A stretch of DNA of 64,000 nucleotides from Niameybacter massiliensis (lineage in GTDB: Bacteria > Bacillota > Clostridia > Lachnospirales > Cellulosilyticaceae), in NCBI RefSeq assembly GCF_001282685.1, contig NZ_LN875034.1:179533-243532 (forward strand). Reading direction: 5' to 3'. Positions within the stretch are counted from its first letter, which is position 1, and every line of letters begins with the position of its first letter. The notes beneath the pieces were generated by a model. That model saw nothing but the letters and a program-made list of their open reading frames with translations. It had not been told where the DNA came from and made no database searches. Shown here one piece after another: positions 1-64,000 of this stretch. A program made the position numbers and the translations under genes.

Positions 1-781
1 CAATAAAGATCATAACAACTGTTAGGAAGCTTGCTAAGAATTCTAAAATAGGAATATAGTGTTGAGTGACCTCAATGGTGTCCATATTTGCTTCCTTATA
101 AAAGGCATTTTGTCTATTAAATTTTTCAATCTCATAGTCTTCTTTAGAGAAGGCTTTAACAATACGATTTCCACTAATGTTTTCTTGAACGACTGAGTTT
201 AATCTTGAATAAGCTTCACGTGCTTTGTGGAAAGTAGGTCCGATACGTCTACTCATCTTTTCTGTAAAGAATGCAATAAATGGGCATACAATGAGCATAG
301 CGATTGTTAAAGTTGGATTAATAAACCACATGCAAAGTAAGCCGAATACAAATACACTTACGTTATTTAAAATATTATAGATAACCCATGCGATAAAGTG
401 TCTGAGGAGATCTGTATCCCCAGTAATACGTGCCATAAGGTCACCTGTTTTCATCTGTTTGTAAAAGTCTACGTCTAGAGTAAGAAGCTTATCGAATAAG
501 TCTTTTCTAATACGTATTAAGATGTTTTGAGAAATACGCTCAAAACTCATCTGATAAGTATATGCTACTATGTTTTTAACAAGAGCAGTAACGATAGTGA
601 TGAGCAAGATAGGTATAAGGATATTGGTTTCTCCACCCTCTAATACCCTATCTACAATAATCCCACCGAGAATAGGATTGATCATACTGATTAAAGCTGC
701 TACAAGTACAAGTACTAAGCAAAAGCCATATTTGAACTTATAGTCTTTAAGGTATCCCCATATCCACTTAAATGTCTCCAT
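1..781 (-). CDS. ABC exporter half-transporter, N-terminal part (cut by window edge)
   Basis: My translation of the minus strand from the ATG at 781 runs open for 260 codons to the window edge, so the C-terminal ATPase is outside. It starts METFKWIWGYLKDYKF and has membrane segments near residues 18-40, 55-75, 135-155 and 157-175. The cytoplasmic stretch QENISGNRIVKAFSKEDYE (about residues 200-218) is typical of the type IV ABC exporter membrane domain (MsbA/LmrA/BmrA class). A good Shine-Dalgarno (GGAGGGAC) lies just upstream. It is divergent from the AraC-type gene, with which it shares a 155-bp promoter region. Such proteins usually work as homo- or heterodimers; the partner, if any, would lie outside the window. 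The substrate cannot be told. Confidence 0.88.
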   Translation of the reverse strand, partial: METFKWIWGYLKDYKFKYGFCLVLVLVAALISMINPILGGIIVDRVLEGGETNILIPILLITIVTALVKNIVAYTYQMSFERISQNILIRIRKDLFDKLLTLDVDFYKQMKTGDLMARITGDTDLLRHFIAWVIYNILNNVSVFVFGLLCMWFINPTLTIAMLIVCPFIAFFTEKMSRRIGPTFHKAREAYSRLNSVVQENISGNRIVKAFSKEDYEIEKFNRQNAFYKEANMDTIEVTQHYIPILEFLASFLTVVMIFI

Positions 782-866
782 AATGTCCCTCCTAATAGGT
801 GATTTCAAACTAACACTCTTCATTATATAAAGATTAAAGAAAATAAAAATGTATTATATTAACCTA

Positions 867-896
867 TTGATGGATTTTCTTATAATGGTATACAAT
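867..896 (+). promoter_or_regulatory. Sigma-A-type promoter of the AraC-family gene
   Basis: TTGATG at 867-872 and TATACAAT at 889-896 are spaced 16-18 bp depending on the -10 register. The predicted start is near 901, about 35 nt before the ATG at 937. Read by eye only. Confidence 0.45.
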
Positions 897-899
897 AGA

Positions 900-910
900 A
901 GTAACGATAT
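900..910 (+). promoter_or_regulatory. Putative operator at the araC-type promoter start
   Basis: AGTAACGATAT overlaps the predicted transcription start of the AraC-type gene. The 10-mer AGTAACGATA recurs at 1882-1891, again at the predicted start of the amylase promoter. Both sites have a central CG as in LacI-family operators. The assignment is an inference from position and shared sequence. Confidence 0.3.
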
Positions 911-936
911 TTAAAAGAGAGTAGAAGAGGTTTGCT

Positions 937-1803
937 ATGTTAATTCCTATACAGTGTATTGATTCGTTCAACCCACATGTTCTATTTATTATAAATGCAG
1001 TAACCAATAAAGATAATTTATATCCTACAACTTACCATGATCATGATTTTGTAGAATTATCAATTGTAACATCAGGACAAGTGAACTATTTAATAGAGGA
1101 CAAGAAATACGTACTTAAAAAGGATGATGTAATGGTATTTAACCCAGGCGTACATCATCAAGCATTATTAGATGCAAATACAACATGTACAGAGCTACAT
1201 ATAGGTATAGGGAACTTACACATAGATTGTACATCCCCTAACTATATGAAATCTTTGAACTGGCCGCCTATTGTATCTATACAAAAATATAAAAATGAAT
1301 TTATGGAGTGTTGTAATGAAATTGAACAAGAGCAACGCTTAAGACCTTTAGGACATAGCTTTGTCTTAAAGGCATTAGTGATGAAGCTTATCCTTATTAT
1401 CTATAGGGAAATGGATGAATGCAGTTCACCAACATCATTACAAGCTTCTCAATTTGCAAACCGTGATAAGAAGGTAATTGTTCAAAGCTTGATTGATTAC
1501 ATGCGTTCTTATTACATGGAAGACATTTCTCTTGATAATATTTCTAAAAACATGTATTTAAGTCCAGTTTATATTTCTAAAATTTTCAAAGAAGAAACGG
1601 GAACTTCACCTATTAATTATCTGATTCAAATTAGATTAGAGAAAGCAAAAGAAATATTAGAAAAACATGATATGCCTATTAATTTAGTAGCAAAATCTGT
1701 AGGTTATGACGATGCTTACTACTTCAGTAAGCTATTTAAAAAGTACTATGGAAGCGCTCCTTCTGCATATATTAAACAAAAGAGAAATCAAATCAAAGAA
1801 TAA
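937..1803 (+). CDS. AraC-family transcriptional regulator
   Basis: 288 aa. The N-terminal half (about 15-160) is cupin-like: a YHDHDFVEL stretch followed by a VFNPGVHHQ strand, typical of the AraC_binding sugar-sensing fold. The C-terminal about 100 residues hold two helix-turn-helix motifs (LDNISKNMYLSPVYISKIFK, then INLVAKSVGYDDAYYFSKLF) and the closing GSAPSAY signature of AraC/XylS proteins. It is divergent from the ABC exporter and lies directly upstream of the amylase and maltodextrin operon, so control of carbohydrate genes is plausible but not shown. The gap to the amylase gene contains a separate promoter. Confidence 0.93.
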   Translation: MLIPIQCIDSFNPHVLFIINAVTNKDNLYPTTYHDHDFVELSIVTSGQVNYLIEDKKYVLKKDDVMVFNPGVHHQALLDANTTCTELHIGIGNLHIDCTSPNYMKSLNWPPIVSIQKYKNEFMECCNEIEQEQRLRPLGHSFVLKALVMKLILIIYREMDECSSPTSLQASQFANRDKKVIVQSLIDYMRSYYMEDISLDNISKNMYLSPVYISKIFKEETGTSPINYLIQIRLEKAKEILEKHDMPINLVAKSVGYDDAYYFSKLFKKYYGSAPSAYIKQKRNQIKE

Positions 1804-1849
1804 ATTGTTTAAAATAAATAATATTTATTGAAAAAATTAGAAAAATATA

Positions 1850-1878
1850 TTGAAATGGTACGAATATCCATATATAAT
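1850..1878 (+). promoter_or_regulatory. Sigma-A-type promoter of the amylase/maltodextrin operon
   Basis: TTGAAA at 1850-1855 and TATAAT at 1873-1878 are separated by exactly 17 bp, a near-perfect consensus. The longest reading frame of the amylase gene would start at the TTG inside this -35 box, which argues against that start and for the one at 1931. Confidence 0.7.
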
Positions 1879-1881
1879 AAT

Positions 1882-1892
1882 AGTAACGATAC
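1882..1892 (+). promoter_or_regulatory. Putative CG-centred operator at the maltodextrin promoter start
   Basis: GTAACGATAC (1883-1892) is an imperfect inverted repeat centred on CG, matching its own reverse complement at 8 of 10 positions. It covers the expected start point of the promoter at 1850-1878. A LacI-family repressor is encoded within the downstream operon, and LacI-family operators commonly have a central CG. It fits the CcpA cre consensus only partly. Confidence 0.4.
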
Positions 1893-1930
1893 CGGAACTG
1901 ATTCCAGTGTCTATTCCAGGAGGTGAGGCA

Positions 1931-3481
1931 TTGCCTAAAAAGAAACTCATTTTTCTAGGAAGTACTGTTATTGTAGCAATATTAGTTGGTGCATTTATAT
2001 GGAAGGTGATGACGCCTAAAAAAGTAGAAACAGCTTACAAGAACTATGAAGGTCGTGTGTTTTATGAGATTTTTGTAAGGGCATTTAACGATTCTAACAA
2101 TGATGGAATTGGAGATTTAAAAGGCATAACAGCTAAGCTAGACTATTTGGAGGATTTAGGTATAAGAGGACTTTGGCTTATGCCAATTACAAAGGCAACA
2201 AGTTACCATGGATATGATACGGAAGATTACTATCAGATTGATGAAGACTATGGAACACTAGAGGATTTGAAAGAGTTAATTAAAGAAGCACATAAACGTG
2301 ATATTAAAGTTGTAATGGATCTAGTCATTAATCATACATCTAGCCAACATCCCTATTTTAAAGAGGCAAGTAAAGATGAAAAGAGTGCTTACAGAGATTA
2401 CTACATATGGACCACAGATATGAGTAAGGAGTTTGAAAGATCCCCAATGGCAACAATGGCATGGGCAAGAAATGGAACAAAGCAAGAACTGTACTATGCA
2501 ATGTTTGATAAGGGTATGCCAGAGCTCAATTACGATAATCCTAAGGTTGAAGAAGAGATGAAGCAAGTGGCTAAATACTATCTAGATATGGATATTGATG
2601 GATTCAGGTTGGATGCAGCTAAGTGGATCTATAACGAGAAGGAAAAAAATATCGATTTTTGGAACCGATTTCAAGAGTATGTCCATGAACAAAGTCCAGA
2701 AGCAATCTTAATAGGAGAAGTATGGGATGCGCCTTACAACATCTGTGAATATGCAGGTGTATTAGATTCTTTCTTTGATTTTAATGTAGGTGAAAGTATT
2801 TTAAATGGTATTAATAATGGAAGTCTATCCAATGTAGTCTATAACTACAAAATGATAGAAGAGATGTATAAGGAGGAAAAGGCAAGTTTTGTCCTTGCAC
2901 CGTTCCTTACCAATCATGATCAAAATAGAGTAATGAATATATTAAGAGAAGACACAGACAAAATGAAAGTAGCAGCTGCTATTTATCTGACTCTACCAGG
3001 TACACCTTTTGTATATTATGGTGAGGAGATAGGCATGACAGGTGCTAAACCAGATGAGCATATAAGAGAGCCATTTATATGGAGTGGAACAGATAGGGAG
3101 CAAAATACGACTTGGATAGATTCTACTAATGATGTAGCAAAAGTGGCTTTAGATACTCAAATAGAAGATAGTGGGTCGCTTTATCATTTATATAGGGAAA
3201 TTATTCATTTACGAAATACTTATCAAGCATTAAGTATTGGGGATATAGAAGAGGTAAAGACACCTAATGGTAAAGTATTTGCAATGAAAAGGGCTTATGA
3301 GAATGAAGTAATTTACATAGTAGCAAACTTGAATAATGAACAGCAGGAGGTAATACTTGATGAAGGTACTTATAAGGCTTTATTTTCAAGTTTAAATGAC
3401 CAAGGACAATTAGACACTCAATATAACAACCAAGTGACATTAAAGACAGGCGAGATATTAATAGTATTAAAGCAAAATTAA
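1931..3481 (+). CDS. Membrane-anchored alpha-amylase family (GH13) enzyme
   Basis: 516 aa from a TTG preceded by AGGAGGTG at 1918-1925. A longer frame opens at 1850, but that codon lies in the -35 box. Residues 5-25 (LIFLGSTVIVAILVGAFIW) form one signal-anchor helix, so the enzyme is probably held outside the cell. The catalytic (beta/alpha)8 barrel starts at VFYEIFVRAF. It has the GH13 motifs DLVINHT, GFRLDAAKWI with nucleophile Asp228, IGEVWD with acid/base Glu263, and LTNHDQNR with Asp330. The family hydrolyses alpha-1,4-glucans. It is the first gene before malEFG, so it probably trims starch or maltodextrin to imported oligomers. Neopullulanase or glucosidase specificity cannot be excluded. 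Confidence 0.93.
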   Translation: MPKKKLIFLGSTVIVAILVGAFIWKVMTPKKVETAYKNYEGRVFYEIFVRAFNDSNNDGIGDLKGITAKLDYLEDLGIRGLWLMPITKATSYHGYDTEDYYQIDEDYGTLEDLKELIKEAHKRDIKVVMDLVINHTSSQHPYFKEASKDEKSAYRDYYIWTTDMSKEFERSPMATMAWARNGTKQELYYAMFDKGMPELNYDNPKVEEEMKQVAKYYLDMDIDGFRLDAAKWIYNEKEKNIDFWNRFQEYVHEQSPEAILIGEVWDAPYNICEYAGVLDSFFDFNVGESILNGINNGSLSNVVYNYKMIEEMYKEEKASFVLAPFLTNHDQNRVMNILREDTDKMKVAAAIYLTLPGTPFVYYGEEIGMTGAKPDEHIREPFIWSGTDREQNTTWIDSTNDVAKVALDTQIEDSGSLYHLYREIIHLRNTYQALSIGDIEEVKTPNGKVFAMKRAYENEVIYIVANLNNEQQEVILDEGTYKALFSSLNDQGQLDTQYNNQVTLKTGEILIVLKQN

Positions 3482-3503
3482 GCAATCTATTTATCTGCTG
3501 TAG

Positions 3504-3521
3504 AAGCCTTCAAGGCTTTTA
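3504..3521 (+). terminator. Short hairpin between amylase gene and malE
   Basis: AAGCCTTCAAGGCTTTT forms a 6-bp stem with a 3-nt loop followed by TTTTA. It is weak for a full terminator and could act as an attenuator or processing signal that sets the ratio of amylase to MalE. Confidence 0.4.
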
Positions 3522-3554
3522 TATAATAAAAACGAATACTAGGGGGTTATTTTA

Positions 3555-4841
3555 ATGAGTAAAAGAATAAAGTTCGCAGCTGCAATGACAGCTATGATTT
3601 TAACAACAGGTACAATGTTTGGATGTAGTAGTGCACCAGCAACGACAGATACACCAACAACTGAGCCAACTAAAACTGAAGAAACGGCTAAGACAGAAGA
3701 ACCAGCTAAAACTGAAGAGTCAACTGAAAAACAAACACTTACAGTATGGTCTCATCTTACTTCACCAGAAGTAACAGCTATTGGTGAACTTGCTAATAAG
3801 TGGGGAGAAGAAAATAATGTAGAAGTTAAAGTGTTAGAAGATCAATCTGATATGCAAGGTTTCTTACAAGCTGCAAATAGTAAAAATGGTCCAGACGTGA
3901 TGTTTGGTTTACCACATGATAACTTAGGTACATTCCAAAAAGCTGGTTTACTTGCAGAAGTACCAGCAGGTAAGTTTGATAATAGTGCTTATGCATCACA
4001 AGCTATTGTTGATGCAGTTACAATCAATGGTACACAATATGCAGTACCTCTTGCTCAAGAAACAATTGGTCTTTTCTATAACAAAGACTTATGCAGTGAA
4101 GCACCAGAAACTTGGGATGATCTCATTGCAGTAGCTCAGGAAAAAGGCTTTATGTATAACGTAAATGACTTCTATCTTTCATATGGTATCGTAGCTGCAA
4201 ACGGAGGTTATGTATTTAAAAATAATGCAGGAACACTTGATCCAACAGATATCGGTTTAGGAAATGATGGTGCGATTAAATCTTATCAATTCCTTCAAGA
4301 TCTTATTACAAAATATAACTTTATGCCAGCAGACATCAATGATGATATTGCAAAAGGTGAATTCCTTTCAGGCAATACAGCATTCTATATTTCTGGTCCT
4401 TGGAATGTAGGAGCTGCAAAAGATGCAGGAATGAACTTTGGTATTGCACCACTTCCAAAGATGGGAACAAACCCAACACCTTCTTTCTTAGGCGTTCAAA
4501 CAGCCTTTGTAAGTGCTAAATCAGAAAAGCAAGACCTTGCTTTTGAACTTGTTAAATATTTAAGTGAAAACTCAGGGGAAACACTTTATGATATGGGAAA
4601 TAGAATTCCTGTTTTAACAAGTGTACTTAACAGTGATAAAGTATCTGCAGATGCATATACACAAGGTTTTGCAGCTCAAGCTGTTAATGCTAATCCAATG
4701 CCAAACATTCCAGAAGTTGCTGCTATGTGGGCACCAGCTGCTGATAACATTAAACTTTTAACAGCTGGTCAAATTGATGCTGCAACATGTGGTAAAACAA
4801 TTGCAGATCAAATTGCAGTAGGTATTGCACAACAAAAATAA
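3555..4841 (+). CDS. malE: Maltodextrin ABC transporter substrate-binding lipoprotein
   Basis: 428 aa. The signal peptide ends in a lipobox, MFGC, with Cys24 as the lipidation site. A Thr/Glu/Pro/Lys linker follows (about 28-60, TKTEE-type repeats), then a family 1 extracellular solute-binding domain (LTVWSHLTSPE near 62; VPLAQETIGLFYNKDL; FLSGNTAFYISGPWN) like MalE, MdxE and GanO. An AGGGGG ribosome site precedes it. malF and malG, 457 bp downstream, supply the permease. Maltodextrin is inferred from the flanking amylase, MalQ and phosphorylase. The large gap to malF holds a hairpin element that may protect the malE transcript. Confidence 0.93.
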   Translation: MSKRIKFAAAMTAMILTTGTMFGCSSAPATTDTPTTEPTKTEETAKTEEPAKTEESTEKQTLTVWSHLTSPEVTAIGELANKWGEENNVEVKVLEDQSDMQGFLQAANSKNGPDVMFGLPHDNLGTFQKAGLLAEVPAGKFDNSAYASQAIVDAVTINGTQYAVPLAQETIGLFYNKDLCSEAPETWDDLIAVAQEKGFMYNVNDFYLSYGIVAANGGYVFKNNAGTLDPTDIGLGNDGAIKSYQFLQDLITKYNFMPADINDDIAKGEFLSGNTAFYISGPWNVGAAKDAGMNFGIAPLPKMGTNPTPSFLGVQTAFVSAKSEKQDLAFELVKYLSENSGETLYDMGNRIPVLTSVLNSDKVSADAYTQGFAAQAVNANPMPNIPEVAAMWAPAADNIKLLTAGQIDAATCGKTIADQIAVGIAQQK

Positions 4842-4853
4842 ATAGGAAGATAA

Positions 4854-5139
4854 GAGGGGTTATTACACTAAGTGCTCTCCTCATAAGTAGATGGATGTAG
4901 TTAGTTGTGTGTGGAACTCCAACAGCTTCTTCTTCAATAGTACTAAGAATGTGTAAATTCGGTATGCTCAAGAACGCCACAAACTCGCATGCGCTCAGAC
5001 ATGTGGCTAAAACCCTTGATCATCCACTCATTAACGCATTCTAAGTACTACCTCAAGGAAGCTTAAGGAGCATCCACCCCCACCTACCTACATGATAAAC
5101 GTACGAAGGAGAGCAGGATAAAGGTGTGATAACCCCTTT
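4854..5139 (+). repeat. Long imperfect hairpin element, copy A (malE-malF gap)
   Basis: Nearly the whole stretch folds back on itself. GAGGGGTTATTACAC (4854-4868) faces GTGTGATAACCCCTTT (5124-5139), and GCTCTCCT (4874-4881) faces AGGAGAGC (5107-5114). AGTACTAAGAATG (4939-4951) faces CATTCTAAGTACT (5037-5049). The tip is GCCACA (4976-4981) with TGTGGC (5002-5007), closing a loop with AACTCG and CGCTCAGAC. There is no convincing reading frame. A related element with a different but still paired tip lies at 24847-25210. Read by eye; no folding was run. Confidence 0.75.
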
Positions 5140-5245
5140 ATTAGAAGAAAGGAAAAGGGCGAATAAGAAGTGCAATAGCCTTTTATTAAAAAAGAGGAAA
5201 ACCAATAAGGGTGTAACGACCTCTTTATAAGAGGTGGAAGAAAGA
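5113..5245 (+). repeat. Three degenerate tandem repeats of about 44 bp upstream of malF
   Basis: Three units start near 5113, 5158 and 5201. Each has the pattern (A/G)ATAAGGTGTNATANCCTTTTATTA followed by purine-rich AGAAAGGAAAA, with many substitutions. The AAGG...CCTT parts can form small hairpins. The first unit overlaps the 3' arm of the large hairpin. They fill most of the space up to the malF ribosome-binding site (GGAGGGGG, 5286-5293). Confidence 0.55.
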
Positions 5246-5298
5246 AAAAAGATGCACAAGGTAAAAGAATGAAAAGGAAGAGTGTGGAGGGGGATTTT

Positions 5299-6234
5299 AT
5301 GCGTAGACAAGGGCGAGCGCTTACGTTTAGGAAGAGTATGACAGGGTATAAATATTTAGCACCTGCTTTAATATCTATTTTTATTTTAACTTTTTTGCCA
5401 ATAGTATATACTATTTATATCGCATTTACTGATTACACAATATATTCTCAAGGGGAATATAACTTTGTAGGGTTCCAGAACTTTGTTGATGCAATCAATG
5501 GGCCATTTAAGGATGTTTTCTTCCCTGTATTTGGATGGACAATTGTGTTTGCAGTAGTTTCAACAGCGGGATGTTTTATTATTGGTCTTATTTTGGCCTT
5601 ATTATTAAGCAACAAAAATATAAAGGAAGCAGGGTTTTATAAGGGGATATTAATCTTACCTTGGGCACTTCCAGTTACTGTTGCCATTCTTTCATGGCAA
5701 GGATTATTTAACTCTAATTATGGCGCAATCAATTCAATGTTAATGACATTAAATATTATACAAGAACCTATTCAATGGCTGATTAGTCCGATGTGGGCGA
5801 GAATAGGTATTCTCATTGCAAATATTTGGCTAGGCTTCCCTTACATGATGAATGTATGTATGGGTGCTATTAGTGCTATTCCAGATGATTATTACGAGGC
5901 AGCACAAGTAGATGGAGCGAGCAAGTTGATGCAATTTGTTAAGATTACGTTACCTTCTATTGCACAAACAGCTTATCCACTTCTTATCTCATCTTTCGCA
6001 TTCAACTTCAACAACTTCGGATCTGCATACCTTATTACAAAGGGTGGGCCAGCAAGACTGGGAAGCCAATTTGCAGGGCATACAGATATTTTAGCTTCAA
6101 CAGTTTATAAACTATCAACTACCTTTGGTCGTTATGATATGGCGGCTACACTGAGCATTATTACATTCTTAGTAATAGGAACCATATCCTTTATTCAAAT
6201 GAGGGCATCTGGCCAGTTTAAGGAGGTAGATTAA
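5299..6234 (+). CDS. malF: Maltodextrin ABC transporter permease (MalF-type)
   Basis: 311 aa from the ATG at 5299, chosen because GGAGGGGG sits 5 bp upstream; an in-frame ATG at 5269 lacks such a site. Six membrane segments are visible, beginning APALISIFILTFLPIVYTIY. The EAA loop reads YYEAAQVDGASKLMQFVKIT and docks the ATPase. This is the MalF/UgpA class of binding-protein-dependent permeases, without the long periplasmic P2 loop of enterobacterial MalF. It pairs with MalG, which begins one base after its stop codon. Confidence 0.94.
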   Translation: MRRQGRALTFRKSMTGYKYLAPALISIFILTFLPIVYTIYIAFTDYTIYSQGEYNFVGFQNFVDAINGPFKDVFFPVFGWTIVFAVVSTAGCFIIGLILALLLSNKNIKEAGFYKGILILPWALPVTVAILSWQGLFNSNYGAINSMLMTLNIIQEPIQWLISPMWARIGILIANIWLGFPYMMNVCMGAISAIPDDYYEAAQVDGASKLMQFVKITLPSIAQTAYPLLISSFAFNFNNFGSAYLITKGGPARLGSQFAGHTDILASTVYKLSTTFGRYDMAATLSIITFLVIGTISFIQMRASGQFKEVD

Positions 6235-6235
6235 C

Positions 6236-7129
6236 ATGGAAGAAAGAATGAATGTAAAAACAATGAACGCTGTTCAAGAACAGGCAAAGTTCAAAAGTGA
6301 AATTTCAAAAAGAGATAGAATGGGTGCTTGGGCAAGCAGAATTATTATATGGGCAGTTATTCTAATTACCCTATTTCCTGTTATAGCAGTTGTATCTGCA
6401 TCTATGGCAGGAGGAGAAGTATTTGTGCAAAAGACAATTTTCCCAAAGGTATGGACGTTATCAAACTACAAAGAGGTTATTCAAGATACCAACTTCTTAC
6501 AGTGGATGAAGAACTCTCTTATTGTATGTACGACAGTAGCAGTTATCCAACTTTGTTTGGCAGTACCAGCTGCCTATGCTTTTTCAAAATTAAAATTCTT
6601 AGGACGTAGAAATGGTCTTATGACGTTAATGCTTCTTCAAATCTTCCCAACAACAATGGCTTTACCAGCTATATTAGGTATCGTTTATCGTTTTGGAGGA
6701 ATGGATAAATTATGGGTACTTATCTTAATTATAAGTGGTGGAAACGCTTATAATATTTGGTTACTTAAAGGTTACATGGATGGCATTCCAAAAGAACTGA
6801 GTGAGGCTGCTTTAGTAGATGGTGCTTCTACATGGCAAGTGTTTACAAGGATTATCTTGCCACTTACAAGGAATATGCTTATTGTTATTTTCTTATTCTC
6901 ATTTATTGCACCATACAGTGAATTTATTTACTCAGCAGCATTAATCAAAGACCCGTCCAACTTAACCTTACCATTAGGTATGGAACAATTTATTAAAGAC
7001 AAGTTTGCAACAAACTGGTCTCAATATTCAGCCGCAGCTATTATGTCTTCTCTTCCAATTGTTGTGCTCTTTATGGCATCACAAAAATATATTGCAAAAG
7101 GTATAACAGCGGGCTCTGTAAAAGGGTGA
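6236..7129 (+). CDS. malG: Maltodextrin ABC transporter permease (MalG-type)
   Basis: 297 aa, preceded by AAGGAGG. The N-terminal about 30 residues are cytoplasmic, then the first membrane segment (IIIWAVILITLFPVIAVV). Six helices in all. The EAA motif reads LSEAALVDGASTWQVFTRII, and the C-terminus is short as in MalG/UgpE. It forms the transmembrane channel with MalF. No malK gene follows; the ATPase must come from elsewhere, as MsmX does for several sugar importers in Bacillus. Its stop overlaps the start region of the LacI-type gene. Confidence 0.94.
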   Translation: MEERMNVKTMNAVQEQAKFKSEISKRDRMGAWASRIIIWAVILITLFPVIAVVSASMAGGEVFVQKTIFPKVWTLSNYKEVIQDTNFLQWMKNSLIVCTTVAVIQLCLAVPAAYAFSKLKFLGRRNGLMTLMLLQIFPTTMALPAILGIVYRFGGMDKLWVLILIISGGNAYNIWLLKGYMDGIPKELSEAALVDGASTWQVFTRIILPLTRNMLIVIFLFSFIAPYSEFIYSAALIKDPSNLTLPLGMEQFIKDKFATNWSQYSAAAIMSSLPIVVLFMASQKYIAKGITAGSVKG

Positions 7130-7134
7130 TAGAT

Positions 7135-8157
7135 GTGAACATTAAAGATATAGCAAAATTATCGGGAGTGGGTGTGAGTACTGTTTCTAGGGTACTTAAC
7201 AACCACCCTGATGTAAAAAAAGAAACAAGAGATAAAGTTTTAGAAGTGATTAAAGAATGTAACTATGTACCTAATAATAGTGCAAGAATCTTAAAGAGTA
7301 ATAATATGAAGCATATTGGCGTGCTTGTAAAAGGTATCTTTAACCCATTTTTCTCTGAAATGTTAAAGATCATAGAAACTGGAATTAATGATATAGGTTA
7401 CACCATGATTTTGCATCATTATGATACCAATAGTTTAGGAGGGAATGAGGGAGAAGTACTTATTTCTTTTATCAAGGAAAAGCGTCTACAAGGTGTCATT
7501 TGCCTAGGAGGTAATTTTTCAAAGATAGAGGAAGAGCGTTTTGAAGAGATAGAGATTCCTATTGTTTTGACTTCTGTAGATAGTCACATGAAGATTAATA
7601 CAAAGCTCTTTTCTAGAGTATGTATAGATAATAAGAAAGCGGCTTATGAAGCCACAAAGTACCTCATTGAAAAAGGACATGAACATATTGCAATTATGCT
7701 AGGGGATGAATTTGATGCAGGTGTCAGTAACCGACGTGTAATGGGCTATATGGAGGCATTAGATGAATATCATATACCTATCAATAAAAATTATATTGTA
7801 ATGGGAGGTTATGATTTTGAACCAGCCTATGAAAGTGCAAAGAAATTATTAACGGCATCGCCAGAGGTCACGGTACTATTTGCTATCTCAGATATTATGG
7901 CAATAGGTGCAGGGAAAGCAATGAGCGACTTAGGATTCACGGTAGGTAAAGAAATTTCATTATTAGGATTCGATGGTTTAAACATAGGCAAATATTATAC
8001 CCCAGCGCTTACAACAATTGAGCAACCTGGAAAGCAAATGGCAGAAGATTGCATTGATCTATTAGTACAACTAATAGAAGAAAAAGAGGCTAATCAAAAT
8101 ATTATTTTGGAAACAAGATTAATTGAAAGAAAGTCTGTATGTAATTTGAAGGGGTGA
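7135..8157 (+). CDS. LacI-family transcriptional regulator
   Basis: About 340 aa from GTG 7135, with AAAGGG about 8 bp upstream; an in-frame GTG at 7126 is also possible and would add three residues. The N-terminus NIKDIAKLSGVGVSTVSRVL is the classic LacI helix-turn-helix with the hinge helix SARILKS. The rest is a periplasmic-binding-protein-like sensor fold (IGVLVKGIFNPFF; VCIDNKKAAYEAT; LLGFDGLNIGKYYTPALTTI). Its place inside the maltodextrin operon suggests local autoregulation by a malto-oligosaccharide, like MalR. The CG-centred repeat at 1883-1892 is a candidate operator. Confidence 0.93.
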   Translation: MNIKDIAKLSGVGVSTVSRVLNNHPDVKKETRDKVLEVIKECNYVPNNSARILKSNNMKHIGVLVKGIFNPFFSEMLKIIETGINDIGYTMILHHYDTNSLGGNEGEVLISFIKEKRLQGVICLGGNFSKIEEERFEEIEIPIVLTSVDSHMKINTKLFSRVCIDNKKAAYEATKYLIEKGHEHIAIMLGDEFDAGVSNRRVMGYMEALDEYHIPINKNYIVMGGYDFEPAYESAKKLLTASPEVTVLFAISDIMAIGAGKAMSDLGFTVGKEISLLGFDGLNIGKYYTPALTTIEQPGKQMAEDCIDLLVQLIEEKEANQNIILETRLIERKSVCNLKG

Positions 8158-8162
8158 TAGGT

Positions 8163-9650
8163 ATGGATAGAGGAAGTGGCATATTAATGCACATTTCATC
8201 TTTGCCGGAGTTATATGGAATAGGAACACTAGGAAAGTCAGCATACCTTTTTGCTGACTTTTTGAGACAAAGCGGACAAAAATATTGGCAGATACTCCCA
8301 CTAGGTCACACAGGATATGGGGATTCTCCTTATCAATCCTTTTCTGCCTACGCAGGTAATCCTTATTTCATAGATTTAGCAACCTTATATCAAGATGGGC
8401 TTTTAACTAAAGAAGAATTAGAAGCACTAGATCCCGAAGAAAATAGTGAAAAAGCAGACTATGGAAAGCTTTTTAATACACGCTATCCAGTCTTAAAAAA
8501 GGCATACAAACGAGCTAAAGTAACATTACATGAAGAAATTGAAGGGTTTATAAGTAGGAATAAAGCTTGGCTAGACGAATATACTCTTTATATGGCTGTA
8601 AAAGAAGAAAAGGGAAATAAGAGTTGGTTGGAGTGGGATGAACCGATTAGGTTACGACAACCTGAAGCAATCAAGTATTATAAAGAAAAACTAAAAGAAC
8701 AAATAGAATTTTGGGCATTTATTCAATATGAATTTTACAAACAATGGAATAAATTAAAGGCGTATGTTAATACTCTAGATATACAAATTATAGGGGATCT
8801 ACCTATATATGTAGCAGTAGATAGTAGTGATGTGTGGGCACATCCAGAAGTTTTTAGATTAGACAAAGATCATAAACCTATAGTAGTAGCTGGTTGTCCT
8901 CCAGATGCTTTTACAGAGGATGGACAGTTATGGGGTAATCCTATATATGATTGGGATTACTTAGAGCGCACTGGGTATGCTTGGTGGATTAATAGAATGC
9001 AAGAGGCCAGTAAGCTTTATGATGTGATTCGTATTGATCATTTTAGAGGGTTTGAGTCCTATTGGGCAGTGCCTTATGGTGATCAAACAGCCAAAGGTGG
9101 CAAATGGGTAAAAGGGCCAGGTATTAAGCTATTTAATGCAATAGAGAAGGCTTTGGGTAAGCTTAATATTATAGCTGAAGATTTAGGGTTTATGACAGAT
9201 GAAGTCCTGAAGTTTAGGGAAGAAACAGGGTATCCAGGTATGAAAGTTCTCCAATTTGGATTCGATATAGATGGTAAGAGTGATTATATTCCACATAATT
9301 GTGGCAAGAATTCAATTATGTACACAGGCACACATGATAACAACACAATAAGAGGATGGTTAGCATCTGCTGAAAATAAAGCACAAGCAGAACATGCTAA
9401 GAAGTATTTGAAACTAGATGAAAAAGAAACATATCACCTAGGATTTATAAGAGGAGCGTGGGCAAGTACATGTGTATTAGCGCTTACTCAAATGCAGGAT
9501 GTATTAGGACTTGATGACAATGCACGTATGAATACACCGGGCACAATGGGCGGCAACTGGATATGGCGTATGAAAAAAGATGTGCTTACTGACGAGTTAT
9601 CTATGCATATAAATGAAATAACAAAGCTTTACGGAAGGAGCTTAACATGA
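8163..9650 (+). CDS. malQ: 4-alpha-glucanotransferase (amylomaltase, GH77)
   Basis: 495 aa from the ATG at 8163 (GGGGTGA site); a GTG at 8154 is in frame but has no good site. The opening GILMHISSLPELYGIGTLG is the GH77 signature. Catalytic residues fall in RIDHFRGFESYW (Asp292), IIAEDLG (Glu339) and THDNNT (Asp392). The enzyme moves glucan units between maltodextrins, releasing glucose and making longer chains for the phosphorylase. Its stop overlaps the phosphorylase start by 4 bp (ATGA), so the two are probably translationally coupled. Cytoplasmic; no signal peptide. Confidence 0.97.
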   Translation: MDRGSGILMHISSLPELYGIGTLGKSAYLFADFLRQSGQKYWQILPLGHTGYGDSPYQSFSAYAGNPYFIDLATLYQDGLLTKEELEALDPEENSEKADYGKLFNTRYPVLKKAYKRAKVTLHEEIEGFISRNKAWLDEYTLYMAVKEEKGNKSWLEWDEPIRLRQPEAIKYYKEKLKEQIEFWAFIQYEFYKQWNKLKAYVNTLDIQIIGDLPIYVAVDSSDVWAHPEVFRLDKDHKPIVVAGCPPDAFTEDGQLWGNPIYDWDYLERTGYAWWINRMQEASKLYDVIRIDHFRGFESYWAVPYGDQTAKGGKWVKGPGIKLFNAIEKALGKLNIIAEDLGFMTDEVLKFREETGYPGMKVLQFGFDIDGKSDYIPHNCGKNSIMYTGTHDNNTIRGWLASAENKAQAEHAKKYLKLDEKETYHLGFIRGAWASTCVLALTQMQDVLGLDDNARMNTPGTMGGNWIWRMKKDVLTDELSMHINEITKLYGRSLT

Positions 9651-12019
9651 TCGAAAAACAATCTATTAAAGAATATATGGAAATGTATTGTAAAATGACC
9701 TATGGAAAAACTGTAAAACATGCGACAACGGCTGAAGTTTGGAGTGCATTAAGTACAGCTATTATGAGTCAGATTGTAGATAGATGGTATGTTACGAATA
9801 AAGCCTATAAGTCACAAAAAATGGCTTTTTATATTTCAGCGGAATACTTAATGGGAAGAGCACTTGGAAATAACTTAATTAACTTACAAGAATACGATCA
9901 AGTTAAAGACTTACTTAAAGAACTCAACATCAATTTGAATGAAGTAGAAGAGATGGAGGAAGATGCAGCACTAGGAAATGGGGGCCTTGGAAGGCTTGCT
10001 GCTTGCTTTATGGACTCTAGTGCTACCATGCATTTACCTGTGCAAGGTTATGGCCTTAGATATCGTAATGGACTCTTTAAACAACGTTTCAAAAATGGGG
10101 AGCAAGTAGAAGAGGCTGATGAATGGCTTAAATATGGTGACCCTTGGAGTATAAGAAAAGATGCAGATATGGTTTATATTAACTTTTCAGATATGAAGGT
10201 TAAAGCTATTCCTTATGATGTACCGATTATTGGGTTTGGTGGGGCGACTATCAATACATTAAGGCTGTGGCAAGCAGAACCTTTATGTGAATTTGATTTT
10301 AACCTTTATAACAATCAACAGTATGATAAAGCCTTAGAGCAAAAGAATCGTACGGAGGATATTACAAGAGTACTTTACCCAAATGACTCTACAGAACAAG
10401 GAAAGTTATTAAGACTTAGACAGCAGTACTTTTTAGTGAGTGCATCTGTTCAAGATATGGTACGTGACTTTAAAAGACGTCATGGAAATGTTTTTGATGA
10501 TTTTGCAAAATGGCATGCAGTTCAACTAAATGATACACACCCTGTACTTGCAATTCCAGAGTTTATACGTATCTTAGTAGATGAAGAAGGCGAAAGCTTT
10601 GAAAACGCACTAGGGACAGCAAGAAAGGTATTTGCTTATACGAACCATACGATTTTACAAGAAGCCTTAGAAAAATGGGATGCTTACTTGATGCAAAAGC
10701 TTTTCCCACGCATTTATCAAATTATAGAACAAATCGATGCTGCACTTGTACAAGAACTTAGAGAAAAGGGATACAGTGATGACCGCATCAATATGTATCA
10801 CATTATCAAAGAGGGTAAAGTGCACATGGCACATATGGCAATCTACGTTGGTTTTGCAATCAATGGTGTTGCTAAGCTGCATACAGAAATTTTAAAGAAT
10901 ACAGAGCTCCATCATTGGTATGAGCTCTATCCTTATAAGTTCCAAAATAAGACCAATGGTATCACACCAAGAAGATGGCTGGTACTTGCAAATCAAGAGC
11001 TTTCAAGTCTAATCACAGAAAAGCTTGGAAGTAATGAATGGATGATGGATTTATCTTTACTTAAACAGCTTACAAAGTTTGTTGAAGATGATGAAGTATT
11101 AGAGCGCTTACAAAGTATCAAATACACAAAGAAATGTCAGTTAGCAGAGGCTATTAAAGCAAGAGAAGGGATAGAGATAGATCCAAATTCTCTTTTTGAT
11201 GTTCAAGTTAAACGTTTACATGAGTATAAGAGGCAGCTCCTTAATGCCATGTATATTTTAGACTTATACTTTAGACTTAAGGAAAATCCAAACTTAGATA
11301 TTCCCAAGGTAACCTTTATCTTTGGTGCTAAAGCCTTCCCAGGTTACTATAGAGCGAAGAGTGTTATTAAACTTATCTTAGCTATAGGAGATTTGATTAA
11401 TAGGACACCAGAAGTTAAAGATAAGATACAAGTCGTGTTTGTAACGAACTATAGCGTATCTTATGCAGAGCGTATTATCCCAGCAGCAGACTTATCTAAG
11501 CAGATCTCAACAGCAGGTAAGGAAGCATCTGGTACAGGGAATATGAAGCTTATGCTTAATGGTGCCCCTACATTTGGCACTTATGATGGTGCAAATGTTG
11601 AGATTGTAGCAGAAAGTGGTGAGGAGAATAACTTCATCTTTGGCCTAAGAGTAGAAGATATTAATAACCTTAGAAATAACTACAATCCAAAAGAATACTA
11701 TGACAAGAATCCTGATTTAAAACGTGTACTAGATGCCTTTGTAAATGGTACATTAGATCCCGCGAATACAGGATGCTTTAGAGACTTATACGAAGCACTA
11801 TTAGTAGGTAAGAACTGGGAAAGACCAGATCAATACTATCTATTAGCTGATTTCAAAGCCTTCAAAGCAATGCAAGATAAAGTGTTTGAGTGTTATAAGG
11901 ATAGAAGAAAATGGGCTCAAATGAGCTTGATGAATATTGCCAATAGCGGAGCATTTTCAAGTGATCGTACCATTATGCAATATGCAAGTGAAATCTGGGG
12001 TATTAGTCCTATAAGCTAA
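9647..12019 (+). CDS. glgP: Glycogen/maltodextrin phosphorylase (GT35)
   Basis: 790 aa, usual length for the family. The pyridoxal-phosphate lysine lies in ASGTGNMKLMLNGA (Lys634). Other family marks are AALGNGGLGRLAACFMDS near residue 106, VQLNDTHPVLAIPE, and NGITPRRWL. It cleaves terminal alpha-1,4-linked glucose with phosphate to give glucose-1-phosphate. Here it completes the MalQ-phosphorylase pair for imported maltodextrin. Either malP or glgP would be an acceptable name; the operon context favours the maltodextrin role. Start ATG 9647 overlaps the malQ stop. A strong terminator follows. Confidence 0.96.
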   Translation: MIEKQSIKEYMEMYCKMTYGKTVKHATTAEVWSALSTAIMSQIVDRWYVTNKAYKSQKMAFYISAEYLMGRALGNNLINLQEYDQVKDLLKELNINLNEVEEMEEDAALGNGGLGRLAACFMDSSATMHLPVQGYGLRYRNGLFKQRFKNGEQVEEADEWLKYGDPWSIRKDADMVYINFSDMKVKAIPYDVPIIGFGGATINTLRLWQAEPLCEFDFNLYNNQQYDKALEQKNRTEDITRVLYPNDSTEQGKLLRLRQQYFLVSASVQDMVRDFKRRHGNVFDDFAKWHAVQLNDTHPVLAIPEFIRILVDEEGESFENALGTARKVFAYTNHTILQEALEKWDAYLMQKLFPRIYQIIEQIDAALVQELREKGYSDDRINMYHIIKEGKVHMAHMAIYVGFAINGVAKLHTEILKNTELHHWYELYPYKFQNKTNGITPRRWLVLANQELSSLITEKLGSNEWMMDLSLLKQLTKFVEDDEVLERLQSIKYTKKCQLAEAIKAREGIEIDPNSLFDVQVKRLHEYKRQLLNAMYILDLYFRLKENPNLDIPKVTFIFGAKAFPGYYRAKSVIKLILAIGDLINRTPEVKDKIQVVFVTNYSVSYAERIIPAADLSKQISTAGKEASGTGNMKLMLNGAPTFGTYDGANVEIVAESGEENNFIFGLRVEDINNLRNNYNPKEYYDKNPDLKRVLDAFVNGTLDPANTGCFRDLYEALLVGKNWERPDQYYLLADFKAFKAMQDKVFECYKDRRKWAQMSLMNIANSGAFSSDRTIMQYASEIWGISPIS

Positions 12020-12024
12020 GATGT

Positions 12025-12072
12025 AAAAAAGGAGATATAAAACTAGCTAGCTAGTTTTATATCTCCTTTTTC
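12025..12072 (+). terminator. Strong intrinsic terminator of the maltodextrin operon
   Basis: A long perfect inverted repeat: AAAAAAGGAGATATAAAACT and its complement, centred on a run of CTAG units, ending in TTTTT. A second small hairpin GGGACAATGTCCC with TTTTT lies at 12087-12104, with a further GGGACA at 12111. Confidence 0.9.
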
Positions 12073-12125
12073 CTTAGGTATAAGTCGGGACAATGTCCCT
12101 TTTTAAAATCGGGACATCTCATTTA

Positions 12126-12154
12126 TTGTTGCAGTTCTCAATAATAAATATAAT
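12126..12154 (+). promoter_or_regulatory. Promoter of the M60 peptidase gene
   Basis: TTGTTG at 12126-12131, a 17-bp spacer and TATAAT at 12149-12154. It lies about 60 bp upstream of the start codon and after the operon terminator. Confidence 0.5.
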
Positions 12155-12212
12155 AAATGTATTAATATAAAAAAATGAGATAAAAATATAAAACTAGAAA
12201 AGGAAATAAATA

Positions 12213-15200
12213 ATGAATAAAAAACTTATCGCATCACTTGTGGCAAGTATGATGATTATGGGGCAGATGCCAGTACAGCTTTTAGCTCAAGATGCTTCAC
12301 CAAAATTAGTACAACTTGCTGGGGATCAAGAAGTTAAAGAAATTATTGAAAAGGTTACACTCTATAAGCAGGATAGTGCAAAGCCTAGTGATCGTAACTA
12401 CTCATTTAATAATACCTTACATTCTAATGAACCTTTAGGAATAGAAGTATTAGGAGAAACGACAGTTGAAATTTTAGTAAGAGGTGAAAATGTTACTGGA
12501 GGTGCAACACTTAATTATCATGATGTGGGACATCTAAGAAAAGGAACAGATCTTAAAGTAGGAGAACCTATAAGAATTACTATTCCTAAAAAGGGACAAC
12601 TATTTTTAGATGTAGCTAACTTAAAACATTCCCAGAATCCAGACACACCATTTTCTATAGATGTCCAAGTGACTCTCATTGAGGGGGACTATAAACTCTC
12701 ACCAACTTATGATATAAGAGCAAATAAAGGTTTTGAACATGCAACATCAGATTCTGAAACTTTTAAGGCACTTGCTCTTGCTCCTGAAAATGCAGAAGAT
12801 GGAAGTATCTTGATTTCAGAAAATACGAGAACATATATTCCAAAATCAAAATTTATTCCTAAGACAGTGGACCCAAGTGGCGTACTGACTCACCAAGAGG
12901 CCATGCTTAAAAGTTACAATGAACTTGCAGATACACCAGATCGTGCAGGATTTATTCTTATGACGGGTATAGAGGAAATAGGTGGTTATATGGCTGCAAG
13001 TAGCTGGGCACTTGTTACACGACCTAAAGCTATACTTGAATACTTAAAGCTTCCTAATGAAGATGCATGGGGGATGTACCATGAGTTTGGCCATCTTTAT
13101 GAACAAGGGTGGGGGTATGTAGAATATTGGAATAATATTTATGCAAATATGTTAACACGTGAACTTCAGAATCGTCCATCAAACTGGACATGGCTCTATG
13201 GCAATAATGAAGAAAGCTATGAAACTAATACAGTTGTACCAAGTTTTGAAGGCTACTTAAAAGAAGCTAAGCTTGGGAGCATCCATCCTATGTATTATTT
13301 TGTAAGTATAATGGATCACATGGATTCAGAATTTATGGGTAAAATCACTCATTTATATAATAAAGATAAAAAATACAAGGGTGCAGAATACGTTGCATAC
13401 TTTGTAGCAAAAGAATATGGTATCAATATTATTCCATATTTAGAAGCTGCGGGTCACGCTATTACAAATAGGGATATTATTGAAGATATTATTCTAACAA
13501 GTAATGAAACACGTATCCATGTTGAACCAGGTAATATAAGATTTGAAGGAATTGACCAAATTTCAATGCCTCCTACGATGATGACTGGCTTCTACAATCA
13601 ACCTCTTAGAGGGATGAGTAATCCAAATGCAACAATTATTGTAGATATTGAAGGGACAGAATATACAACGACTACAGATGAAAGAGGACAGTTTGAATTT
13701 GACTGGCCAGTATCTGTTACAAATAAAACAGCTATACGTGTAGCGTCAATTGAAGCAGGAAAAGCGAAAAGTTTTTATAGAGATGTTATAGTAGAAGACA
13801 CAGAGAATCAAATTGTTTTTAAAGGTTACAAAGATGAAGTATTCTTAACTGTAGATATTGATGAAGCAAATCAAGCCTTTCATGCTGTTTCAAGTGGTAA
13901 AGTAGCAAATCAATTCTATAATGGACAATATGCAAAGATAGAGCAATTTAATAAATTTGGTGAGCGTAAAAATATCATTTCTATGAATGGTGGAGCAATT
14001 GCTGATAAAATGGCTGAAGCACTTAACGGATGGACTTATGAAGCGGGGGACTATTTAAAACTTTATCATCCAGAACAAGGAAGAATTTCTCTTCAAGGTT
14101 ATGTTGAAAACGATGTTAATAAGCTTTATGCAAATATGAATGCTATTAATATGAATGAAAGCTACTTCTATCTAACAGGTGAACATGTCTTATATTCAAA
14201 TAGTCAATTAGAGCCTCAAATAACAATTCTTGATCTTCAAGAAAAATTAAATAAATTTAAACAGTTACAATCCAATGATTATACACCATCTTCTTGGGAG
14301 CTATTCCAAACTAAGATTCAAGCTGTAGAAAATGCTATTTTAGATTCAAATACTACACCGGAAATATTACAACAATTATGGAGAGATATAGATACTTATG
14401 AAGGTCTATTAATACCAGTAAGTGTAATTGTTGTTAAAGGATATAATAATCAAGTTGCACTTCGCATAGGATTTGATCTAGAAACAGGTAAACTTGTAGC
14501 TAAATCCACTGGTGTCGCAGCCAATATATATCATGGTGGAAATATTTACTTTAAACTTGAAGTTCTATCAAGTACGGGAGCAGTTGAAGCAACTTATAGT
14601 TTAAGAGGTCAAGAAAATGCTGATGCAATAGCAACAGCTATTAATACACTTTCACTTCAAAAAGGGCAAAAACTAAGACTTAGCCATTTAGAACCTCAGC
14701 GTTTAGCTGTTGAAGGGTATGTTATTGATGCGCCTTATGATCTAAGTACAGGGCTTCGTCAGCTTGACTTAAAGAATACATACTTCTACTTATGGGGTGA
14801 AAGTTTAGCCTATACAGATCAGTTAGAAGAAATAGTTAAAGTAGATAAAACAGCTTTAAAAGCAACTATAGATGAAGCTTTAGCACTGGATGAAGAAGTG
14901 TATACAAGTGAGACATGGGCAAATCTATTAGGACATTTAGACTATGCGCAACAGGTATATGCAATAACTGATTATACGCTTACTCAAGAAACTATAGATC
15001 AAGCAAATGAACAGTTACGTGAAAGCATTCAGCAATTAGTGGTAGCGCCAAAGTTAGACTATAATGAGCTTGACTTACTTATTCAACAGGCAGATGAATT
15101 AGTTACAGGTGGTCAAGGTAACTATGAGGAAAATAGATGGAATAACTTATTATGGGCATTAGATTGGGCAAAAGAAATGCGCCAAGATAAGTCACTTACT

Positions 15201-15770
15201 CAAGAAGAAATTAATCAAGTAAGTATCTACCTAAAAATAAATATTAATGATGTACTTGAATACCAACAAACAGATAAGACAGCTCTTAAAGTTGCTATAG
15301 ATGAAGCATTAGCATTAAACGAGTCAGACTATACAGTAGAATCTTGGGCAAACCTGATACATGCTTTAGAAAATGCTCAGCTTAAATATGAATTAGTTGG
15401 GACAACTGTTACACAAGAATCAGTAGATAGAGTAACACAAGCATTACAAAATAGTATAAAGCAATTAGAAAAACTATCAAAACTAGATTATATCAAGCTT
15501 GATTCTATTATTGAGCAAGCAGATGAATTAGCTAGTGGTGGTCAAGGTAGCTATGAACAAAATAGATGGGATGGTTTTATCTGGGCATTGAACTGGGCAA
15601 AAGAAATGCGTGTAGATACAACACTTAATCAAGAACAAGTAGATCACGTAGGTCGCTATTTAGCAATATGTATGAATGATGTCCTTGAGTATCAATCAGT
15701 AAAAGAACTTTCTACTGAGGTAAATAAAGTACTAGAAGATGAAGTTTTAAATGATGAAGTAGAAATTTAG
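12213..15770 (+). CDS. Secreted M60-family (enhancin-like) metallopeptidase with mucin-binding modules
   Basis: 1185 aa. Signal peptide about 1-26 (ending VQLLAQ). A beta-rich N-terminal part is followed by the M60 catalytic domain (about 180-460) with the zinc motif HEFGH at residues 290-294 (MYHEFGHLYEQGWG). Two related modules of about 110 aa follow, near 545-655 (IVFKGYKDEVFLTVDI) and 745-860 (VVKGYNNQVALRIGFDL). They look like the putative mucin/carbohydrate-binding module that accompanies M60 proteins. The C-terminus has FIVAR-like helical repeats. M60 enzymes cleave mucin-type glycoproteins, so this is probably a secreted mucinase or host-glycoprotein protease. No LPXTG or SLH anchor is visible. 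It stands alone between two terminators. Confidence 0.88.
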   Translation: MNKKLIASLVASMMIMGQMPVQLLAQDASPKLVQLAGDQEVKEIIEKVTLYKQDSAKPSDRNYSFNNTLHSNEPLGIEVLGETTVEILVRGENVTGGATLNYHDVGHLRKGTDLKVGEPIRITIPKKGQLFLDVANLKHSQNPDTPFSIDVQVTLIEGDYKLSPTYDIRANKGFEHATSDSETFKALALAPENAEDGSILISENTRTYIPKSKFIPKTVDPSGVLTHQEAMLKSYNELADTPDRAGFILMTGIEEIGGYMAASSWALVTRPKAILEYLKLPNEDAWGMYHEFGHLYEQGWGYVEYWNNIYANMLTRELQNRPSNWTWLYGNNEESYETNTVVPSFEGYLKEAKLGSIHPMYYFVSIMDHMDSEFMGKITHLYNKDKKYKGAEYVAYFVAKEYGINIIPYLEAAGHAITNRDIIEDIILTSNETRIHVEPGNIRFEGIDQISMPPTMMTGFYNQPLRGMSNPNATIIVDIEGTEYTTTTDERGQFEFDWPVSVTNKTAIRVASIEAGKAKSFYRDVIVEDTENQIVFKGYKDEVFLTVDIDEANQAFHAVSSGKVANQFYNGQYAKIEQFNKFGERKNIISMNGGAIADKMAEALNGWTYEAGDYLKLYHPEQGRISLQGYVENDVNKLYANMNAINMNESYFYLTGEHVLYSNSQLEPQITILDLQEKLNKFKQLQSNDYTPSSWELFQTKIQAVENAILDSNTTPEILQQLWRDIDTYEGLLIPVSVIVVKGYNNQVALRIGFDLETGKLVAKSTGVAANIYHGGNIYFKLEVLSSTGAVEATYSLRGQENADAIATAINTLSLQKGQKLRLSHLEPQRLAVEGYVIDAPYDLSTGLRQLDLKNTYFYLWGESLAYTDQLEEIVKVDKTALKATIDEALALDEEVYTSETWANLLGHLDYAQQVYAITDYTLTQETIDQANEQLRESIQQLVVAPKLDYNELDLLIQQADELVTGGQGNYEENRWNNLLWALDWAKEMRQDKSLTQEEINQVSIYLKININDVLEYQQTDKTALKVAIDEALALNESDYTVESWANLIHALENAQLKYELVGTTVTQESVDRVTQALQNSIKQLEKLSKLDYIKLDSIIEQADELASGGQGSYEQNRWDGFIWALNWAKEMRVDTTLNQEQVDHVGRYLAICMNDVLEYQSVKELSTEVNKVLEDEVLNDEVEI
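14845..15695 (+). repeat. Internal duplication of FIVAR-like helical modules in the M60 protein
   Basis: Two alternating modules occur twice. One begins KTALKATIDEALAL (about 14845) and KTALKVAIDEALAL (about 15280). The other begins LDYNELDLLIQQADEL (about 15053) and LDYIKLDSIIEQADEL (about 15484), with conserved NRW and WAKEMR. One composite unit is about 145 residues. Confidence 0.75.
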
Positions 15771-15787
15771 AAGAAGTATTTACTTAT

Positions 15788-15830
15788 AAAAAGTAGAGGA
15801 AACTTAATAAATAGTTTTCTCTACTTTTTA
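15788..15830. terminator. Bidirectional terminator between convergent genes
   Basis: AAAAGTAGAGGAAACT faces AGTTTTCTCTACTTTT with A and T runs on both sides. It serves the M60 gene on the plus strand and the zinc-ribbon gene on the minus strand. Confidence 0.85.
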
Positions 15831-15845
15831 ATACTGTTAAATAAA

Positions 15846-16922
15846 TTAATTATTGATTTTATGATAAACGTGGCTGATGAGTTCAATTTGTTTTCTTTGA
15901 TTACACTCTACATCGTTAAGCCATTCGAGTGCAGCGCCTATGACAAAGCCAAGGAACATGTTAAGGATACCAAGACCAACTAAACCAACACAAATGATAA
16001 GACTTAACATATTTTGACCAGCATAAAGTGTAAGGCCTCCACCGGCAAATAGGGCAAGTCCAAAGAGTACACCAAGAATCTTACTAATCACTTTAAGTCT
16101 AGCTAAAGAGCCATATTTAGGTGTAATACGTACAGGTGTGCCAGGTCTTGGTGGAGAAGTTGTAAGTGATGGGACAGGTGTTGTAGGAAGTGGTACACCT
16201 GTTGTAGCAGCTTCTTGGTTAGCAAGTGTTGCATCTTTAGAAGAAGCTTGTCCATGATTTACATTTGAAGTTGATACTATAGCATCATCAAATGAACTAG
16301 GCTCATCTGATTGGGTAGGTTTACGGATAAAGTCTGTGATGTTTGTATTTGAATCAAATACAGGATTTGGCTGAGGTATAAGTTCATCACTTTCTATTTT
16401 TGCTTTTAAAATGTGAAACTCATCTTTTGCAGTTGAAGCAGTATCTTTAGAGACATTTTTATTTGTAGATGTTTTATTATTGTTGGTTATTTCTCTATTT
16501 ATGGATGGGCTATCATCTTTAGTAGTTTCTTTACTTGTAGATGAAGTATCATCTTTGATTGCTTCTTTGTTTGTAGGTACTTTATCATTTTTTTCTATTT
16601 CTTTATCTGTAGATACTTTATCGCTTTTGGTTATTTCATGAGTAGTTGATTCCTTAGAGAGTGTAGCTTGTTTTTTAGCCTTTGTTTTTTGAGTAGATTT
16701 GCTAGTAGGTGTACTCGCAGTATCCTCTTCGGTCGTAGTTGTATCAGATAGCTTGTCTACATTCTCAGTAGTAGTATTTGACTCTGTAGATTGGTTTACC
16801 TCTTTAGTCTCTATGGCAGGATTGGTTTGGTCTGATGAATCAGTAGGTAATAAGGAACCGCATTTAAAGCAGTTACGATCACTATCTATATTTGGAAAGT
16901 TACAATTTGGACATCGTTTCAT
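15846..16922 (-). CDS. Zinc-ribbon protein with 12-residue repeats and C-terminal membrane segments
   Basis: 358 aa, function unknown. The N-terminus has a zinc ribbon (CPNC at residues 4-7, CFKC at 18-21). A long disordered region rich in Thr, Ser, Lys and Asp follows, with about six 12-residue repeats at residues 92-163 (pattern STNKExxKDDxx). The C-terminal part has two hydrophobic helices at about 278-330 (VLFGLALFAGGGLTLYAG and LIICVGLVGLGILNMFLGF), then a short cytoplasmic tail. The zinc ribbon would be cytoplasmic. A strong ribosome site (AGGAGGGGGA) precedes it. It is transcribed alone from a promoter back to back with that of the lactonase. Confidence 0.8.
   Translation of the reverse strand: MKRCPNCNFPNIDSDRNCFKCGSLLPTDSSDQTNPAIETKEVNQSTESNTTTENVDKLSDTTTTEEDTASTPTSKSTQKTKAKKQATLSKESTTHEITKSDKVSTDKEIEKNDKVPTNKEAIKDDTSSTSKETTKDDSPSINREITNNNKTSTNKNVSKDTASTAKDEFHILKAKIESDELIPQPNPVFDSNTNITDFIRKPTQSDEPSSFDDAIVSTSNVNHGQASSKDATLANQEAATTGVPLPTTPVPSLTTSPPRPGTPVRITPKYGSLARLKVISKILGVLFGLALFAGGGLTLYAGQNMLSLIICVGLVGLGILNMFLGFVIGAALEWLNDVECNQRKQIELISHVYHKINN
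16434..16649 (-). repeat. 36-bp coding tandem repeat (about six units)
   Basis: Encodes residues 92-163 of the zinc-ribbon protein: STTHEITKSDKV, STDKEIEKNDKV, PTNKEAIKDDTS, STSKETTKDDSP, SINREITNNNKT, STNKNVSKDTAS. The period is exactly 12 residues, with no insertions. Confidence 0.8.
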
Positions 16923-16960
16923 TTTTATTCCCCCTCCTAAAAAATTACATATCTACCTTT

Positions 16961-16989
16961 ATTATAACTTTAAATTCTAATTTTTCCAA
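16961..16989 (-). promoter_or_regulatory. Promoter of the zinc-ribbon protein gene
   Basis: On the minus strand TTGGAA (16984-16989), a 17-bp spacer and TATAAT (16961-16966). It lies 17 bp from the divergent lactonase promoter, so the two polymerases could interfere with each other. Confidence 0.6.
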
Positions 16990-17005
16990 TAAAAATTAAA
17001 TAGAA

Positions 17006-17034
17006 TTGCTTTTGTATAAAAATTAGGGTATAAC
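17006..17034 (+). promoter_or_regulatory. Promoter of the lactonase-family gene
   Basis: TTGCTT at 17006-17011, a 17-bp spacer and TATAAC at 17029-17034, followed by a GGAGGAG ribosome site before the ATG at 17061. Confidence 0.55.
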
Positions 17035-17060
17035 AAGAGGAAAGGAATGGAGGAGCTAGC

Positions 17061-18071
17061 ATGTATACATTATTAATTTCAGGATATGGCACAGTACCAG
17101 AAAAGACACTTAAAGTGTATCAGTTTAATGAGGAAACAAAAAGTATTACAGAAGTATTTGGAGAAAGTTTAGCTAATCCATCTTATGCAGTTATTGAAGG
17201 TGCTCTTATCTATACAATGAGTGAAGTAGAAGATGAAGTACCATTAATGAGTTATAAGCTTGATAATCAAGGATTTATGAAACTTGCACAGCAAAAGTTT
17301 GAAGGTGGAGGTATAGCTCATATAAGTTATTCATCTACTCATAAGGCCTTATTTGGTGCATGTTATCAAACAGGGGATGTACTAAGTATTGGTGTAGAGA
17401 AAGGACAATTTTATGGAGTAAAGAGCTTTATTTCTCTACCTAAAGGTGAAGGAGACATTTCAAGAGCACACTGCGTTCAGTTAGATGCAAAAGAAGAATA
17501 CCTTTATGTGACCAATATTCATACAGATAAGATTTATTGTTTTAAAGTAGACCAAGGAACACTACACTCTAACGAGGCTTTTGAAGCTTTACAGCTAACA
17601 AAAGGGATAGGACCAAGAGATATTGTCTTTCATCCTAGTAAGCCGGTAGCTTATATTACTGGAGAGTATAGTAATCAAGTAACTGTAGTAAGTCAAGATT
17701 CAGTAACGGGAAGACTTCAGGTTATTCAACAACTAAGTGCACTAGCAGAGGAGTATACAGGGGAGAGCTATTGTGCTAATGCAGTTGTTACACCAAATGG
17801 AAAGTATCTATTTGTAGCGAATAGAGGGGCGAATAATGTGGCAGGATTTGAGATACAAGAAGATGGCACATTAAAGGTAGAAAGCTTTACTTGTGTAGAA
17901 GGTAATTGGCCAAGACTGATCACTTGTACACCAGATGGTAAGTATATACTTATCTGCAATCAACGTTCAAATGAAGTAGTTATTAAGTCACTTGACCAAG
18001 AAATTGGTGAAATAGGGGGACTGGTTGCGGCTATCCCATTTAATGAACCAGCCTTTGTTAAGACGATTTAA
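17061..18071 (+). CDS. Lactonase-family seven-bladed beta-propeller protein (Pgl/YkgB-like)
   Basis: 336 aa, the usual length for the family. Repeated propeller strands carry the marks ISYSSTHKALFGACY, SRAHCVQLDAKEEYLYVTNIHTDKI, GPRDIVFHPSKPVAYITGEYSN and ANAVVTPNGKYLFVANRGANNV. The family includes 6-phosphogluconolactonase and muconate lactonising enzyme relatives, and the in vivo substrate of many members is not known. There is no signal peptide, so it is cytoplasmic. It is followed after 43 bp by the HIT gene, likely in one transcript. Nothing nearby points to a pentose phosphate role. Confidence 0.85.
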   Translation: MYTLLISGYGTVPEKTLKVYQFNEETKSITEVFGESLANPSYAVIEGALIYTMSEVEDEVPLMSYKLDNQGFMKLAQQKFEGGGIAHISYSSTHKALFGACYQTGDVLSIGVEKGQFYGVKSFISLPKGEGDISRAHCVQLDAKEEYLYVTNIHTDKIYCFKVDQGTLHSNEAFEALQLTKGIGPRDIVFHPSKPVAYITGEYSNQVTVVSQDSVTGRLQVIQQLSALAEEYTGESYCANAVVTPNGKYLFVANRGANNVAGFEIQEDGTLKVESFTCVEGNWPRLITCTPDGKYILICNQRSNEVVIKSLDQEIGEIGGLVAAIPFNEPAFVKTI

Positions 18072-18114
18072 AATAGATATTTTATAGAATGAGGATAAAG
18101 GGAGCAATACAAAA

Positions 18115-18525
18115 ATGAGTGAATGTGTATTTTGTAAAATTATTAATAGAGAGATTGAATGTAAGGTAATATATGAAACAGAGTCAATTATATCATTTTT
18201 GGATATAGACCCTATTAATGAAGGCCACGTGTTAATTATACCTAAAACACATGTTGATTCACTTGAAGAAGTATCTTCGGATATGCTAAATGAAATGTTA
18301 ATTTTAGCACAAAAAATAGTAATAGCTTATAAAAAAATATACGATATAAAAGGTTATAGTATAATGCAAAATGGAGGAGGATTTTGTGATTTTGGACATT
18401 TTCATCTTCATATATTCCCTCGTTATTCAAATGATGGTTTCGGATGGACTTATCCAGAAGGACCATTTGAATACTCCCAAGAAGTTGCTAACAAAATCAA
18501 AAAGGAATTACAACCCCAAAATTAG
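18115..18525 (+). CDS. HIT-family nucleotide-binding protein
   Basis: 136 aa. The histidine triad is GHFHLHIF (His95, His97, His99), with His99 as the expected catalytic residue. An N-terminal CxxC pair (Cys4, Cys7) is the part-zinc site common in Fhit/Hint-type proteins. INEGHVLIIPKTHVDSL is the other family signature. Such proteins hydrolyse or transfer nucleoside monophosphates from dinucleoside polyphosphates or aminoacyl-adenylates. It is the last gene before a bidirectional terminator. Confidence 0.93.
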   Translation: MSECVFCKIINREIECKVIYETESIISFLDIDPINEGHVLIIPKTHVDSLEEVSSDMLNEMLILAQKIVIAYKKIYDIKGYSIMQNGGGFCDFGHFHLHIFPRYSNDGFGWTYPEGPFEYSQEVANKIKKELQPQN

Positions 18526-18540
18526 TTATTCTAAAAGTTA

Positions 18541-18588
18541 AAAGAGGATATCACCATACCATCTTGGTCTAGTGATATCCTCTTTTTT
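18541..18588. terminator. Bidirectional terminator between HIT and GH20 genes
   Basis: AAAGAGGATATCAC faces GTGATATCCTCTTTTTT, with a loop that itself can pair (ACCA...TGGT). It serves both convergent genes. Confidence 0.88.
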
Positions 18589-18592
18589 AGAT

Positions 18593-20482
18593 TTATAATC
18601 CGTGTGAAACTACGTTTTGTGATGCCATAGTAGCATATTGATCATGGTTCAGCATACCTTCTTCTGTATGCCAGCCTAGGTGGAAAGGAAGACGATCGCC
18701 GTCTAATTCTTCAATATGGTCAACCTCACCATTTAAGTAGCTATTTACACGGTAGATAGCTGTTTTGGCACGTCCAATAATACCGTTTAGACGTACATCT
18801 AGAATTTCAAATCCGTTACCTTTGCAGTCTGTATACCATATAGTACGTAAGGCTTCTATGAAGTCTTCTACATCACCGATAAGCATAGGAAGGACTTCTT
18901 CAGCAAGCATAGCAAGGGTGTCGTGGTCTTCTTCAAGGTAAGCTTGACGAAGTTCAACACCAATGGTTGCTTTAGTAGCAAGTACAGTACTTAAGGCTGC
19001 ATACATTTTAAACATGGAGCTATAAGCACAGCTTTTGTATGAGATTGCCTCATATTTATCAGCTAAGTTAGAGTAGAATGTTGTAAGGTCAAGATCCTCA
19101 GCATAGATGTCAAAAGCACCAAGTAAGATGTCTTGGTATAAGAAGTATTTTGAAGGATTGTAAGAGTTAACATTTGGTCTGTCCACACCTTCTACTAAGT
19201 TCAGTTCTTCAGGACTTCTAAGATCTTCTAAGCTAAGGCCGGTTAAGTATTTACAACGTCTATCAATCCAAGCATCATCTACATCTTGAAGGTAGCTATG
19301 TTCTGCAAAGAAGATAAGGCCTAAAAGGGATGTATCGATAGGTGCTTCATCCCCATCATCTCCCCACATTGTAGCAAGGACTTCTTGAATGCCTTGTTTC
19401 TTACAAATGTTAAGTGCTGCCTTGGTTGTAAGGAAAGTACGTTCATAGTTTGGTGCATAACCTACCCATTTCCACACCCCACCTGCAAAGATAAGTGGTT
19501 TATTGAATTTTTTCTTTAAGTTAATAGAAGCATCGTAGAAATCTTCTTCTAAGTGGTAGTAATCCCAATAAACAAGGCTCATCTTATCTGGAATGCTCTC
19601 AATAACACTTTGATCAAGTTCAATGTTTAAGTCGTAGTGGTCTCCAGAAGGCGTAGCAGCACGCATAAACATATCATCCCACATCATTGGTTCAAAGTTG
19701 TATTTATCCAGTAGCTTACAAACCTCTTTAAGGTGCATCGCCATAAGCTCTTGATGATGTTTGTAGCCATTTACTTCAATAGAGCGGCCAAGACCTAAGT
19801 CCCAAGCTTCATCCATACCAATATGGATACGGTTTGTTCTAAATGTAGCACGAAGGGATTTGAACATATTATCTAGGAACTCGTAAGTTTCTGGCGCACC
19901 CACTAAAAGTACATCTGATGTATCTCTAAATTTAAGGGCATAGTTCCATTTAAGTGTTTGTTTAAGGTGAGCAAGTGCTTGAATACAAGGAATAAGTTCA
20001 ATGCCTAATTTATAAGCGTATTCATCTAATTCTTTGATTTCCTCTTGTGTATAACGACCACGCATGTAACCAAAGTAAGGATACTCCGGAATGGTATATG
20101 TATCTTCACTGTAAAGCATACATGTTGAGTGACCCATCATAGCAAGATGAACAAGGAGTTGTTTAACCTTGTCTACTTTATACACACTATTACGTGAGAC
20201 ATCAAACATTGCACCTGATACAGGAATATAAGCTTTTTCTTCATAAGTAAAAGTAGCTTGTCCTTCTTCTACAAATTGCATATAAAGGCTTAACCCCCTA
20301 AAGAAGTGGTGCTTCTTTTTGTATGCAATGCTATTTTCTTCCCCACGAATAATACGTAGGCATATTTCATCGTTTTCATCTAATTGAACAACGTTAATAT
20401 TATCTTCTAAAGCAAGATTAAAGTAATTTCTAATCTCATTTAAGCCAAATTCTAAATCTAGTACTTCCCCAGAAAAATTCAT
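18593..20482 (-). CDS. Cytoplasmic beta-N-acetylhexosaminidase (GH20)
   Basis: 629 aa with no signal peptide. The GH20 catalytic pair is in RIHIGMDEAWDLG (Asp224, Glu225). Other barrel strands are GHSTCMLYSEDTY, GIELIPCIQALAHL, FEPMMWDDMF, LVYWDYYHLEEDFY and LATMWGDDGDE. The N-terminus lacks the separate GH20b domain of exported enzymes, as in intracellular hexosaminidases such as pneumococcal GH20C. It releases terminal GlcNAc or GalNAc from oligosaccharides taken into the cell. The start ATG has AAGGAGG just upstream. No transporter gene is adjacent; with the M60 peptidase 3 kb away it fits glycoprotein glycan use. Confidence 0.88.
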   Translation of the reverse strand: MNFSGEVLDLEFGLNEIRNYFNLALEDNINVVQLDENDEICLRIIRGEENSIAYKKKHHFFRGLSLYMQFVEEGQATFTYEEKAYIPVSGAMFDVSRNSVYKVDKVKQLLVHLAMMGHSTCMLYSEDTYTIPEYPYFGYMRGRYTQEEIKELDEYAYKLGIELIPCIQALAHLKQTLKWNYALKFRDTSDVLLVGAPETYEFLDNMFKSLRATFRTNRIHIGMDEAWDLGLGRSIEVNGYKHHQELMAMHLKEVCKLLDKYNFEPMMWDDMFMRAATPSGDHYDLNIELDQSVIESIPDKMSLVYWDYYHLEEDFYDASINLKKKFNKPLIFAGGVWKWVGYAPNYERTFLTTKAALNICKKQGIQEVLATMWGDDGDEAPIDTSLLGLIFFAEHSYLQDVDDAWIDRRCKYLTGLSLEDLRSPEELNLVEGVDRPNVNSYNPSKYFLYQDILLGAFDIYAEDLDLTTFYSNLADKYEAISYKSCAYSSMFKMYAALSTVLATKATIGVELRQAYLEEDHDTLAMLAEEVLPMLIGDVEDFIEALRTIWYTDCKGNGFEILDVRLNGIIGRAKTAIYRVNSYLNGEVDHIEELDGDRLPFHLGWHTEEGMLNHDQYATMASQNVVSHGL

Positions 20483-20635
20483 AGTCTTCCTCCTTAGTAT
20501 GAGCTGAGTTATTCATTTAATAAAACAGTATATAAGAAGTATTTTAATATACTTTTTTTGGAGAGTATAGTGTATATTTTTGAAAATTATTTCAAACAAT
20601 GGAGTATAAGAAAAAAATAATCAGCGAGGTGTGCT

Positions 20636-20833
20636 ATGGCTAAATTACAAGAGATGATGAGCATCTATATTGTGCTTGTCATGCTAGGAGTAGGGCTGAA
20701 CATGGCGTTCTTGAGGTATAAGACCTTTAAGCAAGTCAATCACTTAGAAAGAGAGGCACAATTTTCTAGAGTAGTAGGCTATATTTATATTGCTTTAGGT
20801 ATATGTAGTGCTATTTTCTTAATAATAAATTAG
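20636..20833 (+). CDS. Small two-helix membrane protein upstream of gerK (CLC_0170-like)
   Basis: 65 aa, preceded by GCGAGGTG. Two membrane segments are visible (MSIYIVLVMLGVGLNMAFL at about 8-26 and VVGYIYIALGICSAIFLII at about 46-64), joined by a charged loop RYKTFKQVNHLEREAQ. It resembles the short clostridial CLC_0170 family by size and layout; this is from memory, not a search. It begins 41 bp before gerKA and is probably in the same transcript. A role in germination is a guess from its position. Confidence 0.7.
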   Translation: MAKLQEMMSIYIVLVMLGVGLNMAFLRYKTFKQVNHLEREAQFSRVVGYIYIALGICSAIFLIIN

Positions 20834-20874
20834 AACACTAGAATGAGACCAATGACAAGAGAGGGTGACCTAAA

Positions 20875-22527
20875 ATGGATAATGTAAAGCAAGTCAATGA
20901 ACCTAGTCGTGAAGATGCTTTTCATGATAAGGATAATAAACTCATCATTCCATTCGAAGAATCATTAGATAAGAATATAGATAACATTACTTATTTATTT
21001 AAAAATTGTACAGATGTGGTCAAGCGAGAAGTGAATATAGGAATGCTAACACCTATTCGTATATATGGTGTTTACATCGATGGGATGGTTAATCGTGATG
21101 TCTTAGAAAATTTCTTCTTAAGTCGTATCATTGATTACAAGAATTTAAATGGTGAACGCATTCCAATGACAGGTCCTAAGACTCAGATTATTATGGATCA
21201 TTTTTCTGCAACTTTTGATATCAGAGAAGCCCAGAACATGGATCAAATGGTAAGTGGAATCCTTTCAGGTGATGCAGCCATCTTTATAGATGGTGAAAAG
21301 AAAGGACTTATTATTGCTTGCCGTAGTTGGCCAGTACGTGGAGTAGGTGCACCAGAGACAGAAGCGGTTGTAAGAGGACCAAGAGATGGATTTGTAGAAA
21401 CCATACGTTTTAATACAGCGCTTATTAGACGTCGTATTCGTGATACCAAGTTAAAGGTAGAGATGACTTCTGTAGGGACAAGAAGCCGTACAGATATTGC
21501 TATTATGTATATGGAAGACATCGTAAGACCAGAGCTTGTAGAAGAAGTTAAAACACGTCTTGAAAAATATAAAATAGATGGTGTCTTTGATAGTGGCTAT
21601 ATTGAACAACTGATAGAAGATAGTTGGAAGAGTCCTTTCCCACAAACCCAATCAACAGAAAGGCCAGATAAAGTAGCTTCTAGCTTAATGGAGGGGAAAG
21701 TGGCTATTGTAGTGGATACCTCACCGTTTGTTATTGTTGTACCGACGACACTCAATACCTTCTATCAAGCATCTGAAGACTACTATCAACGCTGGCAGAT
21801 TATGAGTTTTACAAGAATTTTAAGATACATTGTATCCTTCTTATCTTTCTCGTTGCCAGGTTTATATATTGCAACCATCAACTTCCATCCAGCTATGCTG
21901 CCCACATCCATTGCTGTGTCCTTAGCCGCCTCCCGGGAGGGGATTGTCCTGGCAAGTGTGATGGAGATGTTGGTCATGGAGATGGCATTCGAGCTGTTGC
22001 GGGAAGCTGGTATTAGGCTTCCAGGTCCAGTAGGACATGCTCTAGGTGTAGTAGGTGGTATCGTTATTGGGCAAGCTGCAGTAGATGCTAAGCTTATAAG
22101 TCCGATGATTGTTATTATTGTAGCCATTACAGCGGTAGCAACCTTTGCCATACCAGATTATGGTTTAACAGCAGCTTATAGATTGTTGCGCTATATATTC
22201 TTATTTATTTGTGCCCTATTTGGGTTATATGGGTATTTAATTGCCTTTATTTTATTGCTTGCCCATTTATCTTCATTAGAAAGTTTTGGAACACCATTCT
22301 TAGCACCCTATACAGCAGGTGACCAAAATGATTATCGGGACTTTAGGGATACCCTTATTCGCTTCCCTATCTTCTTGCAAAATCGTAGACCACGTTACGC
22401 AAGAGAACATCAAAAAACACGTATTCGCTTAAGTGATGCAGATAGTGTAACAGAAACACCACCAGGACCTGATAGTGCACAAACAGCTACAGATATCCAA
22501 GGTGAACCAAGGGAAGGAGATGAATAA
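20875..22527 (+). CDS. gerKA: Spore germination receptor subunit A (GerA family)
   Basis: 550 aa. A soluble N-terminal domain (about 1-300) holds IFIDGEKKGLIIACRSWPVRGV and the family marks TEAVVRGPRDGFVE and NTALIRRRIRDTKLKVE. A C-terminal half with about five membrane helices includes SIAVSLAASREGIVLASVME and GPVGHALGVVGGIVIGQAAV. The tail is Pro/Glu-rich. With the B and C subunits it forms the nutrient-sensing receptor in the inner spore membrane. A 120-bp stretch (about 21898-22016) is much richer in G and C than its surroundings. The stop lies 2 bp before gerKB. Confidence 0.96.
   Translation: MDNVKQVNEPSREDAFHDKDNKLIIPFEESLDKNIDNITYLFKNCTDVVKREVNIGMLTPIRIYGVYIDGMVNRDVLENFFLSRIIDYKNLNGERIPMTGPKTQIIMDHFSATFDIREAQNMDQMVSGILSGDAAIFIDGEKKGLIIACRSWPVRGVGAPETEAVVRGPRDGFVETIRFNTALIRRRIRDTKLKVEMTSVGTRSRTDIAIMYMEDIVRPELVEEVKTRLEKYKIDGVFDSGYIEQLIEDSWKSPFPQTQSTERPDKVASSLMEGKVAIVVDTSPFVIVVPTTLNTFYQASEDYYQRWQIMSFTRILRYIVSFLSFSLPGLYIATINFHPAMLPTSIAVSLAASREGIVLASVMEMLVMEMAFELLREAGIRLPGPVGHALGVVGGIVIGQAAVDAKLISPMIVIIVAITAVATFAIPDYGLTAAYRLLRYIFLFICALFGLYGYLIAFILLLAHLSSLESFGTPFLAPYTAGDQNDYRDFRDTLIRFPIFLQNRRPRYAREHQKTRIRLSDADSVTETPPGPDSAQTATDIQGEPREGDE
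21929..21940. other. 12-bp GC palindrome inside a GC-rich patch of gerKA
   Basis: CCTCCCGGGAGG is a perfect palindrome in the middle of a roughly 120-bp G/C-rich stretch (about 21898-22016) in an otherwise A/T-rich gene. The reading frame stays open and encodes the conserved AASREG region. Confidence 0.6.
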
Positions 22528-22529
22528 AT

Positions 22530-23633
22530 ATGTATACACATAATGCTAATGTATCTGTAAGACAAATGAAAATTTTATTCATCCTCCAGATGTTTAATAT
22601 GTCTATGGTGATTTTGCCACGTATAGCAGGTAAAATGGCAGGGCATGATGGTTATTTGCTCCCTATATTAGGCTTTGGCTTTGGAGCAATCTATGTATGG
22701 AGTATTGTATCTTTATTAGAACGTTTTCCAGGTGAAGGCTTAGATACAATCGCACCTAAACTGATTACAAAAGGGTTAGGGTGGATTTTAATTGGATTAT
22801 ATGTCATTAAAGTGCTTATAGGAGCAGGGCTAGAAGTACGTATGTTTGCAGAAATGGTGTCACAGGTGTTATTACCTAAGACACCTTTACCAATCATTAT
22901 TTTAATTTTACTTTTTGCTGTTCATTATTTAATTAAGTCAGGATTAGAAGCAAGTGGACGTATGGCAGAAATTGTAGCCTACTTTGTGTTTGTTCCATTA
23001 GCCTTTGTCCTTTCAGTTGTAGCTATCAAAACAGATTACAAGCAACTTATGCCTTTTATGACAGCTAAGCCAGATGGATTTATTAAAGGGGCTTACTTTG
23101 TAAGTATGACCTTTATGCCTTTAGAATTTCTACTCATTATAGGTAACCTTGTAAGTAAGCCTCATAAGCTTAAACATATAGGCCTCTGGTCAATAGGTAT
23201 CATAAGTGTACTAGAAATTATTTTAATTGGTTTAACCTTTACAGGTGTAGGTATGGTGACTTCAACGAAACAAATCTGGCCAATGCTTACTTTAATGGAA
23301 AGTATACAGCTACCAGGTTCATTCTTTGAAAATCAAGAAATTTTCATGATGTCTTGGTGGATCCTAAGTGTATATATGTATATCTGTGGCTCTATGTATG
23401 TAGCCAGTCTAACCATTAGTAGATTAGCTCACTTTAATAGACAAAATGTTACTATTCTACCACTTATACCAATCGTATTCTTGATTAGTATGTATCCAGG
23501 AAGTTTAACAGAAGCGTATAGATACTTATTACACTTCAATGGGAAATTTGGCCTTCTTTTCTTATTCGTTGTACCTATTGTACTTATTGTAATAGCTAAG
23601 TTAAGGAAAAAGGGGGGTGAAGGTAATGCCTAA
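22530..23633 (+). CDS. gerKB: Spore germination receptor subunit B (GerAB-type permease)
   Basis: 367 aa with about ten hydrophobic segments. It belongs to the APC-superfamily branch of endospore germination permeases. Family features are VSVRQMKILFILQMFNMSMV at the N-terminus and the central FMPLEFLLIIGNLVSKPHK. It is the likely ligand-binding membrane subunit of the receptor. GGAAGGAGATG lies just before the ATG. Its last 8 bp overlap gerKC. Confidence 0.94.
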   Translation: MYTHNANVSVRQMKILFILQMFNMSMVILPRIAGKMAGHDGYLLPILGFGFGAIYVWSIVSLLERFPGEGLDTIAPKLITKGLGWILIGLYVIKVLIGAGLEVRMFAEMVSQVLLPKTPLPIIILILLFAVHYLIKSGLEASGRMAEIVAYFVFVPLAFVLSVVAIKTDYKQLMPFMTAKPDGFIKGAYFVSMTFMPLEFLLIIGNLVSKPHKLKHIGLWSIGIISVLEIILIGLTFTGVGMVTSTKQIWPMLTLMESIQLPGSFFENQEIFMMSWWILSVYMYICGSMYVASLTISRLAHFNRQNVTILPLIPIVFLISMYPGSLTEAYRYLLHFNGKFGLLFLFVVPIVLIVIAKLRKKGGEGNA

Positions 23634-24819
23634 AAAGATTGTAAAATTAATGCTTTTGATAGGCTTATCATGTTTGACCCTTACAGGATGCTGGGATAGT
23701 ACTGAGGTAAATAATAGATCTATTATCTTAGAGTTAGCAGTAGATAAGAATACGGACTATGCGTATGATACGACCAAGCTTATAGATGATCAACCAATCT
23801 ATGATATTTACTATGCTATTCCTGATTATGGTAAGCTATCAGGAACCAATACTTTAGCAACCAATGTAGAAACCAATATTGAGGTTCAAGCACCTACAAT
23901 AGGAGCAAGTATTGATGATTTAGAAACCAAAAATAAAAATTCAGTAAGCTTTAGTCATGTTAAAGCACTCTTGCTAGGAGAAGAATTACTTAAAGATCCT
24001 GAACTCTTTAAGCGTGCAATGGATTCGGTATCTCGTGATATGCTTATCGCAAGGAATGTACCTCTACTCGCAGTGAATGGTGATGCTAAGCTAATTACTA
24101 AAGTAGAAAGTGAAGAGCAACCTATATTAGGGTTATACATTATGGATTACTTTAATAATGGCGAGCGTGCTTCTAGTTTTTTCAAAAAGCAGTTAGTAGG
24201 TAATTACATTAGAGAAATGGATGACACAGGTGTATCAACCTTGCCACTATTCCATACAGAAAAGATAGATACTACTGACCCAGAAAGTAAAAGTACAGAG
24301 ATTGATATAAGTGGTGCAGCGGTGATTCATGATTATGAATTAGTAGGTTATTTAACTAAAGAAGAAGTGCGAAGTCAACTTTATATAGAGGGTCAAATCA
24401 AAAATACACCAGTTGTGATCTCTGATGAGGGTACCCTGCTTAGCTATACTGTAAAAAGGCAGCAAAGTAAGCTTAAATTTGGAGAAACACAAACAGGCCC
24501 ATGGTGCTTAATAGAAATAGAAGTAGAAGGTAATATCTCAGAATACCTCAGTGAAGAAGAATCCAAACTTATCAGTCCCCAAGGATTAGAAGAAGTTAAG
24601 CAAGCCATCGCAAATGAAATCATTAAACAAATCAATGTAGGTATTAACAAATCAAAAGAAATGAATATGGATTTCTTAGGAATAGGTGAAGCCTTCTATA
24701 GACAGCACCCAAAAATGTGGATGAAGTATCAACCAACTTGGCTTTCTACAAGCTATAGGAATCTACCTATTAGTATAGGCGTTGATGTATCTATACAAAG
24801 TACAGGTATTTCTGAATAA
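23626..24819 (+). CDS. gerKC: Spore germination receptor subunit C (GerAC-type lipoprotein)
   Basis: 397 aa from the ATG at 23626 (GGGGGTG 9 bp upstream); a GTG at 23617 is in frame but less likely. The lipobox LTGC gives Cys22, followed by the hallmark CWDSTEVNNRSIILELAVD. The mid-region VSFSHVKALLLGEELL and the C-terminal domain match the Ger(x)C family. It is the lipid-anchored subunit on the outer face of the spore inner membrane. It ends the operon; a large non-coding hairpin element follows. Confidence 0.95.
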   Translation: MPKKIVKLMLLIGLSCLTLTGCWDSTEVNNRSIILELAVDKNTDYAYDTTKLIDDQPIYDIYYAIPDYGKLSGTNTLATNVETNIEVQAPTIGASIDDLETKNKNSVSFSHVKALLLGEELLKDPELFKRAMDSVSRDMLIARNVPLLAVNGDAKLITKVESEEQPILGLYIMDYFNNGERASSFFKKQLVGNYIREMDDTGVSTLPLFHTEKIDTTDPESKSTEIDISGAAVIHDYELVGYLTKEEVRSQLYIEGQIKNTPVVISDEGTLLSYTVKRQQSKLKFGETQTGPWCLIEIEVEGNISEYLSEEESKLISPQGLEEVKQAIANEIIKQINVGINKSKEMNMDFLGIGEAFYRQHPKMWMKYQPTWLSTSYRNLPISIGVDVSIQSTGISE

Positions 24820-24846
24820 AGAATGGGAGTGAAAACTTATAGTACA

Positions 24847-25210
24847 AGAGAAGGTCCGGGCAGCGCTATGCATGTGTCCTCTCTTTCGCTTTTGCTCAAA
24901 TGGACTAAGAAGCTGTAAACTCATACTCAGGTAGAAAGCGCGAAAACTCGGCTACGCCTCAAACACTCGCGCAACCCCCTACCTTCATATTCGTTAACAC
25001 CTTCTAAGACCACTCTCGAAAAAAGCTACAGTGAGGTCACCAGCATATCTTATGCCCTATTCTACTTGTAAGATGAAATTTTCACTGTGTAGAACACACC
25101 GGTAGAAGGGGTAAAGTTGAACCTCAAAGAAAGGGCAGATCTTCCTGTAACTTTCTTAGCTTGTCTGAGCAAAAGTGAAAGGGAGATGGTACACACAGTG
25201 GAGCCTTTCC
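24847..25210 (+). repeat. Long imperfect hairpin element, copy B (downstream of gerKC)
   Basis: Non-coding stretch related to copy A. CTAAGAAG (24905-24912) faces CTTCTAAG (25001-25008). The tip GCGCGA (24938-24943) faces TCGCGC (24967-24972) around a loop with AAACTCG and CGCCTCAAACA. An outer arm CTTTTGCTCAAATGGACTAA (24889-24908) faces the complementary CTTAGCTTGTCTGAGCAAAAG near 25154-25174. A side hairpin CTACAGTGA (25026-25034) faces TCACTGTGTAG (25082-25092). Apart from the following terminator I see nothing else in this 489-bp gap. Confidence 0.72.
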
Positions 25211-25242
25211 GTATAATATAAACAGTATTTACTTATCAAGGC

Positions 25243-25274
25243 AAAAGAGCACCTCAGTTTATGAGGTGCTCTTT
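25243..25274. terminator. Bidirectional terminator between gerK operon and chemoreceptor
   Basis: AAGAGCACCTC (25245-25255) faces GAGGTGCTCTT (25263-25273), with A and T runs on either side. It separates the convergent gerKC and chemoreceptor genes. Confidence 0.9.
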
Positions 25275-25308
25275 CTATGTCCAGGGTATTAAGATTGCTT
25301 ATAAAAAA

Positions 25309-27489
25309 CTAAAGTTTAAAGTGATCGTACATAACTTGTAATTCTTTAATTGTTTCATTAAGTGTTGTAGAACGGTCACTGATTTGGTAGGCATAACTTG
25401 TTTGTTGTGAGCTTTCTGCATTTACTTCTTCAGTTACGCTTGTAGAATTTTGGATAACTTTTGAGATATCTTCTAAGTTACCATATACAGAATTTTTATC
25501 TTCTTGAACTTGTTGAAGAAGGTGATTTACTTTTTGAATTTGCATGTCTACGTTGTGCATTTGATCTTGGATGTTAAGGAAAGTTTGGACTGTTTCATTA
25601 ACAACAGGAATTTGGTTATCGAAAACTTTCATTGCTTTTGTTACTTCTGTTAAAGCAATTTCTTTTTTCTCTATAATGCATGCAACAGTAGATTCAATCG
25701 TTTTAATTGCATTACTTGTTTGTTCAGAGAGGTTACGAATTTCTCCAGCTACGACAGCAAAGCCACGCCCAGCCTCGCCAGCACGAGCAGCTTCAATTGA
25801 AGCATTAAGGGCAAGTAAGTGGGTTTGTTTATTAATATTTGTGATTAAAGTCATGATTTGATAAATATTGCTTGCTTCTTCACCCAGTGATTTAACTTGA
25901 TCAAAGATGTGCTGACTCATTCCAAGACTATTTTGAGCTTGAGTGGTAAGTGTATCAAGATGTGTTTTAGTATCTGCACTCATCGTCATTGTATCATGAG
26001 AAGCAGATTGAACAGTGACAAGCATTTCATTCACATCATCAATGTTGGTTGAAAGTGTATCCATAAAGGTGAGAGAATGCTCAATACTTGCAGCTTGTTC
26101 ACTAGCACCGATAGCAATACTATCAATGGCATCTTGAACTTGAGCAGCAGAAGATGCTGTACTTGTTGAAAGTGTTTCTAGAATATTAGAGTTTTCTTGT
26201 ACTCTAGTAGTTACATGTTTAGCTTGAGAAATAATAGCTTTTAAAGTGTGTAACATATCTAAGAATCCATCTAATAACAGCTTTGTTTCGTGGTTCCCCA
26301 ATTTAACCTTAGAAGTAATTTCATCTTCTAAATCTAGATCTCCTTGTTTAATACGTCCCATGTAGAATGAAATTTGGTTAAGCGCTCTTGTGATTTCTTT
26401 ACTAATTAAGATACTAAGTGCAACTACAATCAGGAGCATTACTGATACAATGACACCAATTTTAATATAACCGCCATAAACATCTTTTAATAAAAGTTTA
26501 AGTGGTGCATCAATGATAATGTTCCAACCGTTTGAACATTGGGTAGTGCTGAGTAAAGTATTATGATTAGTTAAGCCAGTAGATTTCTCCTGTGCTATAA
26601 AATCATTTACAGAATCAATGATTTTATCATCTACAGATGTACCAATAAGCTCTGCTTGACTAGAAAGCATAATGTTGAAGTTATTATCTGTGATCATAAA
26701 AGGAATTTCATCATCAATATTAGCCACACGTAGAAGGTCTTGATAGAAGGTTGTATCAAGGCTGAATATTGCTATACGGTCAGACTTATCTGTATGTCCA
26801 GGGACTGTTTTTGCAATAAAAATATTAGATATTTTATAATCTGGTTCATTCACCCAAAACCAAGTGATTTTGTTTGAATCGACTATCTTTTTATAGTGTT
26901 CGGAGCTTTTAAAGTCTGAAGATGTAAAGTACTTTGAAGCAACGAGTAACTTTTGAAAACTACTTGTATCATGAATATAAGGTGTTTCATCTCCTGCTAA
27001 GATCATTAGGCCTTCTAGGTATTGATCAGTTGTTAAGAGACTATTCATTTCCGGTTTAAGGTTAATGGCAAGCCAAGTACGGTCAGCATCAGATAAGTTA
27101 TCATATTGACTTGCATATGTACTAAAGTTGGTGTTAGATAAAATGCTTCCCATTTTTAATTGAACGGAGTTAATAGAATAGTTAACATTATACGTAAGTT
27201 GATCAACTATTTTTTGTGAGTACATACTGAGTGAGTTTTGCATAGATTGCATAACTGTTGAATTTGAAAGATTAATAAGGATTAAGCAAGGTGTAATGGT
27301 TAAAATTAAAAAGAAAGCAATAAGCTGATGAGACAGCTTGAATTTAACAGAAATGTTTCTGAAGTGCTTAGACACATTGCTTGTTTTTAAATTATTAGAT
27401 TTATTACTTTTGCTAAATTTGGAAAAAATATTAATCTTTTCTCTTCTAAACTGAAAAAGATTTGGTTTGATATTAAATTTAGTTTTCAT
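25309..27489 (-). CDS. Methyl-accepting chemotaxis protein
   Basis: 726 aa from the ATG at 27489, 5 bp after AGGAGAG. A basic cytoplasmic N-terminus is followed by membrane helix 1 (about 55-75), an extracellular sensor of about 270 aa (Cache-like; it contains the strand [19 protein letters not shown]), helix 2 (about 342-362), a HAMP linker and the coiled-coil signalling domain. The conserved tip is [21 protein letters not shown], which binds CheA and CheW. The ligand is unknown. It is single and convergent with the gerK operon; no che genes are in the window. Confidence 0.95.
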
Positions 27490-27665
27490 CAAAACTCTCC
27501 TAAATAATATAATTAAATAATATAATAATTGTACTACTTGTTTAAAAATAATTCAACAAAAGTATAAAAATGATTGAAAAGGTAACTAAATGATGCAAAA
27601 TTAATATAATCTACATTAAAGTGGTATAATCTAATTTATGAGATTAATAAAAGGAAGTGAAATAA

Positions 27666-28934
27666 ATGAGTTTGGTAAGTATTATTATTCCTATATATAA
27701 CGTTCAAAAATATTTATCAAGATGTTTGGACTCCCTTTTAGCACAGACGCTAAAAGATATAGAAATTATACTTATTAATGATGGTTCTAGAGATAATAGC
27801 CTTACAATATGTGAAGCTTACGCTGAAAAAGATAAAAGAATTATTGTTATTGATCAAATTAATCAAGGTGTATCCGTAGCTAGAAATACAGGAATAGCAA
27901 AAGCTACAGGTGAATATATAGGATTTGTAGATCCAGATGATTGGCTAGAGCCTAATATGTATGAGTTAATGGTAAATAAAATCAAAGAATCAGATTGTCC
28001 AATCTGCTTTTGTAATTATTATAAAGATGAAAAAAACAATAGTGTCCCAAAGGATTTTAAAATTGAGAAGGATCTTTTAGATAAGGAAGAAATAACAGAC
28101 GTAATCATAAGTAATATGGTGGGAGCAGATGATATTATGCCACACTATAACTTTGTTATGGGATGTGTTTGGAGAGGCCTCTATAAAAAAAGCTTTATGG
28201 ATGAATATGGACTAGACTTTGAGCCAGGAGTCAATATTATGGAAGACTTAGTGTTCAATATTAGAGCATTGCTGAAGGCAGATAAGCTTTGCATTGTACC
28301 AGATCACCTTTATCATTATGTACAAAATCCAACATCTATTTTACACAGCTATAAAAAGAATATGTGGGAAGATCAAATGAGAGTACATGAACTCTTAGAA
28401 CAATACATTATAGAAGCAGGTCTAGAGGAGAAAATGAGAAATCGCCTAGACATGCGTTATGTAGGTATGGCCTTTAGTGCTATCTATAATGAAGTACAGG
28501 CTAAAAATAAAGAAGATATGCGTAACAAGATGATTAAAGTCAAAGAAATCTGTGCGGATGAAAAGTTTAAGATGAGTTTAGAACGCATACGTCCTATTAG
28601 AGGTAGTGAAGCCTCTGGTAAGGAAGAAGAAATCAGTGAAAAGAAAGTAGTTAACAAGCGTAACAGTAAAAAGGGCATTAATAAAAAGGAAATAATTAAA
28701 AGGGAAGTAATTAAAAAAGAAATGCCCAAAAGAGAAATAACTAAAAAAGAAGTTAAGAAGAAAGAAAGTAATAAAAAAGAAACGACTAAAAAAGAAATAA
28801 ACAAAGAAACTCAGCGCCGATTTATACAGATTATTAATAGAAAAATAGATAAAGAAGAAAATAAAAAAGAGCTGGCAGCTCAAGATACAACTGCCAGACG
28901 TCTTAGTGTAAAAAAGAAATCAGTAATAAAATAA
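27666..28934 (+). CDS. GT2-family glycosyltransferase with Lys/Glu-repeat tail
   Basis: 422 aa. The GT-A domain occupies about 1-300: VSIIIPIYNVQKYLSRCLDS, IILINDGSRDNS, and DPDDW as the metal-binding DxD-like motif. From about residue 315 the chain becomes a highly charged tail with a degenerate five-residue repeat (NKKEI, IKREV, IKKEM, PKREI, TKKEV). The tail may bind acidic polymers or membranes; its function is unknown. The gene is separate from the main polysaccharide locus. Its last 55 bp overlap the convergent CmpB-like gene. TATAAT at 27625-27630 may be its -10 box. Confidence 0.88.
   Translation: MSLVSIIIPIYNVQKYLSRCLDSLLAQTLKDIEIILINDGSRDNSLTICEAYAEKDKRIIVIDQINQGVSVARNTGIAKATGEYIGFVDPDDWLEPNMYELMVNKIKESDCPICFCNYYKDEKNNSVPKDFKIEKDLLDKEEITDVIISNMVGADDIMPHYNFVMGCVWRGLYKKSFMDEYGLDFEPGVNIMEDLVFNIRALLKADKLCIVPDHLYHYVQNPTSILHSYKKNMWEDQMRVHELLEQYIIEAGLEEKMRNRLDMRYVGMAFSAIYNEVQAKNKEDMRNKMIKVKEICADEKFKMSLERIRPIRGSEASGKEEEISEKKVVNKRNSKKGINKKEIIKREVIKKEMPKREITKKEVKKKESNKKETTKKEINKETQRRFIQIINRKIDKEENKKELAAQDTTARRLSVKKKSVIK
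28675..28810 (+). repeat. 15-bp degenerate tandem repeat coding for Lys/Glu pentapeptides
   Basis: About nine units of pattern ATTAAAAAAGAAATA in frame with the glycosyltransferase, encoding xxK(K/R)E. One unit keeps only a partial match. The strand is almost pure purine plus T. Confidence 0.7.
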
Positions 28935-29386
28935 ATTATAATAGCCCATGACAAGAGCTGCCAGAGCAGGAAGGTAGAGATAAAGAAAGTATTAATAAGA
29001 GGTTGTAGCGCATATACACCTACAAGACATAAGCCCATCCATGCAATAGAGAAAGGCAGGCAAATGAGACCTTGAAAGTTGGGGCGCACATTGGAGTAAT
29101 CCCAGTACAAGATCCCCCAGAAAGATTTGATTAAAAAACCGCTCATATACTCTACGGCAGTAGGTACAATCAGAGCGAGGACAAGCATAATAAAAAAGTT
29201 AGAACCAAGTACATCTTTAAAAAAGACTAATAGTGTCATAGCAAAGCCATACATTGGTTTAAAAGGTCCGTATAAGAAGCCTTCGCTTTTGAAGTGCTTA
29301 CGTGTAAATAAGGCATAAAACTGTTCAATCACATAACCTAAAAAAGAGTATAGTAAGAAATTGAACAATAAATAACTCCACATCAT
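28880..29386 (-). CDS. CmpB-like putative ABC-transporter membrane protein
   Basis: 168 aa from the ATG at 29386, with AAAAGGGG upstream; an ATG at 29404 is in frame and would add six residues. Four to five membrane segments are visible. The N-terminal FLGYVIEQFYALFTRKHFKSEGFLYGPFKPMYG and the following EYMSGFLIKSFWGILYWDYS match the clostridial family annotated as putative ABC transporter type IV (CmpB). Biochemical role unknown. No ATPase gene is adjacent. The 3' end overlaps the GT2 gene tail by 55 bp. Confidence 0.8.
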   Translation of the reverse strand: MMWSYLLFNFLLYSFLGYVIEQFYALFTRKHFKSEGFLYGPFKPMYGFAMTLLVFFKDVLGSNFFIMLVLALIVPTAVEYMSGFLIKSFWGILYWDYSNVRPNFQGLICLPFSIAWMGLCLVGVYALQPLINTFFISTFLLWQLLSWAIIIYFITDFFFTLRRLAVVS

Positions 29387-29468
29387 GAATACCCCTTTTC
29401 CCATAAAATAGATAATTTTAATATCTACTAAAAAAGGGAAAAATATGCATTAATTATTTTTGATAGGT

Positions 29469-29497
29469 GTATAAAATAAGTTTAGAAGGCAATACTC
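29469..29497 (+). promoter_or_regulatory. Possible sigma-F-type promoter of spoIIR
   Basis: GTATA (29469-29473) and GGCAATACTC (29488-29497) are 14 bp apart and fit the forespore sigma-F pattern GYATA / GGNNANANTR at all but the last -10 base. spoIIR is under sigma-F control in Bacillus subtilis. The spacer is about a base shorter than usual. Confidence 0.45.
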
Positions 29498-29527
29498 CTC
29501 ATAGATAGATTTGAGGAGGATAAGGCC

Positions 29528-30166
29528 ATGACAAAATGGGTTAATAAATATTGGTTAGAAGTTATTTACATATCAAGTGTTTTATGCTTTGTAGGAGTAT
29601 TTGCACTACTCTCTATGTCGGAGTATGCAACGACCATGTCGCAAGGACTTAGTGAGAGTGTGATTCGCTTCCACGTACTTGCAAATAGTGATACCAAAGA
29701 AGATCAGTTACTTAAGGAAAACGTAAGAGATGCAGTCCTTCTTTATATGGAACCTATTCTTAAAGATTCTCCAAGTATTGATGAGACACGTAAACGCATC
29801 AATGCACATTTAGAAGAGATTACACAAGTAGCTGAGCAAGTGATTGCAAACTGGGGTAAGGACTACAGTGTTTATGTAGAACTTAAACATGAGGACTTCC
29901 CAACAAAAACCTATGGAGATATTATCTTCCCAGCAGGTAACTACGAAGCATGCCGCATTGTAATAGGAGAAGGTGCAGGACAAAATTGGTGGTGTGTTAT
30001 GTTCCCACCATTATGCTACGTAGATGCAGCGACAGGCGTTGTACCACTAGAAGGTAAGGAAGAACTTAAAGAAAACTTAACAGATGAACAATATGAGATT
30101 GTAGCATTTCAAGCGGACAAACCTTATGATGTAAGATTTAAAATCGTAGAATGGTTTAATAAATAA
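29528..30166 (+). CDS. spoIIR: Stage II sporulation protein R
   Basis: 212 aa. An N-terminal signal/anchor helix (about 8-28) precedes the family signature VIRFHVLANSDTKEDQLLKE. Secreted from the forespore, SpoIIR triggers SpoIIGA to process pro-sigma-E in the mother cell. A strong TTGAGGAGGA site precedes the ATG. It is monocistronic, with its own terminator. Confidence 0.95.
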   Translation: MTKWVNKYWLEVIYISSVLCFVGVFALLSMSEYATTMSQGLSESVIRFHVLANSDTKEDQLLKENVRDAVLLYMEPILKDSPSIDETRKRINAHLEEITQVAEQVIANWGKDYSVYVELKHEDFPTKTYGDIIFPAGNYEACRIVIGEGAGQNWWCVMFPPLCYVDAATGVVPLEGKEELKENLTDEQYEIVAFQADKPYDVRFKIVEWFNK

Positions 30167-30193
30167 AGGTCGTTATCAAACGACCTTTTTGTT
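30165..30193 (+). terminator. Terminator of spoIIR
   Basis: AAAGGTCGTT (30165-30174) faces AACGACCTTTTT (30179-30190). Confidence 0.88.
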
Positions 30194-30258
30194 TGCAATA
30201 AATAACATATAATCTTTTAAAGTTTTTACAAAGGCCAAGTTTCGCAAATAGGCAAGTC

Positions 30259-30287
30259 TTGAATATTTATAATAAAAGTAATACAAT
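30259..30287 (+). promoter_or_regulatory. Promoter of ddl-murI
   Basis: TTGAAT at 30259-30264, a 17-bp spacer and TACAAT at 30282-30287, about 40 bp before the ddl start. Confidence 0.5.
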
Positions 30288-30325
30288 TAACTTTAACTGT
30301 AGGAATGAAGGGAGAAAGAGGTATC

Positions 30326-31375
30326 ATGAAAGAAAGTATATTAGTGTTATTTGGAGGGCAGTCTTCAGAGCATGAAGTTTCTTTAAAGTCAGCAACTACG
30401 ATTATTAATCATATGGATACAGATAAATTTGAGATTTACCCAGTAGGGATTACAAAAGAAGGTAAATGGTTACTCTATACAGGTAATAACCTAGACTTTA
30501 CAGCAAATAGATGGCAAGAAGTAGGTATTCCTGCTGTTCTAAGCCCAGATGCGACAACAAAAAGTTTAGTGGTATTAAAAGAAGAAGAGCCACCAGTGTA
30601 TATCAGAATCGACAAAGTATTCCCAGTGCTTCATGGTAGAAATGGAGAAGATGGAACAGTACAAGGTCTTTGCAAATTAGCAGAAATTCCATTTGTAGGT
30701 TGTGGTGTACTTGCTTCAGCTGTATCTATGGATAAAGCTTTCACTAAGATTGTAGTGAAAGAAAAAGGTGTACCACAAGCTGATTTCGTGCTTGTGTATG
30801 AAAGAGAAATGAAAAATGCAGATCAAGTTGTAGCAAAAGTAGAAGGTGCTTTTGGTTACCCATACTTTATTAAACCAGCCAATGCAGGTTCATCTGTAGG
30901 TATTTCAAAAGCGCATAATAAAGAAGAGCTCATTGCAGGTATCTTAGAAGCGCTTAAACATGATACAAAAGTACTTATTGAAGAGACAATCATTGGACGT
31001 GAAGTAGAAACAGCTGTACTTGGAAACGGCGATGTACAAGTTTCGGGTGTAGGTGAAATTCTTGCTGCGGCAGAATTCTATGATTTTGATGCAAAATACA
31101 ATAATGCAGAATCTAAAACAGTTGTAGATGCCAATTTAGATCCAGCAATCAAAGAACAAATTAGAGCATACGCAAGAGATGTATTTGAAGCAGTAGAAGG
31201 TAAAGGTATTTCTCGTATCGACTTCTTCGTAAAAGAAGATGGTAGCATCATCTTTAACGAAATCAATACATTACCAGGATTCACTTCTATCAGTATGTAT
31301 CCAATGCTCTTTAACGCAGCAGGTACCCCAACACGTGAGCTTGTAACCAAATTACTAGATTTTGCAAGCCTTTAA
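30326..31375 (+). CDS. ddl: D-alanine--D-alanine ligase
   Basis: 349 aa from the ATG at 30326, after a GGAGAAAGAGG site; the in-frame ATG at 30305 has no site. ATP-grasp enzyme: N-terminal LFGGQSSEHEVSLKSA, substrate loop PVLHGRNGEDGTVQG, glycine-rich PANAGSSVGISKA and the C-terminal metal site NEINTLPGFTSISMYP. It makes D-Ala-D-Ala for peptidoglycan. murI begins 10 bp later, so the pair forms a cell-wall precursor unit. Confidence 0.97.
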   Translation: MKESILVLFGGQSSEHEVSLKSATTIINHMDTDKFEIYPVGITKEGKWLLYTGNNLDFTANRWQEVGIPAVLSPDATTKSLVVLKEEEPPVYIRIDKVFPVLHGRNGEDGTVQGLCKLAEIPFVGCGVLASAVSMDKAFTKIVVKEKGVPQADFVLVYEREMKNADQVVAKVEGAFGYPYFIKPANAGSSVGISKAHNKEELIAGILEALKHDTKVLIEETIIGREVETAVLGNGDVQVSGVGEILAAAEFYDFDAKYNNAESKTVVDANLDPAIKEQIRAYARDVFEAVEGKGISRIDFFVKEDGSIIFNEINTLPGFTSISMYPMLFNAAGTPTRELVTKLLDFASL

Positions 31376-31385
31376 GGAGAACATT

Positions 31386-32192
31386 ATGGACAATAGACCT
31401 ATAGGCATATTTGACTCGGGCGTAGGGGGACTTACAGTAGTAAAAGCAGTGATGGAACGTCTAAAACATGAGTCCATTGTGTATTTTGGAGATACCGCAA
31501 GAGTACCTTATGGGAGTAAATCCAAAGAAACTGTGACTAAGTTTTCAGCACAAATTATTCGTTTCTTAGAAACACATGATGTAAAAGCCATTGTTATTGC
31601 ATGTAATACAGTCAATGCAAACTGTATAGAAGAGTTACGTGCTATGTTCCCACACCTTCCAATTGAAGGTGTGGTAGAACCTGGCGTACGTATGGCACTT
31701 AAGGAGACACGTAATAATCGTATAGGCATTATTGGAACAGAAGCAACTATTGCAAGTGGTAAATACCCTTACTTATTAAAACAACAAAATCCGAATCTTG
31801 AAGTATTCGGTAAGGCTTGTCCACTCTTTGTACCGCTTGTAGAAGAAGGATGGGCAAACCATAGCATTACCAAAGAAGTTGTGCAAGAGTACTTATTACC
31901 ACTAGCAGAAAAAGATATTGATACCCTTATATTAGGGTGTACCCATTATCCAATGCTTACTCAGACTATAGGAGAAGTATTAGGAGATGGGATTACACTC
32001 ATTAACCCAGCTACAGAGGCAGCCTTTAGCCTCAAGCGTCTACTCAAAAGCCGAGATATGCAAACAGAGCATACAGAGGCGACGTACAAGTTTTATGTAA
32101 GTGACCACACATGTCGTATGCAAAAAATGGCGCAAGTCTTTTTAGACTACCCAGTAGAGTATGTAGAAAAGGTAGACATTGAAGCCTATTAG
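31386..32192 (+). CDS. murI: Glutamate racemase
   Basis: 268 aa from the ATG at 31386, with AAGGAG 6 bp upstream. The two catalytic cysteines lie in ACNTVNA (Cys73) and LGCTHYP (Cys185). The N-terminus is PIGIFDSGVGGLTVV. It provides D-glutamate for peptidoglycan. Last gene of the ddl-murI transcript; a terminator follows. Confidence 0.97.
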   Translation: MDNRPIGIFDSGVGGLTVVKAVMERLKHESIVYFGDTARVPYGSKSKETVTKFSAQIIRFLETHDVKAIVIACNTVNANCIEELRAMFPHLPIEGVVEPGVRMALKETRNNRIGIIGTEATIASGKYPYLLKQQNPNLEVFGKACPLFVPLVEEGWANHSITKEVVQEYLLPLAEKDIDTLILGCTHYPMLTQTIGEVLGDGITLINPATEAAFSLKRLLKSRDMQTEHTEATYKFYVSDHTCRMQKMAQVFLDYPVEYVEKVDIEAY

Positions 32193-32204
32193 ATAGACAA
32201 CAGC

Positions 32205-32250
32205 AAAACTCCCAAGTTATTGAGTATCAATGGCATGGGAGTTTTGTTTC
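32205..32250 (+). terminator. Terminator of murI
   Basis: AAAACTCCCA (32205-32214) faces TGGGAGTTTT (32236-32245), followed by GTTTC. The loop is 21 nt. Confidence 0.75.
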
Positions 32251-32315
32251 AAGGATATACTATAGACAAGAATAAACTACAATAATTTTATTAAAGTGAT
32301 TGAAGGAGACATAAG

Positions 32316-32726
32316 ATGGAAACTAGAAAATTTAAATTAGTGACAACGCAAAAGTATGAGTCACATGATAATGTAGATGAAATGATCGTAGAGGGTGTAG
32401 TGGCTGAACGTAATGGTAGCCAGTACATTAAATTTGACCAAAAAGATGCAACCCATAATATAACAGTGAATAACCTGATTAAACTTAAAGATGGTGTTGT
32501 AACCATTAAGCGCTCAGGTGCATTATCTTCAAATATGGTTTTTGATACAGCTAAGCCTTATTCAACAAGTTATGAAACAGAATATGGACAACTTGATCTA
32601 TTAGTGACGACTCACGAGATCAAAAGTCAATTTGGTGAGGATGTAAGCCTTATGATTCAGTATGAAATGATGATGCAAGGAAGAAAAATAAGTGATAATA
32701 TATATTTTATAGAGAGTACAAAATAA
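32316..32726 (+). CDS. DUF1934 (YwiB-like) beta-barrel protein
   Basis: 136 aa with no signal peptide. The alternating beta pattern, the strand VVTIKRSGALSSNMVFDTAK and the C-terminal ISDNIYFIE fit the DUF1934/YwiB family of small calycin-like barrels common in Firmicutes. Biochemical function is unknown. It stands 35 bp upstream of galU and may share its transcript. Confidence 0.8.
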   Translation: METRKFKLVTTQKYESHDNVDEMIVEGVVAERNGSQYIKFDQKDATHNITVNNLIKLKDGVVTIKRSGALSSNMVFDTAKPYSTSYETEYGQLDLLVTTHEIKSQFGEDVSLMIQYEMMMQGRKISDNIYFIESTK

Positions 32727-32760
32727 TAGTTGCACTTTAAAAGTCGAAAGGGGTTTGGAC

Positions 32761-33630
32761 ATGAAAATTAAAAAAGCTATTATACCTGCAGCAGGTCTTG
32801 GGACAAGATTCTTGCCTGCAACAAAAGCACAACCTAAGGAGATGCTACCAATAGTAGATAAACCAACGATTCAATATATCGTAGAAGAAGCTGTAGCTTC
32901 TGGTATTGAAGATATTGTTATCGTAACAGGTCGTACGAAAAAAGCTATTGAGGACCACTTTGATAAGTCTGTAGAACTAGAAATGGAACTTGAGAAACAT
33001 GGGAAAGATGAGTTGCTTGAGATTGCAAGAGATGTGTCTCAAATCGCAAACATCTATTATATCCGTCAAAAAGAGCCTAAAGGGCTTGGACATGCAGTCC
33101 TTACAGCAAAGAACTTCATTGGGGATGAACCTTTTGCTGTCCTTTTAGGAGATGATGTCATTACATCTGAAACACCTTGTCTAAAACAAATGATGGACAT
33201 GTATGAAAAATATGATTCAACCATTTTAGGTGTACAGACAGTAGCAGATGACCAAGTTAACAAATATGGTATTGTGCAAGGCGATAAAATTGCCGATAGA
33301 ATGTATACAGTGGAAAATATGGTGGAGAAACCAAGTATTGGTGAAGCACCTTCAAATGTAGCTGTACTTGGTCGTTATATCATCACTCCAGCCATCTTCC
33401 CTCTTCTTGAAAAACAAGAAGCAGGAGCAGGTGGAGAAATTCAACTTACTGATGCCCTTTGTAAATTAGCACAGCAAGAGAAGATGTATGCATACGACTT
33501 TGTAGGTAGACGCTACGATGTAGGAAGCAAACAAGGATTCTTGGAAGCTACTGTAGATTTTGCATTAGATCGAGCAGACTTACGTGATGAATTCATGGCT
33601 TATTTACAAGAAGTTGTGAAGAGAGGGTAA
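32761..33630 (+). CDS. galU: UTP--glucose-1-phosphate uridylyltransferase
   Basis: 289 aa from the ATG at 32761 (AAAGGGG site); a TTG two codons earlier is less likely. The nucleotide-binding loop AAGLGTRFLPATKAQPKEML, LLGDDVITSE and GGEIQLTDALCKL are GalU marks. It converts glucose-1-phosphate to UDP-glucose, the activated sugar for cell-surface glycans. It precedes a block of surface-protein genes and may feed the polysaccharide locus at 45.7-64 kb. Confidence 0.96.
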   Translation: MKIKKAIIPAAGLGTRFLPATKAQPKEMLPIVDKPTIQYIVEEAVASGIEDIVIVTGRTKKAIEDHFDKSVELEMELEKHGKDELLEIARDVSQIANIYYIRQKEPKGLGHAVLTAKNFIGDEPFAVLLGDDVITSETPCLKQMMDMYEKYDSTILGVQTVADDQVNKYGIVQGDKIADRMYTVENMVEKPSIGEAPSNVAVLGRYIITPAIFPLLEKQEAGAGGEIQLTDALCKLAQQEKMYAYDFVGRRYDVGSKQGFLEATVDFALDRADLRDEFMAYLQEVVKRG

Positions 33631-33651
33631 GTGCTAAAGGGAGGCAGCGCA

Positions 33652-35403
33652 TTGAAAAGAGCAATACGCGTGGCAGTTGCAAGTTGGCTTATATTAGGGT
33701 CAGCTTGCACAACTTTTGCCATGGATCATAACTATCTTACACAAGAAGAATACGAAAGCTTAGAAAGTTCAATTGTCTATTCAGATAAAGGTATCGTTGT
33801 AGAGAATGAGCCAGGACTGGGATATCTTGTATACAGAGATGCAGCAGGAACAGAAAAAGTAGCTAAATATTATAGTGGTGAGATAAAAGTAGAGAAACAA
33901 CCTTATTATGATGAGGAAGATAGAATCGGTTATATCGACCAACTCTTCCCTACTTTTAACTTTGATAATCGTGATACAACGATAGGTAATATAAAACCAG
34001 GCGACAATATTTATATCCAGTTTGATAATGAAGGTTACATACAATACATAAGTGCATACAATGACTACATTGTACGTTACGGAAAAGTACATACATTTAA
34101 TATGGGTGCGAATAGTATGAGAAGTTTAGTACTAGAAGATAGTACAGGTAGACTCTATCACTATAGTATTGGTCAAGATACACCGATTAGTAAAGCTAGT
34201 GCACCTTACTCTTTAGGAAAACTTAAAGAAGGTGAATGGGTAAGATTACTTGTTAACCAACGTATACTCGGTGCAGGTCAAATCGAAGAAATCGTAGAAG
34301 AGATTGTTGTAGATCCAGATAGTAAGGTCATATCTGGGATTTATAGAGGTGAATTGGTAAGCGTGAATCCTTATCAAAATACTATTGGGATTAAGAATAA
34401 CCAAGTTCTACAAAAAAATGGTTGGGGCATGTATGAATCTATCAATCAGCTTCGTGTAGAGCCAAAGACTGTAGGTACCTATTACCTGGGAAATGCAGTA
34501 TCCTTTGACTACATCAAAAACAGAATTAAAAGCTTAGATGGTTATGTGTATGCAGCAGTAGAATCTTTTAGAGGTAAAGACGAAGCGGTTAAGCTCAACT
34601 TCCAAACCAAGAAACAAATCACTTTAGAGCCTACAACAGTAACCTATGCTTCACCAGGGGTGGTTAAGCTCTTAACAGGAGAACAAATCTATCTTGCAGA
34701 TGATGCCATCATTGTGAGAGAAAATCGTCTAGTAGGTCCAGCAAGTATTATGGTAGGGGATCGCATTCAAGCAACTATTACAGGTGAGAATAAACTTGCC
34801 GCTGCGAATATCCTACAAGGGGTAGCAGAAGGTAGTTTAGAAGTTTATAGAGGACGTATTAAACGTATTGATAATTACCAAACCTTTGAAGTAGAAACAT
34901 TCTCCCTTTTAGAAGATGGTATATGGTATTACCATCCAACACCACAAACCTTTAGTATTCAAGCAAATACCAAGTTCTTAACAGAAGCGGGTATTCAAAT
35001 GAATGGTATAGATGAGTTCTTAACTTATGGAGATAACTCTAAAGAGAGTGAAGTCTATACAATCATTGCAAAAGGTGGAGAAGCAGTAGCCATTAGTAGT
35101 ATGCCATATAGCAAGGAAGCCATAAGAGGAGAGGCATATCTTACCTCATCAGGAGATATCCGCCTTAAAGACACTTATTACTATGACCGTACGAAGAAAC
35201 GTTGGTCACTTTTAAGCCGTAAAAATGCAGCTGTGAACTTAGAACTTTCACCAAATACAGTAATCGTGAAAGAAGGACAGCTTGTATCAGCTAAGGCTAT
35301 CAAACCAGGAGATAGTTTAATGGTTATGATGGAAGAAAGTATCCAAGATCAAAATAAACAAGATAATTATACAGCCAAGTCTTATATTGTTATCGTAGAG
35401 TAA
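33652..35403 (+). CDS. Secreted protein of unknown function, beta-rich
   Basis: 583 aa from a TTG at 33652 with GGGAGGC upstream; a GTG at 33631 is in frame. Signal peptide about 1-24 (VASWLILGSACTTFA). The mature part is rich in beta strands. It has several copies of a pattern like KPGDNIYIQFDNEGYI, KEGEWVRLLVNQ, VGDRIQATIT and KPGDSLMVMMEE, suggesting repeated small barrels. I do not recognise the family. It lies 21 bp after galU and 9 bp before the SLH gene, so the three probably form one operon. A role in surface-layer assembly or glycan attachment is a guess. Confidence 0.75.
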   Translation: MKRAIRVAVASWLILGSACTTFAMDHNYLTQEEYESLESSIVYSDKGIVVENEPGLGYLVYRDAAGTEKVAKYYSGEIKVEKQPYYDEEDRIGYIDQLFPTFNFDNRDTTIGNIKPGDNIYIQFDNEGYIQYISAYNDYIVRYGKVHTFNMGANSMRSLVLEDSTGRLYHYSIGQDTPISKASAPYSLGKLKEGEWVRLLVNQRILGAGQIEEIVEEIVVDPDSKVISGIYRGELVSVNPYQNTIGIKNNQVLQKNGWGMYESINQLRVEPKTVGTYYLGNAVSFDYIKNRIKSLDGYVYAAVESFRGKDEAVKLNFQTKKQITLEPTTVTYASPGVVKLLTGEQIYLADDAIIVRENRLVGPASIMVGDRIQATITGENKLAAANILQGVAEGSLEVYRGRIKRIDNYQTFEVETFSLLEDGIWYYHPTPQTFSIQANTKFLTEAGIQMNGIDEFLTYGDNSKESEVYTIIAKGGEAVAISSMPYSKEAIRGEAYLTSSGDIRLKDTYYYDRTKKRWSLLSRKNAAVNLELSPNTVIVKEGQLVSAKAIKPGDSLMVMMEESIQDQNKQDNYTAKSYIVIVE

Positions 35404-35412
35404 GGAGACAAG

Positions 35413-36906
35413 ATGAGAAAATTTGCAGCATTTATATTAACATGGATTATAGCAACGACACCTCTTCTTGCCTATGAAGGAGAGATGGGGTATTTTGGAG
35501 GCACAGTGCCTGGACAGAAGCTACTTACAACGACTGAAGCAGCAAATACCAAACGTAGTACTTCAAAAATTACTTTACCTTATAAAGAAACCATCTATTT
35601 AACAGGGGAACCAGTAGTGGTAACAGGTACCATTCAGTTTAAACCTAACGAAATAGATAAAGAAAAAGGTTCTGGCAACTATACAGAAAGCTATGTGATT
35701 AAAGCAGAAGATGCCAGTGGAGAAAGTAAGATTACACGTACCATTTCATTAGAAACCAATTACTTATATGACCCTGTAGCAAGACAGACGACTAAAACAA
35801 CCGAGATGAAAAAATGGACAGAGTTAGCTGTAGTAAATGGTAATACCTATCAGCTAGACAGCAAACAGTCCTCTTTTTCTAAAAGTATGATAGAGGACTA
35901 CACACCAGGTGCAACTTACTATAGAGGTGATGTGAGTTATGAAGCTGTCTATAAAGATGTAACAGGTGGTGCAAACAATGTAACAGTTACTGTGAATGGA
36001 CCAATCTATGGCTATGAACATAACTTTGCAAAGACAGAAACACAAAAACGAAGTATTACCATTGAAAATGGTAAACAAGGCTATTACATAGAAGAAATGC
36101 CAACCTATACAGTTCATAAAGAACTTCAATATGGAGCCAATGAGCCAGATGCCATCAGCTTTGCAGGTAACTACAAAGAGATTATTAGAGGTGAGGGGTC
36201 TAATACCTACAATATTATTGCAGGTAGTCCAAACCTTTATGATAATGAATCAGTAGGGAGTTATAATGTATTAGACACACCAAAGATTGAACAACTTTCT
36301 GCCGTAAATCTTTCGAAATTCAAAGGGCATCCAGCAGAATCAGACATTAGAAAAATGTATAGCCTTAAGATCTTTACAGAAGATATCAATAGCTTCTCAC
36401 CAGATAAAGTTGTTACAAGAGGTGAATATATTAAGATGCTTGTAAATTCACTAGGTATAGAAGTACCAGATACCGAGGAGAAGAAGTCTAATAAGAAGAA
36501 GGATGAAGAAGAGGTTGTAATCTTTACAGATATCTCTAAGACAAGTCCATATTATCCATATGCAATGGCGGCCTACAATGCAGGCCTTATAAGTGGAGGG
36601 ACATTCTCAGCGAGTACCCCTCTTACAAGAGAAGCGATGATCCAACTCAATGTAAAGGCAGTAGGACTAGAACGATTAGGTACAGGTGCAACTCAAACTT
36701 CTTATATAGATGATGATAAAATTGCTGTATGGGCCAAACCAGCAGTTTATGCTGCAGCGCAGCTAGGCATTGCGCCAGATAATAATGATTACTTCTTACC
36801 TAAGAAGCAAGTAACTTATAGCGAAGCAGCAGCCATGATGAATCAATATTTAGACTACCTACGCTATGAACTACAAAAAGATTATAACGATAAAATGATG
36901 CCATAA
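35413..36906 (+). CDS. SLH-domain surface protein
   Basis: 497 aa. Signal peptide about 1-20. A beta-rich N-terminal region (about 40-290) has no family I recognise. The C-terminal third has two to three SLH-like units (KMYSLKIFTEDINSFSPDKV, YPYAMAAYNAGLISGGTFSA, AKPAVYAAAQLGIAPDNNDYF), interrupted by a Lys/Glu linker near 355-368. SLH domains bind pyruvylated secondary cell-wall polymer. It is followed by a terminator. It is the only SLH protein in the window, next to abundant-looking surface proteins that lack SLH. Confidence 0.85.
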   Translation: MRKFAAFILTWIIATTPLLAYEGEMGYFGGTVPGQKLLTTTEAANTKRSTSKITLPYKETIYLTGEPVVVTGTIQFKPNEIDKEKGSGNYTESYVIKAEDASGESKITRTISLETNYLYDPVARQTTKTTEMKKWTELAVVNGNTYQLDSKQSSFSKSMIEDYTPGATYYRGDVSYEAVYKDVTGGANNVTVTVNGPIYGYEHNFAKTETQKRSITIENGKQGYYIEEMPTYTVHKELQYGANEPDAISFAGNYKEIIRGEGSNTYNIIAGSPNLYDNESVGSYNVLDTPKIEQLSAVNLSKFKGHPAESDIRKMYSLKIFTEDINSFSPDKVVTRGEYIKMLVNSLGIEVPDTEEKKSNKKKDEEEVVIFTDISKTSPYYPYAMAAYNAGLISGGTFSASTPLTREAMIQLNVKAVGLERLGTGATQTSYIDDDKIAVWAKPAVYAAAQLGIAPDNNDYFLPKKQVTYSEAAAMMNQYLDYLRYELQKDYNDKMMP

Positions 36907-36921
36907 GACATGATTGCCTAT

Positions 36922-36961
36922 AAGGGAGTAACACAGAGAAGAGACTGTGTTACTCCTTTTT
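36922..36961 (+). terminator. Terminator of the galU-SLH gene block
   Basis: AAGGGAGTAACACAG (36922-36936) faces CTGTGTTACTCCTTTTT (36945-36961). Confidence 0.9.
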
Positions 36962-37274
36962 GCTATTAGAAAAGAGATGTTTTAAATGTAAAAGAGTAGG
37001 TGTAGATCATAAGGGGTTGATTAAGGTAGTAAAGCGGCTGTAAGTTGATGAAAACATAGTCAGTATAAGGGGTACAGCAGTAAAGGTATAATATGGATAA
37101 ATATAACCCGGTTTAATATTTTAACTAAATATTAATAAATATTAACTGAAATGAGGGTGCAGAAAAAATTTCCATATTGTTCAAGGGTAGGGTACAAGCC
37201 TTGGGAATACAAGAAAGAACCATGTTTGTATATTTCTGTAAGATTACACTAACATTACAAACGGATAAAAACAC
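36962..37274. other. A/T-rich gap upstream of the first stalk surface gene
   Basis: About 310 bp with no convincing gene. It holds repeated TAAATATTAA-type words near 37115-37145 and a TATAAT at about 37089, but no clear promoter for it. The strong promoter starts at 37275. Confidence 0.4.
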
Positions 37275-37304
37275 TTGATAACACAAGGAAATGTCTTGTA
37301 TAAT
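37275..37304 (+). promoter_or_regulatory. Promoter of first stalk surface-protein gene
   Basis: TTGATA (37275-37280), an 18-bp spacer and TATAAT (37299-37304). It leaves an untranslated leader of about 135 nt before the ATG at 37450. Confidence 0.6.
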
Positions 37305-37328
37305 CATCATGTAAACAAAAACGAAGAG

Positions 37329-37421
37329 CAACGACGGTAGGCGTAACCACTTATTAAAAGTATATTAAAAAATATTAAATAAGTATTACAAAACATTACA
37401 TACACATCAGCCGAGTCGTTG
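37329..37421 (+). promoter_or_regulatory. Long structured 5' leader of the first stalk surface gene
   Basis: CAACGACGG (37329-37337) near the transcript start faces CCGAGTCGTTG (37411-37421) just before the GGGAGG ribosome site, with one bulged A. The loop is A/T-rich. Long leaders with a 5' stem often stabilise abundant surface-protein mRNAs. Confidence 0.5.
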
Positions 37422-37449
37422 ACTTAAGACAACTTAGGGAGGCTTTATT

Positions 37450-39633
37450 ATGAAATTACGTCAAAAATTAGCTGTAGTTTTAGCTTCAGCAATGATCATT
37501 ACAGCAGTACCAGTAGTAACAAGTGCCGCATCAACAAACTCATTCAACAAAACTTTATCAATCGTAGCTGATAAAGAAATCACAACAGCACAAGGTTTAA
37601 ACCTTACAGTAAAATACGATGATAGTGCAGTAAAAACAATTGCGAATGGTACAAAAGATACTTTCTTCGTAAATGCAACAGATTTCAAATTCTTAAATGA
37701 CACAAACGTATACACAGGTGTTGAAAAAGACGGTGTTACAATTACTCGTTTATCTGATACTCAATTAAAAGTTGAAGTTAAAGCAGGTACAAACCTTACA
37801 GGAAAAGAATTAGAAATCGCTATCGCAGGTACACCATCAAAAGGTACACCAGCAATTATCGTAGATGCAGAAGATTCATTAGCTACATCAGGTAAATATG
37901 CACTTTCAAACTCAGAAGTTGTAACAGATAAAGTATTAACTGCTACAGCTGGTGATGTTAAAAACATCTCTATCGATGGATACGGTTCAATCGCTGATAT
38001 TACAATTGAAGAAAAAGCTGCAGATACATTATTAGAAAAAGGTGAAGTAACTATTACATTACCAAACAGCTCAGAATTAAACTTCAATAGCACATATAAA
38101 ACAGCTCAAGAAATTGAAATTGCTGCAAATAGAGGTCTTTCATCAGCATCTATTAAAGCAACAGCTAAATATTTCGAAGATGCAAACGGAAAACAAGATA
38201 GCAAAAAACTTGTAATCACTCTTACAGGAAACAAAACAGCAAGTAGAGGTTCTGTAGTACTTAAAGGAATCAAAGTTGAAGCTGAAGACAAAAAAGCTGA
38301 TGTAGCTACAGGAGAAGTTAAAGTAACTGTTAAAGCTAATGGTATGGAAGATACTAAATTAGTAGTTGCAAACGTAGCAGATTTTGGTGTTAAACTTAAT
38401 GTAAAAGAAGAAGTAGAAGTAGTAGCTGGTAAAGATGGCAAAACAGTAAAAGTAACATTAGAAGAAAGTGCAATCGACAGCTTAAACAAAAAACAAAACG
38501 TTTACTTCACAGTAGATGGCGCTAAAATTGATGCATCATCTCTTAAAATTGTAGAGGGTGCAAAAGACATCATTACAGCTGCAAAAGCTGATGATGAAGT
38601 AGAACTTACTTTAGATGCATCAAAACTTACAGCAGATGCAATTAACAAAGTTGTATTTGAATTTGCTGTAGAAGGTAAAGCTGCTAACACAGGAGATATC
38701 GTTTTAAAAGCAGAAAGTAGAGCACTTGAAAATGATATTGAAGTTAAACTTGGTACAGTTAAAGAAGCTGTTAAAGTAGAAGCTCAACCAATGACAGTTA
38801 AAGTTGGTCTTAAAGGTCAAAAAGGTGGTCAAGTTGTTATCACAGAAACAGATGCTGAAATGTTACCACGTGGTGAACAAATCATCGTTGAAGTTGCTAA
38901 AGATAGCACAAAAGGTATCAATGTAACAAATGCTACAGTAGAAGCTAAAGATGTAGAAATCAAAGATGTTAAAGTAGAAGACGGTAAAATCTTCTTCACA
39001 ATCGCTAGAACATCTGAAGAAGCTGGTTCAATCACAATCAAAGATATCACTGTAGATACAGATAGAACAGTTCCAGAAGGTTCATTCGATTTAGTAATCG
39101 GTGGTAAAGCGATTTCTAAAGATAACACAAATAAAGTTTCAGATTCAAAAGATGCTAAATACTTCGAAGATGCAATCACAGTAGCTGATTTCTTCGTAGT
39201 AGGTACACCTAACACAGAAGACAATGCTGCAAACGGTCTTAAAAAAGGTACAGGTATCTTCAAAGTTGGAGAAAAATCATACACAGTAAATGGTGAAGCT
39301 AAAGAAATGGACGCAGCTCCATACATTGCAAAATCAAACCGTGTAATGGTACCAGTAAGATACGTATCAGATGTATTCGGTATCAATGGTAACGATGTAC
39401 TCTTCTCTAACGAAAATGGTGGAACAATCACTATCTTTGCTGGTAATAAAGTACTTCAAGTAGTTAACGGAAGCAATATTGCACTTGTAAACGGTGTTAG
39501 AGTTCCTATGGACGAAAAAGTATCAATCGTTGATGGTAGAACATACGTACCAGTTGGTGAAATGGGTAGATTATTAGGTGTTGATGTTGAGTGGTCAAAC
39601 GAAACAAAAACAGCTACATTCTCAAATAAATAA
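37450..39633 (+). CDS. Abundant stalk-domain (CuAO_N-like) surface protein, paralog 1
   Basis: 727 aa. Signal peptide 1-27 (ending VTSAAS). Most of the chain is beta modules with internal similarity: ADITIEEKAADTLLEKGEVT near 180 and GQVVITETDAEMLPRGEQII near 457. The C-terminal about 115 aa form a stalk/copper-amine-oxidase N-terminal-like domain (SNRVMVPVRYVSDVFGI, VDGRTYVPVGEMGRLLGVDV). It has no SLH or LPXTG anchor. Codons strongly prefer ATC, TTC and AAC, unlike neighbouring genes, implying very high expression. It is probably a structural surface-layer protein. Two paralogs follow. Confidence 0.85.
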   Translation: MKLRQKLAVVLASAMIITAVPVVTSAASTNSFNKTLSIVADKEITTAQGLNLTVKYDDSAVKTIANGTKDTFFVNATDFKFLNDTNVYTGVEKDGVTITRLSDTQLKVEVKAGTNLTGKELEIAIAGTPSKGTPAIIVDAEDSLATSGKYALSNSEVVTDKVLTATAGDVKNISIDGYGSIADITIEEKAADTLLEKGEVTITLPNSSELNFNSTYKTAQEIEIAANRGLSSASIKATAKYFEDANGKQDSKKLVITLTGNKTASRGSVVLKGIKVEAEDKKADVATGEVKVTVKANGMEDTKLVVANVADFGVKLNVKEEVEVVAGKDGKTVKVTLEESAIDSLNKKQNVYFTVDGAKIDASSLKIVEGAKDIITAAKADDEVELTLDASKLTADAINKVVFEFAVEGKAANTGDIVLKAESRALENDIEVKLGTVKEAVKVEAQPMTVKVGLKGQKGGQVVITETDAEMLPRGEQIIVEVAKDSTKGINVTNATVEAKDVEIKDVKVEDGKIFFTIARTSEEAGSITIKDITVDTDRTVPEGSFDLVIGGKAISKDNTNKVSDSKDAKYFEDAITVADFFVVGTPNTEDNAANGLKKGTGIFKVGEKSYTVNGEAKEMDAAPYIAKSNRVMVPVRYVSDVFGINGNDVLFSNENGGTITIFAGNKVLQVVNGSNIALVNGVRVPMDEKVSIVDGRTYVPVGEMGRLLGVDVEWSNETKTATFSNK

Positions 39634-39668
39634 TTCAAGATAATAAATTCATCTATTAACATTCCCCT

Positions 39669-39707
39669 AAAAAGGTGGCATAGTATACAGACTATGCCAC
39701 CTTTTTT
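39669..39707 (+). terminator. Terminator of stalk surface paralog 1
   Basis: AAAGGTGGCATAGT (39671-39684) faces ACTATGCCACCTTTTTT (39691-39707). Confidence 0.92.
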
Positions 39708-39736
39708 ACGTTATGATTACGAATAACACTAAAGGA

Positions 39737-39764
39737 TTGTATTTAAAAAACAAAGGTCTATACT
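39737..39764 (+). promoter_or_regulatory. Promoter of stalk surface paralog 2
   Basis: TTGTAT (39737-39742), a 16-bp spacer and TATACT (39759-39764). Confidence 0.5.
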
Positions 39765-39810
39765 AAAAATGTAGACATATATCAAAATATAATCTAAAGG
39801 AGAATATAAG

Positions 39811-41943
39811 ATGAAAAAAAGAAATAGAAAAATACTATCCTTTATCCTATTAAGTTGTATGACTTTAGTGAGTATGCCGGTTGGTTTAAGTGCCAAATCA
39901 ACTAACAGTTATAATAAAGAGATTTCTGTTGTTCAAGGAACAGAAGTAAATACACAAAAAGGTCTTGTGTTTAACATGGCTTTTAAGGCTGGAGAATTAC
40001 AAAGAGGCACTAAGTTTGAAATTCAAGCAAAAGATTTTGACTTAGATCGTAGAGCGTATAATGGAATCAAAATTCAAGGAGCAACAGTTACTTATCAATC
40101 AGGTAATAGCCTGAAAGTAGAAATAGATAAAACATCAAAAGAAACAATGATTAGTATTCCTGTCTATGGAACAGTTTTAAAAGGAACGCCAAGACTGATT
40201 GTAGAAGGAGAAGATTCAGTTGCTACACCAGGTGAATATATTATTGGACGCAATGAGCAAGTAGATCGTTATGGTCTAACTGTAATAACAGGGCAAGTGC
40301 CAAATATATCAGATACGGCTAATGGACAGTTGGCGGATATTATCATAGAAGAAAAGGCAGCAGGAACATTGGTATCGGGAACTAAGATTAGATTAAGATT
40401 GCCAAGTGCAACAAATTTAAAATTTAGATTACCTGATACAGATTCGAAAGGGTATGCAACATCTATCAAGGTAGAAGGATTAAGAGGTTTAAGTAGTGAA
40501 AATATTAAAGTTAAAGCAGAGTATATAGGTAATAATAGCAATGAATTATTACTCACGTTAGTAGGTATACAACCATCTATAGCTAGAGGTGGCATTCAGA
40601 TCAAGGGTTTAGAATGTCAAGTTGATAATAAAAATAGTCAAGTAGGTTATGGCCCGGTACAGGCCACCATTAGACTAGATGATGCAGATACAACAACACT
40701 TACTGTTGCGAATGTTAGTGGAGAGGGCATTAACCTAAAGGTTAAACAGCCTATTAAGTTGACTGCAGGCAAAGGAAGCCAGACTGTAGAAGTGACGATG
40801 AGTGAAAATGTTGCAGGAAGTTTGAGTAGACGTAACGATGTGTATTTTGAAGTAAAAGGTGCACAGATAGTGCCTGGTACACTTAGAGTAAATAATAGTA
40901 CAACAGCTACAATTAAAGAGGATAAAGATTCTAAAAATCAAGAGGTTATAGGATTTACGTTAAATACTAGAAAAATAGATCCAACACGTATTAACACAGT
41001 GACATTCTCTTTTGATGTACAAGCTGAGGCAGGAACAGAAGGTGCCATAGAGTTAATAGCAGATTCTATGAAATTAGAAGAAAAAGTTACAATTGGTCAA
41101 GTAGGATCGGCTCTTGCAGTTACAATGAATACCATCAATCTTAAGCCAGCGCTTAAAGATCAAGTTGGTGGTAGTATTACAATAAAGGAAATGAGCTCAG
41201 GCATATTCGAGCGTGGCAGTCAACTTGTTGTCTCTATAGGTAGAGGTGCAAGAGGCATTAGTTTTACGGATGCTAAAGTAGAAGTTGAAGATATGAAATT
41301 GGGTAATATGAAAGTAGAAAACGGAAGTATTATACTAGATATTGATAGGGGATCAGATGAGGGTGCTACCATTAGATTAACAGATCTTGAAATGTATGTT
41401 GATGCACTAGTAGAAGAAGGAACCTATGACATTGTTCTGAGTGGTAGTGCAGTTTCTGATAATGAAAAAGATAGAATCGTTCTTAAAGATAAGATTAAGG
41501 TAGCTAAACAAGCGAATTCTAATAATCAACAAGAATCAAATGGACTAGCTAAAGGCACTGCATCTTTTAAAATAGGTGAAAGAAACTATATTGTGAATAA
41601 TAAAGTGAAAGAAATGGATGCAGCATCTTATTTATCATCTTCAAATCGTGTAATGGTACCTGTTAAGTATGTATCTGATGCTTTTGGTATTACAGAGGAT
41701 AAGATGCATTTTGATAAGGAAGATGGAAAAAGTGTTGTTATTATAGAAGCAGGTGAACGTACACTTAAACTTATAGATGGTAGTAATTTAGCAGAAGTGA
41801 ATAATGTAGTGAAACCAATGGATGATAAAGTAACCATCTTAAATGGTAGAACTTATGTACCTGTAGGAGAGATGGCTAGGATGTTAGATATAGATGTAGA
41901 GTGGTCTAATGAGACAAAGACAGCTATTTTTACTAATAAATAA
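39811..41943 (+). CDS. Stalk-domain surface protein, paralog 2
   Basis: 710 aa. Signal peptide about 1-28 (VGLSAKS). Same architecture as paralog 1: NSYNKEISVVQGTEVNTQKG at the mature N-terminus, repeated beta modules (ADIIIEEKAAGTLVSGTKIR; GSITIKEMSSGIFERGSQLV) and the C-terminal stalk domain (SNRVMVPVKYVSDAFGI, LNGRTYVPVGEMARMLDIDV). Codon use is ordinary for this genome (many ATA, AAT, ATT), unlike paralogs 1 and 3, so it is probably expressed less or under other conditions. It has its own promoter and no clear terminator before the next promoter. Confidence 0.85.
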   Translation: MKKRNRKILSFILLSCMTLVSMPVGLSAKSTNSYNKEISVVQGTEVNTQKGLVFNMAFKAGELQRGTKFEIQAKDFDLDRRAYNGIKIQGATVTYQSGNSLKVEIDKTSKETMISIPVYGTVLKGTPRLIVEGEDSVATPGEYIIGRNEQVDRYGLTVITGQVPNISDTANGQLADIIIEEKAAGTLVSGTKIRLRLPSATNLKFRLPDTDSKGYATSIKVEGLRGLSSENIKVKAEYIGNNSNELLLTLVGIQPSIARGGIQIKGLECQVDNKNSQVGYGPVQATIRLDDADTTTLTVANVSGEGINLKVKQPIKLTAGKGSQTVEVTMSENVAGSLSRRNDVYFEVKGAQIVPGTLRVNNSTTATIKEDKDSKNQEVIGFTLNTRKIDPTRINTVTFSFDVQAEAGTEGAIELIADSMKLEEKVTIGQVGSALAVTMNTINLKPALKDQVGGSITIKEMSSGIFERGSQLVVSIGRGARGISFTDAKVEVEDMKLGNMKVENGSIILDIDRGSDEGATIRLTDLEMYVDALVEEGTYDIVLSGSAVSDNEKDRIVLKDKIKVAKQANSNNQQESNGLAKGTASFKIGERNYIVNNKVKEMDAASYLSSSNRVMVPVKYVSDAFGITEDKMHFDKEDGKSVVIIEAGERTLKLIDGSNLAEVNNVVKPMDDKVTILNGRTYVPVGEMARMLDIDVEWSNETKTAIFTNK

Positions 41944-42021
41944 GAAGATACAAAGTGTTATTAAATGGTAAAATTTATGTTACTGTAATATTACTTTAAG
42001 ATTAAGAAATGAATACAGGTG

Positions 42022-42050
42022 TTGAAAGTTAATTTGAAGAGTCATATACT
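42022..42050 (+). promoter_or_regulatory. Promoter of the small stalk-domain protein gene
   Basis: TTGAAA (42022-42027), a 17-bp spacer and TATACT (42045-42050), about 50 bp before the start codon. Confidence 0.6.
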
Positions 42051-42100
42051 TAAATAAATAGAGAAATTAAACTTAGTTTTACATAAGGGAGGATATAGTG

Positions 42101-43237
42101 ATGAAATTAAGAAGTAAGAAAATTTTAGCTGTACTCTTAGCAGGGAGTATCGGTACAGGTGCATTTGCAGTAGGTGCTGCAAACTTAACAAAAAATGTAC
42201 AACTTAGATATAACAACATTGCAGTTAAAGTAGATGGGCAAGTGAAACAACCAAATATGGAACCATTCTTCATTGGAGACTCTGTTTATGTATCACTTCG
42301 TGATGCAGGTCAGTTAGTAGGGAATCAAGTTAATTGGAATGGCACAACACAAACAGTAGAAATCAATACAAATACAACATCTAACTCAATTATTGAGCAA
42401 GACCTTGCGAACAAAAATCATCAATTAGCAGTTGCTAACTCAAAAATTAAAGATATGGAAGCTAAAATTGCTAAATATGAAAAACAACTTGGCATAACAG
42501 ATGGCAAAGAAGATAGCAAAGATGATGATAAAGATACAAGTACATCTAAAGAATTAGATCTTAAAGCAACACTTAAAAAACTTGAAAAATACTATAGTGA
42601 TAAATATGATGTAGAGTGGACTTTCCGTCTTAAAGGTGATGAAAGTAAATTAACCTTTGAAGTAAGATATGATAGTAAGAAAGATGGTAAATACTTCAAA
42701 GAAATTTCTAAATCTACACTTGAAAAGTTCACAAAAGATATGGTGAAAGATATTCAAACAGAATGTGGATCAATCAAAGTAGTGGGTGAAGTTTATGATA
42801 CTTATGATGAAGTAACAGTGGCAACATTTGAGATGTCTACAAAAGGATCATTCGACTTTGAATACAAACGTAATAGCAATTACAAACAATCTGACTTAGA
42901 TGATTTTGCAAAAATCTTAAAAAATAAATTTGGCACCTTCCCAAGACTTGACTTAGGAAGCATGTTTGATGGAAGCTCTATTCGTGTTAGAGATATTAAA
43001 CTTGAAGCGAATAATGATGTGATTGAATTCTCAATCTATACAGATTATGCAGATATGACAGTAGCAGATAGTGCTTGGTATGAAATGAATAGTACACAAA
43101 AAGATAAATTAGAAACTTATTTAAATGATATGCAGGATTATATTGAAGATGAATTTGATACAAAAGCAAAAGGTTATGTATATAACGAAAGTAAAGAAAT
43201 CATTGCAAAATATGATAGCAGTTTAAAACTTAACTAA
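42101..43237 (+). CDS. Secreted protein with N-terminal stalk domain
   Basis: 378 aa from the ATG at 42101 (GGGAGG 8 bp upstream); the GTG at 42098 is in frame. Signal peptide about 1-26. The stalk/CuAO_N-like repeat comes first (VKVDGQVKQPNMEPFFIGDSVYV, SLRDAGQLVGNQVNWNGTTQT). A short coiled coil (about 103-130), an acidic linker KEDSKDDDKD and a C-terminal domain of about 230 aa that I do not recognise complete it. Domain order is the reverse of the large paralogs around it. Codon use (many ATC, TTC, AAA) suggests good expression. It may work with the surface layer. Confidence 0.8.
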   Translation: MKLRSKKILAVLLAGSIGTGAFAVGAANLTKNVQLRYNNIAVKVDGQVKQPNMEPFFIGDSVYVSLRDAGQLVGNQVNWNGTTQTVEINTNTTSNSIIEQDLANKNHQLAVANSKIKDMEAKIAKYEKQLGITDGKEDSKDDDKDTSTSKELDLKATLKKLEKYYSDKYDVEWTFRLKGDESKLTFEVRYDSKKDGKYFKEISKSTLEKFTKDMVKDIQTECGSIKVVGEVYDTYDEVTVATFEMSTKGSFDFEYKRNSNYKQSDLDDFAKILKNKFGTFPRLDLGSMFDGSSIRVRDIKLEANNDVIEFSIYTDYADMTVADSAWYEMNSTQKDKLETYLNDMQDYIEDEFDTKAKGYVYNESKEIIAKYDSSLKLN

Positions 43238-43286
43238 ATAGAATAAGAGAATTTGTTACAGGAAAATTACAAATCTATTTAGAAAG

Positions 43287-43315
43287 TTGACTTTGAATAT
43301 ATACCATTATATAAT
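43287..43315 (+). promoter_or_regulatory. Promoter of stalk surface paralog 3
   Basis: TTGACT (43287-43292), a 17-bp spacer and TATAAT (43310-43315), one of the closest matches to consensus in the window. Confidence 0.7.
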
Positions 43316-43377
43316 TTAACATGAAATGGAAAGTTATATATTAAATTAAATTATAATTATGAAGGGGGACGTTAATA

Positions 43378-45594
43378 ATGAAATTACGTCAAAAATTAGC
43401 AGTAGTTTTAGCTTCAGCTATGGTTATCACAGCTGTTCCTGTAACTACAATGGCTGCTTCAACAAACAGCTTCAACAAAACTTTATCAATCGTTGCTGAT
43501 AAAGAAATCACATCAGGTCAAGATTTAATGTTACAAGTTAAATATGCAGATAACGATGTTAAAGCTGCAAAAGGTGATGTATTCTTCATCAATGCAACAG
43601 ATTTCGAATTCACAGAAAAAGCTTACAATAAAGGAACAACAGTTGGTCATACAAATGACAAACATGTAGGTGCAGAAGTTGAATTCTTATCAAAATCTCA
43701 ATTAAAAGTAACAACAACAGCTACAGATGGTAAAGTTGAAATTGCTATCGTTGGTACTCCTAAAAAAGGTAACCCAGCTGTTACTGTAGATGGTGAAGAT
43801 TCACTTGTAACTTCAGGTAAATACTCACTTACAGGTGCAGAAGTTGTAACAGATAAATTATTAGCAGCTACAGCTGGTGATGCTAAAAACATTTCTGTAG
43901 ATGGATACGGTTCAATTGCTGATATCACAATCGAAGAAAAAGTTGCTGATTCTTTAAGCAAAAAAGAAGTTACAATTACATTACCAAATAGCTCAGATTT
44001 AATCTTCAACTCAAAATATGCAAAAGGTGCAGAAGTAACAGTTGAAGGTAAAAGAGGTCTTGCTGGTGAAGTAACAAAATTAACAGCAAAATACTATGAA
44101 GATGAAAAAGGCAATGTAGACAATAAAAAACTTGTTGTTACATTCCCAGAAATGAAAACAGGAACAAGAGGTTCTGTAGTACTTAAAGGTATCGAAGTTC
44201 AATCTGAAGATAAAAAAGGTGACGTAGGTACTGGTGAAGTTAAAGTAACAGTTAAAGCTGAAAAAATGGAAGATACAAAATTAGTTGTTGCTAATGTAAC
44301 AGAATACGGTGTATCATTCAAAGTTGACGAAGTAGAAAAATTAGTTTCAGGTAAAGGTTCAAAAGAAATCGAACTTGCAATTAAAGAAAATGCTGTTGAC
44401 AGCTTAGATTCTAAAAAAGATATCTACTTCACAATTGAAGAAGGTTACTTCGATGTTGAAAGCCAAGCTAAATTCAACGAAGCTAATGCAGAAAAAGGTC
44501 TTTCAATCAATAAAGATTTAGATGAAATCACACTTGATTTAGGTCATACAAATACAAAAGATGGTAAAACTACACCAATCTTTACAGCAGATAAAATCAA
44601 TGAATTCAAATTCAAAGTAAACGTTGCTACAAAAGCTGAACAAAAAGGTCCAGTAGTAGTTGTTGCATCAAGCAAAAACTTTGAAGAAGACATGAAAGTA
44701 GAAGTTGCTACTGTAACTCCAGCTGTTAAAGTTGAAACAGAAGCTATCACTGTAAAAGCTGGTCTTAAAGATCAAGTTGGTGGTAAAATCGTAATCACAG
44801 AAACAGAAGAAGAATCACTTGAAAAAAATAAAGAAATCCGTATCAACTGTGCAGAAGCTAAATACGGTTTCGATGTTAAAGATGCAAAAGTTAAAGTAAC
44901 AGGTGGAGATATCCAAATCGATTCAGAAGTTAAAAATGGAGAAATCATCATCAAAGTAACAAGAACATCTGATGAAGCTTCAACAATCACAATCAGTGAT
45001 CTTGAAATTACAACAGATAGAACTGTTCCAGAAGGTACATTTGACTTCCAAGTTGGTGGTACAGCTATCTCTACATTAAACAACAAAAAAACAGGCGAAG
45101 TTAAAGATGGTAAAGATGTATACACAAGCCAATACAAAGATGCTATTGAATTAGCTGATTTCGTTAAAGTTGGTACAAAAAATACAGAAGATCTTCCAAA
45201 CGCTGCTGTAGCAAAAGAAATCGTTTTAACAGCTGGTAGCATGGCTTACACAGTAAATGGTGAAGCTAAAACAGCTGACGCTGCAGTAACAATTAAAGAT
45301 GCAAGAACTATGGTACCAGTTCGTTTAGTAGCAGATGAATTTGGTAAAGTTGATTTCGGTACAATCAATGGTGTTGGTACAGTAACAGTATTCAAAGATG
45401 GTAATGTACTTCAATTCCAAAATGGTTCAAACATCATGAACAAAAATGGTATTGCTATTCCTATGGATGCTAAATGTGAAATCGTAAATGGTAGAACATT
45501 TATTCCAGTTAAATATGTTGCTGATGGTCTTGGAATCAGCTACACATGGGATGCTGCAACAAAATCAGTTACATTCACAAACTACGCTAAATAA
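43378..45594 (+). CDS. Abundant stalk-domain surface protein, paralog 3
   Basis: 738 aa. The signal peptide is almost identical to paralog 1 (MKLRQKLAVVLASAMVITAV), and so is the mature start STNSFNKTLSIVADKEIT. Internal beta modules repeat (ADITIEEKVADSLSKKEVTI; GKIVITETEEESLEKNKEIR). The C-terminal stalk domain is divergent (DARTMVPVRLVADEFGKVDF, VNGRTFIPVKYVADGLGISY). Codons are biased as in paralog 1. Promoter, AAGGGGGA ribosome site and terminator are all strong. It is probably a major surface protein, perhaps alternating or co-assembling with paralog 1. Confidence 0.86.
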   Translation: MKLRQKLAVVLASAMVITAVPVTTMAASTNSFNKTLSIVADKEITSGQDLMLQVKYADNDVKAAKGDVFFINATDFEFTEKAYNKGTTVGHTNDKHVGAEVEFLSKSQLKVTTTATDGKVEIAIVGTPKKGNPAVTVDGEDSLVTSGKYSLTGAEVVTDKLLAATAGDAKNISVDGYGSIADITIEEKVADSLSKKEVTITLPNSSDLIFNSKYAKGAEVTVEGKRGLAGEVTKLTAKYYEDEKGNVDNKKLVVTFPEMKTGTRGSVVLKGIEVQSEDKKGDVGTGEVKVTVKAEKMEDTKLVVANVTEYGVSFKVDEVEKLVSGKGSKEIELAIKENAVDSLDSKKDIYFTIEEGYFDVESQAKFNEANAEKGLSINKDLDEITLDLGHTNTKDGKTTPIFTADKINEFKFKVNVATKAEQKGPVVVVASSKNFEEDMKVEVATVTPAVKVETEAITVKAGLKDQVGGKIVITETEEESLEKNKEIRINCAEAKYGFDVKDAKVKVTGGDIQIDSEVKNGEIIIKVTRTSDEASTITISDLEITTDRTVPEGTFDFQVGGTAISTLNNKKTGEVKDGKDVYTSQYKDAIELADFVKVGTKNTEDLPNAAVAKEIVLTAGSMAYTVNGEAKTADAAVTIKDARTMVPVRLVADEFGKVDFGTINGVGTVTVFKDGNVLQFQNGSNIMNKNGIAIPMDAKCEIVNGRTFIPVKYVADGLGISYTWDAATKSVTFTNYAK

Positions 45595-45608
45595 TTTGTG
45601 ATTTTTAT

Positions 45609-45647
45609 AAAAAAAGCAACTCCTTCGGGGGTTGCTTTTTTATTTTT
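45609..45647 (+). terminator. Terminator of stalk surface paralog 3
   Basis: AAAAAGCAACTCC faces GGGGTTGCTTTTTT around a TTCG-type loop. Confidence 0.93.
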
Positions 45648-45672
45648 GATGATTATTTTACTCTACATATGC

Positions 45673-45678
45673 TATAAT
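45673..45678 (+). promoter_or_regulatory. Extended -10 element before the O-antigen ligase-like gene
   Basis: TATGCTATAAT (TGN extended -10) with no good -35. The same word TATGCTATAAT precedes rmlA at 49236-49246, so the two units of the polysaccharide locus may share control. Confidence 0.4.
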
Positions 45679-45714
45679 ACAAATTATGAGGTCATACAGA
45701 ATAAGAGGTGAAAT

Positions 45715-47610
45715 ATGATTGAAAAGGAAAAAGAAGTTCAAGGTAAATATGCCTTTAATTTTGCATGGATAACATTTGTTCCTATAATGTTATTATTGGG
45801 GATAGTACCCCTTATAGTAAGACTTGTAAAGACAGATATTCCGGCTGAATATATACTTTATGTAACAGGTAATAATATCGACTTCTTTACTCAATTTAAG
45901 GCACAAGCGATAGTTGCCTTAGTAATTGTCATGGGAATAATTTTATTCTTAACATGGAAGAAAGAATATCTAAAAAGAGATAAAATATCTTATATTTATT
46001 ATGGTATGTCAGTGATATTTATCCTTATGACATTACTATCAGGCTTTTTATCTTCTTATAGAGAAGTAACAACGTGGGGACTTCCAAATCATGCAGAGGG
46101 CATGGTAATTTTAGTATGTTATATTGCTATGATGCTTTATACATACTATTGTGTGAAAGAAAAAAAAGATTATAAATTTATCCTTATACCTTTAGCGTTT
46201 TTAGTAGTGTGTACAACAGTACTAGGATTTTTCCAATATATTGGTAAAGATTTATTTATGACAGAATTAGGGAATAAGATTATTATCCCTGAGCATTATG
46301 CAGAGGATAGAGGAATATTAACAGGCCTATATGAAAGTAAGCGTATATATGGGACCATGTTCCATTACAATTATGTAGGTAGCTTTGCTGCAATGATGGT
46401 TCCACTATTCTTAACTTTGACTTGTTTAATGAAAGGGTATAAGAGTAAATTAGCTTTTGGATTTTTAAGCCTATGTAGCTTATTCTTACTTTTTGGTAGT
46501 ACATCTAGAGCAGGTCTTATAGGTTTTGCTTGTAGTATTGTTGTATTTATTATTTTGTTTGGAAGAAGTTTCATGAAGCATTGGAAAGGACTACTAATAG
46601 CAGTTGTTATAGGAATTATAAGTGTTATAGGATTGGATATAGTTACTAATGGAAGTATCTTTTCGAGGGTGCCAGCCTTAGTAGCAGATATAAAAGGAAT
46701 GTTTCAATCTACACCACAAGATTTTAATTACAAAGCTAATTTACCTATTCAGGATATTGTTCAAGAAGATAACAAAATAACTTTCCAGCTCAAAGGTAAG
46801 TCACTGACAGTAAGCATGACAGAAGATGGACCTAAATTTGAAGATGAAGTTGGTAATGAGATTGTATATATTTATATGGATTTAGGTCAAGGAGCCAGAT
46901 ACTTTACTCAAGAACCAAAGTTTGAAGATGTGATTTTCCATGTAAGACAAGTTGAAAATCAATACTACTTAATTCTAGCTTATCAAAATACAAAAGTATT
47001 AACGTTGGGGATGAGTAACGATGGTATTCAATTGGTAGATGATTATACTTATGAGCCTAAAGAATTCGTTGAACCACCTGCTATTGGATTTAAAGGTAAA
47101 GAAAGGATGGGGTCTGCAAGGGGATACATTTGGTCCAGAAGTTTACCACTTTTAAAAGATACCTTATTCCTGGGATTTGGCCCGGATACCTATGCGTTTG
47201 AATTCCCTCAGGATGATATATTAGGAAAATGGTGTGCATATGATTCACCTAATATTGTGGTTGATAAACCTCATAATTTATATTTACAAATTGCTCTCAA
47301 TGAAGGTGTGATAGCATTAATAGCCTTTTTGGTATTAGTTGGAACTTATGTAGTACATGCTATTCAATTATATGGATTTAAAAAGGGTTATAGTGTCATA
47401 GAAATACTAGGGAGTGCAGTGCTTCTTGCTATTATAGGTTACTTAGGGGCAGGTATGTTTAATGATTCTGTTGTACCAGTAGCACCTATATTTTGGATAC
47501 TTCTAGGAACGGGTATGGCAACTAACTTTATGGTAGCAAAAGAGCAAAAAGGAGCACGTGCAAACATGCCACACGCTACAATTAATATGAAGACAAGAAA
47601 GCATGTATAG
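45715..47610 (+). CDS. O-antigen ligase/polymerase family membrane protein (Wzy-like)
   Basis: 631 aa with about eleven membrane segments. The Wzy_C-type part is near the centre (FHYNYVGSFAAMMVPLFLTL, FGSTSRAGLIGFACSIVVFI) and continues after a large external loop (LGFGPDTYAFEFPQ, VDKPHNLYLQIALNEGVIAL). The loop between about 325 and 480 is long and beta-rich, like a small soluble domain placed between helices. It joins polysaccharide repeats or ligates glycan to an acceptor outside the membrane. It has its own transcript, ending in a bidirectional terminator. Confidence 0.87.
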   Translation: MIEKEKEVQGKYAFNFAWITFVPIMLLLGIVPLIVRLVKTDIPAEYILYVTGNNIDFFTQFKAQAIVALVIVMGIILFLTWKKEYLKRDKISYIYYGMSVIFILMTLLSGFLSSYREVTTWGLPNHAEGMVILVCYIAMMLYTYYCVKEKKDYKFILIPLAFLVVCTTVLGFFQYIGKDLFMTELGNKIIIPEHYAEDRGILTGLYESKRIYGTMFHYNYVGSFAAMMVPLFLTLTCLMKGYKSKLAFGFLSLCSLFLLFGSTSRAGLIGFACSIVVFIILFGRSFMKHWKGLLIAVVIGIISVIGLDIVTNGSIFSRVPALVADIKGMFQSTPQDFNYKANLPIQDIVQEDNKITFQLKGKSLTVSMTEDGPKFEDEVGNEIVYIYMDLGQGARYFTQEPKFEDVIFHVRQVENQYYLILAYQNTKVLTLGMSNDGIQLVDDYTYEPKEFVEPPAIGFKGKERMGSARGYIWSRSLPLLKDTLFLGFGPDTYAFEFPQDDILGKWCAYDSPNIVVDKPHNLYLQIALNEGVIALIAFLVLVGTYVVHAIQLYGFKKGYSVIEILGSAVLLAIIGYLGAGMFNDSVVPVAPIFWILLGTGMATNFMVAKEQKGARANMPHATINMKTRKHV

Positions 47611-47650
47611 ATAGGATTCTACTTTATGTGTTTAAAATAGAAAGATAAAA

Positions 47651-47691
47651 ATAAGGGTTACCTCATGTGATAATGAGATAACCCTTATTTT
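47651..47691. terminator. Bidirectional terminator
   Basis: ATAAGGGTTACCTCAT (47651-47666) faces ATGAGATAACCCTTAT (47673-47688). It sits between the convergent Wzy-like and sugar transferase genes and touches the stop codon of the latter. Confidence 0.88.
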
Positions 47692-49087
47692 AATATGCAT
47701 TTTTATTAACGAAGCCTTTAAAGATAGTCAGTAATATAATTTTTAGGTCAAAGCTAAAAGTCCAATTTTCAATATAATATAAGTCATGTTCGATACGACC
47801 TTCTATAGAAGTATCTCCACGATAGCCATTAATCTGTGCCCATCCTGTAATGCCGGGGCGGACTTGATGTTTGATCATATAACGTGGAATGGTTTCTTTG
47901 AACTGATCGACAAAGAAAGGTCTTTCAGGTCTTGGACCTACAACAGACATATCACCTTTTAATACATTGAAAAATTGAGGGAGTTCATCAATACTTGTTT
48001 TACGCATAAAGCTACCCCACTTAGTTTTTCTAGGGTCGTTAGGTGTAGTCCACTTAGCTTTTTCTTCTTCTTTTGTTTGGACACGCATGGAACGGAATTT
48101 ATACATATTAAAGTTTTTGCGGTTAAGGCCTACACGCTCCTGTTTATAAATAATAGGGCCAGGAGAAGTAAGCTTGGTCATAAGTGCTGCGAAAAGTAAA
48201 AGTGGACTTGTAAGAATAATGGCAACTAGAGCAAAAACAATATCAAAACTACGTTTTATAAAGTTTTTAAATACATTATCAAGAGGAACATGACGAATAT
48301 CAATAACTGGTAGTCCATCTAGATCATCCATATAAGGTTTAGCAGGTATATACTTATGATAGTAAGGGATGATCTGAGTTTTAACACCTGACTTTTCACA
48401 GACTTGGAGAATATGTGAAAGTTCACTAAGATCGGCACCTGATACTCCTATAATTACAATATCAATAATTGATTTAGAAAGGAGAGTTTCTAAATCATTA
48501 ACATGACCTAATACTTCATATCCCTTAAAGTTTTTTATATGATTATCATTAGAAGTAATAATTCCTGCAATATTATACCCCCAATGAGTATGCTTCTTTG
48601 TTTTATCTAAGAATAAAGCGCTGCTATCAGTTGTACCTACAACTAAACAATGTTTTAGATTATACCCTAATCTACGATACTTCTTCAAAACTAGGCGAAT
48701 ACCTATACGTGTACTAATTGTTAAGCAGGTATTAATAATAAAAAATAGAATCAGTGTAAGGCGAGAAAAGTCTATAACTTTAAAAGTAAAGAGGCCTACC
48801 ATAAGTATAATGCCAGATAGAATATTGGTTTTAACAATAGCAGATATCTCTATGTGGAGGGGTTTTGTACGTCTAGTACTATAGATATCAAATATATTAT
48901 ATAAAATGAAATATGTAGGGATACATAGTAAAATTGGTTTTAAAGAAGTTGTCAACGACAATGTAATTGTTCCTGAATCCAGTATGTAGAAACGAATGCC
49001 ATAAGCTATCATGTATGAAATGATAATTAATAAAAGATCTAAAAAGACCTGTAATCTATTTAAGTATTTTTGATTTTCTCTAATCAT
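47690..49087 (-). CDS. Polyprenyl glycosylphosphotransferase (WbaP/WcaJ family)
   Basis: 465 aa. Four N-terminal membrane helices (about 10-125) are followed by a nucleotide-binding-like domain (CLVVGTTDSSALFLDKTKKH). A fifth helix (about 275-300) leads to the catalytic bacterial sugar transferase domain: KRSFDIVFALVAIILTSP, YKFRSMRV, SIDELPQFFNVLKGDMSVVG and GPRPERPFF. It starts glycan assembly by moving a sugar-1-phosphate to undecaprenyl phosphate. It is convergent with the Wzy-like gene and divergent from rmlA. The sugar cannot be told; the N-terminal part resembles the glucose/galactose type. Confidence 0.93.
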   Translation of the reverse strand: MIRENQKYLNRLQVFLDLLLIIISYMIAYGIRFYILDSGTITLSLTTSLKPILLCIPTYFILYNIFDIYSTRRTKPLHIEISAIVKTNILSGIILMVGLFTFKVIDFSRLTLILFFIINTCLTISTRIGIRLVLKKYRRLGYNLKHCLVVGTTDSSALFLDKTKKHTHWGYNIAGIITSNDNHIKNFKGYEVLGHVNDLETLLSKSIIDIVIIGVSGADLSELSHILQVCEKSGVKTQIIPYYHKYIPAKPYMDDLDGLPVIDIRHVPLDNVFKNFIKRSFDIVFALVAIILTSPLLLFAALMTKLTSPGPIIYKQERVGLNRKNFNMYKFRSMRVQTKEEEKAKWTTPNDPRKTKWGSFMRKTSIDELPQFFNVLKGDMSVVGPRPERPFFVDQFKETIPRYMIKHQVRPGITGWAQINGYRGDTSIEGRIEHDLYYIENWTFSFDLKIILLTIFKGFVNKNAY

Positions 49088-49223
49088 AGAAATGCTCCTT
49101 TGGATAAAATTCCTGTTCTAATTATACTATATTCTTAGAGAAAGAACAAAATTAGACTTAAAATTTTAAGAGATTACAAGGATGTAATATATGGCATTGA
49201 TATTTATACAAAAATCATTAAAT

Positions 49224-49246
49224 TTCTTATATAGGTATGCTATAAT
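49224..49246 (+). promoter_or_regulatory. Promoter of the rmlA polysaccharide operon
   Basis: Extended -10 TATGCTATAAT ending at 49246, with a weak TTAAAT near 49218-49223, 17 bp upstream of TATAAT. It lies 30 bp before the rmlA start. Confidence 0.45.
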
Positions 49247-49276
49247 TAAAATAATACTCATAAAAGGAGAAAGAAT

Positions 49277-50158
49277 ATGAAGGGAATTATATTAGCAGGT
49301 GGAACGGGCACAAGACTTTATCCAATTACTAAAGCAATTTCTAAGCAAATGATTCCAATATATGATAAACCTATGATTTATTATCCTCTTTCTACGCTTA
49401 TGTTAGCTGACATTAGAGACATTCTTATTATTTCCACTCCAAGAGATTTACCAATGTATCAAGAATTATTAGGAGACGGAAGTAGTTTAGGCATGTCTTT
49501 TAATTATGCAGTTCAAGAACAGCCTAAAGGAATTGGAGAGGCTTTTATTATTGCAGAACAATTTATAGGAGAAGATAGAGTAGCACTAGTATTAGGAGAT
49601 AATATTTTCTATGGTACAGGGTTTACAGGATTGCTGAAGAAAGCTTCACAGATAGAAGATGGAAGTATGATATTTGGGTATTATGTAAATAGTCCAGAGG
49701 CATATGGTGTAGTAGAGTTTGATAAGGAAGGTAATGCCATTTCTATAGAAGAAAAACCAAAGTATCCTAAATCACCTTATGCAGTGACGGGCTTATACTT
49801 TTATGACAATGATGTAGTGGAAAAAGCAAAACAACTTACATTATCACCAAGAGGTGAATTAGAGATTACAGATATTAATGCTATGTATTTACAAGAAAAA
49901 AGATTAAAAGTAGAGGTTTTTGGACGGGGAATGGCTTGGTTAGATACGGGAACCTGCGAAGGTTTAACAGAAGCAGCAAGCTTCGTTCAAGCAGTGCAAA
50001 AAAGGCAAGGCTTGTATATCGCATGTATAGAAGAAATTGCATATAGAAATAAATGGATTAATAAAGAACAACTTAAGGTGCTAATTGAACCTATGAAGAA
50101 AACAGAGTATGGTCAATACTTAGAGGATATAATTAAAAAGGAAAATCTTAAGGAGTAA
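49277..50158 (+). CDS. rmlA: Glucose-1-phosphate thymidylyltransferase
   Basis: 293 aa. [20 protein letters not shown] is the nucleotide loop. Other RmlA marks are [49 protein letters not shown] and the C-terminal GMAWLDTGT. It makes dTDP-glucose. rmlB starts 3 bp after its stop. RmlC and RmlD are not in the window, so the final sugar is not certain to be rhamnose. Confidence 0.97.
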
Positions 50159-50161
50159 CTC

Positions 50162-51199
50162 ATGAAGAATATATTAGTTACAGGTGGAGCAGGGTTTATT
50201 GGAAGTAATTTTATAAGGCATATGATACAACAATATGATTATAATATTATTAACTTTGACCTGCTTACATATGCAGGGAATCTAGACAACTTAAAGGATA
50301 TAGAAGGTAATTCAAAATATTATTTCATAAAAGGGGATATACGAGACCGACAACAGGTGAAAAGTATTTTTGAAACATATGATATTGATACGGTAGTTAA
50401 TTTTGCAGCTGAATCACATGTAGATAGAAGTATAGAGGAACCCGATGTATTTCTCAGTACTAATGTGCAAGGAACCCAAGTATTATTAGATACAGCAAAA
50501 CAGTATTGGAAGGTCACCCCAGAGGACAAGTACTGCAGAGAATTTAAAGTAGGTGTAAAGTACTTACAAGTTTCTACAGATGAAGTTTATGGTTCATTAG
50601 GGAAAGATGGATTATTTACTGAGACAAGTCCATTAGCTCCTAATAGTCCTTATTCTGCATCTAAAACAAGTGCAGATTTATTTGTAAGAGCATATCATGA
50701 AACATTTGGCCTACCAGTAAATATAACCAGGTGCTCGAATAACTATGGTCCTTATCAATTTCCTGAGAAATTAATTCCTCTGATGATCAATAACTGTCTT
50801 AATCATAAAGTACTCCCTGTATACGGCGATGGTATGCAAATTAGAGATTGGTTACATGTAGAAGATCATTGTGAGGCAATAGCTACAGTTTTGCATAAAG
50901 GTCAGGATGGTGAAATCTACAATATAGGTGGCAATAATGAAAAAGCTAATATTGAGATAGTTAGGCTCATTATTAATAAATTAGGTAAGTCACAAGAACT
51001 TATTCAATATGTTAAAGATAGACCAGGACATGATAGAAGATATGCTATTGATAATACTAAAATTAGTACTGAATTAGGTTGGAAGCCAAAATATACATTT
51101 GAAGAAGGAATGATTCAGACAATTGAATGGTATCTAGAGCATAAAGAATGGATTAATGATATTATTAGTGGTGATTATCAAACATATTACAAGTTGTAG
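50162..51199 (+). CDS. rmlB: dTDP-glucose 4,6-dehydratase
   Basis: 345 aa. Rossmann loop GGAGFIGSNFIRHM, then the extended SDR marks STDEVYGSLG and YSASKTSADLFVRAYHETFG, and CSNNYGPYQFPEKLIP. It converts dTDP-glucose to dTDP-4-keto-6-deoxyglucose. Directly downstream of rmlA with a good AAGGAG site. The product could go to rhamnose, a quinovose-type sugar or an amino sugar, depending on enzymes outside the window. Confidence 0.97.
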   Translation: MKNILVTGGAGFIGSNFIRHMIQQYDYNIINFDLLTYAGNLDNLKDIEGNSKYYFIKGDIRDRQQVKSIFETYDIDTVVNFAAESHVDRSIEEPDVFLSTNVQGTQVLLDTAKQYWKVTPEDKYCREFKVGVKYLQVSTDEVYGSLGKDGLFTETSPLAPNSPYSASKTSADLFVRAYHETFGLPVNITRCSNNYGPYQFPEKLIPLMINNCLNHKVLPVYGDGMQIRDWLHVEDHCEAIATVLHKGQDGEIYNIGGNNEKANIEIVRLIINKLGKSQELIQYVKDRPGHDRRYAIDNTKISTELGWKPKYTFEEGMIQTIEWYLEHKEWINDIISGDYQTYYKL

Positions 51200-51233
51200 T
51201 ACCTAAAGAGATAAAAGAAAGAGAAGGAACAGT

Positions 51234-52007
51234 ATGAAACCAATAAAGGAAATTTACAAATATAAGGAGTTACTAGGTGAACTCGTTAAGCGAGATATCA
51301 AAGTAAAATATAGAAGGTCTCTATTAGGGGTTATATGGAGTGTTTTAAATCCTCTTTTATTTATGGTAGTAATTACAATTGTTTTCTCAACTATATTTAA
51401 AAGTGATATTGAAAATTTCCCTATATATTTCTTGTGTGGACAAATTGTCTTTGCATTCTTTTCAGAGGCAACATCAATGGCTCAAACATCTATCTTAGGA
51501 AATGGTGCACTAATTAAAAAAGTATATATTCCTAAATATATATTCCCAGTATCTAAAGTATGTTCAGGAATAGTAAATGTAGGATTTTCTCTTATAGCTA
51601 TTATTATAATGATGGTTATTTTACGCTATATACCACCAGTAACAGCATTACTCTTTTTTGTGCCATTAATTTACGCATTTTTATATGCAATAGGAGTAAG
51701 TATGCTTATTTCAGCACTGGCAGTATTTTTCCGAGATACAGTGCATCTATATAGTATATTATTAACTGTATTAAGCTATTTTTCAGCTTTATTCTATCCA
51801 GTAGAGATTATTCCTGCTCAATATCAAGGACTTATTAATTTTAATCCGATATATGTATTTATAAATTATTTTAGACAATTAGTATTAGTAGGTAAGGTTC
51901 CAAGTTTAGAATATAACGTATTATGTATAGCTCACTGTGTTTTAATGCTTATTGTAGGGTATTATACATTTAAACGAAGTGAAAATAAATTTATTTTATA
52001 TATTTAG
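51234..52007 (+). CDS. Polysaccharide ABC exporter permease (Wzm/TagG-like)
   Basis: 257 aa with six membrane segments. The N-terminal amphipathic part LLGELVKRDIKVKYRRSLLG is the family signature for ABC-2 permeases that export lipid-linked polysaccharide or teichoic acid. C-terminal marks are YFSALFYPVEIIPAQYQGL and NPIYVFINYFRQLVLVGKVP. It works with the ATPase 14 bp downstream. It follows rmlB by 34 bp. Confidence 0.93.
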   Translation: MKPIKEIYKYKELLGELVKRDIKVKYRRSLLGVIWSVLNPLLFMVVITIVFSTIFKSDIENFPIYFLCGQIVFAFFSEATSMAQTSILGNGALIKKVYIPKYIFPVSKVCSGIVNVGFSLIAIIIMMVILRYIPPVTALLFFVPLIYAFLYAIGVSMLISALAVFFRDTVHLYSILLTVLSYFSALFYPVEIIPAQYQGLINFNPIYVFINYFRQLVLVGKVPSLEYNVLCIAHCVLMLIVGYYTFKRSENKFILYI

Positions 52008-52021
52008 AAGAGGTATTATAT

Positions 52022-52756
52022 ATGGAAGCGTTAGCTGTAAAAGTAGAAGATGTGCATATAAGATTTAATCTAAGTAAAGAACAAGTTAATGGAATAAAAG
52101 AGTACTTTGTTAAATTAGTAAAAAGAGAACTTCTCTTTGAAGAATTCTGGGCATTAAAAGGAATTAGTTTAGAAATAAAAAAAGGAGAAGTATTTGGTAT
52201 TGTAGGTTTAAATGGTGCAGGGAAAAGTACTTTATTAAAGGTAATTGCAGGTGTACTGGAGCCTACAAAAGGGAAAGTAAAAATTAATGGTACAATAGCT
52301 CCGCTTATTGAATTAGGGGCAGGTTTTGATATGGAGCTTACGGCAAGGGAAAATATTTATTTAAATGGTGCAATTTTAGGATATAGTAGGAAATTTTTAG
52401 ATGATAGATTTGATGAGATAATAGATTTTGCAGAGATTCATGAGTTTTTAGATGTACCTTTAAAAAACTATTCATCAGGAATGGTAGCTAGAATTGCATT
52501 TGCAATAGCAACAATAGTAGAGCCTGAAATTCTTATTGTTGATGAAATTTTATCAGTAGGAGATTTTAAATTCCAAGAAAAATGTCAGAATCGTATAAGA
52601 GAAATGTTAGAAAATAATGTAACGGTTATAATGGTTTCACATTCAATAGATCAAATTAGAAGTATGTGTAATCGTGCTATATTAATCGAAAAAGGTAAAA
52701 ATATTTTAATAGGGTCAGCAGATGAAGTATGTGATTTATATATTCAAAAAAGTTAG
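52022..52756 (+). CDS. Polysaccharide ABC exporter ATPase (Wzt/TagH-like)
   Basis: 244 aa. Walker A GLNGAGKST (residues 62-70), signature YSSGMVARIAF and Walker B ILIVDEILSVGD. The family mark GTIAPLIELGAGF follows Walker A. It lacks the C-terminal carbohydrate-binding domain found in some Wzt proteins, so a chain-cap signal is unlikely to be read by this subunit. It pairs with the permease just upstream. Confidence 0.94.
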   Translation: MEALAVKVEDVHIRFNLSKEQVNGIKEYFVKLVKRELLFEEFWALKGISLEIKKGEVFGIVGLNGAGKSTLLKVIAGVLEPTKGKVKINGTIAPLIELGAGFDMELTARENIYLNGAILGYSRKFLDDRFDEIIDFAEIHEFLDVPLKNYSSGMVARIAFAIATIVEPEILIVDEILSVGDFKFQEKCQNRIREMLENNVTVIMVSHSIDQIRSMCNRAILIEKGKNILIGSADEVCDLYIQKS

Positions 52757-52765
52757 GGGGAAACT

Positions 52766-53947
52766 ATGACATTTCAAACATTGTGTAAAAGATTATGGAA
52801 GAAAAGTTGTAGAATTATAAATCGATTAAAGCAGTTCACTAGGGGGATACAGTATAAAAATGAAATAGAAATACTTTTGGAAGAGATAGAGGAAAAGCAG
52901 TTACCAGTTATAATCTTTCTTGATATAGTAGATTGGGATATTCCATTATTTCAAAGACCTCAACATATGGCTAAATGTTTAGCTAAAGAAGGATATACCT
53001 ATTTATTCTTTACTACGAATACCTATGATGATATAAATAGTTTTAAACAACAGGATAATAACTTATACATTATTAATAACGTTTTTAAGAAAAAGATAAT
53101 AGATACAATTCAATTAAGACATAAATATATACAGTTATATTCTACAGATATGAAGACTACTGTTGCAGATATAGAAAAGTACAAGAAATTAGGTTATAAA
53201 TTAATTTATGAATATATTGATGAGATTGCGCCGGAACTTTATGGAAGTGATATTCCGCAAATAGCTCTAAAAAAGCATACTTATATTTTAAAGGATGAAG
53301 AAATCTTTATGGTATGTACGGCTAGAAAGCTTTATCAAGAAACCATTGCTATTAGAGAATTAAATAGAGTACAACTTATAACAAATGGTGTAGAATATAA
53401 TCATTTTAGTGAACAAAGAGATAAAGTTGTGAAAACTAAAGAACAAAGAGTAATTGGTTATTTCGGAGCATTTGCGAGTTGGTTTGACTATGACTTGGTA
53501 AAATATGTAGCACAGCAATGTAAAGAATATAAATTCTTATTTATAGGATGGGAGTATGATAATTCACTTAGTAAAAGTGATATAAGCGATTTAGAAAATG
53601 TGACAATATTAGGCCCTATAAATTATACAGAGTTACCTATATATGCAGCAGAATTTGATGTATCTATTATTCCTTTTAAGGTTAATGAAATTACAGAGTC
53701 TACATCACCTATAAAATTATTTGAATATATGGCACTAGGAAGACCTGTTGTAACAACAGCAATGCCAGAATGCATGCTATATGAACCCGTTCTTATTGCA
53801 AGGGATAGAGAAGAGTTTGTGCTTAAGTTAAGGGAAGCTATTAGGTTACAAGATAATGCAAAATATCTTAGTAAGCTAAATGAATGTGCTTTAGAGAATA
53901 CATGGCAAGCAAAAGCCAAGGATCTTATTAAACTAATCCAGAGTTGA
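52766..53947 (+). CDS. Glycosyltransferase (GT-B fold, GT1/GT4-like)
   Basis: 393 aa. N-terminal domain from about 45 (VIIFLDIVDWDIPLFQRPQH). The C-terminal half has the GT-B pattern VIGYFGAFASWFDYDLVKYV, VTILGPINYTELPIYAAEFD, and SPIKLFEYMALGRPVVTTAM with the E of the EX7E region. It resembles the central domain of the next gene (ELPAYLQHSDYAILPFE, SPLKIFEYICMNKVV), so the two probably share an origin. Donor and acceptor sugars unknown. Fourth gene of the rmlA operon. Confidence 0.88.
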   Translation: MTFQTLCKRLWKKSCRIINRLKQFTRGIQYKNEIEILLEEIEEKQLPVIIFLDIVDWDIPLFQRPQHMAKCLAKEGYTYLFFTTNTYDDINSFKQQDNNLYIINNVFKKKIIDTIQLRHKYIQLYSTDMKTTVADIEKYKKLGYKLIYEYIDEIAPELYGSDIPQIALKKHTYILKDEEIFMVCTARKLYQETIAIRELNRVQLITNGVEYNHFSEQRDKVVKTKEQRVIGYFGAFASWFDYDLVKYVAQQCKEYKFLFIGWEYDNSLSKSDISDLENVTILGPINYTELPIYAAEFDVSIIPFKVNEITESTSPIKLFEYMALGRPVVTTAMPECMLYEPVLIARDREEFVLKLREAIRLQDNAKYLSKLNECALENTWQAKAKDLIKLIQS

Positions 53948-53960
53948 AAGGAAGTAAAAC

Positions 53961-56900
53961 ATGAAAGAGATTAATAGTAAAGAGTATTGGAGTGAAAGAT
54001 TTAAAACCAAGGATTGGGATGCTAAAGGTGGAGAAGCTCAAAGCCAATTTTTTTATAAACTCGCTTTAAAAATGCTACCAAAGTGGTTAGAGAAAGAAAT
54101 TATGCAAGAAGAATATAGTATTTGTGATATAGGATGTGCTGAAGGAGATGGGACAGCAATACTATATAATAAATTTTTCAATTCAAAAGTGTATGGAGTA
54201 GATTTTGCAGCAGATGCTATAGAATTAGCAGAGAAAAAATATACAGGAATAAGCTTTAATACAGGTGATGTTAATGACTTTATATGTGAACAAGATATAC
54301 TATTTTCATCTAATACATTAGAGCACTTTAGAAATCCATGGAAATTAGTAAAAGGCCTTATGAATGGGGGACAAAAGTATACTATTTTATTGTTACCTCT
54401 TAACGAAATGAATTTAATAGACGAACATTTTTCTCAATTTGAACTAGAGTCTATACCCTTAAAAATACAAAGTGGCACATTAGTATATTATGATATAGTA
54501 GACTGTACAAATTTACCAAATACAGCATGGACAGGAGAACAAATTTTACTCGTATATGCGCATGCTGAGGAAGTCTCTCTTTATCAATATACATTAGATG
54601 GAATGATAAATAATACGAAATTAGAAGCAGAACAATATTTGATGCGAGAACTAGAGGATAAAATTAGTTTACTAGAAAGTAATAATGAACAGCTTATTAT
54701 AGATATTGCTGACATGAAGCAGCTAGAAGAAGAATTAAAAAATAAATTACATATACAAGGGGAAGAGCACCAAAGTATAGTAAATCAAATTCTTCAAAAG
54801 ACTGATTTAATGGAAGAAGAGAAAGAAGAATTAAGAACAGCAGTTATTAAACTAGAAAAAGAACTAGAAGGTTTACAAAAAAATTATGATAAAGTTCAGG
54901 AAGCAAAAAAACATGAAGAACAACTTATAGAAGAATATAAAGAGAAGTTAGATATATTACAAATGAGTAAAGAAAGTGAAGAAGAAATAGAAGACTTACA
55001 AAAGCAAAATAATGCACTTAATGTAACTATTACTAATCTTTCTCAACAAGTACAAGAATATAATGATATGCTTTATACGGCAAATGTTCAAAATGAGCGA
55101 CTTAATTCAGCGTTATGGAAAATACACTCTTCAACTTTCTGGAAAGTAGCAACTAAATACTATCATGTACGAGATAATACACCATTAAAGTATCCATTTA
55201 AAGCGTTAAGAAAAGTAAAAAGAATGATTACACATACTACACCAGAATCAACTACTATGGATACAGTAGTAGGACAAGCTCCTATTATATTTGAAAATAA
55301 AATAGTTCATGAGAAAGACAGAAGCGTGTTTATTTTTGCTGGTGTAGCATACTACGATATTGGTGGCGGACAAAGAAGTGCACAACTTGCAAAGACTTTC
55401 TATAAGATGGGATATGATGTGCATTACGTTTATGCTTATGATTCAAGTGAAAAAGATAAGGTAACGATTGATTTACCAGTAAGAGCACATATCCATATAG
55501 ATGAATTAACTACTGAATATGTAAAGAAAAATATAGGGAAAGATACATTCTTTATTTTTGAAATTCCTCATGATAAGTTTTATCCATATTTAAATCAAGC
55601 AAATTTATTAGGGATAAAAACAGTATATGAGCACATTGATAACTGGGAGACCTCGTTAGGAGGAGATTGGTTCCATTTAGATATTTATAAAGATTTCTTA
55701 AAACAAGCAGATGTACTTATAGCAACAGCGGCACTTTTACAGGAAAAACTTCAAGAAACAGTAAGAAAAGAATGGCCAGAACTTAATAAACAAGTATACT
55801 ATATGGCAAATGCTGTAGACTGTGAACTATTTGAAAGTTTACTTACACATAAAAAACCTAAAGATCTCATACAAGGAGAAAAAACATTGCTCTATTATGG
55901 ATCACTATGGGGTGAATGGTTTGACTGGAATCTTATCTTTGGAGTAGCAAAAGCCTTCCCATCCTATGCAATTAATTTAATTGGTGAGTATGAGGGGATA
56001 GTAGTGAAGCTGAAAAATATTCCTGAGAATGTACATTTTTTAGGGCTTAAAAAACAATTAGAATTACCAGCATATCTTCAGCATAGTGATTATGCTATAT
56101 TACCATTCGAGACATGTGAGATTGGAAAGTATGTATCACCTTTAAAAATATTTGAATATATTTGTATGAATAAAGTAGTGCTTTCTACTAAGTTGCCAGA
56201 TGTAGAAAATTATCCAAATGTTTATTATGGAGATACACCAGAAGAGTGGATAGACATACTTAAAACAAAGCCAGAACCAATCCAAAGTAATGCTGAATTT
56301 ATTAATAAACATAATTGGTATAATCGTTGTAATAGTATTGTAGAAGCATTAGATATGACAAAAACATACAAAGAGAAAATATCAGTTATTATTTTGAATC
56401 GTAATAATAAGAAAGTAATCTTTAGATGTATAGAAAGTTTAATAGTTAATAATAAATACGGATATGAAATTATTGTTGTAGATAATGATAGCTCAGATGG
56501 TTCCTATGAGCAACTTCAAGAAGAATATAGTGATAAAGTTAAAGTTATTCTTAATGATAAAAATGGATGTTCTTCAGGACGTAATTTAGGTGTGAAAAAT
56601 GCTACTGGAGACTACCTAGTGTTCTTAGATAGTGATCAATGGGTATGGGGAAGTAGTTGGCTAGATAAAGGGCTTGATATTCTACAAAAAGATAGAAATA
56701 TTGGAGCAGTAGGTTGGGCAGCAGGTTGGTTTAGTGAAGGTAGTGTAGGTGGGCCAATATGTGATTACTTACCAAACAGAGGAGTAGAAAAAAATGAGTT
56801 ATACCGTATGGATATTGCTTATTTAGGTACAGGAGGGATGATTCTCCAAAAGAAACTTTATGAAATGATTAAAGGATTTGATGAATACTACGATCCAACA

Positions 56901-57113
56901 TGTTATGAGGATACAGATTTTGCACTATCTATTAAACACCTAGGATTTGATCTTGCATATTGCCCATATATGACTATTTTCCATCTGCCACATCAAACAA
57001 CAAATTCAGGAAGTAAAACACATCAAGAACTGATGACACGAAATGGTGAATACTTTAAAAATAAATGGCAAGAAAGAAATGAACAATTTTTGAAAGTATA
57101 TTTAGATAACTAA
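53961..57113 (+). CDS. Four-part fusion: methyltransferase, coiled coil, GT-B glycosyltransferase, GT2 glycosyltransferase
   Basis: 1050 aa. Residues about 1-215 are a class I SAM methyltransferase (YSICDIGCAEGDGTAIL; VYGVDFAADAIELAEKKY). About 218-395 is a long Glu/Lys/Gln coiled coil. About 450-800 is a GT-B domain (FAGVAYYDIGGGQRSAQLAK; YYGSLWGEWFDWNLIFGVAK; SPLKIFEYICMNK). About 805-1050 is a GT2 domain (ISVIILNRNNKKVIFRCIES; IIVVDNDSSDGS; FLDSDQWVW; ED in CYEDTDFALS). Such a protein could cap or length-control a chain by methylation while adding two sugars, in the manner of coiled-coil molecular rulers like WbdD. That role is inferred. Confidence 0.88.
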   Translation: MKEINSKEYWSERFKTKDWDAKGGEAQSQFFYKLALKMLPKWLEKEIMQEEYSICDIGCAEGDGTAILYNKFFNSKVYGVDFAADAIELAEKKYTGISFNTGDVNDFICEQDILFSSNTLEHFRNPWKLVKGLMNGGQKYTILLLPLNEMNLIDEHFSQFELESIPLKIQSGTLVYYDIVDCTNLPNTAWTGEQILLVYAHAEEVSLYQYTLDGMINNTKLEAEQYLMRELEDKISLLESNNEQLIIDIADMKQLEEELKNKLHIQGEEHQSIVNQILQKTDLMEEEKEELRTAVIKLEKELEGLQKNYDKVQEAKKHEEQLIEEYKEKLDILQMSKESEEEIEDLQKQNNALNVTITNLSQQVQEYNDMLYTANVQNERLNSALWKIHSSTFWKVATKYYHVRDNTPLKYPFKALRKVKRMITHTTPESTTMDTVVGQAPIIFENKIVHEKDRSVFIFAGVAYYDIGGGQRSAQLAKTFYKMGYDVHYVYAYDSSEKDKVTIDLPVRAHIHIDELTTEYVKKNIGKDTFFIFEIPHDKFYPYLNQANLLGIKTVYEHIDNWETSLGGDWFHLDIYKDFLKQADVLIATAALLQEKLQETVRKEWPELNKQVYYMANAVDCELFESLLTHKKPKDLIQGEKTLLYYGSLWGEWFDWNLIFGVAKAFPSYAINLIGEYEGIVVKLKNIPENVHFLGLKKQLELPAYLQHSDYAILPFETCEIGKYVSPLKIFEYICMNKVVLSTKLPDVENYPNVYYGDTPEEWIDILKTKPEPIQSNAEFINKHNWYNRCNSIVEALDMTKTYKEKISVIILNRNNKKVIFRCIESLIVNNKYGYEIIVVDNDSSDGSYEQLQEEYSDKVKVILNDKNGCSSGRNLGVKNATGDYLVFLDSDQWVWGSSWLDKGLDILQKDRNIGAVGWAAGWFSEGSVGGPICDYLPNRGVEKNELYRMDIAYLGTGGMILQKKLYEMIKGFDEYYDPTCYEDTDFALSIKHLGFDLAYCPYMTIFHLPHQTTNSGSKTHQELMTRNGEYFKNKWQERNEQFLKVYLDN

Positions 57114-57139
57114 AAACTAGTATAAAAATAAGGTGAAGC

Positions 57140-57520
57140 ATGAAAAAATTAAAAAATCTAATAATGGTATTAATATGTCTTGTATGCGTATTTCTTATTG
57201 TATTTATTACAATGAAAAACGTAAATCCTATAATTGTTGAACGAGTAGATCCAATAGAAGTTAAGGCAGGAGAGGATTTCTATATATTTGAAGGTAAACC
57301 TACTATATCAGTATATGGTAAAGGATTTAAGGACGGGGATATTATTTTTATTAATAATCATCCTCAAAATAGTGCGGTAGGAGATTCGGGATGGATGACA
57401 TGTTTCGTTGATAGACAAGAGTATGCTGTTTCGGGAAAAATGGAGGTACAAGTAAAACGTATAAATGAAAAAGGAAGAGTCATAAAAAAATCTCAAAAGC
57501 TATATATAGTAGTAAAATAA
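57140..57520 (+). CDS. Small anchored extracellular protein, IPT/TIG-like
   Basis: 126 aa. One N-terminal signal-anchor helix (LIMVLICLVCVFLIVFIT, about 8-25). The exterior part of about 90 aa is an all-beta fold resembling an IPT/TIG immunoglobulin-like domain (ISVYGKGFKDGDIIFINNHP; a C-terminal KLYIVVK strand). Function unknown. It is the last gene before a hairpin and a gap of about 140 bp. It may bind glycan or the assembly machinery at the cell surface. Confidence 0.65.
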   Translation: MKKLKNLIMVLICLVCVFLIVFITMKNVNPIIVERVDPIEVKAGEDFYIFEGKPTISVYGKGFKDGDIIFINNHPQNSAVGDSGWMTCFVDRQEYAVSGKMEVQVKRINEKGRVIKKSQKLYIVVK

Positions 57521-57565
57521 GTATTTAAAATATAAGCTAATAAGTTTAGAAGATATTACAAAAGA

Positions 57566-57597
57566 TTAGGCTGATGGCATATAGGTCATCAGCCTAA
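57566..57597 (+). terminator. Hairpin after the IPT/TIG-like gene
   Basis: TTAGGCTGATG (57566-57576) faces CATCAGCCTAA (57587-57597). The stem is strong but is not followed by a T run on the plus strand, so termination may be partial. It marks a possible break in the polysaccharide operon; TATACT at about 57642 could restart transcription. Confidence 0.5.
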
Positions 57598-57663
57598 CTC
57601 ATTAAAACTATATTAATAAATTATCAGGAATTAGATAATATGTATACTAATTGAGGAGTACTT

Positions 57664-59208
57664 ATGAAAGAAATGACAGATGAATACATGTATAAACAAA
57701 TTAAGGAATTAGTAAACAAAATTTCAGTAGTAGAAAAAAAAGCTTTTAGTGCAACTATTATATTAGGATGTTTAGCTCACATGTTTATATTTATAAATGT
57801 ACTTCCTAACTGGGATAGTATGTATAATTTTGATAAACATTCTACATGGTTAAGTATGGGTAGGTGGTTTTTAGGACCAACAATGAATTTATCATCACCT
57901 TATGATATACCTTGGGTTATAGGAATATTATCGTTGATATTTTTAGGCGTGACAGCGATGATCTTAGTTAGGATATTAGAAATTAAAAGCGTAATTAATG
58001 CAATCCTTATAGGAGGTATACTAGTTACATTTCCAGCAGTAACAAGTACATTTTCATATTTATTTTTGTCAGATGCTTATATGTTGGGATTACTATTAGC
58101 AAGTATAGCAATTTTAATTACTAAAAAGTATAACAAAGGATTTTGGGTAGGAGGTATTGCTTTAGCATTATCCCTAGGAATCTACCAAGCAAACTTATCA
58201 TTTGCAGTATTATTGGCGATATTTGTAATAATAAATGAAACGCTAAAAGGTACTTCTAGTGGGAAAGAGAACATTGGATATGGATTAAGGTTTGTAGGAA
58301 CAAGTGTTATAGGAGTAGCGTTATATTATATAATACTTTATATGTTATTAAGTGCTACAGGCCAAACATTGGTTGATTATCAAGGAGCAAATGAAGGATT
58401 ATGTATTAATCTAGATGCAGTATTAAAAATTAAAAATGAATTTATAAATAGTTTTACAATGATAACAGGTGGAGATAAACCTATAATTACGTATCTTATA
58501 ATAGGAGTATTTATTTATCTTTTCATAGCTATTATATATCACTTAATACAACAAAAATGTTATAAAGATTTTTGGAAGATATGTATAGTTATCGCTAGTA
58601 TTCTGATAGCTCCATTTATTACGGGATATGCATACTTCATTTCACAGAATACTATTTACCATATGGTGATGAGAATGGGATGGGTTATATTTTTTATAGG
58701 AGCACTTGCTATAGGTGAAGGAATTGTTAATAAATTAAAAAGTAAATTACTTAGGTATACATTATTTTATGTACCGATAATAATGATAGGGATAATTATT
58801 TATAGTAATATACTTGTAGCTAATATATCATATGTAAACATGCATCAACGTTATGAAAAGGAGTATGCATTTACAATAAGATTATTAGAGGAATTACAAG
58901 GGAATAGAAATTATACTGAAGAAACACCGGTTGTATTTGTAGGAAATAGAGTAAATAACCAAGCAGAAAATATATATAATAAGGAAATAAAATATATTAC
59001 AGGAGCAGATGGAAATACATTCTTACCTACAGATTTTCATATAAAACAATTTATGAAGTATTATTTAGGAATAGGCTTACAGAATCCTAGCGAACAACAA
59101 TTAGAAAGTATTAATGATAATGAAATAGTAAAAAATATGTCAGTGTTTCCTCTGAGTGGATGTAGTGAATTAGTTAATGGTGTACTTGTTATAAAAATGG
59201 GAAATTAG
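57664..59208 (+). CDS. GtrII-like membrane glucosyltransferase-domain protein
   Basis: 514 aa with about ten to eleven membrane helices. A short cytoplasmic N-terminus is followed by AFSATIILGCLAHMFIFINV. The early external loop LPNWDSMYNFDKHSTWLSMGRWFLGP and the stretch SDAYMLGLLLASIAIL fit the GtrII family. These proteins move a sugar from a polyprenyl phosphate to a surface glycan outside the membrane. The C-terminal exterior part is about 100 aa. It stands 32 bp before the UbiA-type gene, hinting at use of the lipid-linked sugar made by the next genes. Confidence 0.82.
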   Translation: MKEMTDEYMYKQIKELVNKISVVEKKAFSATIILGCLAHMFIFINVLPNWDSMYNFDKHSTWLSMGRWFLGPTMNLSSPYDIPWVIGILSLIFLGVTAMILVRILEIKSVINAILIGGILVTFPAVTSTFSYLFLSDAYMLGLLLASIAILITKKYNKGFWVGGIALALSLGIYQANLSFAVLLAIFVIINETLKGTSSGKENIGYGLRFVGTSVIGVALYYIILYMLLSATGQTLVDYQGANEGLCINLDAVLKIKNEFINSFTMITGGDKPIITYLIIGVFIYLFIAIIYHLIQQKCYKDFWKICIVIASILIAPFITGYAYFISQNTIYHMVMRMGWVIFFIGALAIGEGIVNKLKSKLLRYTLFYVPIIMIGIIIYSNILVANISYVNMHQRYEKEYAFTIRLLEELQGNRNYTEETPVVFVGNRVNNQAENIYNKEIKYITGADGNTFLPTDFHIKQFMKYYLGIGLQNPSEQQLESINDNEIVKNMSVFPLSGCSELVNGVLVIKMGN

Positions 59209-59240
59209 TATAAAGATTATAAACAAGGAGAGAGACTATA

Positions 59241-60098
59241 ATGGAAATAATTAAATTAATGCGACCAAAACAATGGATTAAAAATCTATTTGTTTTTGCA
59301 GCACTTATATTTTCAATGAAATTTTTAAGTCCTTTTCATATAGGACAAGCAATGTTATGTTTTGTACTTTTTTGTATGATATCATCAAGTATATATATTC
59401 TTAATGATATTGTTGATGTAGAAAAAGATAGACTTCATCCTAAGAAGAAAAATAGACCTTTAGCTAAAGGAACAGTAAGTATTAAAGCAGCAGGAGGAGT
59501 AAGTATTATATTAATGATAAGTTCACTATTAGCAGGATTTTTATTTAATCCACTAGTAGGAACTGTGATTACTTTATATTTGATTAATAATTTAATTTAT
59601 TCATTTAAAATTAAACATATTGTTATTATGGATATAATTTCTATTGCTATAGGATTTATCTTAAGAGTAGTAGCAGGTGCATTTGCAATTGATGTAGGGA
59701 TTTCGGCATGGATCTTAGTTTGTACATTCTTTATTTCATTATTCCTTGGAATAGGAAAGCGAAGAGGAGAAATTTTAGCATTAGAGCATAATGCTCATGA
59801 CCATAGAGCAAATCTAAAAGATTATACAGAAGAATTTGTAAATCAAATAACCTCAATTGTTGTAGCATGTACAATTATGTCATACTCTCTTTATACATTT
59901 ACAGCATACGAACATATGTATATGATGTTGACTATCCCATTTGTAGTATATGGTATATTTAGATACCTTAACTTAATATATACGCAAGATGAAGGAGGAA
60001 ACCCAACAGAATTAGTTTTAACAGATAAATTAATTATCATAGATGTAGTACTTTGGGGATTTGTAAGCAGTGCTATATTATATTTAACCAATATATAG
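59241..60098 (+). CDS. UbiA-family polyprenyl-phosphate phosphoribosyltransferase (DPPR synthase-like)
   Basis: 285 aa with about eight helices. It starts IIKLMRPKQWIKNLFVFAAL. The Asp-rich motif NDIVDVEKDRLHPKKKNRPL (Asn55-Leu74) matches the decaprenyl-phosphate 5-phosphoribose synthase branch of UbiA (mycobacterial Rv3806c), not the quinone branch. The family joins PRPP to polyprenyl phosphate. It is followed 17 bp later by a HAD phosphatase, as expected for removing the 5-phosphate. DprE1/DprE2 epimerase genes are not present in the window, so the product could stay ribose. Confidence 0.88.
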   Translation: MEIIKLMRPKQWIKNLFVFAALIFSMKFLSPFHIGQAMLCFVLFCMISSSIYILNDIVDVEKDRLHPKKKNRPLAKGTVSIKAAGGVSIILMISSLLAGFLFNPLVGTVITLYLINNLIYSFKIKHIVIMDIISIAIGFILRVVAGAFAIDVGISAWILVCTFFISLFLGIGKRRGEILALEHNAHDHRANLKDYTEEFVNQITSIVVACTIMSYSLYTFTAYEHMYMMLTIPFVVYGIFRYLNLIYTQDEGGNPTELVLTDKLIIIDVVLWGFVSSAILYLTNI

Positions 60099-60114
60099 GA
60101 AGCGAGTTAAAAAA

Positions 60115-60747
60115 ATGAGTAAGAGATCAATAGCATTATTCGATATTGATGAAACAATTATTTCTAATGACTCTATGATATCCTTAATTAGGTATTCTTT
60201 TAAACATCATCCTAAGACACGAAAAGCGACTATAAAATTTGTAGGACAAGGAATAAAATATGTTTTTAAGTTAATAGATACTAAGCAAGTAAAGCAATCT
60301 GCATTTGAATGTATTAACTATTTAACAGAAAAAGATTTATATAAATTTTATAAACAACAAGTGTATTCATATATATATGAAGATGCATTTAAAGAAATAA
60401 AAAGGCTTAAAAAGGAAGGATACATAGTATTACTAATTACAGCATCACCTGAATGTTATATGAAATATTTCTTAGAAGTTGAGGAAATAGATGATGTAAT
60501 AGGAACAAGGTTTGAAAAAGTTGGTAGTAGATTTAGTAATAAAATAATAGGAGAAAACTGTAAGGGAGTGGAGAAGGTAAATAGAATTCATGAGTGGCTA
60601 ACAAGTAATAATGTTGAAATTGATTATGAAAATTCATATGCATTTTCAGACTCTATGAGTGATCTACCTATGTTTAAATTAGTAAAGAATAGCTATATTA
60701 TTAATAATAAAAAAGCAGACTATAATAATAAATTATATTGGAAGTAG
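60115..60747 (+). CDS. HAD-IB family phosphatase
   Basis: 210 aa. Motif I ALFDIDETIIS (Asp10, Asp12), motif II LLITASPE and motif IV AFSDSMSDLPMF give a full set of HAD residues of the SerB-like IB type. It has no signal peptide. Its place between the UbiA-type synthase and two SMR-like proteins suggests it removes the 5-phosphate from polyprenyl-phosphoribose. Phosphoserine phosphatase activity is possible but less likely here. Confidence 0.88.
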   Translation: MSKRSIALFDIDETIISNDSMISLIRYSFKHHPKTRKATIKFVGQGIKYVFKLIDTKQVKQSAFECINYLTEKDLYKFYKQQVYSYIYEDAFKEIKRLKKEGYIVLLITASPECYMKYFLEVEEIDDVIGTRFEKVGSRFSNKIIGENCKGVEKVNRIHEWLTSNNVEIDYENSYAFSDSMSDLPMFKLVKNSYIINNKKADYNNKLYWK

Positions 60748-60760
60748 TTGAGGAGTATAG

Positions 60761-61108
60761 ATGGAGAATAAAAAAGAATCAACTAAAGCGATAAAAGGTA
60801 TAATATTAATGATCTTAGCTTCTGTACTTACAGCTTTTGGGCAATTGAGTTGGAAGTTTTTTCAGACAGAAGGGCTTATATTTCTTTTTATAGGTTTTTT
60901 ATTGTATGGATTAGGGGCAATTGTTATGATGTTGGCTTTTAAAAATGGAGAATTATCTGTTTTGTACCCTTTAATGTGTACTGGTTATATTATTGCTTTA
61001 ATAAATGGAAAGACATTTTTAAATGAAAGCGTGAGTTTAACACAATATATAGGCATTACAGTGATTATGATAGGGATTATTTTTATGGGGATAGGGGGTA
61101 AGAAATGA
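60761..61108 (+). CDS. SMR/EamA-like small membrane transporter, subunit 1
   Basis: 115 aa with four helices (GIILMILASVLTAFGQLSWK, FIGFLLYGLGAIVMMLAF, LSVLYPLMCTGYIIALING, YIGITVIMIGIIFMGIGG). It resembles ArnE-type lipid-linked sugar flippase subunits in size and layout. Its stop overlaps the next gene's start by 4 bp, so the two proteins are probably made together as a heterodimer. Confidence 0.82.
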   Translation: MENKKESTKAIKGIILMILASVLTAFGQLSWKFFQTEGLIFLFIGFLLYGLGAIVMMLAFKNGELSVLYPLMCTGYIIALINGKTFLNESVSLTQYIGITVIMIGIIFMGIGGKK

Positions 61109-61434
61109 ATTATATTATCTTACTACTTATGACCTTATTGGGTGCATTAGGTGGCTTTTATTTGAAAATATCAACAGGAAAAGTAACTAATTTTATAGGC
61201 CTAATAGGCTGTAAAGAATTTTACATGGGCGGTTTCTTTTATTGTGTAGGTGCATTACTAAATATATATCTATTAAGATTTATCCCCTATAGTATAGTGA
61301 TGCCATTAAATGCATTAACATATATATGGGCATTTATACTTGGCGTTACAGTATTAAAAGAAAAGATTAATAAAGAGAAGGTTATAAGTGTTATTTTTAT
61401 AATTATAGGAGTTATTTTTCTAAGTATGAAATAA
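61105..61434 (+). CDS. SMR/EamA-like small membrane transporter, subunit 2
   Basis: 109 aa with four helices (IILLLMTLLGALGGFYLKIS; MGGFFYCVGALLNIYLLRFI; IVMPLNALTYIWAFILGVTV; VISVIFIIIGVIFLSM). It is the likely partner of the preceding protein, as ArnF is of ArnE. Paired SMR proteins of this type turn polyprenyl-phosphate sugars over in the membrane. Start overlaps the previous stop (ATGA). Confidence 0.82.
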   Translation: MNYIILLLMTLLGALGGFYLKISTGKVTNFIGLIGCKEFYMGGFFYCVGALLNIYLLRFIPYSIVMPLNALTYIWAFILGVTVLKEKINKEKVISVIFIIIGVIFLSMK

Positions 61435-61455
61435 TACTATTTAAAGGTAAAAATA

Positions 61456-62553
61456 ATGAAAACAGTATTAATCATTCGTTCGCTAGATATCTCATCAGAC
61501 TCTCGTGTACAAAGGTATGAAAAATATTTTGAGAAATATCAAGTATCTTATACTGTATTAGGATGGGACAGGGAAAATAAAAACTTAAAAAGAAAAAGTA
61601 CCGATTATTGTACGATCCAAGCGGGTTATAACTTAGGAACTGGCGGAATTAAGTATAGAATAAAGTGGAATATATATGTGTTAAAATACCTACTTAAAAA
61701 TAAGAAAAATTATGACATTATTCATGCATGTGATTTTGATACGATCTTACCAGCACTAGTAATGAAATTATTTGGTAAAACAGTTGTTTTTGATATATTT
61801 GATTGGTTTAGTGATGAAGTAAAGACAGGGAAATGGTTTATAGATTATCCCATTAACTTTATGGAAAAGTTAGCAACTAAGTTAGCGGATATGACAATTC
61901 TATGTGAAGAAGAAAGAATAGAACAAATACAAACTATTCCAAGAAAATATATGATAATACCTAATATCCCTACAGTAGATTTGACGGGTATTACATGTAT
62001 ACCTAATGTTAAAGGGACGCCTATAACTATCGCTTATGTAGGTGGTTTTTATCCAGATAGAGGGTTGATAGAACTATTAGAAGTCATATCAACAATGCCA
62101 ACTATCCAATTAAAAATTGCTGGATTTGGAAATGTAGAAATTGAAGATAAAGCTAGAGAATATGCAGAACTACATTCTAATATAGAGTATTATGGGAAAG
62201 TAGAATATAATAAAGCTATAGAAATTATGCAGTCTGCAGACTTATTATATGCTATGTATTATACAATAAATAGAAATAACATCTATGCAGCACCCAATAA
62301 ATTTTATGAAGCAATATTTTTAAATAAGCCTATTATTACGACACAGAAAACCTTAGTAGGGAAAAAGGTACAAAAGCATGAAAGTGGCTATGTAATAGAA
62401 GAAGGTAGAGATGCTCTTGAAAAATTCTTGCAGAAATTATCTCTAGAGGATATACAGAGCAAAAAGAATACATTAATAGAATATAGTAGCTTATATAAAG
62501 ATACAGCTAAAGAAAGTATGGAACAATATATTACTTATATAAAAAATAGATAA
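61456..62553 (+). CDS. GT-B glycosyltransferase (GT4-like)
   Basis: 365 aa. The N-terminal domain opens with VLIIRSLDISSDSRVQRYEK, common in GT4 proteins of polysaccharide loci. Other marks are HACDFDTILPALVMKLFGK, IAYVGGFYPDRGLIELLEVI, and NKFYEAIFLNKPIITT. Substrates unknown. It starts 21 bp after the SMR-like pair and 17 bp before wecB. Confidence 0.87.
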   Translation: MKTVLIIRSLDISSDSRVQRYEKYFEKYQVSYTVLGWDRENKNLKRKSTDYCTIQAGYNLGTGGIKYRIKWNIYVLKYLLKNKKNYDIIHACDFDTILPALVMKLFGKTVVFDIFDWFSDEVKTGKWFIDYPINFMEKLATKLADMTILCEEERIEQIQTIPRKYMIIPNIPTVDLTGITCIPNVKGTPITIAYVGGFYPDRGLIELLEVISTMPTIQLKIAGFGNVEIEDKAREYAELHSNIEYYGKVEYNKAIEIMQSADLLYAMYYTINRNNIYAAPNKFYEAIFLNKPIITTQKTLVGKKVQKHESGYVIEEGRDALEKFLQKLSLEDIQSKKNTLIEYSSLYKDTAKESMEQYITYIKNR

Positions 62554-62570
62554 TACAAAGGAGGAACAGG

Positions 62571-63722
62571 ATGAAGAAATCAATTAAAGTTATGAGTGTA
62601 TTTGGAACACGCCCAGAAGCAGTAAAAATGGCACCGCTTGTAAAAGAGCTTGAACAAACAGAGGGAATTCAAAGTATTGTTTGTGTAACAGCACAACATA
62701 GAGAAATGCTTGATCAAGTATTAGATATATTTGGATTAAAGCCAGATTATGATTTAGATATTATGAAGCAACGTCAAACTTTAACAGGAATTACGACAAG
62801 AGTATTAGAAGGGATGGAAGAGGTACTAGAAAAAGCACAGCCAGACCTTGTTTTAGTACATGGTGATACAAGCACATCTTTTGTAGCGGCACTAGCAGCA
62901 TTTTATAAGCAGATTCCAGTTGGTCATGTTGAGGCAGGCCTTCGCACATACAATATCTATGAACCGTTCCCAGAAGAAATGAATAGAAAGCTTACAGGTT
63001 CATTAGCGAATATTCATTTTTCACCAACACCTGTATCAAAAGACAACTTACTTAAAGAAAATGTTTGTAGTGATGATATATTTGTAACAGGTAATACAGT
63101 TATTGATGCGCTTAAGACAACGATTGCAGAGGGCTATACTTTTACAGTAGAAGAACTTAATAAAATTGATTACAATAATAAACGTGTTATTACAATGACA
63201 GCTCACAGAAGAGAAAATTTAGGGGAACCTTTAGAAAATATTTGTAATGCTGTAGCTCATATTGTAAAAGAATTTGAAGATGTAGAAGTAGTGTATGCAG
63301 TTCATAAAAATCCAGCTGTAGGTGAAGTGGCTCATAGAATCTTAGGAAATATGGATAGAGTACATCTTGTAGATCCACTAGATATTAAAGATATGCATAA
63401 TTTAATGAAACGCTCTTATTTAGTGTTAACAGATTCGGGTGGATTACAGGAAGAAGTTCCTTCATTAGGTAAGCCAGTTCTTGTATTACGTAATGTAACA
63501 GAAAGACCAGAAGGGGTTGAAGCAGGAACACTTAAGTTAGCAGGTATTGAAGAAGAAACAATTTATGAAATGACAAAAGAGCTTTTAACAAATAAAGAGA
63601 TTTATGGAGAAATGGCACAAGCTAGAAATCCATTTGGTGATGGACATGCTTCGAGAAGAATTGCACAAGCAATCCTTTATAAATTTGGTTTAAGAGAAGA
63701 TAAACCAGAGCAATACATTTAA
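62571..63722 (+). CDS. wecB: UDP-N-acetylglucosamine 2-epimerase (non-hydrolysing)
   Basis: 383 aa. VFGTRPEAVKMAPLVKEL, TAQHREMLDQVL, VHGDTSTSFVAALAAFY, GHVEAGLRTYNIYEPFPEE and SGGLQEEVPSLGKPVLVLR are the family signatures. It makes UDP-ManNAc, used in secondary wall polymers, teichoic-type glycans or enterobacterial common antigen-type chains. Codon use is a little more biased than its neighbours. An AAGGAGG site precedes it. A long hairpin follows. Confidence 0.96.
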   Translation: MKKSIKVMSVFGTRPEAVKMAPLVKELEQTEGIQSIVCVTAQHREMLDQVLDIFGLKPDYDLDIMKQRQTLTGITTRVLEGMEEVLEKAQPDLVLVHGDTSTSFVAALAAFYKQIPVGHVEAGLRTYNIYEPFPEEMNRKLTGSLANIHFSPTPVSKDNLLKENVCSDDIFVTGNTVIDALKTTIAEGYTFTVEELNKIDYNNKRVITMTAHRRENLGEPLENICNAVAHIVKEFEDVEVVYAVHKNPAVGEVAHRILGNMDRVHLVDPLDIKDMHNLMKRSYLVLTDSGGLQEEVPSLGKPVLVLRNVTERPEGVEAGTLKLAGIEEETIYEMTKELLTNKEIYGEMAQARNPFGDGHASRRIAQAILYKFGLREDKPEQYI

Positions 63723-63730
63723 TACAACAA

Positions 63731-63801
63731 AAAAAGTTAAAGTTTATTTTTTATTAAATGATCTTAAATATATTTAAGACTTAATGAAAAATAAACTTTT
63801 T
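63731..63801 (+). terminator. A/T-rich hairpin terminator after wecB
   Basis: AAAGTTTATTTTTTATTAA (63739-63757) faces TTAATGAAAAATAAACTTTT (63781-63800), with an inner CTTAAA/TTTAAG pair and a closing T run. Confidence 0.75.
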
Positions 63802-63834
63802 TATGTAGAATAAATATAGATAAGGAAAAAAGTT

Positions 63835-64000
63835 TTGAGGAAAATAGATAAAAGAAGAATAAAGCGTTTTTTAAAAGGAAATTATTTTAAATCTTTAATT
63901 CATATTATATGGATTGCATTATTAACCGTTGTAGCAGGAGAAATGCTAATTAGGCAGGATTTTAATCAAGTACTAGACTGGATAAATGATTATACAACAG
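63835..64000 (+). CDS. Probable LTA synthase/sulfatase-family membrane protein, N-terminal part (cut by window edge)
   Basis: My translation from TTG 63835 runs open for 55 codons to the window end. AAGGAA lies about 9 bp upstream. It reads RKIDKRRIKRFLKGNYF, then a membrane helix (SLIHIIWIALLTVVAGEMLI) and DFNQVLDWINDY. This opening resembles the LTA-synthase-like proteins of clostridia, but the catalytic part is outside the window. Confidence 0.55.
   Translation, partial: MRKIDKRRIKRFLKGNYFKSLIHIIWIALLTVVAGEMLIRQDFNQVLDWINDYTT

Follow-up and report, generated by a model that had tools for sequence, protein, structure and literature searches.

A putative extracytoplasmic pentosylation module, with a GtrII-family transferase beside a UbiA-type enzyme, in a rhamnose-polysaccharide cluster of Niameybacter massiliensis

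How is a GtrII-family transferase supplied with its sugar when its gene stands beside genes for a UbiA protein, an HAD phosphatase and two small membrane proteins, within a cluster for a rhamnose polysaccharide? This question is raised by a locus of Niameybacter massiliensis (Clostridia) in a window of 64,000 nucleotides, i.e., the whole stretch of DNA that was analyzed (contig NZ_LN875034.1, positions 179,533 to 243,532). The locus comprises five ORFs on the plus strand, adjacent as originally predicted and separated by 32, 16, 13, and -4 bases. These were predicted to encode a GtrII-family membrane glycosyltransferase, the proposed terminal pentosyltransferase (57664..59208, 514 aa), a UbiA-fold polyprenyl-phosphate phosphoribosyltransferase of the DPPR synthase/PPPRS type (59241..60098, 285 aa), an HAD-IB phosphatase whose proposed role is to cleave the 5-phosphate off lipid-linked phosphoribose (60115..60747, 210 aa), and two EamA/SMR-type 4-helix proteins, predicted to be N-in (60761..61108, 115 aa) and N-out (61105..61434, 109 aa), respectively.

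The surrounding genes, likewise on the plus strand, begin with rmlA- and rmlB-like genes for dTDP-rhamnose (49277..51199, translations judged by eye), and a family search located the rmlD and rmlC families beyond the window end, in the continuation L244. These are followed by an ABC-type polysaccharide exporter (51234..52756) consisting of a permease, identified by eye, and a 244-aa ATPase (PF00005, 84.1 bits), a probable backbone glycosyltransferase (52766..53947, translation judged by eye), and a 1050-aa protein (53961..57113). According to Pfam matches and composition, the latter contains an N-terminal methyltransferase (PF13847 at 51-132), a helix-prone linker, a middle part, and a C-terminal GT2 domain (PF00535 at 808-927). 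The 126-aa protein encoded next (57140..57520) looks secreted by eye and matched no Pfam family at E 0.01. Downstream of the five genes, the same cluster encodes a group-1 glycosyltransferase and a UDP-GlcNAc 2-epimerase (61456..63722; PF00534, 40.7 bits, and PF02350, 405.8 bits). Promoter-like sites around the cluster did not exceed those in shuffled sequence, and a scan of 49000-64000 found no terminator-like sites against 3.2 expected by chance, which is compatible with a single transcript but does not demonstrate one.

Family searches bore out the original prediction of a GtrII-like transferase (PF14264, 160.7 bits; cut-off 30), of a UbiA protein with the motif NDxxDxxxDxxHPxKxxRP (PF01040, 101.5 bits; cut-off 34.2), and of an HAD-IB phosphatase with all motifs (TIGR01490, 136.5 bits; cut-off 98.3). 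The fourth element, two overlapping SMR-like proteins of the ArnE/ArnF type, stood in part: both small proteins matched EamA (28.4 and 35.3 bits, respectively; cut-off 28.2) and their genes overlap by 4 bases, whereas both scored 18.2-30.5 bits against the ArnE and ArnF models of NCBIfam, the cut-offs of which are 92 and 99. Because these scores fall far below the cut-offs, "ArnE/ArnF-type" denotes resemblance and not membership.

The UbiA protein is most likely a polyprenyl-phosphate phosphoribosyltransferase, an activity predicted from its family and its conserved residues. It exceeded the cut-offs of two NCBIfam models for decaprenyl-phosphate phosphoribosyltransferase, NF008977 (268.6 bits; cut-off 234) and NF008978 (234.3 bits; cut-off 207), and scored below that of a third model of the same name, NF008976 (175.1 vs. 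474). The motif was found at N55, D56, D59, D63, H66, K69, and R72, and the nearest solved structure was that of Rv3806c (8j8j, E 9.4e-41). At the 13 residues of Rv3806c that the available text of PMC10994848 names as PRPP or lipid contacts, the protein was identical in 10, as compared to 4 and 3 for two other UbiA proteins of the genome, which are distant controls and could be aligned only roughly. Two of the departures are the majority state among 138 related UbiA proteins, namely Q135 to N (N in 110) and Y157 to F (F in 130), and K208 is variable (K in 69 of 138), although residues common to this set partly reflect selection since its members were picked as relatives of the UbiA protein in the window. 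The fold and the aspartate motif are common to UbiA families and a family name is no proof of function, which leaves room for an ordinary aromatic or lipid prenyltransferase in a coincidental neighborhood. The family score, the contact residues, and the comparison with the control UbiA proteins speak against this reading, as does the recurrence of HAD genes and GT-C-sized neighbors beside UbiA, and it is highly improbable. Phosphoribosyltransferases are also treated as a group separate from other UbiA prenyltransferases in the available part of PMC9235831, which gives no counter-case there.

Structure comparison indicated that the model of the HAD protein resembles phosphoserine-phosphatase-type HADs. 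Residues D10, D12, S111, K154, D179, and D183, which we take to be the HAD motif residues, were invariant in five aligned sequences (the window and four relatives). The association with UbiA was examined in 154 loci (the best 80 of 155 from a contig search, 73 further stretches, and the window), of which 138 with a distinct UbiA, the window among them, were counted. Within six genes of UbiA, 20 HAD genes occurred in same-strand runs, as detected with a profile grown from the HAD protein of the window itself, and 16 of these 20 lay directly downstream; thus, the HAD enzyme belongs with UbiA. Large multi-helix proteins of GT-C size were likewise concentrated next to UbiA, with 37 at -1, 28 at +1, and at most 7 at any other position. 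These position counts ruled out a chance neighborhood. The systems of Kelly 2024 have an HAD phosphatase (PRP) fused to or beside the UbiA enzyme; in the window, the gene directly downstream of UbiA is assigned at the level of HAD-IB. In Citrobacter, an HAD domain fused to a similar UbiA protein makes lipid-phosphate ribose, according to the available text of PMC11127046.

The two EamA/SMR proteins are proposed to form an antiparallel flippase heterodimer, as judged from their loop charges. The first carries six lysine and arginine residues in the N-terminal, L2, and C-terminal loops vs. two in L1 and L3, and the second carries one vs. five. An opposite charge bias was present in the sequences of four of five adjacent pairs, the pattern failing in L006, where the first protein of the pair has four vs. 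five. In a FastTree phylogeny of 139 UbiA proteins, the window grouped with L006, L036, L007, and L008 (support 90). The five loci with paired SMR proteins require three changes on this tree; therefore, the tree does not show that the pair arose only once. On mobile elements, the UbiA protein was matched in 102 plasmid records, a Lactococcus plasmid among them, and in a single phage record, all with less than 60% identity.

The pentose delivered by these enzymes would be ribose if no epimerase acts on the lipid. The original prediction favored ribose because no DprE1/DprE2 epimerase was seen, and for DprE1 this argument held genome-wide: the genome contained no match to the ALO domain (PF04030), which was detected in 3 of 14 control genomes, including Corynebacterium glutamicum. 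The arabinose route via DprE1 was rejected on this basis. An alternative FAD oxidase, of the family NF005560 that occurs beside UbiA in L063, was also rejected, as none of its 18 weak matches in the genome (at most 47 bits) was above the cut-off. Epimerization of the lipid-linked ribose to arabinofuranose or xylofuranose ahead of flipping is known in mycobacteria (DprE1/DprE2) and, as the available text of PMC11127046 reports, in Citrobacter O2, and other loci have epimerase-like genes after UbiA. It is nevertheless quite improbable here in view of both negative searches, and the epimerase-like genes seen in the cluster are explained by rhamnose synthesis (rmlB, rmlD, and rmlC) and by the UDP-GlcNAc 2-epimerase.

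The transferase itself is not a conserved partner of this UbiA protein. Residues D51, G66, and R67 were invariant across 20 aligned GtrII sequences, and D51, just after the first transmembrane helix, is a candidate catalytic aspartate. The AF2 model (mean pLDDT 81.7) gave no Foldseek match in the PDB with E <0.001, and a second-look aligner returned 45 first rows with Z 8.2-14.1, all GT-C enzymes or the U subunit of GPI transamidase, before dropping to 4.1; the protein thus models as a GT-C transferase on an aligner whose own notes caution over helical proteins. The original prediction that relatives keep these genes together applied to a part of the module. The order UbiA-HAD-SMR-SMR was kept in L007 and L008, rearranged in L024, and split in L006, and a stand-alone run of a GT-C gene followed by UbiA-HAD-SMR-SMR was found in Caloramator and Thermobrachium. 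However, the transferase was of the PMT_2 type in that run and in L007, L008, and L024, and among the 138 loci the window alone had GtrII within 5 kb of a UbiA gene of this kind.

GtrII is found in other company elsewhere. Among 19 other GtrII genes in 18 stretches from genomes of the same order, which were mostly the highest-scoring matches and leave out the weak match in L263, missed by the profile, 12 lay no more than 5 kb from a gene for a GtrB-type lipid-hexose synthase. For the six nearest relatives GtrB directly adjoins GtrII, a slot that is occupied by UbiA and HAD in the window. Three of these 12 neighbors, those of L250, L254, and L247, are the three rows of the GtrB profile itself. 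Since a greedy choice of non-overlapping ORFs can hide genes under long antisense frames, GtrB genes were recounted across all frames. The other seven GtrII genes had no GtrB within 5 kb, so the gene for GtrII may lie apart from that for its donor enzyme; this count and the rarity of GtrII beside UbiA both weigh against a shared pathway. UbiA, HAD, and the SMR pair could then supply lipid-linked ribose to another transferase or polymer, with GtrII transferring a hexose made by an unrecognized synthase, and the frequent company of GtrB as well as L261, where a GtrII relative stands beside an SMR-like pair with neither UbiA nor GtrB within 5 kb, are in line with such an arrangement.

Genome content argues against this arrangement. 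A single-sequence search of the genome found no full-length GtrB and one fragmentary match (E 8.7e-4), whereas in six comparison genomes the best E ranged from 8.0e-70 to 4.5e-172. With the profile, all matches in the genome were N-terminal GT2 fragments, none above 41 bits. Completeness of the genome is 98%, and an unusual lipid-hexose synthase could escape these one-sequence and three-row searches. The same profile gave three full-length matches (197-318 bits) in G001, an independent control from the same family, whereas a match of 555.6 bits in G022 is one of its own rows. GtrA (PF04138) also gave no match in the genome but did so in 7 of 14 controls. Furthermore, the only PF14264 protein of the genome is the one encoded 32 bases upstream of UbiA, and another GT-C protein holds the equivalent position in L007 and L008. 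Separate use of GtrII for a hexose is therefore unlikely.

Families, contact residues, neighborhoods, and genome content all support the route originally proposed, in which a lipid-linked pentose is made, dephosphorylated, flipped, and transferred. The five genes probably form an extracytoplasmic pentosylation module in a rhamnose-polysaccharide cluster; we infer its reactions, the movement of the lipid across the membrane, the polymer that accepts the sugar, and the identity of that sugar as ribose. On the cytoplasmic face, UbiA would transfer phosphoribose from PRPP to undecaprenyl phosphate, and the HAD enzyme would take off the 5-phosphate to yield undecaprenyl-phosphate ribofuranose, which the antiparallel EamA/SMR pair would move to the outer face. 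GtrII would then attach ribose to a rhamnose-containing polymer once the ABC transporter has exported it; the acceptor is suggested by the rhamnose genes, exporter, and glycosyltransferases around the module. GtrII probably descends from transferases fed by lipid-hexoses made by GtrB, the donor module having been swapped for UbiA and HAD, and the locus would be a clean case of such an exchange before one transferase family. The chances are about even for a broader proposal, namely that GtrII transferases are not restricted to hexoses, one having been reconnected from a GtrB lipid-hexose to a UbiA and HAD lipid-pentose with a dedicated antiparallel EamA/SMR flippase, that the modules for donor, flippase, and transferase can be exchanged freely in the decoration of clostridial surface glycans, and that clostridial glycans receive their alpha-linked ribose from this lipid on the outside of the cell.

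The GtrA-GtrB-Gtr (GtrII) hexosylation systems of Shigella and Salmonella use the same transferase family and likewise lead from a lipid-phosphate donor through a flippase to a GT-C enzyme, whereas here the places of GtrB and GtrA are taken by UbiA and HAD and by the SMR pair. The mycobacterial decaprenyl-phosphate arabinose pathway (Rv3806c, Rv3807c, DprE1/DprE2, and Rv3789) shares the UbiA enzyme and its PRPP-contact residues, but differs in having DprE1 and other transferases. As described in the available text of PMC11127046, its phosphatase Rv3807c belongs to a family different from that of the HAD enzyme, and its proposed flippase Rv3789, also of the SMR family, is a single protein and not a pair. 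The same text, published in 2024, describes three-component pentofuranose systems and mentions more candidates in Gram-positive bacteria; the present system is therefore a variant and not the first. Its example from Citrobacter youngae O1/O2 (ORF15, a fused UbiA-HAD PPPRS+PRP; ORF14, MATE; and ORF12, GT136) likewise combines a UbiA-type phosphoribosyltransferase, HAD, a flippase, and a GT-C enzyme with an ABC polysaccharide exporter in the cluster, and its ribose version also lacks an epimerase. In contrast, UbiA and HAD are separate proteins in the clostridial host, the neighboring candidate flippase is an EamA/SMR pair instead of MATE, and the transferase belongs to PF14264, with a GT-C-like model. 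This transferase family and the paired flippase are not described for such systems in the parts of the literature covered, and no publication joining GtrII with a UbiA phosphoribosyltransferase was among the matches listed, most subscription journals being outside the scope.

Lipid-linked pentose decoration would thus extend to a species of Clostridia and its rhamnose surface polymer. Streptococcal and lactococcal rhamnans are also ABC-exported rhamnose polymers to which GT-C enzymes add side chains on the outside, with C55-P sugars as donors, but these side chains, as given in the available text of PMC10821137 and PMC11754754, consist of GlcNAc, glucose, or C55-P-linked oligosaccharides and not of pentoses. 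By its published description, the S-layer glycan of Clostridioides difficile SLCT-11 (Ox247) is a rhamnose-rich, ABC-exported polymer of a Clostridia species, and it carries alpha-linked ribose side chains that are lost in an orf4 mutant (PMC6254364). Its authors regard orf4 as a ribosyltransferase and describe no ribose donor in the available text (PMC6254364). The route proposed here offers a testable way for alpha-ribose to be placed on clostridial surface glycans such as this one.

The reading frames of the window contained all five genes claimed by the original prediction, in one direction at 57664-61434, and their families were as it had named them: a GtrII-like transferase (PF14264, 160.7 bits; 57664-59208), a UbiA protein (59241-60098), a HAD-IB phosphatase (60115-60747), and two EamA/SMR-like proteins (60761-61108 and 61105-61434) encoded by genes with a 4-base overlap. 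All five are enclosed in a run of forward-strand genes (49277-63722) in which a site scan detected no terminator-like sites. The five-gene stretch had a G+C content of 27.5%, lower than that of the window's initial 49 kb (34.7%); such low G+C is common for exchanged surface-polysaccharide genes.

The UbiA protein exceeded the cut-off of the NCBIfam decaprenyl-phosphate phosphoribosyltransferase family (268.6 versus 234 bits), and the two solved structures that it matched at E 0.001 were both of this enzyme. The residues binding PRPP, magnesium, and decaprenyl phosphate in mycobacterial Rv3806c are named in the available text on its structure (PMC10994848). Ten of these 13 contact residues were identical in the window UbiA (R8, K14, Y52, N55, D59, K69, R72, Y120, K125, and K173), and the departures were Q135 to N, Y157 to F, and K208 to A. 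The N and F substitutions are no sign of lost function, because both are the commonest state (N in 110/138, F in 130/138) among 138 distinct related UbiAs (the window's and those from the best 80 of 155 contig loci and 73 further stretches). Two other UbiA proteins of the source genome kept 4/13 and 3/13 contact residues in a rough alignment; a fourth match (L004, 20.4 bits) reads as a SecF-type gene and was excluded from this count. The available part of PMC11127046 describes a similar Citrobacter UbiA whose fused HAD domain takes off the 5-phosphate, the product having been demonstrated by mass spectrometry and NMR. In the window, a gene of its own, starting 16 bases after UbiA, encodes the HAD enzyme. 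Twenty HAD genes lay in same-strand runs within six genes of the 138 UbiAs, 16 of them exactly at +1. The HAD motif residues were invariant in an alignment of the window protein with four relatives, and its predicted structure resembled phosphoserine-phosphatase-type enzymes.

The UbiA family is sporadic, occurring in 2/24 genomes of the host's family at E 1e-40, and in 26/295 of the order and 48/391 of the class at E 1e-50, the source genome being included in each count. Among the matches listed, the nearest UbiAs (57-58% identity) came from Clostridium, Caloramator, and Thermobrachium, and the best from the host's own order reached 46-49%, a pattern suggestive of horizontal gain. At the corresponding locus of Caloramator sp. 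mosi_1 (L036 8114-9163), the UbiA and HAD reading frames were shortened, apparently representing a decaying copy. The archaeon Methanomicrobium mobile carried a UbiA of the same family with a HAD gene directly after it (L082 7959-9435). On the Lactococcus cremoris plasmid pF27D (L268 4587-7706), genes for a hypothetical 462-aa protein, a UbiA annotated as decaprenyl-phosphate phosphoribosyltransferase, a HAD-IB phosphatase, and GtrA stood in a row within a polysaccharide region; thus, a pentose module seems to be carried about on a dairy plasmid. A recurring Clostridium locus comprised RNase Y, an 86-aa gene, UbiA, a multi-helix protein of ~430 aa, a single SMR-like protein, and an aminotransferase. 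Its families were looked up in L030, where the 441-aa multi-helix protein matched no Pfam family, and gene sizes pointed to it in L014, L015, L034, L037, L039, L041, L043, L054, and elsewhere in Clostridium; it has the appearance of a core lipid-pentose function. At 8/138 loci (L009, L012, L143, L150, L185, L193, L196, and L197), position +1 of UbiA was occupied by a CxxxCxxC-containing radical SAM protein, and seven of these loci had a short-chain dehydrogenase/epimerase-like protein at +2. This pair could be an oxygen-independent lipid-pentose epimerase replacing DprE1/DprE2 in anaerobes.

The EamA/SMR pair is the candidate flippase. In Caloramator proteoclasticus (L007) and Thermobrachium celere (L008), a GT-C gene, UbiA, HAD, and two SMR genes stood alone in this order, with opposite-strand genes on either side, and Clostridium sp. 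L024 contained the same set in rearranged order; the GT-C genes of all three were PMT_2, not GtrII. The SMR pair of C. tarantellae (L006) was found ~4.7 kb upstream of UbiA, which adjoins an 11-helix protein without a family, preceded by a PMT_2 protein. Partners in antiparallel SMR heterodimers have opposite orientations, N-in and N-out, and the charge pattern predicted one of each in 4/5 pairs, the first protein of L006 being ambiguous. Other small membrane proteins near UbiA were the GtrA of the Lactococcus plasmid and a PF06695 protein in L182. According to the available text of PMC11127046, the flippase is a MATE protein in Citrobacter, and the proposed flippase of mycobacteria is a single protein termed SMR-family. 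We infer that the flippases of such modules may be exchangeable between loci.

The predicted GtrII structure aligned with GT-C transferases (PMTs, OSTs, ArnT, AftA, AftB, AftD, and EmbB) and also with the U subunit of GPI transamidase; Z ranged from 8.2 to 14.1 across the first 45 rows and then dropped to 4.1. D51, just past the first long helix (22-44), was invariant in 20 sequences, and several GT-C structures have a proposed catalytic Asp at the corresponding place (PMC11127046, available part). At E 1e-10, 38 of the order's 295 genomes, the source genome among them, contained GtrII. For 12/19 GtrII genes of other genomes, a full-length GtrB-type lipid-hexose synthase was encoded in the same direction no more than 5 kb away. 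The distance was at most 54 bases in nine cases, among them the six genes most closely related to the window GtrII (28.9-34.2% identity); in the window, UbiA occupies this slot. Only one of the 138 UbiAs, the window's, had GtrII within 5 kb, and six had GtrB. A one-sequence search for GtrB gave a single fragmentary match in the source genome (E 8.7e-4), as against best E values of 8.0e-70 to 4.5e-172 in six comparison genomes; three of the latter belong to the query's genus, so the fairest comparison is with G001 and G022, the two genomes of the host's family. A three-row GtrB profile matched only N-terminal GT2 fragments in the source genome (at most 41 bits) but three full-length proteins in G001 (197-318 bits); the match in G022 is itself one of the profile's rows. 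GtrA was not found in the source genome. In L261 (5555-7811), two small overlapping reading frames came after GtrII, one of them weakly EamA-like (21.6 bits, below the cut-off); neither UbiA nor GtrB lay within 5 kb of this GtrII, which is thus accompanied by an SMR-like pair but has no known donor enzyme nearby.

The window cluster also contained genes resembling rmlA and rmlB, together with an ABC exporter, named partly by eye, as well as glycosyltransferases and a UDP-GlcNAc 2-epimerase identified by family matches. A sulfatase-family membrane protein of ~5 helices, possibly a glycerol-phosphate transferase, starts at ~63835 in the same cluster and extends past the window end (L244 368-2170, the continuation), where it is followed by rmlD, rmlC, and a GT2 gene and, some 3.5 kb further, by two SLH-domain proteins. 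Given the rml genes, exporter, and glycosyltransferases, a rhamnose polymer exported by the ABC transporter is the most likely acceptor. In streptococci and lactococci, GT-C enzymes using C55-P sugars decorate similar polymers on the outer side of the membrane (PMC10821137, available part). In the S-layer glycan of C. difficile Ox247, a rhamnose-rich chain with ABC-dependent export bears alpha-ribose side chains, which were absent in a mutant of orf4, assigned by the authors as the ribosyltransferase (PMC6254364, available part); as described there, this glycan is an independent sign of such decoration in Clostridia. A sulfatase-family protein also followed UbiA-HAD in C. tarantellae (L006 9893-11938). 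A 1050-aa protein (53961-57113) consisted of an N-terminal methyltransferase, a middle part without a Pfam match, and a C-terminal GT2; about residues 200-350, E, K, Q, and L were abundant and P and G scarce. This layout is reminiscent of chain terminators that contain a coiled-coil ruler. However, the ABC ATPase of the cluster has just 244 aa, with little space for a C-terminal glycan-binding domain.

Families, contact residues, neighborhoods, and genome content together supported the proposed route, in which UbiA would make lipid-phosphoribose, HAD dephosphorylate it, the SMR pair flip the product, and GtrII transfer the sugar, with ribose as the favored candidate. As far as the published accounts found extend, the joining of GtrII and an EamA/SMR pair to a UbiA/HAD donor module is new, as is the genome-wide evidence for a putative donor swap in front of GtrII. 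Three-component pentofuranose systems were described in 2024, and the window module is a variant of these rather than a new kind of system.
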